From: a virus
Direction: 5' to 3' (one strand)
Length of the DNA stretch: 44,344 bases
Virus record (IMG/VR): IMGVR_UViG_3300042558_002580
Span: 1 to 44,344 of that record
The notes under the pieces were generated by a model that saw nothing but the letters and a program-made list of their open reading frames with translations, was not told the origin of the DNA and made no database searches. Within the stretch, counting starts at the first letter, position 1; the number at the start of each line of letters is the position of its first letter. Both the position numbers and the translations under genes were made by a program. Shown piece after piece: positions 1 through 44,344 of the stretch.

Positions 1-1
1 A

Positions 2-3000
2 TTTAAATGTTATGTATATGATGTAAAGTTTAATTCTACAGCACAAACTGCTAATTGGAATGCACGTCGATTTGATAACATTGATCAAATTTATGGAAAT
101 GAATTTTTGTTTAATGTAACTGGCGGAAATTTACAAGAAACAACATCAAGTACAAACTTGTTTGAACTTCCATATGCACAAACAAAGACTCTTCAAAATA
201 TATCATATTATGTTCAACAAACTTTTAGCGGATCTACTGCACCAAATACATATATAACTCTTAATGTTGGTGATAATAAAATATTTACTGACACAAGTGA
301 TATTACATTAATAGTTAATGGAACCGCTAAAACACAAAGTGAATATACTGCAACGATATCATCGAATGCAAAAACTATTACAATAGTACCGCGCAATAGC
401 AACTGGTCATCAGGCGCAGTTTATAGTGCGCTTGCAAAAGTTAAGGTCGTAAATGCCAGTACCGCAGCGCGAGTTACAAAGAGTGTGGCATCTACTACAG
501 ACAGTGGCGTTACACCAGCGTCTGGAGGTGCGTCTCGCATATACACTCTTAAAAATACCGATATTATCCGCATCGTAAGTGTGGTTTCTGATAATAAAGA
601 CATTACCTCATCATTTAAACTAATTGATGACGGCCAACGCGATAACATCTATACAAATGGACGCATCCAATATATTGGTTCTGGCCAATTAAATGCTAAT
701 ATTGATATTACATATGAATATTATGACCGTCTTGGCGGAGTCTCTGATCGTGATCTCGTGATGTATAATGTTGACTCTTATAGTTCAAATAACAACAGCG
801 TTGGCACCCCATATGATAATATACCAACATACTCTGGGATTAAACTTTCTGATGTGCTAGACTTTAGACAAGACATACTCTATACTGTAAATTCAGGTGT
901 TGTTGGAAGCGTTGTATCAAATACTGGAAAAGCCATTATTGATCCAAATACCCCTATAACTTGCGCAGCTACATTTTATTTACCACGTATTGATAAGGTT
1001 ACAGTAAATTCTAGAAATGAGTTTGCGATTATTCAAGGCATTCCATCTCTAACTCCAGTTGAGCCTGGAGCGCCAAAAAATTCAATGACACTCTATTCAT
1101 TGAACGTTCCAGCATACACGCCAAATGTGTCTGAAATTGTAAAAAATTATATCGACAATCGTCGATATACAATGCGAGACATTGGTGCCCTTGAAAAACG
1201 TATTGGCAATATTGAATATTATACTTCGCTATCATTACTAGAACGTTCTGCTAATGATAAACCAATTTTTGATGATGCTGGTGAACGATTTAAAAATGGA
1301 ATACTAGTTGATAATTTTATTGGTCATGGAGTTGGTGACGTCTTTGATCCTCAATACCAATGCGCAGTTGACCGTGACGCTGGACTGTTACGTCCTCGAT
1401 ATAACACTCATAACATTGATCTTGCTATTGACAGTCCGCTAACAACTACTACAGTTACAAATACTACAAGTGGTTCAATTACACGCACTACGCTTGCAGA
1501 CAATGGGAAAATACGAGTACATGACAGTATAATTACGCTGTCTTATGACGAGGTTGAACTTGTTTCGCACCTAAAAGCGACTGCACACATTAGTGTTCAC
1601 CCGCACATATATGCAAAGATTAATGGGAATATACGTCTGTCTCCTGCTGCCGATAATTGGAAAGACACAATCACTCGCCCAGATCTTATTGTAACTGATG
1701 ACAGCGCATTTGACGCAATCAAGTTTATTGCAGAAGATCCAGCACTTGACATACTTGGCACGGATTGGAATAACTGGACTAGACAATGGGGTGCGAGTAG
1801 TACAACTACTACACGCGGAGCATTTATAAGAGGTCGTGGCATACCTACGACAACCACTACACAACGCGCATATACTGACACTCGTACAGGCACAAATACT
1901 ACTCTTGGTTTTTCATTTGTGCCAAAAAGTCTTGGTGAAAGTGTTGTTGATACTACAATTATACCATTCATTCGTTCACGAATTGTATATTTCCATGCAA
2001 CTGGATTAAAGGCGTCTACTCGAGTCTATCCATTCTTTGAAGATCGTGATATATCAGCATACACAAATCAAATATTAAATAACGATTCAACCAAATTTAT
2101 CATTCCTACGACAGTAAATGATAACACTACTCGTCGTTTTGATGGAATCTTATCAAACCAATTACCATCTCCAGAGTCTGGTTATAGCGCATATGGCGCA
2201 ACATTAACTACTGACACATCTGGAGAACTCTATGGTTCATTTATCATACCAAATAATAGTTCGATTCGATTCCGTACTGGTGATCGTACATTTAAGTTGA
2301 CTGATGATCCGCGAAATGCATCTTCAGAAACTACGTATGCACTATCAAAATATACTGCAAGTGGTATACTTGAGACTGTGCAAGAGACGATATTGTCTAC
2401 GAAAACGCCACAATTTACTGTAACCCCAATTTCAGACACTCGTTCTGGAACTGTAGTCACAAGCACTACAACATATCATGACCCGCTTGCTCAGTCATTT
2501 ATAATTAGTTCAGAAGACTATCCAACTGGTGCATTTATAACTTCAGTTGACCTATACTTTGCTCAAAAGGCACTTTTCCAACCGGTTGAAATTTATATTG
2601 TAACAATGGAAAACGGTGCACCAACACGCACAATAGTTCCATACTCACGCACATTCTGTCGCCCATCTGAGGTACAAATAAGTGCTAATGGTTTATTGCC
2701 CACAAACTTTAGGTTTAGTGATCCTGTTTTCTTAAAGAGTGATGAAGAGTATGCAGTGGTAGTATCATCAAATGATGGTGATTATCGTTGCTGGTATGCA
2801 ATACTTGGTGAAGCTGATGTGATTACTGGTAAACGTATAGAAAAACAAGAATATCTTGGTACATTTTTTACAAGTGCAAACGCCTTCACTTGGACTCCTC
2901 AACAAGAACAGGACCTAAAATTCAAAATTAATCGTGCACAATTCTTTAATCCAGCAACGACGACAGTCAAGTCTGGAGACATTAATTTTAGAACACAATT

Positions 3001-4162
3001 ACACACTGGTGTCGAAACAATTGAAATTGTAGATGGTGGTAGTGGATATGGGTTGCCTCCAACAATAACATTCGATCCAAGCAGAGGTACTCGCGCAGAA
3101 GCTGTAATTGATCCATTTACCGGTAGTATTTCACGCGTAATTATACATGATCGTGGAGCAGGATATAATAATAATGCTCCTACAGTAATAGTAACAAAAA
3201 ATACTGCAGACAGCAACACTCCAGTAGTACCCAACTTGGTTGCAAAACTGGCAGAAATTCCGGTGTCTATTTTTAACTTACGTCAACCAAACTTAGCATT
3301 TAATAATTCTGCAATATCTCATAGGATTCAATTTGGAAATGAATCTCCAGAACGTATTGAAGCAAATAGCGATAATTATATTCCTAGTAGTTATGGTAAT
3401 TTAAGTTCTCATATACTTACATCACGTAATCAAAATGTCCCGTTTGGACCACGCGCAGTGCTTACATCAAATCTTATGTCTGCTGATTCTGCAATATCAC
3501 CCGTGATTGATGTTGATGGTTCATCATTGCTAACAATTGCAAATATTATCAATGATGACTCTACGGATGAAGGTTATACTGTATATGAATCTAGTACTTC
3601 TACCGGAGGTTCAAATACTACACTTATAAAAAGTACAGCAACTTGGACAACAAATGCGTTTGTTGGAAAAACATTAAAAATAACGAGCGGCACACTAAGC
3701 GGAAAAGAATTTACAATAACTGCTAATAACGCGACTATTCTTACATTCTCTCCAACAGCTGCCTCTGCAGTTGGTAGTGATGTGACATATTCAATTGTAA
3801 GTCCATTAGAAAATGGATCTGCAACTGCTCGATATATTACGCGTAAAGTTAACTTAAACTCTCCTTCTGATCGATTAAATATTTATCTATCAACAAATCG
3901 TCCTACATTTGAAACAGACATTAAAGTTTATGTTAAATTGGGATTTGATACAACTACTACAGATGATCAATTAGTATGGACAGAATTAACTCCAACAAAT
4001 CCAATACCAATTAATACAAACATTGATACATATTCTGAAACTGAATATGTAATTGACCCAGGTGATGACTTTGTTTCTTTCCAGGTAAAAGTTGTACTCC
4101 TGTCAAATAATATTTTTGATATACCGACAATTCGAGATTTTAGAGCAATTGCAACAGTATAA
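2..4162 (+). CDS. Large tail/baseplate-associated structural protein (DUF4815-like), 5' end missing
   Basis: The reading frame is open from base 2 to the stop at 4160-4162, giving 1386 residues with no start inside the window; the TTG at 107 is only an internal codon. The composition is beta-rich, with many Thr, Ser and Asn and no membrane segment. A block near residue 827, DPLAQSF followed by GAFITSVDLYFAQK, then a PT..IVPYSR stretch, is characteristic of very large structural proteins of marine T4-like phages (DUF4815 type). A Gly-rich pair of motifs (GGSGYGLPPTITF and GAGYNNNAPTVIV, about residues 1010-1065) looks like a short repeated beta unit. The gene heads the fibre cluster, which fits a baseplate-linked or fibre-carrying role. 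That role is inferred from family and position, not shown by a catalytic motif. Confidence 0.75.
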   Translation, partial: FKCYVYDVKFNSTAQTANWNARRFDNIDQIYGNEFLFNVTGGNLQETTSSTNLFELPYAQTKTLQNISYYVQQTFSGSTAPNTYITLNVGDNKIFTDTSDITLIVNGTAKTQSEYTATISSNAKTITIVPRNSNWSSGAVYSALAKVKVVNASTAARVTKSVASTTDSGVTPASGGASRIYTLKNTDIIRIVSVVSDNKDITSSFKLIDDGQRDNIYTNGRIQYIGSGQLNANIDITYEYYDRLGGVSDRDLVMYNVDSYSSNNNSVGTPYDNIPTYSGIKLSDVLDFRQDILYTVNSGVVGSVVSNTGKAIIDPNTPITCAATFYLPRIDKVTVNSRNEFAIIQGIPSLTPVEPGAPKNSMTLYSLNVPAYTPNVSEIVKNYIDNRRYTMRDIGALEKRIGNIEYYTSLSLLERSANDKPIFDDAGERFKNGILVDNFIGHGVGDVFDPQYQCAVDRDAGLLRPRYNTHNIDLAIDSPLTTTTVTNTTSGSITRTTLADNGKIRVHDSIITLSYDEVELVSHLKATAHISVHPHIYAKINGNIRLSPAADNWKDTITRPDLIVTDDSAFDAIKFIAEDPALDILGTDWNNWTRQWGASSTTTTRGAFIRGRGIPTTTTTQRAYTDTRTGTNTTLGFSFVPKSLGESVVDTTIIPFIRSRIVYFHATGLKASTRVYPFFEDRDISAYTNQILNNDSTKFIIPTTVNDNTTRRFDGILSNQLPSPESGYSAYGATLTTDTSGELYGSFIIPNNSSIRFRTGDRTFKLTDDPRNASSETTYALSKYTASGILETVQETILSTKTPQFTVTPISDTRSGTVVTSTTTYHDPLAQSFIISSEDYPTGAFITSVDLYFAQKALFQPVEIYIVTMENGAPTRTIVPYSRTFCRPSEVQISANGLLPTNFRFSDPVFLKSDEEYAVVVSSNDGDYRCWYAILGEADVITGKRIEKQEYLGTFFTSANAFTWTPQQEQDLKFKINRAQFFNPATTTVKSGDINFRTQLHTGVETIEIVDGGSGYGLPPTITFDPSRGTRAEAVIDPFTGSISRVIIHDRGAGYNNNAPTVIVTKNTADSNTPVVPNLVAKLAEIPVSIFNLRQPNLAFNNSAISHRIQFGNESPERIEANSDNYIPSSYGNLSSHILTSRNQNVPFGPRAVLTSNLMSADSAISPVIDVDGSSLLTIANIINDDSTDEGYTVYESSTSTGGSNTTLIKSTATWTTNAFVGKTLKITSGTLSGKEFTITANNATILTFSPTAASAVGSDVTYSIVSPLENGSATARYITRKVNLNSPSDRLNIYLSTNRPTFETDIKVYVKLGFDTTTTDDQLVWTELTPTNPIPINTNIDTYSETEYVIDPGDDFVSFQVKVVLLSNNIFDIPTIRDFRAIATV

Positions 4163-4167
4163 AATTT

Positions 4168-4398
4168 ATGGCCACTCGAAAAAAAATTAAAGTAGAAGAG
4201 AATCCAACGCTTGAAAGAGACTCTTTTTCAAATGCTATTCTAAACACAGACACGACAGCATATGTTGCAGCTCGCAATCGAAAAAAGCATATACGCCATC
4301 AAGAGCGAATAATTGCAGACTTACAAGCAAAGGTTGAAGAGTTGTTAGCTTGGAAACTTGAAATAGTTGAAATGTTAACAAAAAAAGAGAATAAATAA
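4168..4398 (+). CDS. Small basic/coiled-coil protein of unknown function
   Basis: This 76-residue gene begins 5 nt after the preceding stop and ends 5 nt before the next start, so it lies within the structural operon. The N-terminus is Lys/Arg-rich (MATRKKIKVEE). Residues about 38-70 form a likely amphipathic helix or coiled coil with regular Leu, Ile and Val spacing (QERIIADLQAKVEELLAW). There is no signal peptide, Cys or catalytic motif. Small helical proteins next to fibre genes can be fibre-assembly chaperones or hinge components, but I do not recognise this family and give no function. The tight spacing and good coding quality support a real gene. Confidence 0.6.
   Translation: MATRKKIKVEENPTLERDSFSNAILNTDTTAYVAARNRKKHIRHQERIIADLQAKVEELLAWKLEIVEMLTKKENK
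4390..4397 (+). promoter_or_regulatory. Late-promoter-like octamer AATAAATA
   Basis: AATAAATA ends 6 nt before the ATG at 4404. This is the same placement as the perfect TATAAATA copies later in the window; only the first base differs from the T4 late consensus. Confidence 0.4.
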
Positions 4399-4403
4399 AG
4401 ATA

Positions 4404-7400
4404 ATGGATTCAATTCAATTTTCAGAGTTTTCTACAACTGGTGTTAATATATCTGACACCTTTGATATTTGGCGTCAAAAAACAAATGGTGTAGTAACAG
4501 AACTAACCGATTTGCGTAATGATATATCGCCGTTATTTTATAGTACTGGCCAAAACTCATCGTCATTGCTGCGTACTGTCACGCTTGATACACCACAGAC
4601 TATAACTGGTACAAAAACTTTTTCTGGCGGCACTGCGGTTTCTCCAATATTAAAAATTGATGCCGCCGGAGTTTATTATGAAGAGGGCACATTGGTTTCT
4701 ACCGTTCCTTTAAAAAGTAATAAAATAATAATTGGCTCTCAACTGCAACTGGGCGCGCACCAATACTCAATACCAGTAAACAACCCAACTGAATCTTCTC
4801 TCTTAAGAAAAGAAGGAAACTCTTTGGCATGGACGTCACTTAGTGGCATTATTGCCCAAATACAAAGTGAAGGAGCAGTAAACGTAAGTACCACAAATGT
4901 AGTACTTCCAATTGGAACAATACAACCATATAGTTCAGTTACAAGTGTACCAAGCGGATGGCTGTCTTGTGGTGGTGCACGTTTTAAGGGAGGAGATTAT
5001 CCAGAACTTGCTACGCTGCTATTAGCAACATATGGCCCAATTTTTACGACTCAAACTGGAAATACTATTGCTCCTTCAGTGTCATATAATGCTTCTTGGT
5101 GGTACACTCTCCCTGATTTACGCGGTCGAGTCACTCTTGGGGCTGGAACTGGCACTGATATAGCAGCCGGACAACAAACATTTACACTTGGCGGGTCTGG
5201 AGGTAAATATTCTCATGCATTGACAATTGCTGAGATGCCATCTCACGCTCATACGATAAGCACCGATGGCGCCCATACTCACTTTATATCAACTGCTGAT
5301 ATATTTAATACTTCTGCGTTTATTATCAATGATCAAAGTGGTGATAAGATAGTTAGTAGCGATAATGTTCCTACGTCTATAGGAAATTATCGTGATAATC
5401 GCTATGACACACAAAGTGCTGGTGCACACACCCATACCATAGGCAATACCGGAGGCAGCCAAACTCACTCTATAATTCAACCATATCTTGTTACAAACTA
5501 TATTATAAAGGCAACTCCTGATTCTGTAGTCAACACATTCATCGACCGTGGAAATGTTTTTGATATAATACGAGGCACAGAGTCTATTCAAAGTTTGTCG
5601 CTTGCAAATGGCGGCACCGGGGTTTTAAATTTAAGACATGACCCAACATTAACAATTAATGTTGATCGTCAATTGGGAATAGCAGAATCTTCAATTACGC
5701 CTGATAAACTTGCAACTAATTCTGTTGATCCATCTAAATTAAGTCTTGGTGGTCCATCATGGGATTCTGCCTCTGCAACTTTATTTGAAGGCAATGATCC
5801 TAATACTCGTAAAAGAGTTGCAACTCGCGAATATGTAGATGCACTTGTATTTAAAAAAGGACCTGCTGCAAAGTTAGTAAATAAACCTAGTCATGCACCG
5901 CACAGTTCTGCACCTGGTTTTGGTGAATTTTGTTATATAAATCATGACGGAGTTCCAATAATAACTGGAGGCAGTCCATATAGTAGATTTGGACACGCCG
6001 ACAAATATTCGCATTGCGAAATGCCATTGCCTGATAATAGAAAAGCAGTAGAATTGCATGTCACACGATACAGTGCATGTGCCCTTGACAATGAAGGCGA
6101 GTTATGGGCAATTGGACTCATTTGGCATAATCCCTATAATATGGTGCCATTTCCTGGAACAGCAAATGTAGATGTACGTGTAAAAGAATGGACAAAAGCA
6201 TACAACCCGCTCTATAACTATTCGGCTGGCAATAAAATTAAAAAGGTTATAATTAGTGGTGGATATGATATTCAGAACGTTGCTGTAATTGATACATCAA
6301 ATCGCCTTTGGATTGCAGGATATAACCAACATGGCATATTAGGCCGTGGTAACAATGGGAGAACTACCACAAACACTGGAACAAAACCAGCTGGAGAGAC
6401 AACACCAGTGCTCGAAAATGTCTTTGATGCTTGTATTATTGGTACATGGAATGGAACAATTGAAACTGCAACATGCATAGCGCTAACTTCAAGTGGCATA
6501 CACGTGTCTGGTTATGGTTCTACTGGCTTACGCGGTGATGGCTTAAATCCAGCAGCAGTTAATAGCACATTTAATACCGTTACAATACCAGACATAACTG
6601 ATTATTCATCATGTAGGTTGTATGCCGGAGGGGAAGACTCTGCTACAACTGCGTTTTTAGTTAGTGGCTCTGGAAATGTAATTTATGGTTGGGGCTATAA
6701 CGGCAATGGAATACTTGGTGATAACACAACATCAAATAAAAATCGTCCAACTGTAATTTGGGAAGATCCAAATTTAAATATTGATAAGGTTTATACTACA
6801 ACCCATACAGATGGAACAGGTGCCGCATATATATTTGGTAGCAAAAATAATGCGACAACTAAACTTGGCGCAGACATAACAACCTCTACAAGTGGTCACC
6901 TTTTAGGAACGTCTATCAGTTCTAGTGATACTGCTAATATAATTGCAACTAGCTCTCCAGGTATTGGAACTGGACGTGTGCAATGCTATCAATATTCTGG
7001 AACAGCATGGAATGCATATGGAGCAGTTATAAATGGTTCTGAAAATGCCAGTAATTTTGGTAATTCTGTAAGTTTAAGCTCGTCTGGTAATCGCCTTGCA
7101 ATTGGTGTACCTGACGGACAACGCGTAGGCACCAATATTTTTGGTCAAGTTCGCATTTATGATTATTCAGGCGGAGCATGGTCACAACTAGGAACTAATT
7201 TAAATGGAAGTCAAGCGGGAAGTAAATTTGGTGGTACCGTTGCGCTGTCTGGTGATGGAAATACCTTTATAGTTGGTGCACCAAATACAAGCAAATCATT
7301 TAATGGAACTGTTTCTACGCTTGTGGGACAAGTGCGTGCTTATTCTATAACTGGTACAACTATAACTCAACTTGGATCAGCAATAGATGGATCTAGTGGT

Positions 7401-8480
7401 GGTCAATATTGCGGATCTGCGGTTGCAATTAATAACAATGGGACTATAATTGCGGTTTCATCTGGAGGAAATGCAAATGCTGGAGTAGTTCGCGTGTATC
7501 AATTAGTGTCCGGTCAGTGGTCGCAACTTGGTGGAGATCTTGCTGGTAAAAGCGCCAATGATAATTCTAATAATATATCATTAAGTGGATCAGGCACACG
7601 CATTGCAATAGGCGCGCCTGGAGTTGATGATAATGGACTTAATAGCGGTCAAGTGCGCATATTTGAATATAATCAAACTACTACAACTTGGGAACAACTT
7701 GGCACCAATATTAATGGATCTGCAGCAGGATATGCTAGTGGTTCTGCAGTAGTGCTATCACGTGATGGACAAACTCTTGCAATAGGCACGCCAAATGCTG
7801 ACACTCTTGGAAAAACAGATAATGGATATGTACGTTTGTACAGACTCTCTGGTAATAGTTGGAAATTATTAACTGGCAATTTATCTGGAGAAAATTCTAC
7901 CGAAAAATCAGGATCAGTCCTTGCACTCAGTTCAAATGGTAATACTGTAATAATTGGTGCGCCAACATATAATGCTAATCGTGGACTTGTACGAGCAATA
8001 ACATTTTCATCAACTCCAACAATAACAAATGAATTATGGTGTTCTGGTACAAATACTGGAAATAAATTTGGTATAACTGGAAACAGCAATCAGTGGAGAC
8101 TGTCTGGACTACTTCCGTCTGGATATAGCCTTGAAGACTTTTGGTGTGGAAATGGTTTTTATTCAGACAACGTAAATTTTGCAAAAGCATACAGAGCGTC
8201 TGATAATAAATATTACTTGTTTGCTGTTGGAAAAAATGGCCATTATCAAGCTGGAAATGGAAGTGCACTTCAATTAAATAGTTGGACCCGTCTTAATTTA
8301 AGTTCAGAAATTGTAGAAAAAATAGTTGATATACAATGTGTATCACCTTATGACTCTGAAGACTATACAGTCTTGTTATTAGATGATGGTTCACTATATT
8401 TTTCTGGATATAATGCCTATATGATTGATCCAAATTTACCAAATAACGCATTGAGAACAGACTTTACACGCATTAAATAA
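4404..8480 (+). CDS. Giant tail fibre: tail-collar domain plus nested RCC1-like and FG-GAP-like beta-propellers
   Basis: This 1358-residue protein is mosaic. A phage tail-collar segment starts near residue 170 (LPIGTIQPYSSVTSVPSGW, then LSCGGARFKGGDYPEL). It is followed by the His-rich collar tail, with MPSHAHTIS and GAHTHTIGNTGG motifs near residues 280-350. RCC1-like blades occupy about residues 555-815 (NRLWIAGYNQHGILGRG; YGWGYNGNGILGDNT). About residues 831-1200 hold seven FG-GAP/integrin-type repeats, the first degenerate, each with a FG-x-S-V-A-L-S..G....IGAP core followed by GQVRIY...W.QLG. RCC1-like blades resume from about 1209 (ELWCSGTNTGNKFG; KNGHYQAGNG) to the end. The layout implies a receptor-binding fibre with two propellers as its distal part. 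The receptor is unknown. An AATAAATA late-type promoter precedes the start. Confidence 0.85.
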   Translation: MDSIQFSEFSTTGVNISDTFDIWRQKTNGVVTELTDLRNDISPLFYSTGQNSSSLLRTVTLDTPQTITGTKTFSGGTAVSPILKIDAAGVYYEEGTLVSTVPLKSNKIIIGSQLQLGAHQYSIPVNNPTESSLLRKEGNSLAWTSLSGIIAQIQSEGAVNVSTTNVVLPIGTIQPYSSVTSVPSGWLSCGGARFKGGDYPELATLLLATYGPIFTTQTGNTIAPSVSYNASWWYTLPDLRGRVTLGAGTGTDIAAGQQTFTLGGSGGKYSHALTIAEMPSHAHTISTDGAHTHFISTADIFNTSAFIINDQSGDKIVSSDNVPTSIGNYRDNRYDTQSAGAHTHTIGNTGGSQTHSIIQPYLVTNYIIKATPDSVVNTFIDRGNVFDIIRGTESIQSLSLANGGTGVLNLRHDPTLTINVDRQLGIAESSITPDKLATNSVDPSKLSLGGPSWDSASATLFEGNDPNTRKRVATREYVDALVFKKGPAAKLVNKPSHAPHSSAPGFGEFCYINHDGVPIITGGSPYSRFGHADKYSHCEMPLPDNRKAVELHVTRYSACALDNEGELWAIGLIWHNPYNMVPFPGTANVDVRVKEWTKAYNPLYNYSAGNKIKKVIISGGYDIQNVAVIDTSNRLWIAGYNQHGILGRGNNGRTTTNTGTKPAGETTPVLENVFDACIIGTWNGTIETATCIALTSSGIHVSGYGSTGLRGDGLNPAAVNSTFNTVTIPDITDYSSCRLYAGGEDSATTAFLVSGSGNVIYGWGYNGNGILGDNTTSNKNRPTVIWEDPNLNIDKVYTTTHTDGTGAAYIFGSKNNATTKLGADITTSTSGHLLGTSISSSDTANIIATSSPGIGTGRVQCYQYSGTAWNAYGAVINGSENASNFGNSVSLSSSGNRLAIGVPDGQRVGTNIFGQVRIYDYSGGAWSQLGTNLNGSQAGSKFGGTVALSGDGNTFIVGAPNTSKSFNGTVSTLVGQVRAYSITGTTITQLGSAIDGSSGGQYCGSAVAINNNGTIIAVSSGGNANAGVVRVYQLVSGQWSQLGGDLAGKSANDNSNNISLSGSGTRIAIGAPGVDDNGLNSGQVRIFEYNQTTTTWEQLGTNINGSAAGYASGSAVVLSRDGQTLAIGTPNADTLGKTDNGYVRLYRLSGNSWKLLTGNLSGENSTEKSGSVLALSSNGNTVIIGAPTYNANRGLVRAITFSSTPTITNELWCSGTNTGNKFGITGNSNQWRLSGLLPSGYSLEDFWCGNGFYSDNVNFAKAYRASDNKYYLFAVGKNGHYQAGNGSALQLNSWTRLNLSSEIVEKIVDIQCVSPYDSEDYTVLLLDDGSLYFSGYNAYMIDPNLPNNALRTDFTRIK

Positions 8481-8481
8481 T

Positions 8482-10149
8482 ATGTCAGATTATAAAAAAA
8501 TAATTTTAAAAAATAGTCCAGTTCCTGGTGCAGTTCCACTAGAAGATTTCTTGGATTTTGGCGAATTAGCACTTAATTATGCTGATAAAAAATTGTATTA
8601 TAAAGAACTTGGCGGAGGAATTGTTGTACATGAGACTCCATATCTTGACGACGAAGGCAGTCAAAATTCCGTGGTAAAGAGAAATGGTGATGGCTCTGGT
8701 GTTTTTAATGGAGTCATTAGTAATGTATCTGATCCAGACCTGTATGCATTAGATATTTCTTCTAGTGCGTCTACTACTGCTCAGGTGTCTGCTCTAAACA
8801 CTCAAACCGCAATAAATGCATCTGCAGTGAGTGGTATTGGTGCAAATATAAACAGCGCCTCTGGTATTGGCGCAATTATAAGCAGCGGTAGTTCTACAGC
8901 TGCAGTTATAAGCAGCAATAGTTCCACATATCATGCAGAATTTGGAAATAGAGCTACAAATAATTCATCTGCAATTGAAAGAATTCGTGGTGCATTTGTG
9001 TGGTTCTATAACACATTTAAAGGTCGATTGCAAACCGCAAATATAGCTGCTGATCGCAATTGGACACTACCAGATCGTTCAGGCACGATATTATTAGATT
9101 CAAGTATACGCAGTGGAAAAACAATCTACGTTGATGCTGGTGTCGGTACAGACACTCGTAATGGATTTACGGCATATTCATATACTCCGTATGCAACCAT
9201 AAGCGCTGCTGTAACAGACTCATCACCAGGTGATTTGGTTTATGTTCGAGCAGGTACATATAATATTACTTTATCGATCAACCTTAACGATGAAGGAAGC
9301 CTATATTTTGAACCAGGAGCAACAGTTAATGTTGCAACAGGTGTTACAGCATTTTCTTTTAATCAAACCACAAATATTTTTCCAGTAGCTAATTCAATAC
9401 GTATTCAAGGACATGCTGATTTTGTATTAACTGGCTCAGCAGGAATACTAACAATACCCACTTCAAATAATACTTCTTCACCACCTATTGTTGCATTTGA
9501 ATGTAATAGTATCACTGGTCCAAATGCCGCTACTGGTACGCTTTTTAATATTGAGAACGGAGTATTGTCTGTTGATGCTAAAACTATAGCAATGACAAAC
9601 ACATTTACTGCTTCAAATGCTACTGTATTTAATATTACTGGCACTGGAGATGTTACAGCAAGAATTCCATATGTATATTGTGGAAGATTTGTTAATGGTT
9701 CTGGCGCAGCTAATGTTGGTGGCGGTGCTGTTGCTCAGATAAATGCTGACGTTTGGACATTGGTAACATACAACGCAACAGCTGGTATGAGTCTAAGGTT
9801 AATTACTACTAACTTTAGAATAGTTAATTATAATCATGTTGGTGTAGGTGCTGCATTAAGTTGGACAGAAAATACCACATATGAAAGTCATGCTTTCCGA
9901 GGAATTACTTGGAATAGTTTGGCTGGTCAACCGAATATAACATTTGCTTCTACCAATGGTTCAACAACTAATAAAATTATTAGACTATCCCAAACAAATA
10001 TAATGCGTGCGGCAACGACAAACAGTTTAAGCTCTAATGTGCCTATAAATGTAGGAACATATGGTACATTTGCATCAGCGCCAGCAACTTCAAACGTTAC
10101 ATTTAAGATTGGTTCATTCACAGTAGATGCAGACGTAAACACTTATTAA
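8482..10149 (+). CDS. Tail fibre with N-terminal virion anchor and beta-helix (pectate-lyase-like) C-terminal domain
   Basis: 555 residues, starting 1 nt after the previous stop. The N-terminus carries a phage fibre anchor (ILKNSPVPGAVPLEDFL, then FGELALNYADKKLYYK), also found in the gene at 17968. A low-complexity Ser/Ala/Thr segment (about residues 90-150) follows, then a short RTILLDS fibre connector. From about residue 214 (GKTIYVDAGVGTDTRNGF, then PYATISAAV and VYVRAGTYNI) the sequence matches the entry of right-handed parallel beta-helix domains such as DUF1565/pectate-lyase folds. Such domains bind or cut polysaccharide. No catalytic residues can be assigned, so binding is as likely as hydrolysis. 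Probably a receptor-binding fibre or tailspike. Confidence 0.75.
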   Translation: MSDYKKIILKNSPVPGAVPLEDFLDFGELALNYADKKLYYKELGGGIVVHETPYLDDEGSQNSVVKRNGDGSGVFNGVISNVSDPDLYALDISSSASTTAQVSALNTQTAINASAVSGIGANINSASGIGAIISSGSSTAAVISSNSSTYHAEFGNRATNNSSAIERIRGAFVWFYNTFKGRLQTANIAADRNWTLPDRSGTILLDSSIRSGKTIYVDAGVGTDTRNGFTAYSYTPYATISAAVTDSSPGDLVYVRAGTYNITLSINLNDEGSLYFEPGATVNVATGVTAFSFNQTTNIFPVANSIRIQGHADFVLTGSAGILTIPTSNNTSSPPIVAFECNSITGPNAATGTLFNIENGVLSVDAKTIAMTNTFTASNATVFNITGTGDVTARIPYVYCGRFVNGSGAANVGGGAVAQINADVWTLVTYNATAGMSLRLITTNFRIVNYNHVGVGAALSWTENTTYESHAFRGITWNSLAGQPNITFASTNGSTTNKIIRLSQTNIMRAATTNSLSSNVPINVGTYGTFASAPATSNVTFKIGSFTVDADVNTY

Positions 10150-10159
10150 TTTTAAAAAT

Positions 10160-11401
10160 ATGAGTCAACAAACACTATACAACGATTTGGTAATTACTGG
10201 TGACCTAACAGTTTCTGGTACCACTACTACAATTAATACAAATAATCTAACTGTAGAAGATAAAAATATTATTATTGGTAATGTAGACTCTCCATCAAAT
10301 ATTACTGGAGATGGTGGCGGACTTACATTAAAAGCTGCTAGCGATAAAACCTTTAATTGGGTGTCAGGTGCTGATAGATGGACGTCAAATGTTGGCGTTG
10401 AAGCTAGTGCGCTTGTACGTACTGGAGGCACAACTGCGCAATTTTTAAAGGCTGATGGCACTACACAAGAATTAACTACTGGAAAAACGATTTATGTTGA
10501 TGCAGGTGTAGGTACAGACACGCGGCCTGGGTTTAACAAATATGATATATCAAAACCATATGCAACTATTGGCGCAGCAGTGTCTGCTTCTGCCAGTGAC
10601 GATACAGTTTATGTTCGTGCTGGAGCTTATACAATATCTTCACAAATTAGTTTAGACTCTAAGGGTAATATATATTTTGAAACTGGAACAGCCATTACGG
10701 TTGCTGGCAATACAGTTGCATTTTCTCTTACTGCAAATGAAACTAAAACAGTTAATGGATTTGCTCAATTTACGTTAAGTGATACAGCAGACATACTAAC
10801 ACAATCAAATGGAACTCTATTTTTAGAATATCAAAGCATTACAAGCACCTCAACAGACACACTATTTAGAATATCTGGAGGCACATTAAATACAAGTTTT
10901 GCGAGTATTGTAGCGTCTACAACAGACGGATTTGTGTTGACAGGAAGTGGAACACTGGTAATTCGCCGTTCCCACACCGCGTCATGTAAACAATTTTTAA
11001 ACTGCGATACTAGTGGAGCTGTTACTATGGACATATGGACTGTTGTAGGAGCTTCTACAGATGCAACTATTCGCGTTGTTAATCATAATGGATTTTCATA
11101 TCGTGGAGTTAACTTAAACAACAACTCATCTAGTCCATGCATCGTTTTTGCATACACCGGTGGAACTAATGCTCCAGTCTTACGAAACTTAAGATTAACA
11201 ACAAGCGGAACTGGTATTTCTATTAATGCTGCTACTGCAACAAGAGATATATTCTTAGATCAAATTAAAATAAATGCTGTTAACAGTCTATCATCTACCG
11301 CACCTACAACCGTTTATTCTACCACAACATACAGCACTGTCGCGCCTGACACTAACGTAACAGTAGACGGGCAATATAATATAATGTCTAAACTTTTCTA
11401 A
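10160..11401 (+). CDS. Tail fibre with beta-helix (pectate-lyase-like) domain
   Basis: 413 residues. The N-terminus is a beta-repeat shaft (NDLVITGDLTVSGTTTTI, then NNLTVEDKNIIIG) typical of phage short-fibre and trimeric shaft domains. A linker with QFLKADGTTQELTTGKTIYV begins near residue 93 and leads into a beta-helix-type domain (DAGVGTDTRPGF, PYATIGAAV, VYVRAGAYTI). The same linker recurs in the gene at 17968. The last about 33 residues (TTVYSTTTYSTVAPDTN onward to MSKLF) are duplicated almost exactly at the end of the small gene at 12801-13010. It is one of three beta-helix fibres in the region and probably a glycan-binding or glycan-cutting adhesin. Its substrate is unknown. Confidence 0.7.
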   Translation: MSQQTLYNDLVITGDLTVSGTTTTINTNNLTVEDKNIIIGNVDSPSNITGDGGGLTLKAASDKTFNWVSGADRWTSNVGVEASALVRTGGTTAQFLKADGTTQELTTGKTIYVDAGVGTDTRPGFNKYDISKPYATIGAAVSASASDDTVYVRAGAYTISSQISLDSKGNIYFETGTAITVAGNTVAFSLTANETKTVNGFAQFTLSDTADILTQSNGTLFLEYQSITSTSTDTLFRISGGTLNTSFASIVASTTDGFVLTGSGTLVIRRSHTASCKQFLNCDTSGAVTMDIWTVVGASTDATIRVVNHNGFSYRGVNLNNNSSSPCIVFAYTGGTNAPVLRNLRLTTSGTGISINAATATRDIFLDQIKINAVNSLSSTAPTTVYSTTTYSTVAPDTNVTVDGQYNIMSKLF

Positions 11402-11798
11402 AACTATGGCAACAGGACCACTAACAATAAATAATTATTTAATAAATAACAATACAACGATAACTGGTGACTTAACAGTTGATGGAACTATTATTACAAC
11501 ATTTGATTCGACTATAACTGGAAGTGGTAAAACTTTTAGCAATGCTGATTCTGGTAAAACATTTCAAGTCTCTGGAACAAATACATTAGTTCTCCCTACC
11601 TATGCATCAGCAAAAACTGGATGGAGCATTGGCATTGTAAATGTAGGCGGAAATACACTTACTGTTAATATTGCTGGGGGATCTGGAAATACAATTAATG
11701 ATGTTACAACATTTAACAATACAGTAAAATATTCTTTAGTTAATATCTATAAATCTGATATATCTGGTAAATTTATTGCAATAGGTGTCTTGTATTAG
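11302..11798 (+). repeat. Direct repeat copy 1 (fibre end plus connector gene)
   Basis: This segment covers the 3' end of the gene at 10160 plus the whole connector gene. It recurs at 12911-13410. By eye the first roughly 130 nt of the two copies differ at two positions (11337 region G/T and 11376 region T/C). Identity falls further in, where copy 2 has a small length change near the connector N-terminus. Confidence 0.85.
11406..11798 (+). CDS. Small fibre connector protein, copy 1 of a duplicated pair
   Basis: 130 residues, starting 4 nt after the preceding stop. It has a TGDLTVDGTIITTFDSTITG beta shaft followed by a compact beta domain (TLVLPTYASAKTGWSIGIVN, then NVGGNTLTVNIAGG). The protein at 13015-13410 is a close paralogue with the same ending (SDISGKFIAIG.LY). 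Both are followed at once by a larger gene whose product starts MNI. The likely role is a fibre segment or connector for the distal protein encoded next. No enzyme motif is present, and function is inferred from duplication and context only. Confidence 0.6.
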   Translation: MATGPLTINNYLINNNTTITGDLTVDGTIITTFDSTITGSGKTFSNADSGKTFQVSGTNTLVLPTYASAKTGWSIGIVNVGGNTLTVNIAGGSGNTINDVTTFNNTVKYSLVNIYKSDISGKFIAIGVLY

Positions 11799-11800
11799 TC

Positions 11801-12793
11801 ATGAATATACGAAATATTAATCTTGCAGCAGCATCGAGCAATATTATTAATCCTGCATTTGGCGCGATGCGTTCTAAAACCGATGCAGAAATGCTTTCTA
11901 TGTTAGGAACAAAGCCAGGCGGTGCAGTTAACATGGAATTATGGTCTGCTAGAAACTCAACAGCTAATCCTCCAACATACACTCGAAACCCAAATTTATG
12001 GTGCAATGAACTTGTGTCTCAACTTACTGCTGCCGTAGCTTATAAAGATGATGTAACTGGTGGTAAACAAAGCTATGGCGGCATATTAATAAGCCCGCGA
12101 CACGTTCTTTATTGTGATCATGCTCACCCTCATGCAAAAAACACATGGGAAGTAAATTATAATAGTAATAAAGAATGTAAGTTGCACTTTGTTCTTGAGA
12201 ACGGAAATGTAGTAGAAGCTATACAAATTGCGCAAACTCTAGTTAGGTCTACTCGCGATAGGCCTGGAGCATACACCCCGGCCGATTGGCCAAGCGGAGT
12301 GGCACCTGCCCAAGATTTGTGTGTAGCAGTACTTGATAGAGACGTTCAGGCGCTTGGTGTGCATGTTATGCCAATACCAAAATTAACATTGCAAGACTTG
12401 GGTTATATCGCAACTCCTGTTATCTCACATATTCATGTCACGCAGGGATACGAAAGAACTACTTCTATAATCCCACCGACACCACGTTCTGATTATCCAC
12501 AATATCATAATTCAATGGTTGCGGTAGGATATGGTGGTATGTCAGACCCTCCATTAAATTCAACACTAAAAACTATTGATTATGCAGTATGGAACGGAGA
12601 CAGTGGCACACCGTCAATGATACTATTAAATGGAAAATTATATTTACACAGACTTATAGGAGCATCAAATATTCCCAATAACATTGGTCATATTAACGCA
12701 ATGATTGCAGTCGCTGAAGACGATGCTATATCTCGTGGAAGGTTAGCCGCACGTACTGGAATAACAGTTCCACTAGTGCCAGTTTTAATTTAA
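11801..12793 (+). CDS. Putative chymotrypsin-fold (trypsin-like) serine protease in the fibre cluster
   Basis: 330 residues. The central part reads as a trypsin-like core. GGILISPRHVLYCDHAHP gives the entry strand and a candidate catalytic His107, placed as in the usual G.LIs..hvLTAaHC. AQDLCVAVLDRDV gives Asp172 in a D-[IL]-x-V-x-x-L context. VWNGDSGTPSMILLNGK gives Ser268 in an intact GDSG motif followed by a strand. Spacing H107-D172-S268 fits the fold. There is no signal peptide; residues 1-75 are a probable attachment region. It lies between two copies of a connector gene and starts MNI like the propeller gene at 13412, so it is likely a virion-associated fibre or tip protease. It could cut host surface protein or mature a neighbouring fibre. 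Activity is inferred from motifs only. Confidence 0.7.
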   Translation: MNIRNINLAAASSNIINPAFGAMRSKTDAEMLSMLGTKPGGAVNMELWSARNSTANPPTYTRNPNLWCNELVSQLTAAVAYKDDVTGGKQSYGGILISPRHVLYCDHAHPHAKNTWEVNYNSNKECKLHFVLENGNVVEAIQIAQTLVRSTRDRPGAYTPADWPSGVAPAQDLCVAVLDRDVQALGVHVMPIPKLTLQDLGYIATPVISHIHVTQGYERTTSIIPPTPRSDYPQYHNSMVAVGYGGMSDPPLNSTLKTIDYAVWNGDSGTPSMILLNGKLYLHRLIGASNIPNNIGHINAMIAVAEDDAISRGRLAARTGITVPLVPVLI

Positions 12794-12800
12794 ATATAAT

Positions 12801-13010
12801 ATGTCTACTACATCTATTAATATTATACCTCAAAACGGTAACTCTTCTGTAGTTGCTATTGATTGCGGCACTTCAACTCCAAAATTAGGCGGTACAGTAG
12901 ATATATCCGAACCTACAACCGTTTATTCTACCACAACATACAGCACTTTCGCGCCTGACACTAACGTAACAGTAGACGGGCAATACAATATAATGTCTAA
13001 ACTTTTCTAA
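12801..13010 (+). CDS. Short fibre protein whose C-terminus duplicates that of the 10160 fibre
   Basis: 69 residues. Residues 1-36 are unique (MSTTSINIIPQNGNSSVVAI). The remaining 33 (PTTVYSTTTYSTFAPDTN to the MSKLF end) repeat the C-terminus of the fibre encoded at 10160-11401 with one substitution (Phe for Val). The DNA is nearly identical too. It may be a genuine mini-protein pairing with connector copy 2, or the truncated stub of a former full fibre left by the duplication. It starts 7 nt after the protease stop. Confidence 0.5.
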   Translation: MSTTSINIIPQNGNSSVVAIDCGTSTPKLGGTVDISEPTTVYSTTTYSTFAPDTNVTVDGQYNIMSKLF

Positions 13011-13410
13011 AACTATGGCAACAGGACCACTAACAATAAATAACAACACAACAATAACTGGTGACTTAACTGTTAAGTCAGACTTAACAGTTGATGGTAA
13101 TATTATTACGTCAATCGATTCGACTATAACAGGAAGCGGTAAAACTTTTAGCAATGCTGATTCTAGTAAAACATTTCATGTTTCTGGAACAAATACACTA
13201 GTTCTTCCTACCTATGCATCCGCTGATACTGCATGGAGCATTGGCATTGTAAATGTAGGCGGAAATACACTTACAATTAATATTGCAACAGGTTCAGGAA
13301 ATACAATTAATGATGCAGTCACAATAAGCAATACAGTAAAATATTCATCAATTTATATCTATAAATCTGATATATCTGGTAAATTTATTGCAATAGGCAC
13401 GTTATATTAA
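12911..13410 (+). repeat. Direct repeat copy 2 (fibre end plus connector gene)
   Basis: Second copy of the segment at 11302-11798. Together the copies bracket the protease gene and the 5' part of the 69-residue gene, about 1.1 kb in all. Such a pair can recombine to delete or swap the bracketed gene. Confidence 0.85.
13015..13410 (+). CDS. Small fibre connector protein, copy 2
   Basis: 131 residues, paralogous to the 130-residue product of 11406-11798: same start (MATGPLTINN), same NTLVLPTYAS..... WSIGIVN core and the same FIAIG.LY end. A short indel near residues 10-25 gives copy 2 a doubled shaft element (GDLTVKSDLTVDG) where copy 1 has extra Asn/Tyr/Leu residues. It is followed 1 nt later by the propeller gene at 13412. 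Probably a fibre shaft or connector; no enzymatic motif. Confidence 0.6.
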   Translation: MATGPLTINNNTTITGDLTVKSDLTVDGNIITSIDSTITGSGKTFSNADSSKTFHVSGTNTLVLPTYASADTAWSIGIVNVGGNTLTINIATGSGNTINDAVTISNTVKYSSIYIYKSDISGKFIAIGTLY

Positions 13411-13411
13411 C

Positions 13412-14620
13412 ATGAATATCAGTGATTTTAGAAAAGTAGTATTATCTAACCAAACTATAATACTAGACTCACCAATGCTAAACGCAATTGCGGCAGGTGA
13501 TGATTTTGGGTTTAGCGTTGCGATGAATGCTACCGGTACAGTTTGTATAATAGGCGCTCCAAATTTTGATACAAATAATAAAGGGCGAGCAGTTGTCTAT
13601 GCATTCAATGCAACTGCTAAATTATGGGAACAGCGAGGAGCTCCATTCCTTGGAGCTCTTAGCGGTCAAAAGCTTGGTTATTCTGTTGCTATAAATGGTG
13701 ATGGAACCAGAATAGTTATTGGCAGTCCAGGAAATTCTAATGTTCAAGTTTATTCTTGGAATGAAACGTCATATACTGTTATAAGAAATAGTACTGCAAC
13801 TGCAACCGCTGCTGGTTGGAGCGTTGCGATAAATTCTGCTGGAAATCGTATTGCAGTTGGAGCACCAACAAATAGTGCCACTGGAACTGATAGAGGAGCA
13901 GTTGAAATATTAGATTATTCTGGAAGCGGAACAACTTGGAATTCACATGGAATAATCGCATATGGAGAGGCAAATGGAGATAAATCTGGTTGGTGTGTAT
14001 CATTAAATTCGAGTGGAAATAGAGTTGCAATTGGTGCACCATTTAACGATATTGGAGGAACAATTACTCAAGCAGGTCATACTAGAGTTTATCATAATAC
14101 ATCCGGAACAAGTTGGATCAAATTAGGAATAGATCTAGATGGTTCCAGTATAAATGAACAGTCTGGATTTAATATCTCGTTAAATGATGTTGGAGATATT
14201 GTTGCGATAGGAAATATACAGGATGACACCAGCGCAAACAACGATGCTGGAACGACTAGAGTGTATAAATGGAGCGGTGGTGCTGGCACATCTGGATCAT
14301 GGTCTCAGCAAGGACTAGATTTAAATGGAAATCCTGGAGACTTACTTGGCTATTCAGTGTCACTAAATTCTGAAGGAAATATATTGGCAATTGGAGCTCC
14401 ATTTAGAGACAATGCTAGTGGAATCGACTCGGGAGGGGCCCAAGTTTATGAATTTGATAATACTAATGTCATTTGGAAACAAATACGTCCATTATTACAA
14501 GGACAATCTGTCGGTGAACAATCTGGGCTTTCTGTATCTCTTAGTAAAAATTCTAAAAAAATAATAGTTGGCGCGCCATATACATCTACTGGAGGAACTG
14601 CTAGAATTTATTCAATATAA
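13412..14620 (+). CDS. Seven-repeat FG-GAP-like beta-propeller protein (fibre tip)
   Basis: 402 residues, almost all of it seven tandem repeats of about 50-60 residues. Each carries a DxxGFSVAMNATG..CIIGAP-type core and a strand pattern ending A.VY.F......W.Q.G. Examples are GYSVAINGDGTRIVIGSP, GWCVSLNSSGNRVAIGAP and GYSVSLNSEGNILAIGAP. Seven copies fit a complete integrin-alpha-type propeller. The repeats resemble those embedded in the fibre at 4404, so the two are paralogous domains. The start MNISDF mirrors the MNI start of the protease after the other connector copy. It is likely a distal adhesin, with protein or glycan ligand unknown. Confidence 0.75.
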   Translation: MNISDFRKVVLSNQTIILDSPMLNAIAAGDDFGFSVAMNATGTVCIIGAPNFDTNNKGRAVVYAFNATAKLWEQRGAPFLGALSGQKLGYSVAINGDGTRIVIGSPGNSNVQVYSWNETSYTVIRNSTATATAAGWSVAINSAGNRIAVGAPTNSATGTDRGAVEILDYSGSGTTWNSHGIIAYGEANGDKSGWCVSLNSSGNRVAIGAPFNDIGGTITQAGHTRVYHNTSGTSWIKLGIDLDGSSINEQSGFNISLNDVGDIVAIGNIQDDTSANNDAGTTRVYKWSGGAGTSGSWSQQGLDLNGNPGDLLGYSVSLNSEGNILAIGAPFRDNASGIDSGGAQVYEFDNTNVIWKQIRPLLQGQSVGEQSGLSVSLSKNSKKIIVGAPYTSTGGTARIYSI

Positions 14621-14623
14621 ATA
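14616..14623 (+). promoter_or_regulatory. T4-type late promoter TATAAATA
   Basis: Perfect octamer overlapping the stop of the propeller gene and ending 7 nt before the ATG at 14631. Confidence 0.7.
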
Positions 14624-14630
14624 AGCTTAT

Positions 14631-16199
14631 ATGTCAACACCAATTAATTTAGGTCCATATTTACTAAATGCTCCCACAGAAGTTGAAAAGGGGCATATAC
14701 GTGATAGTTTAGATCTTGGATCTGCATCACTCCTACAGGGGGAATTTTTGGACATCAATAGATTAAAATTTACTGACCCCACCAACTCTACGCGTAGTAT
14801 TATTCTTGATAAGACTCTTTTTGGATCTGCAGTGGCGGATCGCTTACGTTTTGCTCGTGCCATAAATGTTACTGGAGAAGTTACTACATCTTCTCCAATT
14901 CCTCTTTTTGATGGCACCGAAAATATTAATATACCAATAAGCATTAATGCTGGTGCAATTACTGAATCTAAACTTGCAACAGACGCTGTAGTTGCTATAA
15001 AAATAAAAGATGGTGAAATTACTCCGGCAAAACTTTCTGCGGGTGGTCCAAGTTGGACTAATACTACTACACTTTTAACAAGAGCTTTAGAACTTGGAAG
15101 TGGAATTACAAGTAATGATAATTCTTTTATAGATTTTCATTCATCTGTGCCACTAGTTGATTATGACGCCCGCATTATACGCAGCCCTGGGGTAGATGGA
15201 GCATTAAGCATCCTTAATGCTGGTGCTGGTGCTATAAACATTCGAGGGCTGTCAGTAGCGTCAGACAATACTGTGACATCATCACGTCAAATAATTGGAG
15301 CCATAGAAATTATTGGAAATCAAATTAATACGACTTTTGCAAATAACGCAGAAATTGCGCTTAACTTTGAAAGCAGTGATAGCACAGTTACAAACTTTTT
15401 AAACACTACAATATTCAATGGCAAGCAAGAAATTTCTGCAAGGTTTTTTGGTGACACAAAAACACTTGAAACATATGGGCCGTGTCGTTCAGTAACAAAC
15501 GGACAAGTTGGGTGGGCTACCGCTGGACTTGAAACGCGCAGCACATCTGGAAATACATTGCTAGCATTACATGCTGTTGGTTCAACTGCAACACTGCTAA
15601 AACATGTTCGTGGCGGATCAGGATTAGAAATACGTGACGCGGGAGACACCGCCTTTGCTCCGCTAAAGGCTTCAACATTTACAGGTAATAATGCGCTCTA
15701 TTTAAACTACGAAACTCCAACAATATATCTTCAAGACACAAATCATCGTGGTTCGATGATATATGTAGACAACAATATATTTTCTATACGTCGTTCGTCT
15801 GGCAATAATTCTACAACGATGCAAGATCTTAATGGTCGTTGGCCATTAGACATTAACTTAGAGACCAATAATGCGACCTTTGGTGCAGATGTAAATGCTG
15901 CTTCATTTACATCTCGTTCTTCGATTCGTTATAAGAAAGACATACGCCCGCTACAAGATTCGCTGGCTAAAGTAAACTCGTTAAACGGAGTTTCATATGT
16001 TTGGAAAGAAACTAAAAAGGCTGATCTTGGATTAATAGCAGAAGAGGTGAATGAGGTTTATCCAGAACTTGTGCATAAGACAGAAACTGACGAGGTTGAA
16101 GGCATAGATTATGGAAAATTGACTGCAGTACTCATTGAAGCAGTAAAAGAGTTGACTGGTCGTGTGCAGACACTCGAAAAACAATTAGAACAACGATAA
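14631..16199 (+). CDS. Tail fibre with C-terminal S74 intramolecular chaperone
   Basis: 522 residues. The C-terminal about 95 residues are a clear peptidase S74 / endosialidase-type chaperone: SSIRYKKDIRPLQDSLAKV, then VSYVWKETKKADLGLIAEEV and EVYPELV, YGKLTAVLIEAVKEL and a terminal coiled coil (LTGRVQTLEKQLEQ). Ser431 and Lys436 have the five-residue spacing of the Ser/Lys dyad used for self-cleavage in this family. The chaperone trimerises the fibre and is normally released. The N-terminal half has shaft and linker elements, including ITESKLATDAV and LSAGGPSW, similar to a linker in the 4404 fibre. Its own late promoter lies 7 nt upstream. It probably forms a trimeric receptor-binding fibre. 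Confidence 0.85.
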   Translation: MSTPINLGPYLLNAPTEVEKGHIRDSLDLGSASLLQGEFLDINRLKFTDPTNSTRSIILDKTLFGSAVADRLRFARAINVTGEVTTSSPIPLFDGTENINIPISINAGAITESKLATDAVVAIKIKDGEITPAKLSAGGPSWTNTTTLLTRALELGSGITSNDNSFIDFHSSVPLVDYDARIIRSPGVDGALSILNAGAGAINIRGLSVASDNTVTSSRQIIGAIEIIGNQINTTFANNAEIALNFESSDSTVTNFLNTTIFNGKQEISARFFGDTKTLETYGPCRSVTNGQVGWATAGLETRSTSGNTLLALHAVGSTATLLKHVRGGSGLEIRDAGDTAFAPLKASTFTGNNALYLNYETPTIYLQDTNHRGSMIYVDNNIFSIRRSSGNNSTTMQDLNGRWPLDINLETNNATFGADVNAASFTSRSSIRYKKDIRPLQDSLAKVNSLNGVSYVWKETKKADLGLIAEEVNEVYPELVHKTETDEVEGIDYGKLTAVLIEAVKELTGRVQTLEKQLEQR

Positions 16200-16202
16200 A
16201 CT

Positions 16203-17537
16203 ATGCCAACCGGTTATACAATAAACGGTACTGACTTTGATGATATGTTTAAACCACGCGTAGGAACTGCTGGGGCAGCGTGTGGTTATAATGTAGTGAC
16301 CTCTACAAACCCATACGTGACTCAAGATTTAGCGAGCCGCTATGAGCCTAGTCGAGGAGCAGGGGATCGAATACCTGAACTTACAGGACTTAAAAATTCT
16401 GCTGGCATTGACTTGCGTGACTTGTTTATGAATGACGGTTTTGAAATTATTCCTACATACACAATTGTCGCAAATAAAACTTCAATCAATGAAACGACTG
16501 ACCGAACTGTCACCTTTACATTAACCACAACTGATGTGCCTAATGGAACAGTCCTGTATGTGTCACTGTCTAGAACTGACTTAACATTAAGCGCAAGTAC
16601 AATTACAGTAAACTCTAGCACAGCAAGTTTTAGTGCGACTGCATCTACTGATGCAACTGCCGAAGGATATGTTACATTTCAGGCGATTCTTCGTACTGGT
16701 TCTCAATCTGGCCCAGAAGTCAAGCGTAGCGATGCAATTGGGTTAATTGACTCTTCAATTCCAATTCCAACATATTCTATTGCGCCTTCATTATCTGCTA
16801 TTAATGAAGGGGGTTCGGTAACATTTAATGTCTCTACTACAAATGTTAACCCTGGCACGACGCTATATTGGACACTCTCTAGGTCTGACTTGACGCCTAA
16901 TAATGGAAGTTTTGTTGTTTCTAGTGGCAGCAACTCATTCGCAGTGACTGCAAACACTGACTCATTTACTGAAGGGCCTACAAGCTTTACTGCAAGTATA
17001 CGTACTGGAAGTACAAGTGGGGGAATACTTGTGACGAGCTCGGCGGTTGGAATAAATGACACATCACTAGACCCAATAAATTATAGTATTGGTCTTAGAG
17101 TTGATGTATATCGAGATGTTGGTACAGCGACGTGGGGTAAGAAAGGTGGGTTTATTAGAGTTTTAATAAAACGTGATAGCATACTACAGTACGGATCTGA
17201 TGGTAAATGTAATGTTACTGTATCATTTGCAAATAACTCAATGAGTAGTATTCCAAATTGGAATACTACATTACGCATAACTCAAAATGAATTATTAAAC
17301 TCTGTTCCTAACACTATAACAGGTATTGTCCCAGCAACTGATGCAGGATATTATGACATAACCGGTGTATTACCGCGTCCTTCTACAGCTGGATGGAAGG
17401 AAACAAGAGGGTGTATACCATCAGGATCAACTACAACTGTAACTTTAAGAGATACTCTCGCTGGCACAACAAAATCCGGTAGTGTCGGAACACATTCAAA
17501 TGGTCTTACTGGCCAAGCATATCCAAAATATTTTTAA
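16203..17537 (+). CDS. Structural protein with two Calx-beta/Ig-like repeats
   Basis: 444 residues, starting 3 nt after the S74 fibre stop. Two related beta domains lie at about residues 83-175 and 188-287. Each has a TSINE/SAINEGGSVTF entry, a GT.LY..LSR.DLT block and a TEG..SF.A.IRTGS..G block, as in Calx-beta-like adhesion repeats of phage and bacterial surface proteins. Residues 290-444 form a separate C-terminal domain (YSIGLRVDVYRDVGTATW onward) with no recognised match. The N-terminal about 75 residues (TINGTDFDDMFKPRV) resemble short Gly/Asp-rich attachment regions of phage fibres. Likely a virion surface or fibre-associated protein. Confidence 0.65.
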   Translation: MPTGYTINGTDFDDMFKPRVGTAGAACGYNVVTSTNPYVTQDLASRYEPSRGAGDRIPELTGLKNSAGIDLRDLFMNDGFEIIPTYTIVANKTSINETTDRTVTFTLTTTDVPNGTVLYVSLSRTDLTLSASTITVNSSTASFSATASTDATAEGYVTFQAILRTGSQSGPEVKRSDAIGLIDSSIPIPTYSIAPSLSAINEGGSVTFNVSTTNVNPGTTLYWTLSRSDLTPNNGSFVVSSGSNSFAVTANTDSFTEGPTSFTASIRTGSTSGGILVTSSAVGINDTSLDPINYSIGLRVDVYRDVGTATWGKKGGFIRVLIKRDSILQYGSDGKCNVTVSFANNSMSSIPNWNTTLRITQNELLNSVPNTITGIVPATDAGYYDITGVLPRPSTAGWKETRGCIPSGSTTTVTLRDTLAGTTKSGSVGTHSNGLTGQAYPKYF

Positions 17538-17546
17538 TTATCATAT

Positions 17547-17554
17547 TATAAATA
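17547..17554 (+). promoter_or_regulatory. T4-type late promoter TATAAATA
   Basis: Perfect octamer ending 6 nt before the ATG at 17561. Confidence 0.75.
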
Positions 17555-17560
17555 GACTAT

Positions 17561-17956
17561 ATGGCGACGTATAGCAACATTTATATCGATCAAGGCAGCA
17601 CCTATGCGTCAACTATAGACGTAAAAGACAGCAACGGATTGCCAACAGATCTAACAGATTATTTTGTTAGAGGTCAAATGCGTAGAACATATAATTCTAC
17701 TCTTTTTTATGATTTTATACTAGATATACCAAATCCAACAAATGGAAAAATTGTAATATCACTATCAAATAACATATCTGCTACATTAAAACCGGGCAGA
17801 TATGTTTATGATATTGAAATTGTACATTCTACTTTAGGTGATGTTAGACGAGTAGCCGAAGGACAAGTTGATGTATCACCTAGCGTCACGAGTAATGATT
17901 ATAACCCAGAAAATAATTCCAATCAAACAATAGTCTATACTGGAGGAACATTTTAA
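17561..17956 (+). CDS. Small virion protein (fibre/baseplate attachment-type, cyanophage-like)
   Basis: 131 residues. The sequence IYIDQGSTYASTIDVKDSNG followed by DLTDYFVRGQMRR and a later PGRYVYDIEI, then GQVDVSPSVT is a beta-sandwich pattern common to small structural proteins of marine T4-like phages, and resembles N-terminal domains of baseplate upper proteins (BppU-like). It has a late promoter 6 nt before the start and is followed by a large fibre gene. It probably mediates attachment or decoration on the virion. The exact position is unknown. Confidence 0.6.
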   Translation: MATYSNIYIDQGSTYASTIDVKDSNGLPTDLTDYFVRGQMRRTYNSTLFYDFILDIPNPTNGKIVISLSNNISATLKPGRYVYDIEIVHSTLGDVRRVAEGQVDVSPSVTSNDYNPENNSNQTIVYTGGTF

Positions 17957-17967
17957 TTTAATAATAT

Positions 17968-20900
17968 ATGCCAACTATATCAACTACATTTATTCTAAAA
18001 AATTCCTCAATAATTGGAAAAGTACCATTAGAATCAGATTTAACTTATGGAGAAGTCGCGTTAAATTATGCCGACGGTAGATTATACTATAAAAATGCTA
18101 ATAATAATATTAGTCAATTAAATCCAATACTCACTGGAGCGGCGTCATCTATTTCTACTGAAAACTTGACGTCATCAAGAGCATTGGTGTCAAATGCGTC
18201 CGGTAAAGTTGCAATATCAAATGTAACTTCTGATGAATTGGGGTATTTATCTAGTGCCACTTCGAATATACAAAATCAACTGAATAACAAAGCAAACCTT
18301 GCAAACCCAACATTCTCTGGAACAGTTGGTGGTATCACAAAGAGTATGGTTGGACTCGGCAACGTGGACAATACAAGTGACCTAGATAAACCAATATCTA
18401 CTGCAACTGCGACTGCATTAAACCTTAAAGCTAACATTGCAAACCCAACATTCTCTGGAACAGTTGGTGGTATCACAAAGAGTATGGTTGGACTCGGCAA
18501 CGTGGACAATACAAGTGACCTAGATAAACCAATATCTACTGCAACTGCGACTGCATTAAACAATAGAGTTGATTTAAGTGAATCACAAACTATAACTGGA
18601 ACAAAAACAATAAATGCTCCAATAACGGTTAATAATAAATTCGTTACTATTCGTGGAACACCAACAGAATCACAATATGGGTTAAATATTATAAATAATG
18701 GCAACTTTGACCCAGGCACTCCATTGGTAGTTGATGGTAGAGCGCGGGTTGTTCATGGTATGACATTTGCCGCAGGTATACCAAACTTTACAAATGGCAG
18801 TGATCATACTCACGTTCAGTGGACAACGCAAAATCGTCAAAGTTGGCAAATGATTCAAAATGGCGGAGCAAGTACTACTAATGCAAATACTTTTACGTTG
18901 ACTACTGTAATGACTACTGCGTCTTTACAATTTTTTAATGAGTCAAATATACACAGCATCGACACACGAGAAGTTGTGGTGACAAACAATGTATTTCCAT
19001 TTCTTGCGACTGGTTTAAAAATAAATTATAACGCTAATGCAACTGGATTAAATGTTGGTGATTTTATTCAAATAACTATGAATCCAGCTCCTCCTGGTGT
19101 AGTAGCAAATACCTACAACGGGATCGTTACTGCTGGTCCTACAACAGTAACGATCGATGGGCAATCTAAAATTCAATATACCTTTTCGTTAGAAGGATTT
19201 AATAGCGTAAATTGGACTCCAAGTTTAGCAAGTTTTTCAACTACATTTGTTAATCCAGTAAGTGGTTTTAATAATATTAGAGTTTCATTTGCACCAACAG
19301 AATTAACCGGAACACGAGTGTCATTGACTGGAGCATGGTCTGGTATAGGCAGATATGTTAAAGTTGAAATGACAGGACATAATGCATTTGAGGGACTACC
19401 ATTAGTATTTACTGTTGCTGGAAGCACTAAAATTGGATTAGTAGTTGGAAGTTATAATACATTTGTTAAAAAAGTCATTGATGCCAATACGTTTATAATT
19501 TCTGTTGGAAATGCTATTAGCGGGTTTAATACTACTAGTGGAACTTATGTGGGAGCCACTGGTTGGACATTATATAGAGGATCTACTGATGCAATTCACC
19601 AATATACTCCATCAACATCACATTTTATTTTCCATCGTTTTCCAACTTCTAATACGACCCCTACAACAACTGGTGGTAGTAAAGCAATATCTTTAGGAAA
19701 TTGCGCAGAAGTTGAAGGAAACTTTTCATATTCTTTTGGTCATAAGGCAGGAGTGTTTGCTGATCATTCTATGGCACTTGGCGGAGAAGATAGTTTTATT
19801 AATGCTAATTATAGCACTACAGTTGGAGGTCAAGGACTTGTTTCATCTGGTGTATATCAAACAATTATTGGCAAATATAATACGATTGATACATCAAACA
19901 CAAAACCATTTATTGTTGGTTGGGGATCGAGCGACTCTAGTCGATCGAACCTTTTAGAGTTATCAAATACGACTCTTACGCTAAACACTGCAATAAATGC
20001 AAGTGGTTCAGCAACTGCTTCATCATTCATAAGATCTGGCGGCACAAGTGCACAATTTTTAAAGGCTGATGGAAGCACTCAAGAATTAGTCACCAGTAGG
20101 ACAATATACGTTGACACAAACGGAACAGACACAAGAGGATCGTTAAGCCAGTACAGTATTTCCGTGCCGTTCGCCACTATCGGCGCAGCTATGGCTGCAT
20201 CAGTAATCGGTGACACAGTGCGCGTCCGTGCTGGCAACTACACCATCACGCAAACAATCCTCCTTAATGGTAGAGGCAACCTGCATCTTGAAGAGGGAGC
20301 CGTTGTTACGTGTAGCGTTTCTGGTAATCCTGTATTTTTGCTACTCGCAAACGAATCCAAATCAATTAGCGGAGGCGGTCAGTTTATCATAACAGGAAGC
20401 ACAAACGGATTTTGGGTTCAATCTGGAGGCGACCTGCAAACACAACTGTGCTCAGTTGAATGCGCCACTATAAGCACCACAACGTCACCACTGAATGCTG
20501 CGACAATTTTTGATGTGTCAACTGGAGTTCTGGTTGTAAATGCTGAAACTGTTTACGCGCTGGCATCAACCATAATTAGCTGCGCTGGTACAAGCAGCAA
20601 CCTACACTACGCTGTAAAGTTTACCTATTGCTCGCGATTTGCATTTTTCCCAACTTCAGGATCATCGGCGCAGATGTCTTGCGACTGCTGGACAATCGCA
20701 TGTTACGGTCCTAAATGTTTTCAGATTGTTGGTGGTGTGGTTGGAGCGAAATACGAAACATTGATAGATAATTTCGGTAACGGCACGTTATTCTCGTTGG
20801 AATATGGAAATGATTCCACCCCAAATGCGTTGGTAATCAGAGGTGGACGGGCAATAACATATTCAACAAATCCGTGTATTAGATTCACCACAACAACGGG

Positions 20901-21084
20901 AACTGGTAAGTCCGTCCGCCTTATTGGTGATCCTTTTTTCCATACTGCTGGAGATAATTCCATTTTTTCTGAACCTTCAAATCCAAGGACGGTTCTTTCG
21001 TCATTTGCAAGCTCGAATAAACCAGTTGGTGGAGGTGTTAGTATTACAGGAAATTATTCTGTAAATGCTGGATTCACCTCTTAA
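17968..21084 (+). CDS. Large mosaic tail fibre: anchor, GLGNVDN repeats, YadA-head-like motif, beta-helix tip
   Basis: 1038 residues. The N-terminal anchor (ILKNSSIIGKVPLESDL, then YGEVALNYADGRLYYK) matches that of the 8482 fibre, implying the same or an equivalent docking site. Two identical 42-residue blocks centred on ITKSMVGLGNVDNTSDLDKP lie at residues 111-152 and 157-198, encoded by a perfect 125-nt repeat. Residues about 590-645 show YadA-head-type motifs (YSFGHKAGVFADHSMALGG, YSTTVGGQGL). A linker (SGGTSAQFLKADGSTQEL) leads at about residue 712 into a third beta-helix domain (SRTIYVDTNGTDTRG, PFATIGAAM, VRVRAGNYTI). The last third is distinctly GC-richer than the rest, suggesting recent exchange of the tip. 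Likely receptor-binding fibre. Confidence 0.75.
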   Translation: MPTISTTFILKNSSIIGKVPLESDLTYGEVALNYADGRLYYKNANNNISQLNPILTGAASSISTENLTSSRALVSNASGKVAISNVTSDELGYLSSATSNIQNQLNNKANLANPTFSGTVGGITKSMVGLGNVDNTSDLDKPISTATATALNLKANIANPTFSGTVGGITKSMVGLGNVDNTSDLDKPISTATATALNNRVDLSESQTITGTKTINAPITVNNKFVTIRGTPTESQYGLNIINNGNFDPGTPLVVDGRARVVHGMTFAAGIPNFTNGSDHTHVQWTTQNRQSWQMIQNGGASTTNANTFTLTTVMTTASLQFFNESNIHSIDTREVVVTNNVFPFLATGLKINYNANATGLNVGDFIQITMNPAPPGVVANTYNGIVTAGPTTVTIDGQSKIQYTFSLEGFNSVNWTPSLASFSTTFVNPVSGFNNIRVSFAPTELTGTRVSLTGAWSGIGRYVKVEMTGHNAFEGLPLVFTVAGSTKIGLVVGSYNTFVKKVIDANTFIISVGNAISGFNTTSGTYVGATGWTLYRGSTDAIHQYTPSTSHFIFHRFPTSNTTPTTTGGSKAISLGNCAEVEGNFSYSFGHKAGVFADHSMALGGEDSFINANYSTTVGGQGLVSSGVYQTIIGKYNTIDTSNTKPFIVGWGSSDSSRSNLLELSNTTLTLNTAINASGSATASSFIRSGGTSAQFLKADGSTQELVTSRTIYVDTNGTDTRGSLSQYSISVPFATIGAAMAASVIGDTVRVRAGNYTITQTILLNGRGNLHLEEGAVVTCSVSGNPVFLLLANESKSISGGGQFIITGSTNGFWVQSGGDLQTQLCSVECATISTTTSPLNAATIFDVSTGVLVVNAETVYALASTIISCAGTSSNLHYAVKFTYCSRFAFFPTSGSSAQMSCDCWTIACYGPKCFQIVGGVVGAKYETLIDNFGNGTLFSLEYGNDSTPNALVIRGGRAITYSTNPCIRFTTTTGTGKSVRLIGDPFFHTAGDNSIFSEPSNPRTVLSSFASSNKPVGGGVSITGNYSVNAGFTS
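18299..18423 (+). repeat. 125-nt perfect direct repeat, copy 1
   Basis: Identical by eye to 18437-18561. The two are offset by 138 nt (46 codons), so the repeat is in frame and encodes the GLGNVDN fibre motif. Confidence 0.9.
18437..18561 (+). repeat. 125-nt perfect direct repeat, copy 2
   Basis: Second copy of the repeat at 18299-18423. Between the copies lie 13 nt (CTTAAAGCTAACA), which differ from the sequence before copy 1. Confidence 0.9.
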
Positions 21085-21228
21085 TACTACCAATAACCCT
21101 TGATTAAACCCTAACCTCTGGATAGACTCCTATTATGACTGACACAATCCTCAAACAAAATGTTGGATGTGACGATAATACTGTATCTAGATCAATAATT
21201 GTATTTTGACAGTCAAACCATTTATAAC
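21085..21228. other. Intergenic stretch without a recognisable gene
   Basis: Between the last fibre gene and the minus-strand small gene. The only forward ORF with an ATG is 24 codons (21135-21209), with no recognisable product, and may be debris of a former fibre end. No convincing terminator hairpin was seen. A short dyad, TTTGACAGTCAAA (21205-21217), is present. Confidence 0.4.
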
Positions 21229-21414
21229 CTAGGCGCTTAGTTGTACCTCTTCAAACTCTTCTTTTGAAAGATGTAAACGTGCAGAGTTTGCTTTAAAAAA
21301 TACTTTGTCGCCTTCAATTTTGTAGACAACAATGTAGTCGACAATGCCAACATTCATACTGCGGAGAAGATCCTTAAATTCGCTTTTAATATAGACTTTT
21401 TCATTTAATTTCAT
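21229..21414 (-). CDS. Small minus-strand protein of unknown function
   Basis: 61 residues and the only gene I accept on the minus strand. The protein (MKLNEKVYIKSEFKDLLRSM at the start) has a balanced, non-repetitive composition, alternating beta strands (VDYIVVYKIEGDKVFFKA) and a charged helical end. This fits a small SH3-like or regulatory beta-barrel, but no family is recognised. Support for a real gene is that, read on its own strand, AATAAATA (21429-21422) ends exactly 7 nt before its ATG, the same geometry as the late promoters of the structural genes. Its start faces glf, so the two genes are divergent. Confidence 0.55.
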   Translation of the reverse strand: MKLNEKVYIKSEFKDLLRSMNVGIVDYIVVYKIEGDKVFFKANSARLHLSKEEFEEVQLSA

Positions 21415-21421
21415 ATAGATA

Positions 21422-21429
21422 TATTTATT
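21422..21429 (-). promoter_or_regulatory. Late-promoter-like octamer AATAAATA on the minus strand
   Basis: Reads AATAAATA on the minus strand, 7 nt before the ATG of the small minus-strand gene. It matches the spacing of the forward copies. Confidence 0.45.
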
Positions 21430-21445
21430 GTGTACAACTACACAA
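21428..21445. promoter_or_regulatory. Inverted repeat TTGTGTA-CAAC-TACACAA between divergent genes
   Basis: A perfect 7-bp dyad with a 4-nt centre. It overlaps the minus-strand promoter-like motif and lies 22 nt before the glf ATG. It could be an operator or an RNA hairpin; no downstream T-run supports a terminator. Confidence 0.35.
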
Positions 21446-21467
21446 ATTTATGATAAAATGATTTAAT

Positions 21468-22466
21468 ATGAAAAAAAGTGCTAAAATAATTGGATGCGGG
21501 TTATCTGGAATTACTGCTGCGGTGCTCCTAAAAGAAAAAGGATACGCCGTAGAGATTTATGAAACACGACCACATATTGGTGGAAACTGTGCTGATGCTT
21601 ATATAACAAATACACTTGTACATCAATATGGTCCTCATATTTTTCATACCGACGATGAAGAGGTCTATGAGTTTCTTAGTCGTTATACCGAATGGACCCC
21701 GTTTGCGCTGCGTCCAAAGGGAGACACCCGACTTGGCCAAGTAAGTTTGCCATACAGCAAGAAAACAGTATCTGAACTTGGTCGTGAGCTGTCTCAAGAA
21801 GAGATTGTAGAATATATCTTTAAGGAGTATAGCGAAAAGCAATGGGGAGTGCCGTTCGACGAGATTCCAAGCACAATTACAAATCGAATTCCAAAGACTG
21901 CAGAATGCGAAGATCCAACCTGGTTTGAAGGTCAAAAGTATCAAGCTGTACCAAAAGATGGTTACTCTGCAATGTTTACAAAGATGCTCGAAGGGGTCAC
22001 AGTACATCTAAATTGTGGAGAAGATGATTGGATGTACAAGCGAGAGGCGGGTGATTTGATTGTCTATACTGGCAAGATTGATAGCTATTTTGGCACGATA
22101 TATGGACGTTTGCCATATCGTTCACTTGAGTTTAAACATCATGTGTTGTGTGAAAAGCAAGACACATTTATTGTAAATCAAAACAATAGCACAACCGACT
22201 ATACACGAATCTATGATCACAGTTATTTTATGCCAGATCATGTCGGTCCAACAGTAGTCACGTCTGAACACCCGAAAGAATGTGGGCCGGGAGACATTCC
22301 GTTTTATCCTATTCCTTGGGGTGAAGGACAGGAAACATATCGACTCTATGAATCACTAGCAAAGGCAGAAAAGGGAGTGATTTTTGTTGGCCGACTTGCA
22401 ACCTATAAATACCTAGACATGTGGATGGCAATTAAACACGTCATGTTAAAGTTAAAGGATCTATGA
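21468..22466 (+). CDS. glf: UDP-galactopyranose mutase
   Basis: 332 residues, converting UDP-galactopyranose to UDP-galactofuranose in the cytoplasm with reduced FAD. Recognised along its whole length: N-terminal FAD-binding Rossmann motif (IIGCGLSGITAAVLLKEKGY, then YETRPHIGGN); the family signature YGPHIFHT at residues 54-61; EKQWG; a YQAVPKDGYSAMFTKMLEGV block; IVYTGKIDSYF; LPYRSLEF; YTRIYDHSYF; and the C-terminal FVGRLATYKYLDMWMAI. It is about 35 residues shorter than the E. coli enzyme (367), mostly between the GQVSLPYS strand and EKQWG. The stop overlaps the start of the next gene by 4 nt (ATGA), so a glycosyltransferase is co-translated. Metabolic cargo gene, probably for virion or host-surface glycosylation. 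Confidence 0.95.
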   Translation: MKKSAKIIGCGLSGITAAVLLKEKGYAVEIYETRPHIGGNCADAYITNTLVHQYGPHIFHTDDEEVYEFLSRYTEWTPFALRPKGDTRLGQVSLPYSKKTVSELGRELSQEEIVEYIFKEYSEKQWGVPFDEIPSTITNRIPKTAECEDPTWFEGQKYQAVPKDGYSAMFTKMLEGVTVHLNCGEDDWMYKREAGDLIVYTGKIDSYFGTIYGRLPYRSLEFKHHVLCEKQDTFIVNQNNSTTDYTRIYDHSYFMPDHVGPTVVTSEHPKECGPGDIPFYPIPWGEGQETYRLYESLAKAEKGVIFVGRLATYKYLDMWMAIKHVMLKLKDL

Positions 22467-23140
22467 AACTAGCATTATGCATACGTGGGCACCTAAGAGG
22501 CGGGCTACAAGACACGCGCTTAAATGACTATATAAATCTGTTAAAACAAAACGGTCACACGGTTGATCTTTTTCTTCATACATGGAGTGAGTCAGAGGCA
22601 AAAAGCTCATATCGTAAATTAGACTATAGCACCGCATTTGCAGTTGAAAAAACTCATCTAGTTGATTATTTCCATAATCAAACTATAAAACGAGTGTGTA
22701 TTGAAGATGACTCACATTTAAAATTACACGGCAACTTAGAAGGTGTCATTCCTGGCAGTCCTTGTCCAATATTGGCATGGAAACGCATGTGGGCCGGAAA
22801 GTTTAATCTGGTGTCTCACCTGTATCATAATCATACCTATGACTATGATCTTGTAGTTAATACACGTTACGATAAATTTACTACGCAAGTGTGCTATACA
22901 CCAACTAAAAATCTCTTGAAAATGACAACAGTTGGAAATGGATTGAGTCTAAAATATCCTCAATATTACAGACAATTTAAGGGCATAGACAACTACTATG
23001 CAGGAGACATAAAAAGCATGTATGACATAACTTCAGCGTTTCATTATTCTTTAGATGATATTGTTAAAAAATATAAGGTAAGAGCCCTCCAGGAAGAACT
23101 CTTTTATAAATATGCAGTTGATCATGCCTTGACCCGTTAA
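22463..23140 (+). CDS. Putative glycosyltransferase, possibly a galactofuranosyltransferase
   Basis: 225 residues. The start MKLALCIRGHLRG, then VDLFLHTWSE at about residues 34-43, and YDYDLVVNTRYDKF (residues 126-139, with an Asp-x-Asp-like cluster and R-Y-D) match the pattern of LPS/capsule glycosyltransferase-like proteins (R-G-x-x-R-G, F-x-H-T-W, Y-D-x-x-x-x-x-R-x-D). There is no membrane segment. An AGGA lies 3 nt before the ATG, and the gene overlaps the end of glf, so its donor is plausibly UDP-galactofuranose. The acceptor is unknown: a tail fibre, a capsid protein or host LPS are all possible. A TATAAATA copy inside the gene (23105-23112) appears incidental because it sits in coding sequence. 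Confidence 0.6.
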   Translation: MKLALCIRGHLRGGLQDTRLNDYINLLKQNGHTVDLFLHTWSESEAKSSYRKLDYSTAFAVEKTHLVDYFHNQTIKRVCIEDDSHLKLHGNLEGVIPGSPCPILAWKRMWAGKFNLVSHLYHNHTYDYDLVVNTRYDKFTTQVCYTPTKNLLKMTTVGNGLSLKYPQYYRQFKGIDNYYAGDIKSMYDITSAFHYSLDDIVKKYKVRALQEELFYKYAVDHALTR

Positions 23141-23151
23141 AACGGTGTTTT

Positions 23152-23159
23152 TATAAATA
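23152..23159 (+). promoter_or_regulatory. T4-type late promoter TATAAATA
   Basis: Perfect octamer 55 nt before the holin-like start at 23215, so it gives a longer leader than most copies in the window. Confidence 0.6.
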
Positions 23160-23179
23160 CATTTAGATTGATAGTCATA

Positions 23180-23209
23180 TTGTGATGATTCACACTTTAA
23201 AAGTATAAT
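23180..23209 (+). promoter_or_regulatory. Possible host-type promoter TTGTGA-N18-TATAAT before the holin-like gene
   Basis: A perfect -10 (TATAAT, 23204-23209) with a 4-of-6 -35 match 18 nt upstream. It overlaps a dyad TGTGA-TGAT-TCACA (23181-23194). Predicted transcription would begin about at the ATG (23215). AT-rich DNA makes chance matches common. Confidence 0.3.
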
Positions 23210-23214
23210 TATAA

Positions 23215-23535
23215 ATGGAACCAGAAAGATCGATGCTAAAAGAGTTTCTAGAGGGTGGTTGGATAATTCCTCTAGTTGGAGCGGCGGGGATGCTTGCCCG
23301 ACTCATGACAGCAAAAAAAGAATATACCATTCTCGAGCAGTTTAAAAATATAATGTCTGCCGCCCTAGCTGCATCAATCGCCTGGTTTATACTAGAACAG
23401 ACCGACATTTCAAGTTTTTATAAAGCGATTACCTATGGAATTATAGGCGTCGTATCTCCAGAGATTATTGGAGGAATTATAAAGCTTGCAAAGCAGTTTG
23501 AACGCTCACCAGAAAAATATGTGAAGAAGCCATGA
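23215..23535 (+). CDS. Holin-like small membrane protein (LydA/holin superfamily III-like)
   Basis: 106 residues with three hydrophobic segments, about residues 14-33 (GGWIIPLVGAAGMLARLMTA), 46-61 (MSAALAASIAWFILEQ) and 71-92 (AITYGIIGVVSPEIIGGIIK), and a short positively charged C-terminus. The GGW..PL.GA.GMLARL start matches LydA-type phage holins. A holin would permeabilise the inner membrane so that lysin reaches the cell wall. No endolysin is visible in the window. The stop overlaps the start of a second small membrane protein (ATGA). Confidence 0.65.
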   Translation: MEPERSMLKEFLEGGWIIPLVGAAGMLARLMTAKKEYTILEQFKNIMSAALAASIAWFILEQTDISSFYKAITYGIIGVVSPEIIGGIIKLAKQFERSPEKYVKKP

Positions 23536-23687
23536 AAACCGCAGCATGGTTAGCACTAGCACTTATCGCTATTATACAAATAATAGCAGTTAATGCTGTC
23601 GTTAATACAAATGAAGTCATTTCTCACTATGTCATATTGATTGCGCTTGGTCTTTCGCTATACACCGGAATCTCTATAAGAGAATAA
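23532..23687 (+). CDS. Tiny two-helix membrane protein coupled to the holin-like gene
   Basis: 51 residues, starting MKTAAWLALALIAIIQIIAV. There are two predicted membrane helices, about residues 4-24 and 31-47, with a short polar link (NTNEVISH). The ATG overlaps the holin-like stop by 4 nt, which implies translational coupling. It could be a second holin, an antiholin or another lysis accessory. There is no lipobox, so a lipoprotein spanin is not supported. The next late promoter begins on the base after its stop. Confidence 0.55.
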   Translation: MKTAAWLALALIAIIQIIAVNAVVNTNEVISHYVILIALGLSLYTGISIRE

Positions 23688-23695
23688 TATAAATA
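23688..23695 (+). promoter_or_regulatory. T4-type late promoter TATAAATA
   Basis: Perfect octamer immediately after the upstream stop codon, ending 5 nt before the ATG at 23701. Confidence 0.75.
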
Positions 23696-23700
23696 AGACT

Positions 23701-23985
23701 ATGAGTACTAACGTTTACGAAAAAGGTTTAATACACCAAAACTCCTCTGCTGTTGCATATGAAGCATTAACTTTTACTGGTGGTTATTATACGCCAACGG
23801 TTGGCAAAGTATTTGCTGGACTCTATATTGCGCCTGGTACTGCTAATGGAACCATTGAAATTGAAGGAGTAAATGGCCAGACACGTGTACTTACATTGAG
23901 TCCAGGAGTATGGCCTCTTGGTGGTCAGCGTATAGTCCAAAGCGGAACCGCTATATCTGCAGCTGCAGTAACAGTATTATTCTAA
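23701..23985 (+). CDS. Small structural-type protein of unknown function
   Basis: 94 residues, rich in beta-prone Val, Thr and Gly with no Cys. The segment ALTFTGGYYTPTVGKVFAGL followed by TIEIEGVNGQTRVLTLSPG suggests a small beta-sandwich, as in minor capsid or decoration proteins. It has its own late promoter and stands just before the neck genes, so a virion role is likely. The family is not recognised. Confidence 0.55.
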   Translation: MSTNVYEKGLIHQNSSAVAYEALTFTGGYYTPTVGKVFAGLYIAPGTANGTIEIEGVNGQTRVLTLSPGVWPLGGQRIVQSGTAISAAAVTVLF

Positions 23986-23989
23986 TTTT

Positions 23990-24409
23990 ATGTTTCAAGG
24001 AGTTAGATTTGGCCTTGGAATGGATTTGTCATACAAGTATGTCAATCCAGTTGCTACTATTGGTAGTGATAATCCAGCAAATGCTGCTGAACCAGATGCT
24101 ACAGCTAATGTATTGATGGATGGACCATTTTTCAGCGGACAAAGTTGGAGAAATCTACAAAAAACCAGCTATGCGCCTTATGGTTCTAGCACTACTCCCG
24201 CCGGCGGTGGGTTTAATTACGAGTATGGCGATGAAGTTGTAAGATTTGACGGAAGTGCGTGGATCTATGAAACTAGCGGTAGTGAAATAGCCAGAGCTTG
24301 GAGCACTGAACCATATCCTTGGTTGGCAACAACATGGAATAATAATTTTTACGCAGCAAAAGTTATTTCCTCATATGCAAAGACGACTAATTATCCTGAG
24401 GTTCCATAA
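23990..24409 (+). CDS. Hypothetical protein upstream of the neck genes
   Basis: 139 residues, 4 nt after the preceding gene. It is rich in aromatic residues and Gly (FQGVRFGLGMDLSYKYVNPV; WIYETSGSE; EPYPWLATTWNNNFYAAK) and lacks membrane segments and known motifs. Its placement in a late operon with the 94-residue gene suggests a small virion protein. No homologous family is recognised. Confidence 0.55.
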   Translation: MFQGVRFGLGMDLSYKYVNPVATIGSDNPANAAEPDATANVLMDGPFFSGQSWRNLQKTSYAPYGSSTTPAGGGFNYEYGDEVVRFDGSAWIYETSGSEIARAWSTEPYPWLATTWNNNFYAAKVISSYAKTTNYPEVP

Positions 24410-24415
24410 TAGTCT

Positions 24416-24423
24416 TATAAATA
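24416..24423 (+). promoter_or_regulatory. T4-type late promoter TATAAATA
   Basis: Perfect octamer ending 7 nt before the gp13 ATG. Confidence 0.8.
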
Positions 24424-24430
24424 ATATATT

Positions 24431-25177
24431 ATGGCAAAACCAGCATCACGTCAAGAATTAGCAGACTATTGTTTAAGAGCACTTGGTGCTCCAGTGCTTG
24501 AAATTAATATTGACGAAGATCAGATTGAGGATCGTATTGATGAGGCACTTCAGTTTTATCAAGAATATCATAGTGACGCGGTCGTACGCACATTCGTAAA
24601 GCATCAGGTCACACAAGCAGACTATGACAACAACTATATTACTCTACCCGATCAACTGCTTAGTGTGCTTCGTGTCCTAAACTTGAGCAGCGGTGATGCT
24701 GCTGATATGTTTAGTGTTAAATATCAGATGTTTTTAAATGATCTTTATGGACTACGCAAACCCGACTCACTCATTAACTATGAGATGACAAAACAGTATA
24801 TGAACTCGATTGAGCTTATACTTACAGGCTCAACTCAGCAGATTATATTTACTCGTCACATGAATCGTCTGAGCATTCAAGACGACTGGAAAACTTATGT
24901 AAATATTGGTCAGTATATTATAATTGAAGGTTATCAAACCATCAACCCAAATGATTTTACTGACGTGTACAATGATATGCTTCTTAAAAAATATCTCACA
25001 GCATTGTTGAAACGTCAATGGTCAATAAATTTATTAAAATTTGATGGCATGCAACTTCCAGGTGGTGTTACAATCAATGGTAGAGCTATGTATGAAGATG
25101 CTCTTAATGATATTGAAAAGATTGAAACAGATTTTGATCTTAAGTATCAAATGCCCCCAGACTTTTTCTGCGGCTAG
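24431..25177 (+). CDS. gp13: Neck protein gp13
   Basis: 248 residues. The N-terminus (MAKPASRQELADYCLRALGA, then PVLEINIDEDQIEDRIDEAL and FYQEYHSDA) is the diagnostic start of the gp13 neck family in marine T4-like phages. gp13 joins the portal vertex after packaging and, with gp14, makes the docking site for the tail. It is shorter than T4 gp13 (309), which is usual for marine relatives. The adjacent gp14 and gp15 genes and the perfect late promoter 7 nt upstream agree. Confidence 0.9.
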   Translation: MAKPASRQELADYCLRALGAPVLEINIDEDQIEDRIDEALQFYQEYHSDAVVRTFVKHQVTQADYDNNYITLPDQLLSVLRVLNLSSGDAADMFSVKYQMFLNDLYGLRKPDSLINYEMTKQYMNSIELILTGSTQQIIFTRHMNRLSIQDDWKTYVNIGQYIIIEGYQTINPNDFTDVYNDMLLKKYLTALLKRQWSINLLKFDGMQLPGGVTINGRAMYEDALNDIEKIETDFDLKYQMPPDFFCG

Positions 25178-25191
25178 TGAATTCTATATAG

Positions 25192-25392
25192 CTTAATTAT
25201 ATAAATAGAAAAGGTAAAGGATCTGGAGAAAATAATGCAATGTCTCGTGAAGAATGCCGAAATAAGGTTAGAGATAGTAAAATTGGTTTACGAAAATTAA
25301 TTCATCCAGAATATGGTAATAAATTAGCTCGTCCAAATTCTGATAAATGGAGTAATTTAATATCTCAAGGATATATACCACTCAATAGTTAG
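25192..25392 (+). pseudogene. Homing endonuclease remnant between gp13 and gp14
   Basis: An in-frame stretch without an N-terminal domain. It opens after the stop at 25189-25191 and ends at 25390-25392. The first usable ATG is at 25240 and would give 50 residues. The translation has the pattern NRKGKGSGENNAMSREECRN followed by KVRDSKIGLRKLIHPEYGNK and PNSDKWSNLISQGYIP. This resembles the C-terminal DNA-binding part (NUMOD-like SKIGxxKL motif and the PNSDKW..LI..GYIP end) of phage GIY-YIG/HNH homing endonucleases. No catalytic domain remains. It explains the 240-nt spacer between two neck genes that usually lie close together. Confidence 0.6.
25200..25207 (+). promoter_or_regulatory. T4-type late promoter TATAAATA in front of the endonuclease remnant
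   Basis: Perfect octamer with no ATG close downstream. Both intact homing endonuclease genes in this window carry the same octamer 4-5 nt before their start, so this copy may be a leftover of the decayed element. Confidence 0.55.
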
Positions 25393-25403
25393 ATTAAGTT
25401 TCC

Positions 25404-25411
25404 TATAAATA
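25404..25411 (+). promoter_or_regulatory. T4-type late promoter TATAAATA
   Basis: Perfect octamer ending 6 nt before the gp14 ATG. Confidence 0.8.
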
Positions 25412-25417
25412 CATATT

Positions 25418-26347
25418 ATGCCTCGTAGTGTATATTTTAGCCAACGTTACAGACCTGAGCAAAATCTTCTTGAAGATTTGCTTATCGAGTCTATGAAAAT
25501 TATGGGGCATGACGTCTTTTATATTCCACGTAAGATTGTAAAGCAAGACTTTATCCTAAACGAAGACGTTATATCAAGCTTTGACACATCATTTCTTATT
25601 GAAATGTTTGTTGAAAGTGTTGATGGCTTTGAAGGTGACGGTGACCTTATGACAAAATTTGGTCTTGAAACACGAGATCAATTGACACTTGTGTGCAGTC
25701 GTCGTCGATGGAACTCACTTATAGGTCGTCATGGTTATACAAATGACAGCGTTCGGCCGCGTGAAGGTGATCTCATCTATGTACCATTCAGTGGCGGACT
25801 CTTCGAAATCAAATTTGTTGAAGACAAGAGTCCATTTTTCCAACTTGGAGGCAGTGGCGATACAAAGGGGACTATACCTACATTTAAACTTACATGTGAA
25901 CTCTTCGAATACAGCGGTCAAGAGATTGATACTGGAATAGCAGAGGTTGACTTGATACAAGTCGGTCATACTCAAGGCTCACGCGCCCTACTTGACTTTG
26001 ATGGAGGAGATGTACACGATCTTGGTGAAACTCTAACAATTGAGTTGCCATCAGGAATCCTTGGAGAAGCAGAGTTATTGCAATATGAACATACCACAAA
26101 TGGTAGCATTGCAACATTTGGTACCTTAACATTTAATGATGGAGAGTTTCATACATTGACAGTTGGCACTGAGTTAACAGGTCAAACTTCTGGCACCACA
26201 TCAACGGTAACTTCTGTAATTGATTTAAACGATGGAGATGCAGCACTATTTGTTAATGATGATCTCACTCAAAATAGTTCTTTTGATATTATAGGAAATG
26301 ACTATATTGACTTTAGTGAAAGTAACCCGTTTGGAGACCCGTCATAA
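25418..26347 (+). CDS. gp14: Neck protein gp14
   Basis: 309 residues. The start YFSQRYRPEQNLLEDLLIES followed by KIMGHDVFYIPRK is characteristic of the gp14 head-closure/neck family, as are LTLVCSRRRWN and the later FEIKFVEDKSPFFQLG. gp14 sits on gp13 and seals the neck where the tail attaches. It is longer than T4 gp14 (256). The extra C-terminal part (about residues 195-309) is acidic and beta-rich (TLTFNDGEFHTLTVGTELTG). It is transcribed from its own late promoter and followed 3 nt later by gp15. Confidence 0.9.
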   Translation: MPRSVYFSQRYRPEQNLLEDLLIESMKIMGHDVFYIPRKIVKQDFILNEDVISSFDTSFLIEMFVESVDGFEGDGDLMTKFGLETRDQLTLVCSRRRWNSLIGRHGYTNDSVRPREGDLIYVPFSGGLFEIKFVEDKSPFFQLGGSGDTKGTIPTFKLTCELFEYSGQEIDTGIAEVDLIQVGHTQGSRALLDFDGGDVHDLGETLTIELPSGILGEAELLQYEHTTNGSIATFGTLTFNDGEFHTLTVGTELTGQTSGTTSTVTSVIDLNDGDAALFVNDDLTQNSSFDIIGNDYIDFSESNPFGDPS

Positions 26348-26350
26348 GCC

Positions 26351-27127
26351 ATGTTAAATTCATCATACTATTATAATGGAAATCTTAAAAAGATTGTAGC
26401 AGTGTTTGGCACAATCTTTAATGATGTTTCTATTGCGAAAAAAGTAAATGGCAAGATGACTGGCATTCAACGAGTGCCTATATCATATGGCCCACACCAA
26501 AAGTTTTTGGCGCGACTGTCAAGCCAACAAAATGAAGAGTTTGGAGACGTAGCAATCAAACTACCTCGTATGAGTTTTGAGATTACTTCAATAGCCTATG
26601 ATTCAACAAGTAAACTAAATAAACTTAATAGCAAATTATATTTGGTTGAAGGTGACTCTGATACAAAGACCAAAATATATCAAGGCATTCCATATAAAGT
26701 CAGTATTCAATTGAGTATACTTGCGCATCATCAGGATGACGCACTCCAGGTGTTTGAACAGATTGTTCCGTACTTTACTCCAGACTATACGGTTGCAGTA
26801 AAAGATCTTGAGGGTCCTGGCAGCATTACTGATGTGCCTATACTGTTAACAAGCACAAACATGCAAGATGACTATGAAGGTGACTTTGGAAACAGTCGTC
26901 GTACAATCATCTACACATTGGATTTTGACATTAAATTTAAGTTTATGGGCATACAGTCTGGCCCAGCAAAAATTATTAAAGTTGTTGATGTTGACCTCTA
27001 TGACACGCCTATAACACCAGACGCATTACCAGTTGATGGTGTGCGTGTTGAACTAGGCAATCCAGAGACTGACACTCCAGAAAACTATACAGTAGTTACA
27101 ACCTACGGATTTGATGAGGACCCATAA
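26351..27127 (+). CDS. gp15: Tail terminator / proximal sheath stabilisation protein gp15
   Basis: 258 residues, close to T4 gp15 (272). The N-terminus (YYNGNLKKIVAVFGTIFNDV, then GIQRVPISYGPHQKFLARL) and a central FEITSIAYDSTSKLNKLN block are diagnostic. gp15 forms a hexameric ring that caps the sheath and tube and docks the tail to the neck. A YTLDFDIKFKFMG strand lies towards the C-terminus. It starts 3 nt after gp14 and ends 2 nt before gp16, the conserved 13-14-15-16-17 order. Confidence 0.92.
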   Translation: MLNSSYYYNGNLKKIVAVFGTIFNDVSIAKKVNGKMTGIQRVPISYGPHQKFLARLSSQQNEEFGDVAIKLPRMSFEITSIAYDSTSKLNKLNSKLYLVEGDSDTKTKIYQGIPYKVSIQLSILAHHQDDALQVFEQIVPYFTPDYTVAVKDLEGPGSITDVPILLTSTNMQDDYEGDFGNSRRTIIYTLDFDIKFKFMGIQSGPAKIIKVVDVDLYDTPITPDALPVDGVRVELGNPETDTPENYTVVTTYGFDEDP

Positions 27128-27129
27128 TT

Positions 27130-27579
27130 ATGAAAAAAGACAAAGATACCATACTGGCATCTCTTGAAAAAAACGTCTTACCGGTAAAACATGAAATTGC
27201 AGTCTCAACTGGATCTCCAGTCGGGCCATCACACGATGAAATTGTATTGCATGCCGAAGAAGATTATAAATTTGCACGAGAGCGTATTAAAAAACTTATT
27301 GATACGAGTGACGAGGCTATAAGCACAATGCATGCTCTTGCAAGTGACGCTGAGCATCCTCGTGCATTTGAAGTGCTTGCTGGCATGATAAAAACTGCAG
27401 CTGATATAAATGGACAACTGCTAGGATTACAAAAAGAGCGTAAAAAAATTATACAGGTTGAAGATAAGCGTGGACAACCTGCTGCTCAAAGTACTACAAA
27501 TAATGCTATATTTGTTGGTACCACTACAGAACTACAAAAATTATTAAAAGGCTCACATGATGAAACACTTGATGTATAA
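27130..27579 (+). CDS. gp16: Terminase small subunit gp16
   Basis: 149 residues (T4 gp16 is 164). The centre is strongly helical (HAEEDYKFARERIKKLIDTS, then HPRAFEVLAGMIKTAADING), the coiled-coil region that forms the ring in the T4 family. It ends with a flexible tail and TTTELQKLLK. gp16 recognises concatemeric DNA and stimulates the ATPase and nuclease of gp17. The last base of its stop is shared with the first base of the gp17 ATG, so the two subunits are translationally coupled. Confidence 0.9.
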   Translation: MKKDKDTILASLEKNVLPVKHEIAVSTGSPVGPSHDEIVLHAEEDYKFARERIKKLIDTSDEAISTMHALASDAEHPRAFEVLAGMIKTAADINGQLLGLQKERKKIIQVEDKRGQPAAQSTTNNAIFVGTTTELQKLLKGSHDETLDV

Positions 27580-29177
27580 TGACTGCACCAGACTCTTATA
27601 ACGGAAATCCATACATAAAGAGAGATGGAGTACAACAACATTTTACTGCTCATGAAATAAGTGAGTATAAAAAATGTATGTCAAGTGTATCATATTTTGC
27701 TGAGCATTATGTAAAGGTAATTAATCTTGACCGCGGACTTGTAAACTTTAAGTTGCGTGGTTATCAAGAAAAAATGGTAGAACATTTTTCTGATAATCGG
27801 TTTTGTATTGTATTGGCGTGTCGTCAGAGTGGTAAGTCTGTGACAAGTGTTGCCTGGTTGTTACACTATGCAATATTCAATCCTGACAAAAAAATTGGCA
27901 TACTTGCAAACAAAGGAGCGACTGCTCGTGAAATGCTGTCTCGAATAACACTGATGCTAGAAAATTTACCATTTTTCCTGCAACCAGGGTGTAAAATATT
28001 AAATAAGGGAAACATAAAATTTAGCAACAACTCTGAAATTATTGCGGCGGCAACAAGTGGTTCAAGTATTCGGGGACTTTCAATGAATGTGATCTTCCTT
28101 GATGAATTTGCATTTGTTCATGGTGCAAACGAATTTTACACCAGTACCTATCCTGTTATTTCATCTGGTAAGGACACAAAGGTTATAATTACAAGCACGC
28201 CTAATGGAATAGGCAATATGTTCTATAAACTATGGGAAGGTGCAATACAGAGTGCAAATGAATTTAAGCCGTTTACAATTAAGTGGAATGATGTGCCTGG
28301 ACGCGATGAAGAATGGAAACGTCAGACCATAGCAAACAGCAGTGAACTTCAATTTCGTCAGGAATTCTCATGTGATTTTATTGGCAGTTCGCAAACATTA
28401 ATAGGCTCTGATGTGTTGTTGGGTCTACAAGCTCGAACTCCATTAAAGACGCAATATGACATACACTATTATGCTGAACCTGTCGAAGGTCATGACTATA
28501 TAATAACTGCAGACGTCAGTAAAGGACGAGGCCAAGACTATAGCACATTTACTGTATTTGATATATCAGGTGTTGATGGTGTTTTTAAACAGGTTTGTAC
28601 CTATAGAGACAATCTCGTGTCTCCGCTTATGTTTCCAGAGTTTATTGTTCGTGCTGCAAAAACATATAATGATGCACTTGTAATAGTTGAAAACAATGAT
28701 GCGGGACAAGTTGTATGTAATGCAATCTATTATGACTATGAATATGACAATACTTTTGTGCAAAGCTCAGTAAAGAGCAGCGGGATTGGTGTGACTATGA
28801 CAAAACGTGTAAAACGTATTGGTTGTAGCAACTTGAAAGACTTACTTGAAAGTGGCAAACTTCAACTTTGTGATGCTGACACGATAGTTGAACTTAGCGG
28901 TTTTGAACCAAAGGGAGACAGTTATGCTGCTCGCGGAAACACTCATGATGATATGGTTATGAATCTTGTGCTATTTGCATGGTTTGTAAGTACAGATGCG
29001 TTTGGTGGACTGAGTAATATTGAGTTAAAATCATTGCTTTATAGCGAAAAGATACGAGAAATGGAAGAAGACTTGCCCCCATTTGGTATATTTGATACTC
29101 CGCAAACATCACAAACTCCAAGCATGATTGACTATGAACGTCAAATATCATCACTTCAGGAGTGGAATGCGCTGTAA
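27579..29177 (+). CDS. gp17: Terminase large subunit gp17 (packaging ATPase/nuclease)
   Basis: 532 residues. ATPase domain: Walker A CRQSGKS at residues 81-87, Walker B VIFLDE at 171-176 with catalytic Glu176, and a TSTPNG coupling motif (motif III). RNase H-like nuclease domain: ITADVSKGRGQDYSTF near residue 305 with the first catalytic Asp, a VIVENNDAGQVV strand, and THDDMVMNLVLFAWF with the last acidic pair. All elements expected for a headful-packaging motor and cleaving nuclease are present. It is shorter than T4 gp17 (610), mainly at the ends. It acts at the portal (gp20). Confidence 0.97.
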   Translation: MTAPDSYNGNPYIKRDGVQQHFTAHEISEYKKCMSSVSYFAEHYVKVINLDRGLVNFKLRGYQEKMVEHFSDNRFCIVLACRQSGKSVTSVAWLLHYAIFNPDKKIGILANKGATAREMLSRITLMLENLPFFLQPGCKILNKGNIKFSNNSEIIAAATSGSSIRGLSMNVIFLDEFAFVHGANEFYTSTYPVISSGKDTKVIITSTPNGIGNMFYKLWEGAIQSANEFKPFTIKWNDVPGRDEEWKRQTIANSSELQFRQEFSCDFIGSSQTLIGSDVLLGLQARTPLKTQYDIHYYAEPVEGHDYIITADVSKGRGQDYSTFTVFDISGVDGVFKQVCTYRDNLVSPLMFPEFIVRAAKTYNDALVIVENNDAGQVVCNAIYYDYEYDNTFVQSSVKSSGIGVTMTKRVKRIGCSNLKDLLESGKLQLCDADTIVELSGFEPKGDSYAARGNTHDDMVMNLVLFAWFVSTDAFGGLSNIELKSLLYSEKIREMEEDLPPFGIFDTPQTSQTPSMIDYERQISSLQEWNAL

Positions 29178-29188
29178 AAGTGACTTTT

Positions 29189-29196
29189 TATAAATA
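29189..29196 (+). promoter_or_regulatory. T4-type late promoter TATAAATA
   Basis: Perfect octamer 71 nt before the gp18 ATG. This is the longest promoter-linked leader in the window, and the leader ends in an A-rich stretch with GAAGAAAG. Confidence 0.7.
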
Positions 29197-29267
29197 TCGA
29201 TAGATTGAAATTTTCTTATTATGATCTCTTAAAACTTATAATTAACAACTGAAGAAAGAAAAAATAT

Positions 29268-31376
29268 ATGGCAACCTTACAAAGCGTAGGTGTACAAGTT
29301 ACAGAAACCGACTTGACACCAGTAACACAACCGGTATCGGCATCAATTGGAGCATATGTTGGACATTTTAATTGGGGTCCAGTAGATGAGCTTACAAATG
29401 TTGGTTCTGAAACAGAATTAGGAAAAATATTTGGCACACCAAGTAAAAGTAATGATGTTAATGCAGCATCATTCTTAACAGCTGAAAGTTTCCTTAAATA
29501 TGGCAACTCATTGAGAGTAATTCGTACTATTGATAATAATTCAACTGGCGCAAAAAATGCCGCAGGTTTTGTCGACACATCTGGAGATATAAATGAATTT
29601 GCCACATTAATTAAAAACAAAACAGCCTTTGATAATTTATCAACAGATGAATTACAAGCTCCATTGTACTCACGCTACCCTGGTGAACTTGGTAATTCAT
29701 TAAGTGTACAAATTTTTCATAAAGATAATAGAAGTACTACATCAACTGAATCTAAAAAATTCTTCTCAGTTTTAGCTGATACAACACTTTGGGCATCCGA
29801 CGTAGCTGAAACCGAATTAGTTGAAGACGAAATTCATATTGCAGTTTATGACGAAAAAGGATTAATTACTGGAACAAAGGGGACAGTACTTGAAACCTGG
29901 CAAGGTCTTTCATTGCATCCAGACGCTCGTAATACAAATGGTTCTAATAACTACTGGGCCGATGTAATCAACAGTGGTTCAGAATTTATCTATGCATCCC
30001 AGAGAAATGGTACAACACAACAAGTCCAAGCCTCAGTTGAAATTGGTACAGGTAACTCTAAACTTAAATTTACCGCAAATCCAATTTCATTTCCAGGTGT
30101 GGCCGGAAACGCTTGCAGGGTTCGTGCCGTAAATCCCGGAACTCCGAATGCCAACCTTTCTATTTCACAGGTTGGTAGTGACCTCACGATCAATCTTGCG
30201 ACTAACTCAAGCAGTGCCGTGATTAGCACAGCAACGCAAATCAAAAATTTTATCACAGACTCGTTATTGCCCCAAATCTTATGCGATTTGGGAACTGGGT
30301 CTAACGGGACTGGGGTGTATGCTGCTCACAACTACATACAATTAACAGGGGGAGTGAATGGCTTCACTGGGTTAACCATTGCAACATTAACAACTGATAC
30401 AACGACAGAAGTATCATCGTATTCTTTGGTTGGATCCGGACTTTATTACTTTGTTGATGGTGCTAATGGAACAAGAGACATTGATAATGTAGTTAATTCT
30501 TTAAGCATGCTAGAAGACACTGATAATATTGATGTTAATTTGATATTTGCTGAAGCATTTATTGGTAATAATGCAAATGAAATTAATGCTGCATTAATTT
30601 CTGTTGTTGAGAATCGCAAAGATTCTATTGCATTTTTATCAGCTCCACTTGACTTATACACACTATCAACAGATAGTGCAAAGAAAACTGCACTTAAAAC
30701 TGCAAAGGACTCATTTTCATCTACACCTAATACAGTTTTAAGTTACACAGTATTTGACAGTACTCCTGTATATGTGTACAATAAGTATGCTGATCGTTAT
30801 GAGTGGATTCCAGCATGTGGTCATATGGCAGGTCTCTGTGCATACACTGATGAAATCTCTGATCCATGGTTCTCACCAGCAGGATTTAATCGTGGTCAAT
30901 TGCGTGGAGTCACTAAGTTGGCATACAATCCAAAAAGTATTGATCGTGATGATTTATACAACTCTAACATCAATCCAATTGTGAACGTTACTGGCCAAGG
31001 GATTATTCTCTATGGAGACAAAACCGGCCAAACGCGTCCAAGTGCATTTGATCGTATAAACGTGCGTCGTCTTTTCATCACAATACAACGTGTGTGTGCA
31101 CAAGCTGCTAAATTCCAGTTGTTTGAATTAAACGATGAATTTACTCGTAATGCATTTATCAATACGATTGATCCATACTTACGAGACGTTCAAGGACGTC
31201 GTGGTATTACTGACTATAAGGTTGTATGTGATGAAACAAATAATACACCACAAGTAATTGATACCAATCGTTTCGTGGCTGACATCTATATCAAACCTGC
31301 TCGTTCGATTAATTATATTTCACTTAATTTTATTGCAACACGCACCGGTATATCATTCACTGAAATTGGAGCATAA
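29268..31376 (+). CDS. gp18: Contractile tail sheath protein gp18, with an inserted domain
   Basis: 702 residues (T4 gp18 is 659). The N-terminus (GVQVTETDLTPVTQPVSASI, then AYVGHFNWGP) and the C-terminal core (GRRGITDYKVVCDETNNTP, then NRFVADIYIKPARSINYISL) are diagnostic. The C-terminal core packs around the tube and drives contraction. Residues about 263-365 are an inserted beta domain (GVAGNACRVRAVNPGTPNAN, SDLTINLATNSS, then LTGGVNGF) of a type found in diverse phage structural proteins. Its DNA is much GC-richer: 29 of 60 bases at 30121-30180 against 13 of 60 at 29701-29760. It probably projects from the sheath surface. It is transcribed from the late promoter at 29189. Confidence 0.95.
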   Translation: MATLQSVGVQVTETDLTPVTQPVSASIGAYVGHFNWGPVDELTNVGSETELGKIFGTPSKSNDVNAASFLTAESFLKYGNSLRVIRTIDNNSTGAKNAAGFVDTSGDINEFATLIKNKTAFDNLSTDELQAPLYSRYPGELGNSLSVQIFHKDNRSTTSTESKKFFSVLADTTLWASDVAETELVEDEIHIAVYDEKGLITGTKGTVLETWQGLSLHPDARNTNGSNNYWADVINSGSEFIYASQRNGTTQQVQASVEIGTGNSKLKFTANPISFPGVAGNACRVRAVNPGTPNANLSISQVGSDLTINLATNSSSAVISTATQIKNFITDSLLPQILCDLGTGSNGTGVYAAHNYIQLTGGVNGFTGLTIATLTTDTTTEVSSYSLVGSGLYYFVDGANGTRDIDNVVNSLSMLEDTDNIDVNLIFAEAFIGNNANEINAALISVVENRKDSIAFLSAPLDLYTLSTDSAKKTALKTAKDSFSSTPNTVLSYTVFDSTPVYVYNKYADRYEWIPACGHMAGLCAYTDEISDPWFSPAGFNRGQLRGVTKLAYNPKSIDRDDLYNSNINPIVNVTGQGIILYGDKTGQTRPSAFDRINVRRLFITIQRVCAQAAKFQLFELNDEFTRNAFINTIDPYLRDVQGRRGITDYKVVCDETNNTPQVIDTNRFVADIYIKPARSINYISLNFIATRTGISFTEIGA

Positions 31377-31383
31377 TAAAACG

Positions 31384-31391
31384 TATAAATA
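31384..31391 (+). promoter_or_regulatory. T4-type late promoter TATAAATA
   Basis: Perfect octamer 21 nt before the gp19 ATG. The leader contains AGAAAAA. Confidence 0.75.
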
Positions 31392-31412
31392 CTAAATATA
31401 TAGAAAAATACA

Positions 31413-31952
31413 ATGAGTAATTTATCACAATTTAAAAATCAATTTTTAGGCGGAGCTCGTCCAAATCTATTTGAAGCAGAAATTTATTTTCCACGCAATG
31501 TTGCTGATGGCGCTATGGCAACATTAAAGTCACGTTTCTTAGTTAAGGCTGCACAACTTCCAAGTAGCGTCATTGCTCCTATTGAAGTACCATATCGTGG
31601 ACGCAAATTAAAAGTTGCTGGAGATCGTACATTTGAACCATGGACAATCACGGTAATTAATGACAGTAAAATGGAAATTCGCAATGCTTTTGAAAACTGG
31701 ATGAATTTGATTAATCGTCATGCTTCAAACACAAGTGCGTACACTGCTGCTCCACTTGATTACTATAAAGACCTACACATCAAACAATTAACGCGTGAAA
31801 ATGCAAACCCTACGAAAAAATATACATTCGTGGGCGCATTTCCAACAAATATAGGTGCAATTGAGCTTAATTACGAAACTAATGATACTGTAGAAGAATT
31901 TACAGTTGAATTAAACTATCAGTATTGGACTTCTAATAGTACTATTGGGTAA
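31413..31952 (+). CDS. gp19: Tail tube protein gp19
   Basis: 179 residues (T4 gp19 is 163). The start FKNQFLGGARPNLFEAEIYF, then VKAAQLPSSVIAPIEVPYRG and FEPWTITVINDSKMEIRNAF, and AFPTNIGAIELNYETND form the T4 tube family pattern. gp19 stacks as hexameric rings to make the channel for DNA delivery. The related 150-residue protein at 37404 shares the AFPTNIG block. It directly follows the sheath gene, as in T4. Confidence 0.95.
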   Translation: MSNLSQFKNQFLGGARPNLFEAEIYFPRNVADGAMATLKSRFLVKAAQLPSSVIAPIEVPYRGRKLKVAGDRTFEPWTITVINDSKMEIRNAFENWMNLINRHASNTSAYTAAPLDYYKDLHIKQLTRENANPTKKYTFVGAFPTNIGAIELNYETNDTVEEFTVELNYQYWTSNSTIG

Positions 31953-31965
31953 TTAGTTTTTGCAC

Positions 31966-31973
31966 TATAAATA
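31966..31973 (+). promoter_or_regulatory. T4-type late promoter TATAAATA
   Basis: Perfect octamer ending 6 nt before the gp20 ATG. Confidence 0.8.
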
Positions 31974-31979
31974 TATATT

Positions 31980-33524
31980 ATGAAGCTATTTGGCTATGAA
32001 ATATCCAAGGTAATCAATAAAAAAGATACCTCAGAACTTAATAAAGTACCGTCATTTTCTGCGCCAGTGGAAAATGACGGTACTTCTGTCATAACATCTT
32101 CGGCTACGGCCGGTTATTATGGACAGGTACTTGACATTGATGGTACTGCGCTGACAAACGAAAAGGATCTGATTTTAAAATGTCGTGCAGCAGCAACTCA
32201 ACCAGAGTGCGACTCTGCGATATCTGACATTATAAATGCATCTATTGTTTCTGACTCTGACGGCGCTCCAATCAATCTAGTACTTGATAAACTAGAGCAA
32301 CCAGAAAGTATAAAGAAAAAAATACTTGAAGAGTTTGACACAATAACAAGGTTGTTGTCGTTTAATTATAACGGTCAGGATATTTTTAGAAAGTGGTATA
32401 TTGACGGTAAGTTATATTACCACATGATGATTGACCCAAAAAAGCCAAAAGAAGGCATAAAGGAGTTGAGAGCAATTGATCCGCTAAAGATCAAAAAGGT
32501 TAAAGAAATAACAAATAAGATAGATAAGAATACTGGAGTAAAAACTTCAGATGTCACAGCAGAATATTTTTTGTATTCAGATGACTTTAATAGCAACAGT
32601 GGCTTTAAGATTGATCCAAACAGCATAGTTTATGCTCCGTCTGGATTGCTTGATGAAAGCAATAAGTTTGCGGTTTCATATCTACACAAGAGTGTAAAAT
32701 TGGTAAACCAGTTGCGTATGATGGAAGACGCCCTCGTAATCTATCGTATATCTCGTGCACCAGAACGTCGTATCTTCTATATCGATATTGGTAACTTGCC
32801 AAAGGGTAAGGCTGAAGAGTATGTTCAAGGCATTATGGCAAAGTATCGTAACAAACTTGTTTATGATGCAAATACTGGCGAGATTCGTGATGATCGCAAG
32901 AGTATGAGTATGCTTGAAGATTTTTGGTTGCCTCGTCGTGAAGGTGGTCGTGGTACAGAAATTACTACACTCCCGGGCGGAGACAATCTCAGCCAGATTG
33001 AAGACGTAATTTTCTTTCAAAAGAAACTATATCGTTCATTAAATGTGCCAGTTAATCGACTTGAGAGTGAAACTGGATTTAATATTGGTCGCGCAAGCGA
33101 GATATCACGTGAAGAGGTCAAGTTTCAAAAGTTCATCAACCGGTTACGTAAAAAGTTTTCAATGCTCTTTATTGAAGCACTGCGAGTGCAGTTGTTATTA
33201 AAAGGAGTGTGTACAGCAGACGACTGGGAAACCATACGCGAAGGCATTTCGGTTGACTATATTGAAGACAACTATTTTTCGGAATTAAAAGACTTTGAGA
33301 TTATGCGGGAACGTATAAACATGCTTGATACTATAAGTTCTCATATTGGCAAATACTATAGTGACAAGTGGGTGCGCAGCAATGTACTTAACCAGTCTGA
33401 AGCTGATATTGAGCGCATGAACACCGAGATCTCTGAAGAAAAACCTGAAGAAGAGCCAACAGATGCTGAAACGCCGCCTGAAGGTGAAGCGTCAGACGAT
33501 CAGTTTGGCGAAGTTGAAATGTGA
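31980..33524 (+). CDS. gp20: Portal protein gp20
   Basis: 514 residues, very near T4 gp20 (524). Diagnostic segments include KLYYHMMIDPKKPKEGIKEL, APERRIFYIDIGNLPKGKAE, DFWLPRREGGRGTEITTLPG, VNRLESETGFNIGRASEISR and the C-terminal acidic tail (EEKPEEEPTDAETPPEGEAS). The portal is the dodecameric ring at one capsid vertex; it starts head assembly, holds the terminase during packaging and then binds the neck. It is expressed from its own late promoter. Confidence 0.97.
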   Translation: MKLFGYEISKVINKKDTSELNKVPSFSAPVENDGTSVITSSATAGYYGQVLDIDGTALTNEKDLILKCRAAATQPECDSAISDIINASIVSDSDGAPINLVLDKLEQPESIKKKILEEFDTITRLLSFNYNGQDIFRKWYIDGKLYYHMMIDPKKPKEGIKELRAIDPLKIKKVKEITNKIDKNTGVKTSDVTAEYFLYSDDFNSNSGFKIDPNSIVYAPSGLLDESNKFAVSYLHKSVKLVNQLRMMEDALVIYRISRAPERRIFYIDIGNLPKGKAEEYVQGIMAKYRNKLVYDANTGEIRDDRKSMSMLEDFWLPRREGGRGTEITTLPGGDNLSQIEDVIFFQKKLYRSLNVPVNRLESETGFNIGRASEISREEVKFQKFINRLRKKFSMLFIEALRVQLLLKGVCTADDWETIREGISVDYIEDNYFSELKDFEIMRERINMLDTISSHIGKYYSDKWVRSNVLNQSEADIERMNTEISEEKPEEEPTDAETPPEGEASDDQFGEVEM

Positions 33525-33529
33525 AAATA

Positions 33530-33537
33530 TATAAATA
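33530..33537 (+). promoter_or_regulatory. T4-type late promoter TATAAATA
   Basis: Perfect octamer ending 8 nt before the ATG at 33546. Confidence 0.75.
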
Positions 33538-33545
33538 GTTAAAGT

Positions 33546-33716
33546 ATGGAAAAAACAAAAGAATTTATTGACAGCTTAATGAATGGTCAAAAAGAGACCT
33601 CAGATTCATTATTCTCTGGCATGATACGTGATAAAGTTCGTACAGTATTAGATATCAAAAAGGTTGAACTATCAGCAAACATCTACAATGCTCCGGCTGA
33701 AAAAGTTGAAGCATAA
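33546..33716 (+). CDS. gp67: Small prohead core protein (gp67-like)
   Basis: 56 residues between the portal and protease genes, where T4 has genes 67 and 68. The pattern FIDSLMNGQKETSDSLFSGM followed by IRDKVRTVLDIKKVELSANI resembles the first half of T4 gp67 and the short helical proteins seen at this place in marine T4-like phages. T4 gp67 has an added acidic tail that is missing here. The protein probably sits in the scaffold core and is digested by gp21. It has its own late promoter 8 nt upstream. Confidence 0.7.
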   Translation: MEKTKEFIDSLMNGQKETSDSLFSGMIRDKVRTVLDIKKVELSANIYNAPAEKVEA

Positions 33717-33727
33717 ATGTTAATTTT

Positions 33728-33735
33728 TATAAATA
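33728..33735 (+). promoter_or_regulatory. T4-type late promoter TATAAATA
   Basis: Perfect octamer 16 nt before the gp21 ATG. Confidence 0.75.
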
Positions 33736-33751
33736 AATACACAACAGTCTA

Positions 33752-34396
33752 ATGAAGTTAATTACTGAACATTCAGAAGATTTAAGATATATCTCAGAAG
33801 CTGCCGATAATGGTGAAAAGAAATTCATCATTGACGGTATTTTTATGCAAGCTGAGCAGGTGAATCGTAATCGCCGTATATATCCAAAAACAGTTTTAGA
33901 AAAAGCCGTGCGTAAATACGTATCGGAATATGTTAATAAAGGACGTGCTGTAGGTGAACTTAATCACCCAGAAGGTCCTACTATTAATCTTGATAAAGTT
34001 TCACATCGCATTACCGAACTGCAATGGAACGGCAATGATGTTGTTGGAAAGGCGCTTATACTTGACACACCGATGGGTAAAATTGTGAAAGGACTTTTAG
34101 AAGGTGGTTGTCAACTAGGCGTCTCTAGTCGTGGTATGGGAACCGTTGCGAGTAAAAACGGCCAATCCTTTGTTAATGACGACTTTGTGTTGTCAACAGT
34201 TGATATTGTTCAAGACCCAAGTGCTCCATCTGCTTTTGTAAATGGAATTATGGAAGGTGTCGAATGGATCTGGGATAATGGTTTGTTAAAGGCGCAACAG
34301 CTTGAAAAGTATGAGACAGAAATCAAAAAGGCCTCTTCTGCAAGTCTTGCCGAAGCACAAACAAAAATCTGGACTGATTTCCTCTCCAAACTCTAA
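33752..34396 (+). CDS. gp21: Prohead core protease gp21
   Basis: 214 residues, matching T4 gp21 (212). The family segments are FIIDGIFMQAEQVNRNRRIY, GELNHPEG with the candidate catalytic His72, LGVSSRGMG with candidate catalytic Ser125/126, and VDIVQDPSAPSAFVNGIMEG with candidate Asp. It is a serine protease with a herpesvirus-assemblin-like fold (S80-type) that cleaves scaffold and capsid proteins after Glu in L/I-x-E sites. It lies between the core protein and scaffold genes, the usual position. Confidence 0.95.
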   Translation: MKLITEHSEDLRYISEAADNGEKKFIIDGIFMQAEQVNRNRRIYPKTVLEKAVRKYVSEYVNKGRAVGELNHPEGPTINLDKVSHRITELQWNGNDVVGKALILDTPMGKIVKGLLEGGCQLGVSSRGMGTVASKNGQSFVNDDFVLSTVDIVQDPSAPSAFVNGIMEGVEWIWDNGLLKAQQLEKYETEIKKASSASLAEAQTKIWTDFLSKL

Positions 34397-34416
34397 ACAA
34401 TAGAAAAAAGTAATAT

Positions 34417-36009
34417 ATGGAAAATACACAAATTGAAAACACAGAAGATGTCGTCATTGAAGACATCAACGAAGAAACATTACTTTCTCTTGACGAAACC
34501 TTAGAGCTTGATCAGGAACAAACTGAGATTGCAGAAGGCAAGTGTAAGAAAGAGGGAGAAGACATGGAAGATGAAGAAGAGTCTGATGAAGACGAAAAAG
34601 ATGATGAAGAAGAGTGTGAAGATGACGAAGAAGAAATGACTGAAGCTAAAAAGATGACTGAAGCTATAAATGCATCACGTAAAAAACAAATTTATGCTAT
34701 TGCAAAGAAATTAGGAATAACTGAAGACGAAGTCAATAAACTCGTAATTAAAAGCATAAAAGTCTATGGCGCTGCTGGAAGTGACTGGGGATGGATAAGT
34801 TTACATCATATTCTGGAGTTTATACGTGATGAAGCAACAGGTAATACACAAAAAAAATTAATTAGTCTTGCTAAATCAGGAGACTTTAAGAAGCTTGATA
34901 AAGAAGCTAGTGATGGTTATGATCCAGAAATAGATGATTTAGAATATCATTATGAAGCTAAAAAGATGACTGAAGCTGAAGTAAGCTCTGATGAAGAGTT
35001 TACCTCATACGCTAAAGGTATTCTTAAGGCTGCTCATGGAGACAACTATGATGAAGCCAAGGCAATGGCCGCAATCGAAGGCATCCTTAAAAAGGCTGAT
35101 GGAGATTATGGTGCAGCTGTTGGTATGATCACAAGTGGACTTGGCGAAGAAGAAATGGAAGATGAAAAAGAAGTTGAGATGAAAGAAGAAACTGAAGAAG
35201 TTATTGAAGAAAACACAATCTCAATTGATACATCTGACATTACTCGTCTTGTTGAAAGTGAAACAGGATTGACTGAAGAGTTTAAAGAAAAAGCTACTAC
35301 AATCTTTGAAGCTGCTGTTAAGAGCAAGATCAAAGAAACTGAAGAAACTCTTAAAGAAAGCTATGCAGTCGCTCTTATTGAAGAAGTAGAAACAATTAAA
35401 AACGAACTCGTTGAAAAGATTGACAACTATCTTACCTATGCAGTTGAAAGCTGGGTAGAAGACAACAAGGTTGCAATCGAAGGCGGACTCCGTACACAAA
35501 TTGCTGAAAACTTCATTCAATCACTCAAGACAGTATTTGTTGAAAACTATATTGAAGTGCCTGAGTCCAAGCAGGATTTGGTCGCTGAGATGGAAACTTC
35601 AATCGCTCAACTTCAAACTGAGTCTGCCGAGTTAGAAAACACAGTGCTTGCCCTCAACGAAAAGGTTAATAGCCTTACTCGTGAAAAGGTAATCTCTGAG
35701 TCTACAACAGATCTTGCTGACACCCAAGTTGAAAAACTCAAGTCATTACTTGAAGATATCGAATGCACATCAGAAACATCATTTCGCAAGAAGGTAGCTA
35801 CCATCAAGGAATTTTACCTTAATGGCGCTGCAGTCGAAGAAACAGAAACATTGGTTGAAGAAAATGCCAATGAATCTTCCTATATAACAACCGAAACAGT
35901 TATAGAAAATGAAACAATTGCAGAAGAAACAGTTTCGCCTGCAATGCAAAAATACTTGACCGCATTATCCCGCTTAAACAAGGCAAACGAAGCTACTGTT
36001 GCAGCATAA
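34417..36009 (+). CDS. gp22: Prohead scaffold protein gp22 with an inserted domain
   Basis: 530 residues, about twice T4 gp22 (269). The N-terminal about 80 residues are very acidic (EDEEESDEDEKDDEEE). The C-terminal two-fifths is long helix and coiled coil (LEVAEMETSIAQ-type heptads; QTESAELENTVLALNEKVNS) typical of the scaffold core. The phrase EAKKMTEA occurs at residues 76-83 and 180-187, encoded by a perfect 24-nt direct repeat. The about 96 residues between (SRKKQIYAIAKKLGITEDEV; GSDWGWISLHHILEFIRDEA) are not scaffold-like. After them comes a helical motif (SYAKGILKAAHGDNYDEAKA, then GDYGAAVGMITSGLG). The gene has no TATAAATA in its 20-nt leader, so it is probably read with gp21. Confidence 0.85.
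   Translation: MENTQIENTEDVVIEDINEETLLSLDETLELDQEQTEIAEGKCKKEGEDMEDEEESDEDEKDDEEECEDDEEEMTEAKKMTEAINASRKKQIYAIAKKLGITEDEVNKLVIKSIKVYGAAGSDWGWISLHHILEFIRDEATGNTQKKLISLAKSGDFKKLDKEASDGYDPEIDDLEYHYEAKKMTEAEVSSDEEFTSYAKGILKAAHGDNYDEAKAMAAIEGILKKADGDYGAAVGMITSGLGEEEMEDEKEVEMKEETEEVIEENTISIDTSDITRLVESETGLTEEFKEKATTIFEAAVKSKIKETEETLKESYAVALIEEVETIKNELVEKIDNYLTYAVESWVEDNKVAIEGGLRTQIAENFIQSLKTVFVENYIEVPESKQDLVAEMETSIAQLQTESAELENTVLALNEKVNSLTREKVISESTTDLADTQVEKLKSLLEDIECTSETSFRKKVATIKEFYLNGAAVEETETLVEENANESSYITTETVIENETIAEETVSPAMQKYLTALSRLNKANEATVAA
34642..34665 (+). repeat. 24-nt direct repeat flanking the gp22 insert, copy 1
   Basis: Perfect match to 34954-34977 and in frame, encoding EAKKMTEA. It is preceded by a partial third copy (ATGACTGAAGCT at 34636-34647). 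Confidence 0.9.
34954..34977 (+). repeat. 24-nt direct repeat flanking the gp22 insert, copy 2
   Basis: Perfect match to 34642-34665, offset by 312 nt (104 codons). Confidence 0.9.
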
Positions 36010-36062
36010 GGATAAAGGTTCCAACCCCAAACAACAACAAACAACAAAGAAAAAATACTATT

Positions 36063-37331
36063 ATGTTTAATTCAGAAACACTAGAAAAAAAGTGGGCCCC
36101 AATTCTTGAGGCTCAAGACGCCCCTAAGTTCAAGGACAACTATCGTAAGTCAATTACTGCAGTTCTTCTCGAAAACCAAGAAAAAGCACTCAAGGAAGAA
36201 AATTCCCAAGCTGCTTATCTGTCAGAAGGCACGGCAACAACAGCTGTACAAAACTGGGACCCAGTTCTTATCAGCCTCGTTCGTCGTGCGATGCCAAATA
36301 TCGTTGCTTATGATATCGCTGGTGTTCAGCCAATGACTATGCCAACTGGCTTGATCTTCGCGATGAAGAGCAACTATCAAAAGCAAGCAAATGCAAATGC
36401 TGCATTCACAAACACAGAAGCTCTCTTCAATGCGCCTGACACATCATTCTCTGGTCCAGTTACTACTGCCAAGGGCGAAACACTCAGCGGCAATTCTACC
36501 GACTACACAAATGGTTACACTGCTGCTGACGGCGGTTTCGGTAATATGGGCTTTACAGTTGACAAAACAACTGTTACTGCTAAGACACGTGCTCTTAAAG
36601 CAGAATACTCAATGGAACTTGCTCAAGACCTCAAGGCAGTTCACGGTCTCGATGCAGAAGCTGAGCTTGCAAACATCCTCAGCACTGAAATCCTTGCTGA
36701 AATCAACCGCGAAGTTATCAAAACTGTCAGAGACAAAGCAGTTGTTGGTGGTGTAAACGGTGGTTTTGACCTTGATCAAGATGCTGATGGTCGTTGGGCT
36801 GTTGAAAAGTTCAAGTCACTTCTCTTCCAAATTGAAGTTGAAGCTAACGCAGTTGCTAAGGCAACACGCCGTGGCAAGGCAAACTTCGTACTCTGCAGCA
36901 GCAATGTTGCAAGTGCTCTTGCCGCTGCTGGTGTTCTTGACTATGCTCCGGCTCTTGCAACCAACCTCAACGTTGACGACACGGGCAACGTATTCGCGGG
37001 TGTTATCAATGGCCGCATGAAGGTATTCATCGACCCATTTGCAACTGACGACTATGTAACTGTTGGCTATCGTGGTTCAAACGCATATGACGCAGGTCTT
37101 TTCTATTGCCCATACGTTCCACTCACAATGGTTCGTGCAGTTGATCAAAACACATTCCAACCAAAGATTGGCTTCAAGACTCGTTATGGTCTCGTTGCTA
37201 ACCCATTTGCTCTTCAATTCAGCAATGGTCAAGCTACAAACGAACTCGGAGCAGATGGTGCAAACCCATACTTCCGTAAGTTCACAGTAACTGGTATCGG
37301 CGGTTCTACTTACAACTCAATCGATATGTAA
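36063..37331 (+). CDS. gp23: Major capsid protein gp23
   Basis: 422 residues, shorter than T4 gp23 (521) as is usual in marine relatives. Diagnostic segments are WDPVLISLVRRAMPNIVAYD, IAGVQPMTMPTGLIFAMKS, ALKAEYSMELAQDLKAVHGL and FYCPYVPLTMVRAVDQNTFQ, then KIGFKTRYGLVANPF. The N-terminus (residues 1-55) carries L-S-E at 53-55 and I-L-E at 14-16, candidate gp21 cleavage sites of the L/I-x-E type. Codon choice is more C- and G-ending (CTC, GTC, AAG) than in neighbours, consistent with very high expression. The 50-nt leader is CA-rich and unstructured, with no TATAAATA. A strong terminator follows the stop. Confidence 0.97.
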   Translation: MFNSETLEKKWAPILEAQDAPKFKDNYRKSITAVLLENQEKALKEENSQAAYLSEGTATTAVQNWDPVLISLVRRAMPNIVAYDIAGVQPMTMPTGLIFAMKSNYQKQANANAAFTNTEALFNAPDTSFSGPVTTAKGETLSGNSTDYTNGYTAADGGFGNMGFTVDKTTVTAKTRALKAEYSMELAQDLKAVHGLDAEAELANILSTEILAEINREVIKTVRDKAVVGGVNGGFDLDQDADGRWAVEKFKSLLFQIEVEANAVAKATRRGKANFVLCSSNVASALAAAGVLDYAPALATNLNVDDTGNVFAGVINGRMKVFIDPFATDDYVTVGYRGSNAYDAGLFYCPYVPLTMVRAVDQNTFQPKIGFKTRYGLVANPFALQFSNGQATNELGADGANPYFRKFTVTGIGGSTYNSIDM

Positions 37332-37358
37332 GTTATTGGTTAATTAACCTTTAAATTA

Positions 37359-37389
37359 GAGGCTATCCGAAAGGGTAGCCTCTTTTTTT
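37359..37389 (+). terminator. Rho-independent terminator after gp23
   Basis: GAGGCTATCC-GAAA-GGGTAGCCTC hairpin: ten base pairs including one T-G pair with a GAAA tetraloop, followed by a run of seven T. It lies 28 nt after the gp23 stop and separates the capsid operon from the next late promoter (37391). Confidence 0.9.
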
Positions 37390-37390
37390 G

Positions 37391-37398
37391 CATAAATA
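37391..37398 (+). promoter_or_regulatory. Late-promoter-like octamer CATAAATA
   Basis: One mismatch to TATAAATA, ending 5 nt before the ATG at 37404. It lies directly behind the gp23 terminator. Confidence 0.55.
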
Positions 37399-37403
37399 CC
37401 ATT

Positions 37404-37856
37404 ATGATAAACTCAAATTTATTAGCATTAACTGGGTTCAAACTCTACATACATGCTGAAGACTTTAAGCATACCCAATATTTTGCGGTAAGTGCAAGTT
37501 TTCCTTCTGTGTCATTGCCAGAAGTAACTACTGGATTTCGAAACTTACAAGGGTTTGTTCCAGGTGATAAATTAGCGTATGATCCACTAACTGTACGTAT
37601 TGCAATAGATGAAAGTTTGGAATCATATCGAGAGATTTTTAATTGGATCTATGCTAATACATCATCCAATACACTAATTAACCATGATATGACGTTACAC
37701 TTTTTAACAAATCATAACAATATATCTCGCAGTGTACGTTTTGCAAATGCATTTCCTACAAATATAGGAGGGCTAGAGTTTAATGTACAACAAACCGAAT
37801 CAGAATATGCCTATGTAGATGTTACTTTTCGTTATGATTATTTTGAATTTTTATAA
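37404..37856 (+). CDS. Tail-tube-like (gp19-fold) tail protein
   Basis: 150 residues. The features FKLYIHAEDFKHTQYFAVSA, FPSVSLPEV, VPGDKLAYDPLTVRIAIDES and RSVRFANAFPTNIGGLEFNV follow the strand order of gp19-type tube proteins, and the AFPTNIG block matches gp19 at 31413. It is probably a tube-related protein that starts or ends the tube at baseplate or neck. In marine T4-like genomes a tail-completion gene (gp3) is often reported near gp23, so that name is an alternative; I cannot distinguish the two from sequence alone. Confidence 0.65.
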   Translation: MINSNLLALTGFKLYIHAEDFKHTQYFAVSASFPSVSLPEVTTGFRNLQGFVPGDKLAYDPLTVRIAIDESLESYREIFNWIYANTSSNTLINHDMTLHFLTNHNNISRSVRFANAFPTNIGGLEFNVQQTESEYAYVDVTFRYDYFEFL

Positions 37857-37872
37857 TGATATATAATATATT

Positions 37873-38322
37873 ATGATGCAACTTGAAGATATACTTAAAT
37901 TATGGGAAACTGACAGCGTTATTGATGAGATTAATTTAGATGAAACGAGTGTCAAAAGTGCAAGTCTCCATTCTAAATATCTAGAACTCTATAGCATTGC
38001 AAAGTTAAATCTCAAAAAGAAAGAGCTCTCTATGGCTCATTTACGCAAAGATAAATGGCTCTACTACAATGGTAAGATGACTAAAGATGAAATGGATGCC
38101 AAAGGATGGCAATATGATCCATTCTTTGGTATGAGCAAACCACTTAAAAGTGATATGGAGTTATTTTACTCTACCGATTCTGACATTATGAAACTTCAAG
38201 GACAAATAGAATATCAATCTACAATTGTTGAGGCACTCAAAGATATTATGGACAATATAAAGTGGAGACAGTCTACAATTAAAAATATCATAGATTGGAA
38301 GCGATTTACTAGTGGGATGTAA
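37873..38322 (+). CDS. uvsY: UvsY recombination mediator
   Basis: 149 residues (T4 UvsY is 137). The start MMQLEDILKLWETDSVIDEI, a helical Lys-rich centre (LYSIAKLNLKKKELSMAHLR, KDKWLYYNGKMTKDEM) and the end VEALKDIMDNIKWRQSTIKN with IIDWKRFTSG are typical. UvsY loads the UvsX recombinase onto gp32-coated single-stranded DNA. No TATAAATA precedes it, only TATATAATATATT variants. It is separated from uvsW by a homing endonuclease gene. Confidence 0.92.
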   Translation: MMQLEDILKLWETDSVIDEINLDETSVKSASLHSKYLELYSIAKLNLKKKELSMAHLRKDKWLYYNGKMTKDEMDAKGWQYDPFFGMSKPLKSDMELFYSTDSDIMKLQGQIEYQSTIVEALKDIMDNIKWRQSTIKNIIDWKRFTSGM

Positions 38323-38349
38323 TGTCTACAGCATTAAAGTATGAGATAA

Positions 38350-38357
38350 TATAAATA
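38350..38357 (+). promoter_or_regulatory. T4-type late promoter TATAAATA of the homing endonuclease
   Basis: Perfect octamer ending 4 nt before the ATG at 38362. Confidence 0.7.
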
Positions 38358-38361
38358 TATA

Positions 38362-38934
38362 ATGATTTATATTTATTTAAAAACTCATAATATTACAGGT
38401 TTAAAATATTTAGGTAAAACTATAAAAAATCCTAATGAATACGCAGGTTCAGGAGTATACTGGAAACGACACCTTAAAAAATATGGAGATGATGTAACTA
38501 CTACAATACTTTTTCAATCAGAAGATATAACCGAAATTAAAGAATATGGATTACATATATCAACCAAATTAAATATAGTAGAATCTAATGAATTTGCTAA
38601 TCTTATGCCTGAAAATGGTATAGGAGGAATTACTTCAACAACTTGGAAAAAAGGATCTATTGCCCATAATAAAGGTAAAAAATGTCCTAATATATCAAAA
38701 GCAAAAAAAGAATATTGGATAAAATGGAAAGAAGCTAACCCAAATTATAAAAATAATTGGAAAAAATATATTCCTAAAGGAAAAGAAAATTGGATTAGGG
38801 TTGATAACACATCTGAGCTAAATAGAACAATTCTTAAATGTCCATATTGCAATAAGGAAGGGAATGTTGGTAATATGAAAAGATGGCATTTTGATAAATG
38901 TAAAAATAAAAATGACGATATTAAACATCAATAA
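38362..38934 (+). CDS. GIY-YIG-type homing endonuclease between uvsY and uvsW
   Basis: 190 residues. The N-terminal catalytic fold is the phage variant: YIYLKTHNITGLKYLGKT, then EYAGSGVYWKRHLKKYGDDV, and a STKLNIVESNEFANLMPE segment carrying the conserved acidic residue. The C-terminus has a zinc-finger-like CPYCNKEGNV....RWHFDKC (Cys160, Cys163, His176, Cys180), shared with the endonuclease at 40295. It is a free-standing mobile gene, with no intron or intein around it. Its last 23 nt overlap the preferred start of uvsW at 38912, and it carries its own late promoter. Codons are more A-rich than in its neighbours, consistent with transfer. Confidence 0.85.
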   Translation: MIYIYLKTHNITGLKYLGKTIKNPNEYAGSGVYWKRHLKKYGDDVTTTILFQSEDITEIKEYGLHISTKLNIVESNEFANLMPENGIGGITSTTWKKGSIAHNKGKKCPNISKAKKEYWIKWKEANPNYKNNWKKYIPKGKENWIRVDNTSELNRTILKCPYCNKEGNVGNMKRWHFDKCKNKNDDIKHQ

Positions 38935-40273
38935 AATTGATGAAACTTCATTACGGGTTTCATCATCTGATTCTGGAGCACTTATGGAGCTTTCAGAACA
39001 TTTTACATTTTATGCTGAAGGCTATAAGTTTATGCCAGCGGTACGGAATAAGATGTGGGATGGCAAGGTGCGTCTCTACGATTCACGTACTGGTCGCTTG
39101 CCATATGGATTGTTGTTTGAAGTGTTAAAGTTTGCAAACTCTCATGGTTATAGTTATGAATTGCATCCTAGCATAACTGAACGAGATGTACCAACATCAC
39201 AGTCATTGTTAGACTATGCAAATAGTTTACATATTACGGGTGGTGAAACACGGATAACACCACGAGACTATCAACTTGAAGCATATGTACATGCATGCAC
39301 TGAAGGACGCAGTCTTGTAATATCACCTACTGGCTCTGGAAAAAGTTTAATCATCTACTTATGTGTTCGTTGGTTTTTAGAACATCACGATGAAAGTGTT
39401 CTCATCGTTGTTCCAACGACAAGTTTGGTCGAGCAAATGACAAAAGACTTTGCAGACTATTCGCAGCATGATGTATCATTTGATGTTGACAGCGAAGTGC
39501 ATAAAATATATTCAGGCAAAGAAAAGCATAACATAGAGTCTCGTGTTATTATTACTACATGGCAAAGCGCAATCACATTACAAAAATCCTGGTTTAAAAG
39601 CTATGGCATGGTCATAGGAGATGAAGCACATCTCTTCAAAGCAAAAAGTTTAAATACGATTATGTCTGCATGTGTTAATGCATGTTATCGCATAGGCACT
39701 ACTGGCACCCTTGATGGCAGTCTTTGCAATGAACGAGTACTTGTTGGCAATTTTGGTCCAACTCATCGAGTAATTACAACAAAAGAGCTTATTGATAACG
39801 ATACTCTTGCTGCATTAAAAATTAAATGTATTGTATGCAACCACAGTGATGAACTTAAAAAGGTAATCTCTAAAGCCGACTATCAAACTGAGATAGATGC
39901 AATTGTGACTCATGCTGGTCGAAACTCTTTTATAGCAAACCTTGCACTCGATCAAAAGGGCAATACACTCGTACTCTTTAATCTAGTTCAGAAACATGGC
40001 AAACCTCTTTTTGAACTTATAAGTAGTATTAATGGTGATTCTGATAGACATATATTCTATGTAAGTGGTGAAGTGAATGCATCTGATCGTGAAAATATCC
40101 GAGAAATAACAGATAAACATACCAATCAAACCATTTTACGATTTGGTAAAAAGAAGATTAAAATTAATAATGATAGTATGGTAAATTTATCAAATGGAAC
40201 CACAAAATTTGCTAAAGACATTACTATTGATGATGATGTATGTGATAAGTGGATATCTGCATGGGTGCAATAA
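38912..40273 (+). CDS. uvsW: UvsW helicase, N-terminal fragment of a split gene
   Basis: 453 residues from the ATG at 38912; the TTG at 38891 extends the frame but lies deep in the endonuclease gene. The N-terminal domain (LRVSSSDSGALMELSEHFTF, NKMWDGKVRLYD) and superfamily 2 motifs are intact: Q-type YQLEAYVHA, Walker A SPTGSGKS at 138-145, IGDEAHLF with DEAH at 237-240, and GTTGTL motif III. Domain 2 begins (NTLVLFNLVQKHGKPLF, YVSGEVNASDRENIREITDK) but stops being UvsW-like near residue 405. The last about 48 residues (NNDSMVNLSNGTTKFAKDIT, DDDVCDKWISAWVQ) are foreign. Motifs V and VI are on the separate fragment at 41052. UvsW remodels recombination and replication-fork intermediates. Confidence 0.9.
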   Translation: MTILNINKIDETSLRVSSSDSGALMELSEHFTFYAEGYKFMPAVRNKMWDGKVRLYDSRTGRLPYGLLFEVLKFANSHGYSYELHPSITERDVPTSQSLLDYANSLHITGGETRITPRDYQLEAYVHACTEGRSLVISPTGSGKSLIIYLCVRWFLEHHDESVLIVVPTTSLVEQMTKDFADYSQHDVSFDVDSEVHKIYSGKEKHNIESRVIITTWQSAITLQKSWFKSYGMVIGDEAHLFKAKSLNTIMSACVNACYRIGTTGTLDGSLCNERVLVGNFGPTHRVITTKELIDNDTLAALKIKCIVCNHSDELKKVISKADYQTEIDAIVTHAGRNSFIANLALDQKGNTLVLFNLVQKHGKPLFELISSINGDSDRHIFYVSGEVNASDRENIREITDKHTNQTILRFGKKKIKINNDSMVNLSNGTTKFAKDITIDDDVCDKWISAWVQ

Positions 40274-40281
40274 GTGATTTA

Positions 40282-40289
40282 TATAAATA
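40282..40289 (+). promoter_or_regulatory. T4-type late promoter TATAAATA of the uvsW-splitting endonuclease
   Basis: Perfect octamer ending 5 nt before the ATG at 40295. Confidence 0.7.
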
Positions 40290-40294
40290 TCAAT

Positions 40295-41065
40295 ATGCTG
40301 CACACACCATATACATATTTAATTGGCTGGTCGACATTAAATAAATGGTATTATGGAGTAAGAACAGCAATATCATCATTTTGCCTATACGAAAATGGTT
40401 GTCACCCAGATGAGTTATTTGTTACATATTTTACGTCATCAAAATATGTTAAAGATTTCATTGTTAAAAATGGTCCTCCCGATATAATTCAAGTTCGAAA
40501 AATCTTTGTTAATGATATGACAGCTGCAAAAAGATGGGAAAGTATAGTTATTAGACGCATGCGATGTATGGAATCAGATATTTGGTTAAATAAGGGCAAT
40601 GCAGCAGGTGAATATATTATGGATGATGCAGTAAAAGTAAAAAGAAAATTAGCTATACAAAAAGCATTATCTGGTAAATCTCGTCCAGAAGAAGTGCGAA
40701 ATAAAATAAGAAATTCACGTCTAGGAAAACCTCTAAGCGATAATCACAGAAAAAAATTATCTGAATGGCAAAAAGGAAAACCCAAAATTCCATGTTCAGA
40801 GCAAACTAAAAGAAAAATTAGTGAAAAAACTAAAGGACTAAAAAGATCAGAAGAAACAAAGGAAAAAATGTCTAAAGCAAAGACAAATATAAGTTTTTGG
40901 CCAAATGGTAGAAGCGAAAAAGATATTTTAAAAATAAAACAAACATGGGAAAATAAACCGTTGATTGAATGCCCACATTGTGGATTACAGTCTAAGAATA
41001 TGAGTTCATTATCGCGTTGGCATTTTAATAATTGTAAATATAAAAAAGATAATGAAACCAGATGA
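40295..41065 (+). CDS. Homing endonuclease (GIY-YIG-like with NUMOD3 repeats) inside uvsW
   Basis: 256 residues from the ATG at 40295; an upstream in-frame GTG at 40274 is less likely because the promoter octamer overlaps that region. The N-terminal YTYLIGWSTLNKWYYGVRTA, then CHPDELFVTYFTSSKYV, PPDIIQVRKIF and RWESIVIRRMRCM is a phage GIY-YIG-like nuclease pattern. NUMOD3-like DNA-binding repeats follow (RPEEVRNKIRNSRLGKPLS; SEQTKRKISEKTKGLK; SEETKEKMSKAK). The end carries CPHCGLQSKN....RWHFNNC, the same zinc-finger-like tail as the 38362 endonuclease. It lies between the two uvsW fragments and overlaps the start of the second by 14 nt. Confidence 0.85.
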   Translation: MLHTPYTYLIGWSTLNKWYYGVRTAISSFCLYENGCHPDELFVTYFTSSKYVKDFIVKNGPPDIIQVRKIFVNDMTAAKRWESIVIRRMRCMESDIWLNKGNAAGEYIMDDAVKVKRKLAIQKALSGKSRPEEVRNKIRNSRLGKPLSDNHRKKLSEWQKGKPKIPCSEQTKRKISEKTKGLKRSEETKEKMSKAKTNISFWPNGRSEKDILKIKQTWENKPLIECPHCGLQSKNMSSLSRWHFNNCKYKKDNETR

Positions 41066-41375
41066 AGTTAAAGTTGGTGAAGGTCGTGTTATTATTGTTG
41101 CATCAAGTGGGTGTTTCAGTACTGGAATTAACATCAAAAATATTCATTCTATTATATTCGCTGCGCCAACAAAGAGTCAAATACGTGTATTACAAAGTAT
41201 TGGTCGAGGACTACGAAAATCTGATGATGGTCGACCAACAACAGTCTATGATATATCAGACAACTTCTCCTGGAAAAAGAAAAAGAATTACACGCTGCAA
41301 CACGCAATAGAGCGTACCAAAATGTATGCAAAGGAAGGGTTTAACTATAAACTATATGAAATACCACTGCAATGA
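41052..41375 (+). CDS. uvsW: UvsW helicase, C-terminal fragment
   Basis: 107 residues. It begins MKPDEVKVGEGRVIIVASSG and continues with motif V (FSTGINIKNIHSIIFAAPT) and motif VI (QIRVLQSIGRGLRKSDDG), then the usual UvsW end (YDISDNFSWKKKKNYTLQHA, ERTKMYAKEGFNYKL). Together with the fragment at 38912 it makes one complete UvsW. The ATG overlaps the end of the endonuclease gene, so translation may be coupled. Both fragments lack internal stops or frameshifts, so the pair may work as two associating chains. Confidence 0.88.
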   Translation: MKPDEVKVGEGRVIIVASSGCFSTGINIKNIHSIIFAAPTKSQIRVLQSIGRGLRKSDDGRPTTVYDISDNFSWKKKKNYTLQHAIERTKMYAKEGFNYKLYEIPLQ

Positions 41376-41830
41376 TTGATGGATTATATTCAAAAGTAAA
41401 AGATCTTGACATACGGGTCTTTACATTGTCGAGTGGTAAAGTCCTTATAGGAGAAGTTGTGCATGCCTATGAAGATGGGGTACAACTAAACTGCCCTCTA
41501 GAAATAAGAAAAGCACTTGTAAAGTCTGGAACCTATGCAGAGATTATGTTACCGCTTGTTGCAGGCAACGACACAGAAAATTGTATTGTCTATGATCGTA
41601 GTATTGAAACAGAATCTGATACATCTGATGAGGTTAAACGTAAATATACAGAAGCACTTATATATCAAAGACTTCTACAGTTGATGGCAAAACCTTCTGA
41701 AACAGATGAGAATGAAATGGATGAATCAGAAGATTTAAATTATCCCATTCCTGAAATTGATCCACCAGAAGAATCACAATCTGACGAAGAATTATGGAAT
41801 ATTTTCTTAGATCGTTGGAAGAATGTATGA
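41372..41830 (+). CDS. Conserved T4-like phage protein, Sm/SH3-like N-terminus and acidic tail
   Basis: 152 residues, overlapping the uvsW C-fragment stop by 4 nt (ATGA). The N-terminal half (RVFTLSSGKVLIGEVVHAYE, VQLNCPLEIRKAL, TYAEIMLPLVAG) has the strand pattern of small Sm- or SH3-like barrels seen in hypothetical proteins next to uvsW and gp55 in marine T4-like phages. The C-terminal third is acidic and Pro-rich (ETDENEMDESEDLNYPIPEI). There is no catalytic motif. It may bind RNA, DNA or the transcription machinery, but that is speculation from fold-like pattern and position. Confidence 0.65.
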   Translation: MIDGLYSKVKDLDIRVFTLSSGKVLIGEVVHAYEDGVQLNCPLEIRKALVKSGTYAEIMLPLVAGNDTENCIVYDRSIETESDTSDEVKRKYTEALIYQRLLQLMAKPSETDENEMDESEDLNYPIPEIDPPEESQSDEELWNIFLDRWKNV

Positions 41831-41845
41831 TGACTATCAAACAAT

Positions 41846-41878
41846 CATAGATTATTATACACTCTTTTATAATCTATG
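41846..41878. promoter_or_regulatory. Stem-loop CATAGATTAT ... ATAATCTATG upstream of gp55
   Basis: Perfect 10-bp inverted repeat with a 13-nt loop (TATACACTCTTTT), 15 nt after the preceding stop. A second, overlapping dyad CTATGT...ACATAG follows within 41874-41899. There is no T-run of a classic terminator. It could be an operator, an RNA processing site or a weak terminator. Confidence 0.45.
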
Positions 41879-41912
41879 TAAATAACAAAATTCACATAGA
41901 TGTAAAAAAGTA

Positions 41913-41940
41913 TTTACATTTGCAAAATATAGTATATAAT
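41913..41940 (+). promoter_or_regulatory. Candidate host-type promoter TTTACA-N16-TATAAT for gp55
   Basis: -35 TTTACA (41913-41918), 16-nt spacer, perfect -10 TATAAT (41935-41940). Transcription would begin at about the gp55 ATG (41947). No TATAAATA precedes this gene, as expected for a gene needed before late transcription. Confidence 0.45.
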
Positions 41941-41946
41941 GAAGCT

Positions 41947-42549
41947 ATGAAAACTGAAAAGACAAAACGAAAATCACGCGGTGATGACTATGTCAACAAT
42001 AAAGATTTCTCTACTGCTGTTGTTGAGTATGTAAGTGCAGTTACAGAGGATAAAGCAAGTGGTCGAGAACCTCGACAAATTACCAACTATATTGGTGAAT
42101 GCTTTATGAAGATTGCAAACGGACTGTCACGTAGCCCAAACTTTATGAATTATAGTTATCGTGAAGACATGGTTATGGATGCAGTAGAAAATTGTATCAA
42201 GGCCATTATGAATTATGACATCAATAAGCCAACGCGCACTGGCAATCCAAATGCATTTTCTTACTTTACTCAAATTTCATGGTATGCATTTTTACGCCGT
42301 ATTGCAAAAGAAAAGAAGCAGGCTGATATCAAGCAACTACTAATCGAAAAAGGCGGCATTGGAAACTTTGCTGAGTTTGAAGACGATTCAGACTATGGTG
42401 AATCACTTGTTGAAAAGATGCGCCAGCGTAATGACGCTTTTTATAAAGAAAGTAACGAAGTTGCTGAGACAAGTGAAAAGCCTCGAGCACAGAAAAAAGT
42501 CAAAGAAGAATCACAAAAGATTGGTGCTCTTGACAGTTTTATCTCATGA
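41947..42549 (+). CDS. gp55: Late-transcription sigma factor gp55
   Basis: 200 residues (T4 gp55 is 185) from the ATG at 41947; the upstream TTG at 41920 would place coding sequence over the promoter candidate. The segments NYIGECFMKIANGLSRSPNF, YREDMVMDAVENCIKAIMNY and FSYFTQISWYAFLRRIAKEK correspond to the divergent sigma region 2 of the T4 late factor. gp55 directs host RNA polymerase to TATAAATA promoters, of which this window has many. The Lys-rich C-terminus may carry the clamp-binding end. The stop overlaps the gp47 start by 4 nt. Confidence 0.92.
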   Translation: MKTEKTKRKSRGDDYVNNKDFSTAVVEYVSAVTEDKASGREPRQITNYIGECFMKIANGLSRSPNFMNYSYREDMVMDAVENCIKAIMNYDINKPTRTGNPNAFSYFTQISWYAFLRRIAKEKKQADIKQLLIEKGGIGNFAEFEDDSDYGESLVEKMRQRNDAFYKESNEVAETSEKPRAQKKVKEESQKIGALDSFIS

Positions 42550-43610
42550 AAATAGCAATACTCACTGACACCCATACCGGTGTTAAAAATGGTAGCGACG
42601 TCTTTATAGATTACACTGAGCGGTTCTATTCTGAGGTCTTTTTTCCGACCTGTCAGGCTCAGGGTATTACTCAGATACTTCATCTCGGTGATTACTTTGA
42701 TCATCGTAAATATCTTAACTATAAAGTATTGGCACGTAACCGTGCTATGTTTCTTGACAAACTTGAAGAGTATGACATGACCATGGATATTATTCCTGGC
42801 AATCATGACACATTTTTTAGAAATACAAATTCACTTTGTAGCCTTACTGAGTTATTGCAATATCATAGTAAGAATGTAAATGTGATTATGTCTCCTACGG
42901 TGCGAGACTATGATGGCCTCTCAGTTGCGTTGCTGCCATGGATTACGCCTGAAAATTATGCAGAGTCATGTGCCTTTATTGAAAAAGCGCACGCACCAAT
43001 AATTGGAGCTCACTTGGAACTTGCTGGTTTTGAAATGATGAAGGGCGCTCCAGCAGTCAGCCATGGCATGTCAGCAGATTTGTTCTCTCGATATGAGATG
43101 GTTCTCTCTGGTCACTATCACACAAAGAGCAGTCGTGGCAACATTCATTATCTTGGTGTACCATATGAGATTACTTGGGCAGACTGCAATGACCCCAAAT
43201 ATTTTCATATATTAGACACAAACACCCGTGAACTTTCAGAGATTCGCAACCCGCTTTCACTCTTTAAAAGATTAACCTATGACGACACCCTTGGTCCTGT
43301 CACCCCAGTTGAACCAAGTGAAGTCTCTGGAACATATATAAAGGTTGTTGTCACATCTAAAAAAGATCCATATGCTTTTGATAAGTATATTGATTCTATA
43401 AACGCTGGTGAGCCATTTGACTTGAAAATAGTTGAGTCATTTGTAGAATATTCTGCTGATAGTATTGATGACGAATCTATTGAAATATCTGATACCTCTT
43501 CTTTATTAAACAGTTATGTTGATGCTATTGAAACAGACCTTGATAAGACCCGCATAAAATCTAAACTACAAGAACTCTATCTTGAATCTCAACTAATTGA
43601 TGGCATATGA
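42546..43610 (+). CDS. gp47: Recombination nuclease subunit gp47 (Mre11/SbcD-like)
   Basis: 354 residues (T4 gp47 is 339). All metallophosphoesterase motifs are visible: TDTHTG (Asp8, His10), LHLGDYFDH (Asp49), PGNHDT (Asn86, His87), GAHLE (His156) and SGHYHTK (His190, His192). The enzyme is the nuclease partner of gp46 and resects DNA ends for recombination-dependent replication. It overlaps gp55 upstream and gp46 downstream, in both cases by ATGA, forming a tight gp55-gp47-gp46 operon. Confidence 0.96.
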   Translation: MKIAILTDTHTGVKNGSDVFIDYTERFYSEVFFPTCQAQGITQILHLGDYFDHRKYLNYKVLARNRAMFLDKLEEYDMTMDIIPGNHDTFFRNTNSLCSLTELLQYHSKNVNVIMSPTVRDYDGLSVALLPWITPENYAESCAFIEKAHAPIIGAHLELAGFEMMKGAPAVSHGMSADLFSRYEMVLSGHYHTKSSRGNIHYLGVPYEITWADCNDPKYFHILDTNTRELSEIRNPLSLFKRLTYDDTLGPVTPVEPSEVSGTYIKVVVTSKKDPYAFDKYIDSINAGEPFDLKIVESFVEYSADSIDDESIEISDTSSLLNSYVDAIETDLDKTRIKSKLQELYLESQLIDGI

Positions 43611-44344
43611 TTATTTTTACTTCTTTAACATATTGTAATTTTTTAAGCGTAGGAGACAAAGAGATTACGATGAATCTAAATGATTCTCGTTCTACCTTGA
43701 TTGTAGGTCATAATGGTTCAGGCAAATCACTTATGCTTGATGCATTGTCATTTGTACTTTTTGGCAAGCCTCATCGTAACATAAACAAGCCACAACTCGT
43801 TAACAGTATTAATGGTAAAAACTGTCTTGTGACTGTTGAGTTTAAATTAGGGCCATCACAATATAAGATTATTCGTGGTCTAAAGCCAAACATTTTTGAA
43901 ATTTGGCAAAACGGAATACTCATAAATCAAGAGTCACATTCGCGTGACTATCAAAAGTTACTTGAGACAAATATCTTAAAGTTGAATCACAAGAGTTTTC
44001 ACCAGGTTGTTGTGCTTGGTAGCAGCAACTTTATTCCATTTATGCAACTTAGCAGTCATCACCGTCGTGAGGTTATTGAAGACCTACTTGATATTGGGGT
44101 GTTTAGTAAAATGAATGCAGTATTAAAGGAGAACACTGCAAAGCTTAAGGATAATTTAAAGGACACAGAAAACCAACTGTTTACCTTAAAAGAAAAAGTT
44201 GATTTACAAAAAAAGCATATCTTACGACTGCAACAACTAAATGAAAGTAATGCAGCAAAATATTCTGAAGAGATAGTAAATCTTCGAAATAACATTGATG
44301 AGATGATGACAGAAAATTTATCTCTTAGCTCGGAATATAGCGAG
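43607..44344 (+). CDS. gp46: Recombination ATPase subunit gp46 (Rad50/SbcC-like), 3' end missing
   Basis: 246 residues are visible and the frame runs off the window without a stop. The ATG overlaps the gp47 stop (ATGA). Walker A is GHNGSGKS at residues 34-41, followed by LDALSFVLFGK. A Q-loop-like segment HQVVVLGSSNFIPFMQLSSH and RREVIEDLLDIGVF lead into the start of the long coiled coil (ENTAKLKDNLKDTENQ; LRLQQLNESNAAKYSEE). The missing part would hold the rest of the coiled coil, the zinc hook and the second ATPase half. Confidence 0.96.
   Translation, partial: MIIFTSLTYCNFLSVGDKEITMNLNDSRSTLIVGHNGSGKSLMLDALSFVLFGKPHRNINKPQLVNSINGKNCLVTVEFKLGPSQYKIIRGLKPNIFEIWQNGILINQESHSRDYQKLLETNILKLNHKSFHQVVVLGSSNFIPFMQLSSHHRREVIEDLLDIGVFSKMNAVLKENTAKLKDNLKDTENQLFTLKEKVDLQKKHILRLQQLNESNAAKYSEEIVNLRNNIDEMMTENLSLSSEYSE

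Follow-up and report, generated by a model that had tools for sequence, protein, structure and literature searches.

At positions 11,801 to 12,793 of the stretch analysed here, an open reading frame on the plus strand encodes a trypsin-like serine protease among tail-fibre genes. The whole stretch, hereafter the window, is a 44,344-base T4-like virus record (IMGVR_UViG_3300042558_002580 in IMG/VR), on which genes for the major capsid protein, portal, sheath, gp14/gp15-like proteins, terminase, scaffold and an S77 prohead protease were recognised. Its capsid protein shares at most 56% identity with those of the phages listed, the nearest of which infect Methylophilales and Pelagibacter; at such an identity, the naming of a host from these nearest phages was rejected. 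The features on which the argument relies are given below, in window positions:

11298..11768, plus strand: direct repeat, upstream copy, about 470 nt (repeat search)
11406..11798, plus strand: fibre-like gene, 130 aa, the proposed adaptor (ORF, 2 nt upstream of the protease gene)
11801..12793, plus strand: S1-like (chymotrypsin-fold) serine protease, 330 aa, ATG start, with an N-terminal helix at residues 18-35 and the protease domain at about 42-317 (ORF, profile match, fold search, dN/dS)
12119..12121, plus strand: predicted catalytic His107, codon CAT, in ISPRHVLYCDH
12314..12316, plus strand: predicted catalytic Asp172, codon GAT
12602..12604, plus strand: predicted catalytic Ser268, codon AGT, in GDSGTP
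12801..13010, plus strand: chimeric 69-aa ORF, beginning as an LRR gene found in a relative (L005) and ending as the fibre gene 10160-11401
12907..13380, plus strand: direct repeat, downstream copy (repeat search)
13015..13410, plus strand: second adaptor copy, 131 aa (blastp 79.4% over 136 columns)
13412..14620, plus strand: FG-GAP repeat protein, 402 aa (Pfam FG-GAP_2, 4e-24)
14631-16196: fibre gene with an S74 chaperone domain (Pfam)
23215-23535: holin-like protein, 106 aa, recognised by eye, about 10 kb from the protease gene
33752-34396: prohead protease of family S77 (PF03420), in the head gene cluster

The residues His107, Asp172 and Ser268 follow one another in the order of peptidase family S1 and clan PA(S), and they stand, together with the GDSGTP motif, where the initial annotation had placed them. 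The likeness to family S1 (PF00089) extends to the PRHV....H and GDSGxP motifs and to a double beta-barrel recovered by structure search, whereas the window protein differs in its extra N-terminal helix, in its location among phage fibre genes and in that no signal peptide is evident by eye, an absence already remarked upon in the initial annotation.

Searches with the window protein as a single query gave few matches. In Pfam the best was DUF316 (nematode trypsin-6-like), at 18.5 bits against a cut-off of 21.2 and with an E-value of 0.0016, and the profile check against PF00089 that had been proposed for this protein gave no match; for this reason the protein is described here as S1-like and of clan PA, and curated S1 membership is not claimed. 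No match was obtained in PHROGs, in the phage collection or in bacterial genome contigs, while plasmids returned one chance match only and PDB sequences nothing significant (chance chitinase matches, E 0.3 or worse). An 86-residue query against the phage collection gave chance matches only, at E 3 or worse. Since the PHROG match is absent and the Pfam match lies below threshold, standard annotation misses this protease.

The fold was approached with AlphaFold2, which gave a model of pTM 0.73 and mean pLDDT 64 from 27 alignment rows and a model of pLDDT 26.5 from 3 rows. In a Foldseek comparison with the PDB, the 50 matches listed all have the S1 fold and include a few inactive homologues. The best match has an E-value of 7.3e-06 and an rmsd of 7.6, and its TM-score is 0.39 by model length and 0.50 by target length. 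VIA-align superposed residues 43-317 of the model on residues 18-250 of a thrombin chain (Z 15.0, rmsd 3.4 over 209 residues), and the best match in a viral structure library (1.3e-11) came from an uncultured Caudovirales phage and is an uncharacterised protein. The chymotrypsin double beta-barrel anticipated by the initial annotation was thus matched by both Foldseek and VIA-align on the pTM 0.73 model, the weak spot of which is the stretch of residues 224-266 directly before Ser268, in the pocket region, where pLDDT falls below 50; with this region poorly modelled, the naming of an S1 pocket residue was rejected. By sequence and predicted structure, the open reading frame is confirmed as an intact S1-like (chymotrypsin-fold) serine protease of clan PA; its activity is predicted.

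By using a degenerate pattern for ISPRHVxxAxH, 41 contigs were matched in IMG/VR, and 35 of them carry a literal GDSG 118-165 residues past the motif start; the remaining six comprise four that are open at the 3' end (including L043, which reads NDSS), one with GDSS and one with YDSG. A motif scan derived from an alignment of 11 of these members yielded 78 viral loci in 2.9 million virus contigs, together with 10 loci in bacterial genome contigs. Among the matches to the pattern W[ND]GDSGTP, one candidate (L008) was rejected as a coincidence within a portal protein, the others being known members. When a profile of the same 11 relatives, built with the window excluded, was run against 9,033 ORFs (minimum length 60 aa), it recovered the window ORF at an E-value of 3.4e-13, over profile positions 4-221 of 240. 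The family set was obtained from 160 ORFs at E ≤1e-5, of which 16 were left out of all counts as they hold no full domain; the remaining 144 full domains were reduced to 66 non-redundant members by an 85% identity cut. These members share 17-41% identity with the window protein in whole-protein alignment, the nearest being L133 (36%, 346 columns, E 9e-62) and L123 (32%), and 5/66 match PF00089 at E 0.001. The family profile A4, searched against PDB sequences, met mainly Ig-like domains through its N-terminal part, and protease chains only at E 0.2 or worse.

Across the 66 members, His107 and Ser268 are kept without exception, and Asp172 and Asp267 in 65 each; the sole member without Asp172 (L020) carries Gly there. 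Many members were found through the His107 motif, so a fair test of this residue is offered by the 20 members, the window included, that carry neither N-terminal search motif, and all 20 keep the His, Asp and Ser. The view that chymotrypsin-fold proteases are uncommon at phage tips, expressed when the gene was first annotated, agrees with the recovery of a relative from just one of 50,697 phage records (the podovirus MW202510, with two family members as queries) and with the 78 loci of the motif scan. A stronger statement, according to which the family abounds in virus contigs and is missing from isolated phages, was rejected, as 78 in 2.9 million and 1 in 50,697 were obtained by different methods and do not show it.

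Six loci in IMG/VR hold close relatives of the window protease, three at 100% identity, two at 95% and one, L006, at 86% over the matched part, residues 1-174. Between the window and L005, dN/dS is 0.23 for the protease gene and 0.20-0.38 for five adjoining genes, values by which the protease gene is judged to be under purifying selection.

The fibre-gene surroundings described in the initial annotation hold up: collar/gp10-like, FG-GAP and S74 fibre genes lie around the protease gene, which is thereby placed within the tail-fibre module, the location looked for in a virion-associated tail enzyme. The 130-aa fibre-like protein, for which no Pfam match was found at E 0.05, may act as an adaptor, and the FG-GAP gene behind the second adaptor copy parallels the protease behind the first. 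Direct repeats, with 137 nt at 98% and 300 nt at 87% and a spacing of about 1,610 nt, flank the protease gene and contain the end of the fibre gene 10160-11401 and the adaptor gene. As adaptor and protease sit between these repeats, the protease looks like an exchangeable fibre cassette, which recombination between the repeats would remove or swap. The protease gene of L005 is followed by a 685-aa LRR gene (9001-11058), of which the window keeps the first residues only, at the start of the chimeric 69-aa ORF, which by its two-part composition is a probable recombination scar. Repeats and chimeric ORF are what an exchange of tips by recombination would leave behind. Within the gene, change is seen in L006, whose protease carries an insert of about 184 residues.

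The gene neighbourhoods of the relatives were compared, the window itself and 3 of the 66 members without a call being left out. The upstream neighbour is on the same strand at 52 of 55 loci, and in 46 of these 52 the gap is 50 nt or less. A fibre-type N-terminus was recognised in 11/55 upstream genes, 2/59 downstream genes and 15/949 genes overall, an enrichment that is partly circular because the profile was built from such neighbour genes. The upstream gene of L074 has in common with the window fibre genes 8482-10149 and 17968-21084 the motif GExALNxAD..LYY, as seen by eye, and in three loci (L039, L021, L018) a fibre-type gene and the protease are duplicated together in tandem. From 114 neighbours called, 93 are on the same strand and of at least 90 aa, and 85 of these were scanned after removal of redundancy. 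They matched 120 families. Of the 25 listed, 21 bear a name, and 17 of those 21 are families of tail or virion proteins, with two or three neighbours matched by each. In L133, L123 and their kin L128-L132, a TerL-like gene follows the protease gene at about 4-7 kb and fibre-like genes are near (by eye), and in MW202510 it closes the structural module, directly behind a gene annotated as rhamnogalacturonan lyase.

Other proteases were also noticed in these neighbourhoods. A phrog named protease was matched by three neighbours, among the matches listed, and a gene near the S1-like gene in L111 and L114 bears the subtilisin-type motifs HGTHVAG and GTSMASP. Further protease-like genes, recognised by subtilisin motifs or by the PHROG named protease, thus stand beside the S1-like gene at L114 11311-13875, L111 3778-6342 and L133 1392-6236.

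In some relatives the protease domain is part of a virion protein. Three of the 66 members (L051, L063, L106) match the T4 gp15 tail-sheath stabiliser (PF16724; phrog_227), with the protease domain behind gp15 in a single ORF (L051 7100-8764; L063 8810-10747; L106 8909-10825). Residues 1-258 of L051 match the gp15 of the window itself (phmmer E 5e-77) before the protease domain follows, and the same locus holds gp13/14-like, TerL, sheath, tube and portal genes; L063 and L106 have the same arrangement with a weaker gp15 similarity and an adjoining portal-like gene. Such fusions would put the protease at the joint of neck and tail. A baseplate-wedge-like N-terminus precedes the protease in L022 and L025, which form one lineage. 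Matches to phrog_215 (structural protein with Ig domain) in 9/66 members and to Big_2 in 7/66 are weaker evidence for a virion location, since Ig-like domains occur in cell proteins too.

The 10 loci in genome contigs all come from metagenome-assembled genomes, eight of Verrucomicrobiota (named Puniceicoccaceae, Verrucomicrobia, Verrucomicrobiales, Verrucomicrobiota and Kiritimatiellae), one of Pirellulaceae and one of Nomurabacteria. Signal-peptide-like N-termini were seen by eye in L141, L142 and L143, as was a PEP-CTERM-like end on the protein encoded beside L135, L137, L138 and L141. Secreted cellular proteases therefore seem to exist in the family, and the phages may have taken the protease domain from them.

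The reading favoured here, to which we assign a probability of about 0.57, is that an uncultivated T4-like myovirus carries an active trypsin-like protease on its virion, where the enzyme forms a tip or appendage of the tail-fibre system and cuts a host surface protein. It is built on homology, triad, fold, selection, the location in the fibre module and the fusions in relatives, from which we infer that the protease is present in this virion and attached by the adaptor, that it is active, and what it cuts and when. The protease would carry no signal peptide and would probably join the particle beside the 130-aa fibre-like protein or by means of it. At adsorption it would cut an outer-membrane protein, S-layer or pilus of the host, and this cleavage would uncover a receptor, clear a path or free a particle that has bound wrongly. 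Digestion of a host layer and maturation of a fibre, the two purposes put forward by the initial annotation, are both conceivable, and the cutting of a host surface protein is the best guess. The virion role preferred in that annotation gains from the fusions to gp15 and to a baseplate-wedge-like protein (L051, L063, L106, L022, L025); for the window phage itself, whose protease gene is free-standing and outside any such fusion, that role is a proposed one. This free-standing gene, the cellular homologues that look secreted and the relatives near lysis-like genes were all counted against the virion reading.

These same three points lend some weight to a soluble enzyme, encoded in a late operon and absent from the virion, which would be released at lysis or act in the dying cell, with host proteins, host proteases or surface debris as conceivable targets. 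The protein of this phage has neither a fusion nor a signal peptide evident by eye, and lysis-like genes are close in several relatives: two endolysin families, each matching two neighbours, are among those listed, a short holin-like protein is the next gene in L034, L038, L062 and L071 (by eye), and L088 and L089 encode a homologue of the holin-like 106-aa protein of the window 1-2 kb from the protease. The holin-like gene of the window itself is about 10 kb off, and the neighbours of the protease that were scanned included no recognisable lysis gene. The fusion of relatives to virion proteins and the fibre-type genes upstream of them also speak against a soluble enzyme, which is considered unlikely.

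Unlikely to a very similar degree is a maturation protease that would act in the infected cell or during assembly and cleave a neighbouring fibre or baseplate protein, leaving the host surface untouched. The place among fibre genes and the tight packing, with only 2 nt before the protease in the window and the short gaps in 46/52 relatives, would suit such a role, and phages do use assembly proteases, the window encoding one of family S77. The head, however, is already served by this S77 enzyme, and an S74 chaperone domain, of a self-processing family, is present in the fibre gene 14631-16196. The gp15 and baseplate-wedge-like fusions and the tandem copies (L039, L018) fit a displayed enzyme better, and maturation of fibres as a general role is made less likely by homologues that are fused to the neck protein gp15.

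It is improbable that the protein is a dead protease fold serving only in binding, that is, an adhesion module comparable to the Ig-like or lectin-like domains on phage particles. Some of the S1-fold proteins listed by Foldseek are inactive homologues, and the cassette next to the protease ends in an FG-GAP protein without a recognised enzyme domain. In L006, moreover, about 184 residues are inserted in frame (8496-9056) in the loop before the Asp172 strand; the insert, searched as 187 aa, gave no Pfam, PDB-sequence or phage-collection match, and its G+C of 0.439 is slightly above that of its flanks (0.41). Against this stands the retention of the full triad in 65/66 members at 17-41% identity to the window, which weakens the idea of a pure adhesin, as an adhesin would not need catalytic residues. 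An artefact, by chance motif or misassembly, might be read from the sub-threshold Pfam match (E 0.0016) and from the absence of PHROG, significant PDB-sequence and phage-collection matches, and it is already refuted by three identical contigs, purifying selection, the profile match at 3.4e-13 and the fold match.

Trypsin-like proteases have been reported from T4-like phages before. PMC10783043 attributes a trypsin-like serine protease to the rhizobial phages phiM9 and P10VF. The phiM9 protein, phiM9_102, is a 230-aa enzyme of Trypsin_2 (Trypsin_2/HtrA-like) type with a membrane-anchor-like start and GMSGG in place of GDSG (by eye), encoded next to the major head gene, on the other strand and away from the fibre genes, and its relatives are found in 26/50,697 phage records. 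With filters off, phiM9_102 scored -1.5 bits against the window protein (phmmer) and -1.1 bits against the family profile, showing no similarity by these measures, and this profile found no match at E 1 in the phiM9 ORFs or in the HTVC008M stretch that was fetched. Both proteases are thus trypsin-like and occur in T4-like phages, but they differ in family and in genomic place. The S77 prohead protease (T4 gp21 type) is likewise a phage-encoded serine protease, yet of another family and within the head gene cluster.

The enzymes usually described from phage tails have glycans or peptidoglycan as their target. Like the window protease, tail-spike depolymerases and other glycan enzymes are encoded with fibre genes and presumed to act on the host surface at adsorption; they attack glycans, whereas the window protease is predicted to act on peptide bonds. 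In the main text of a 2018 review on entry enzymes of tailed phages (PMC6116005), 'protease', 'proteolytic', 'proteolysis' and 'trypsin' are absent as word starts. The Ig-like decorations represented by T4 Hoc (PMC10385173, in the part available) resemble the present family as variable domains on the outside of the particle that occur on several virion proteins, our domain being sometimes accompanied by Big_2; Hoc is described there as a capsid fibre and not an enzyme, whereas the window family is a protease with a kept triad. Within the open-licence PMC literature searched, neither a trypsin-like protease as a phage tail or virion enzyme nor an earlier description of the window family, of its place among fibre genes or of its fusions to virion proteins was found. 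Neither the fold, which is ancient, nor a trypsin-like protease in a phage is new; what appears new is the recurrent use of such a protease as a part of the phage particle.

A broader proposal is put forward tentatively, and we would sooner doubt it than rely on it: that these proteins form an undescribed class of trypsin-like proteases that recurs on the virions of uncultivated tailed phages and perhaps derives from the secreted proteases of Verrucomicrobiota-like hosts. The domain would be plugged into fibre cassettes, baseplates, the gp15 neck and Ig-bearing proteins as promiscuously as Ig-like domains are, would be swapped via repeated adaptor segments, and would open proteinaceous cell surfaces at infection. 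If this is true, chymotrypsin-fold proteases in fibre cassettes, baseplates and necks would add host-surface proteolysis to the enzymatic activities of phage tails.

Two further genes of the window were noted in passing. A 1358-aa protein encoded at 4404-8480 combines collar and gp10-C domains with subsequent RCC1-like and FG-GAP repeats, an unusual mix of repeats for a baseplate or fibre protein. Behind a UvsW-like helicase gene, at 40274-41065, lies a gene with a NUMOD3 motif, a probable homing endonuclease.
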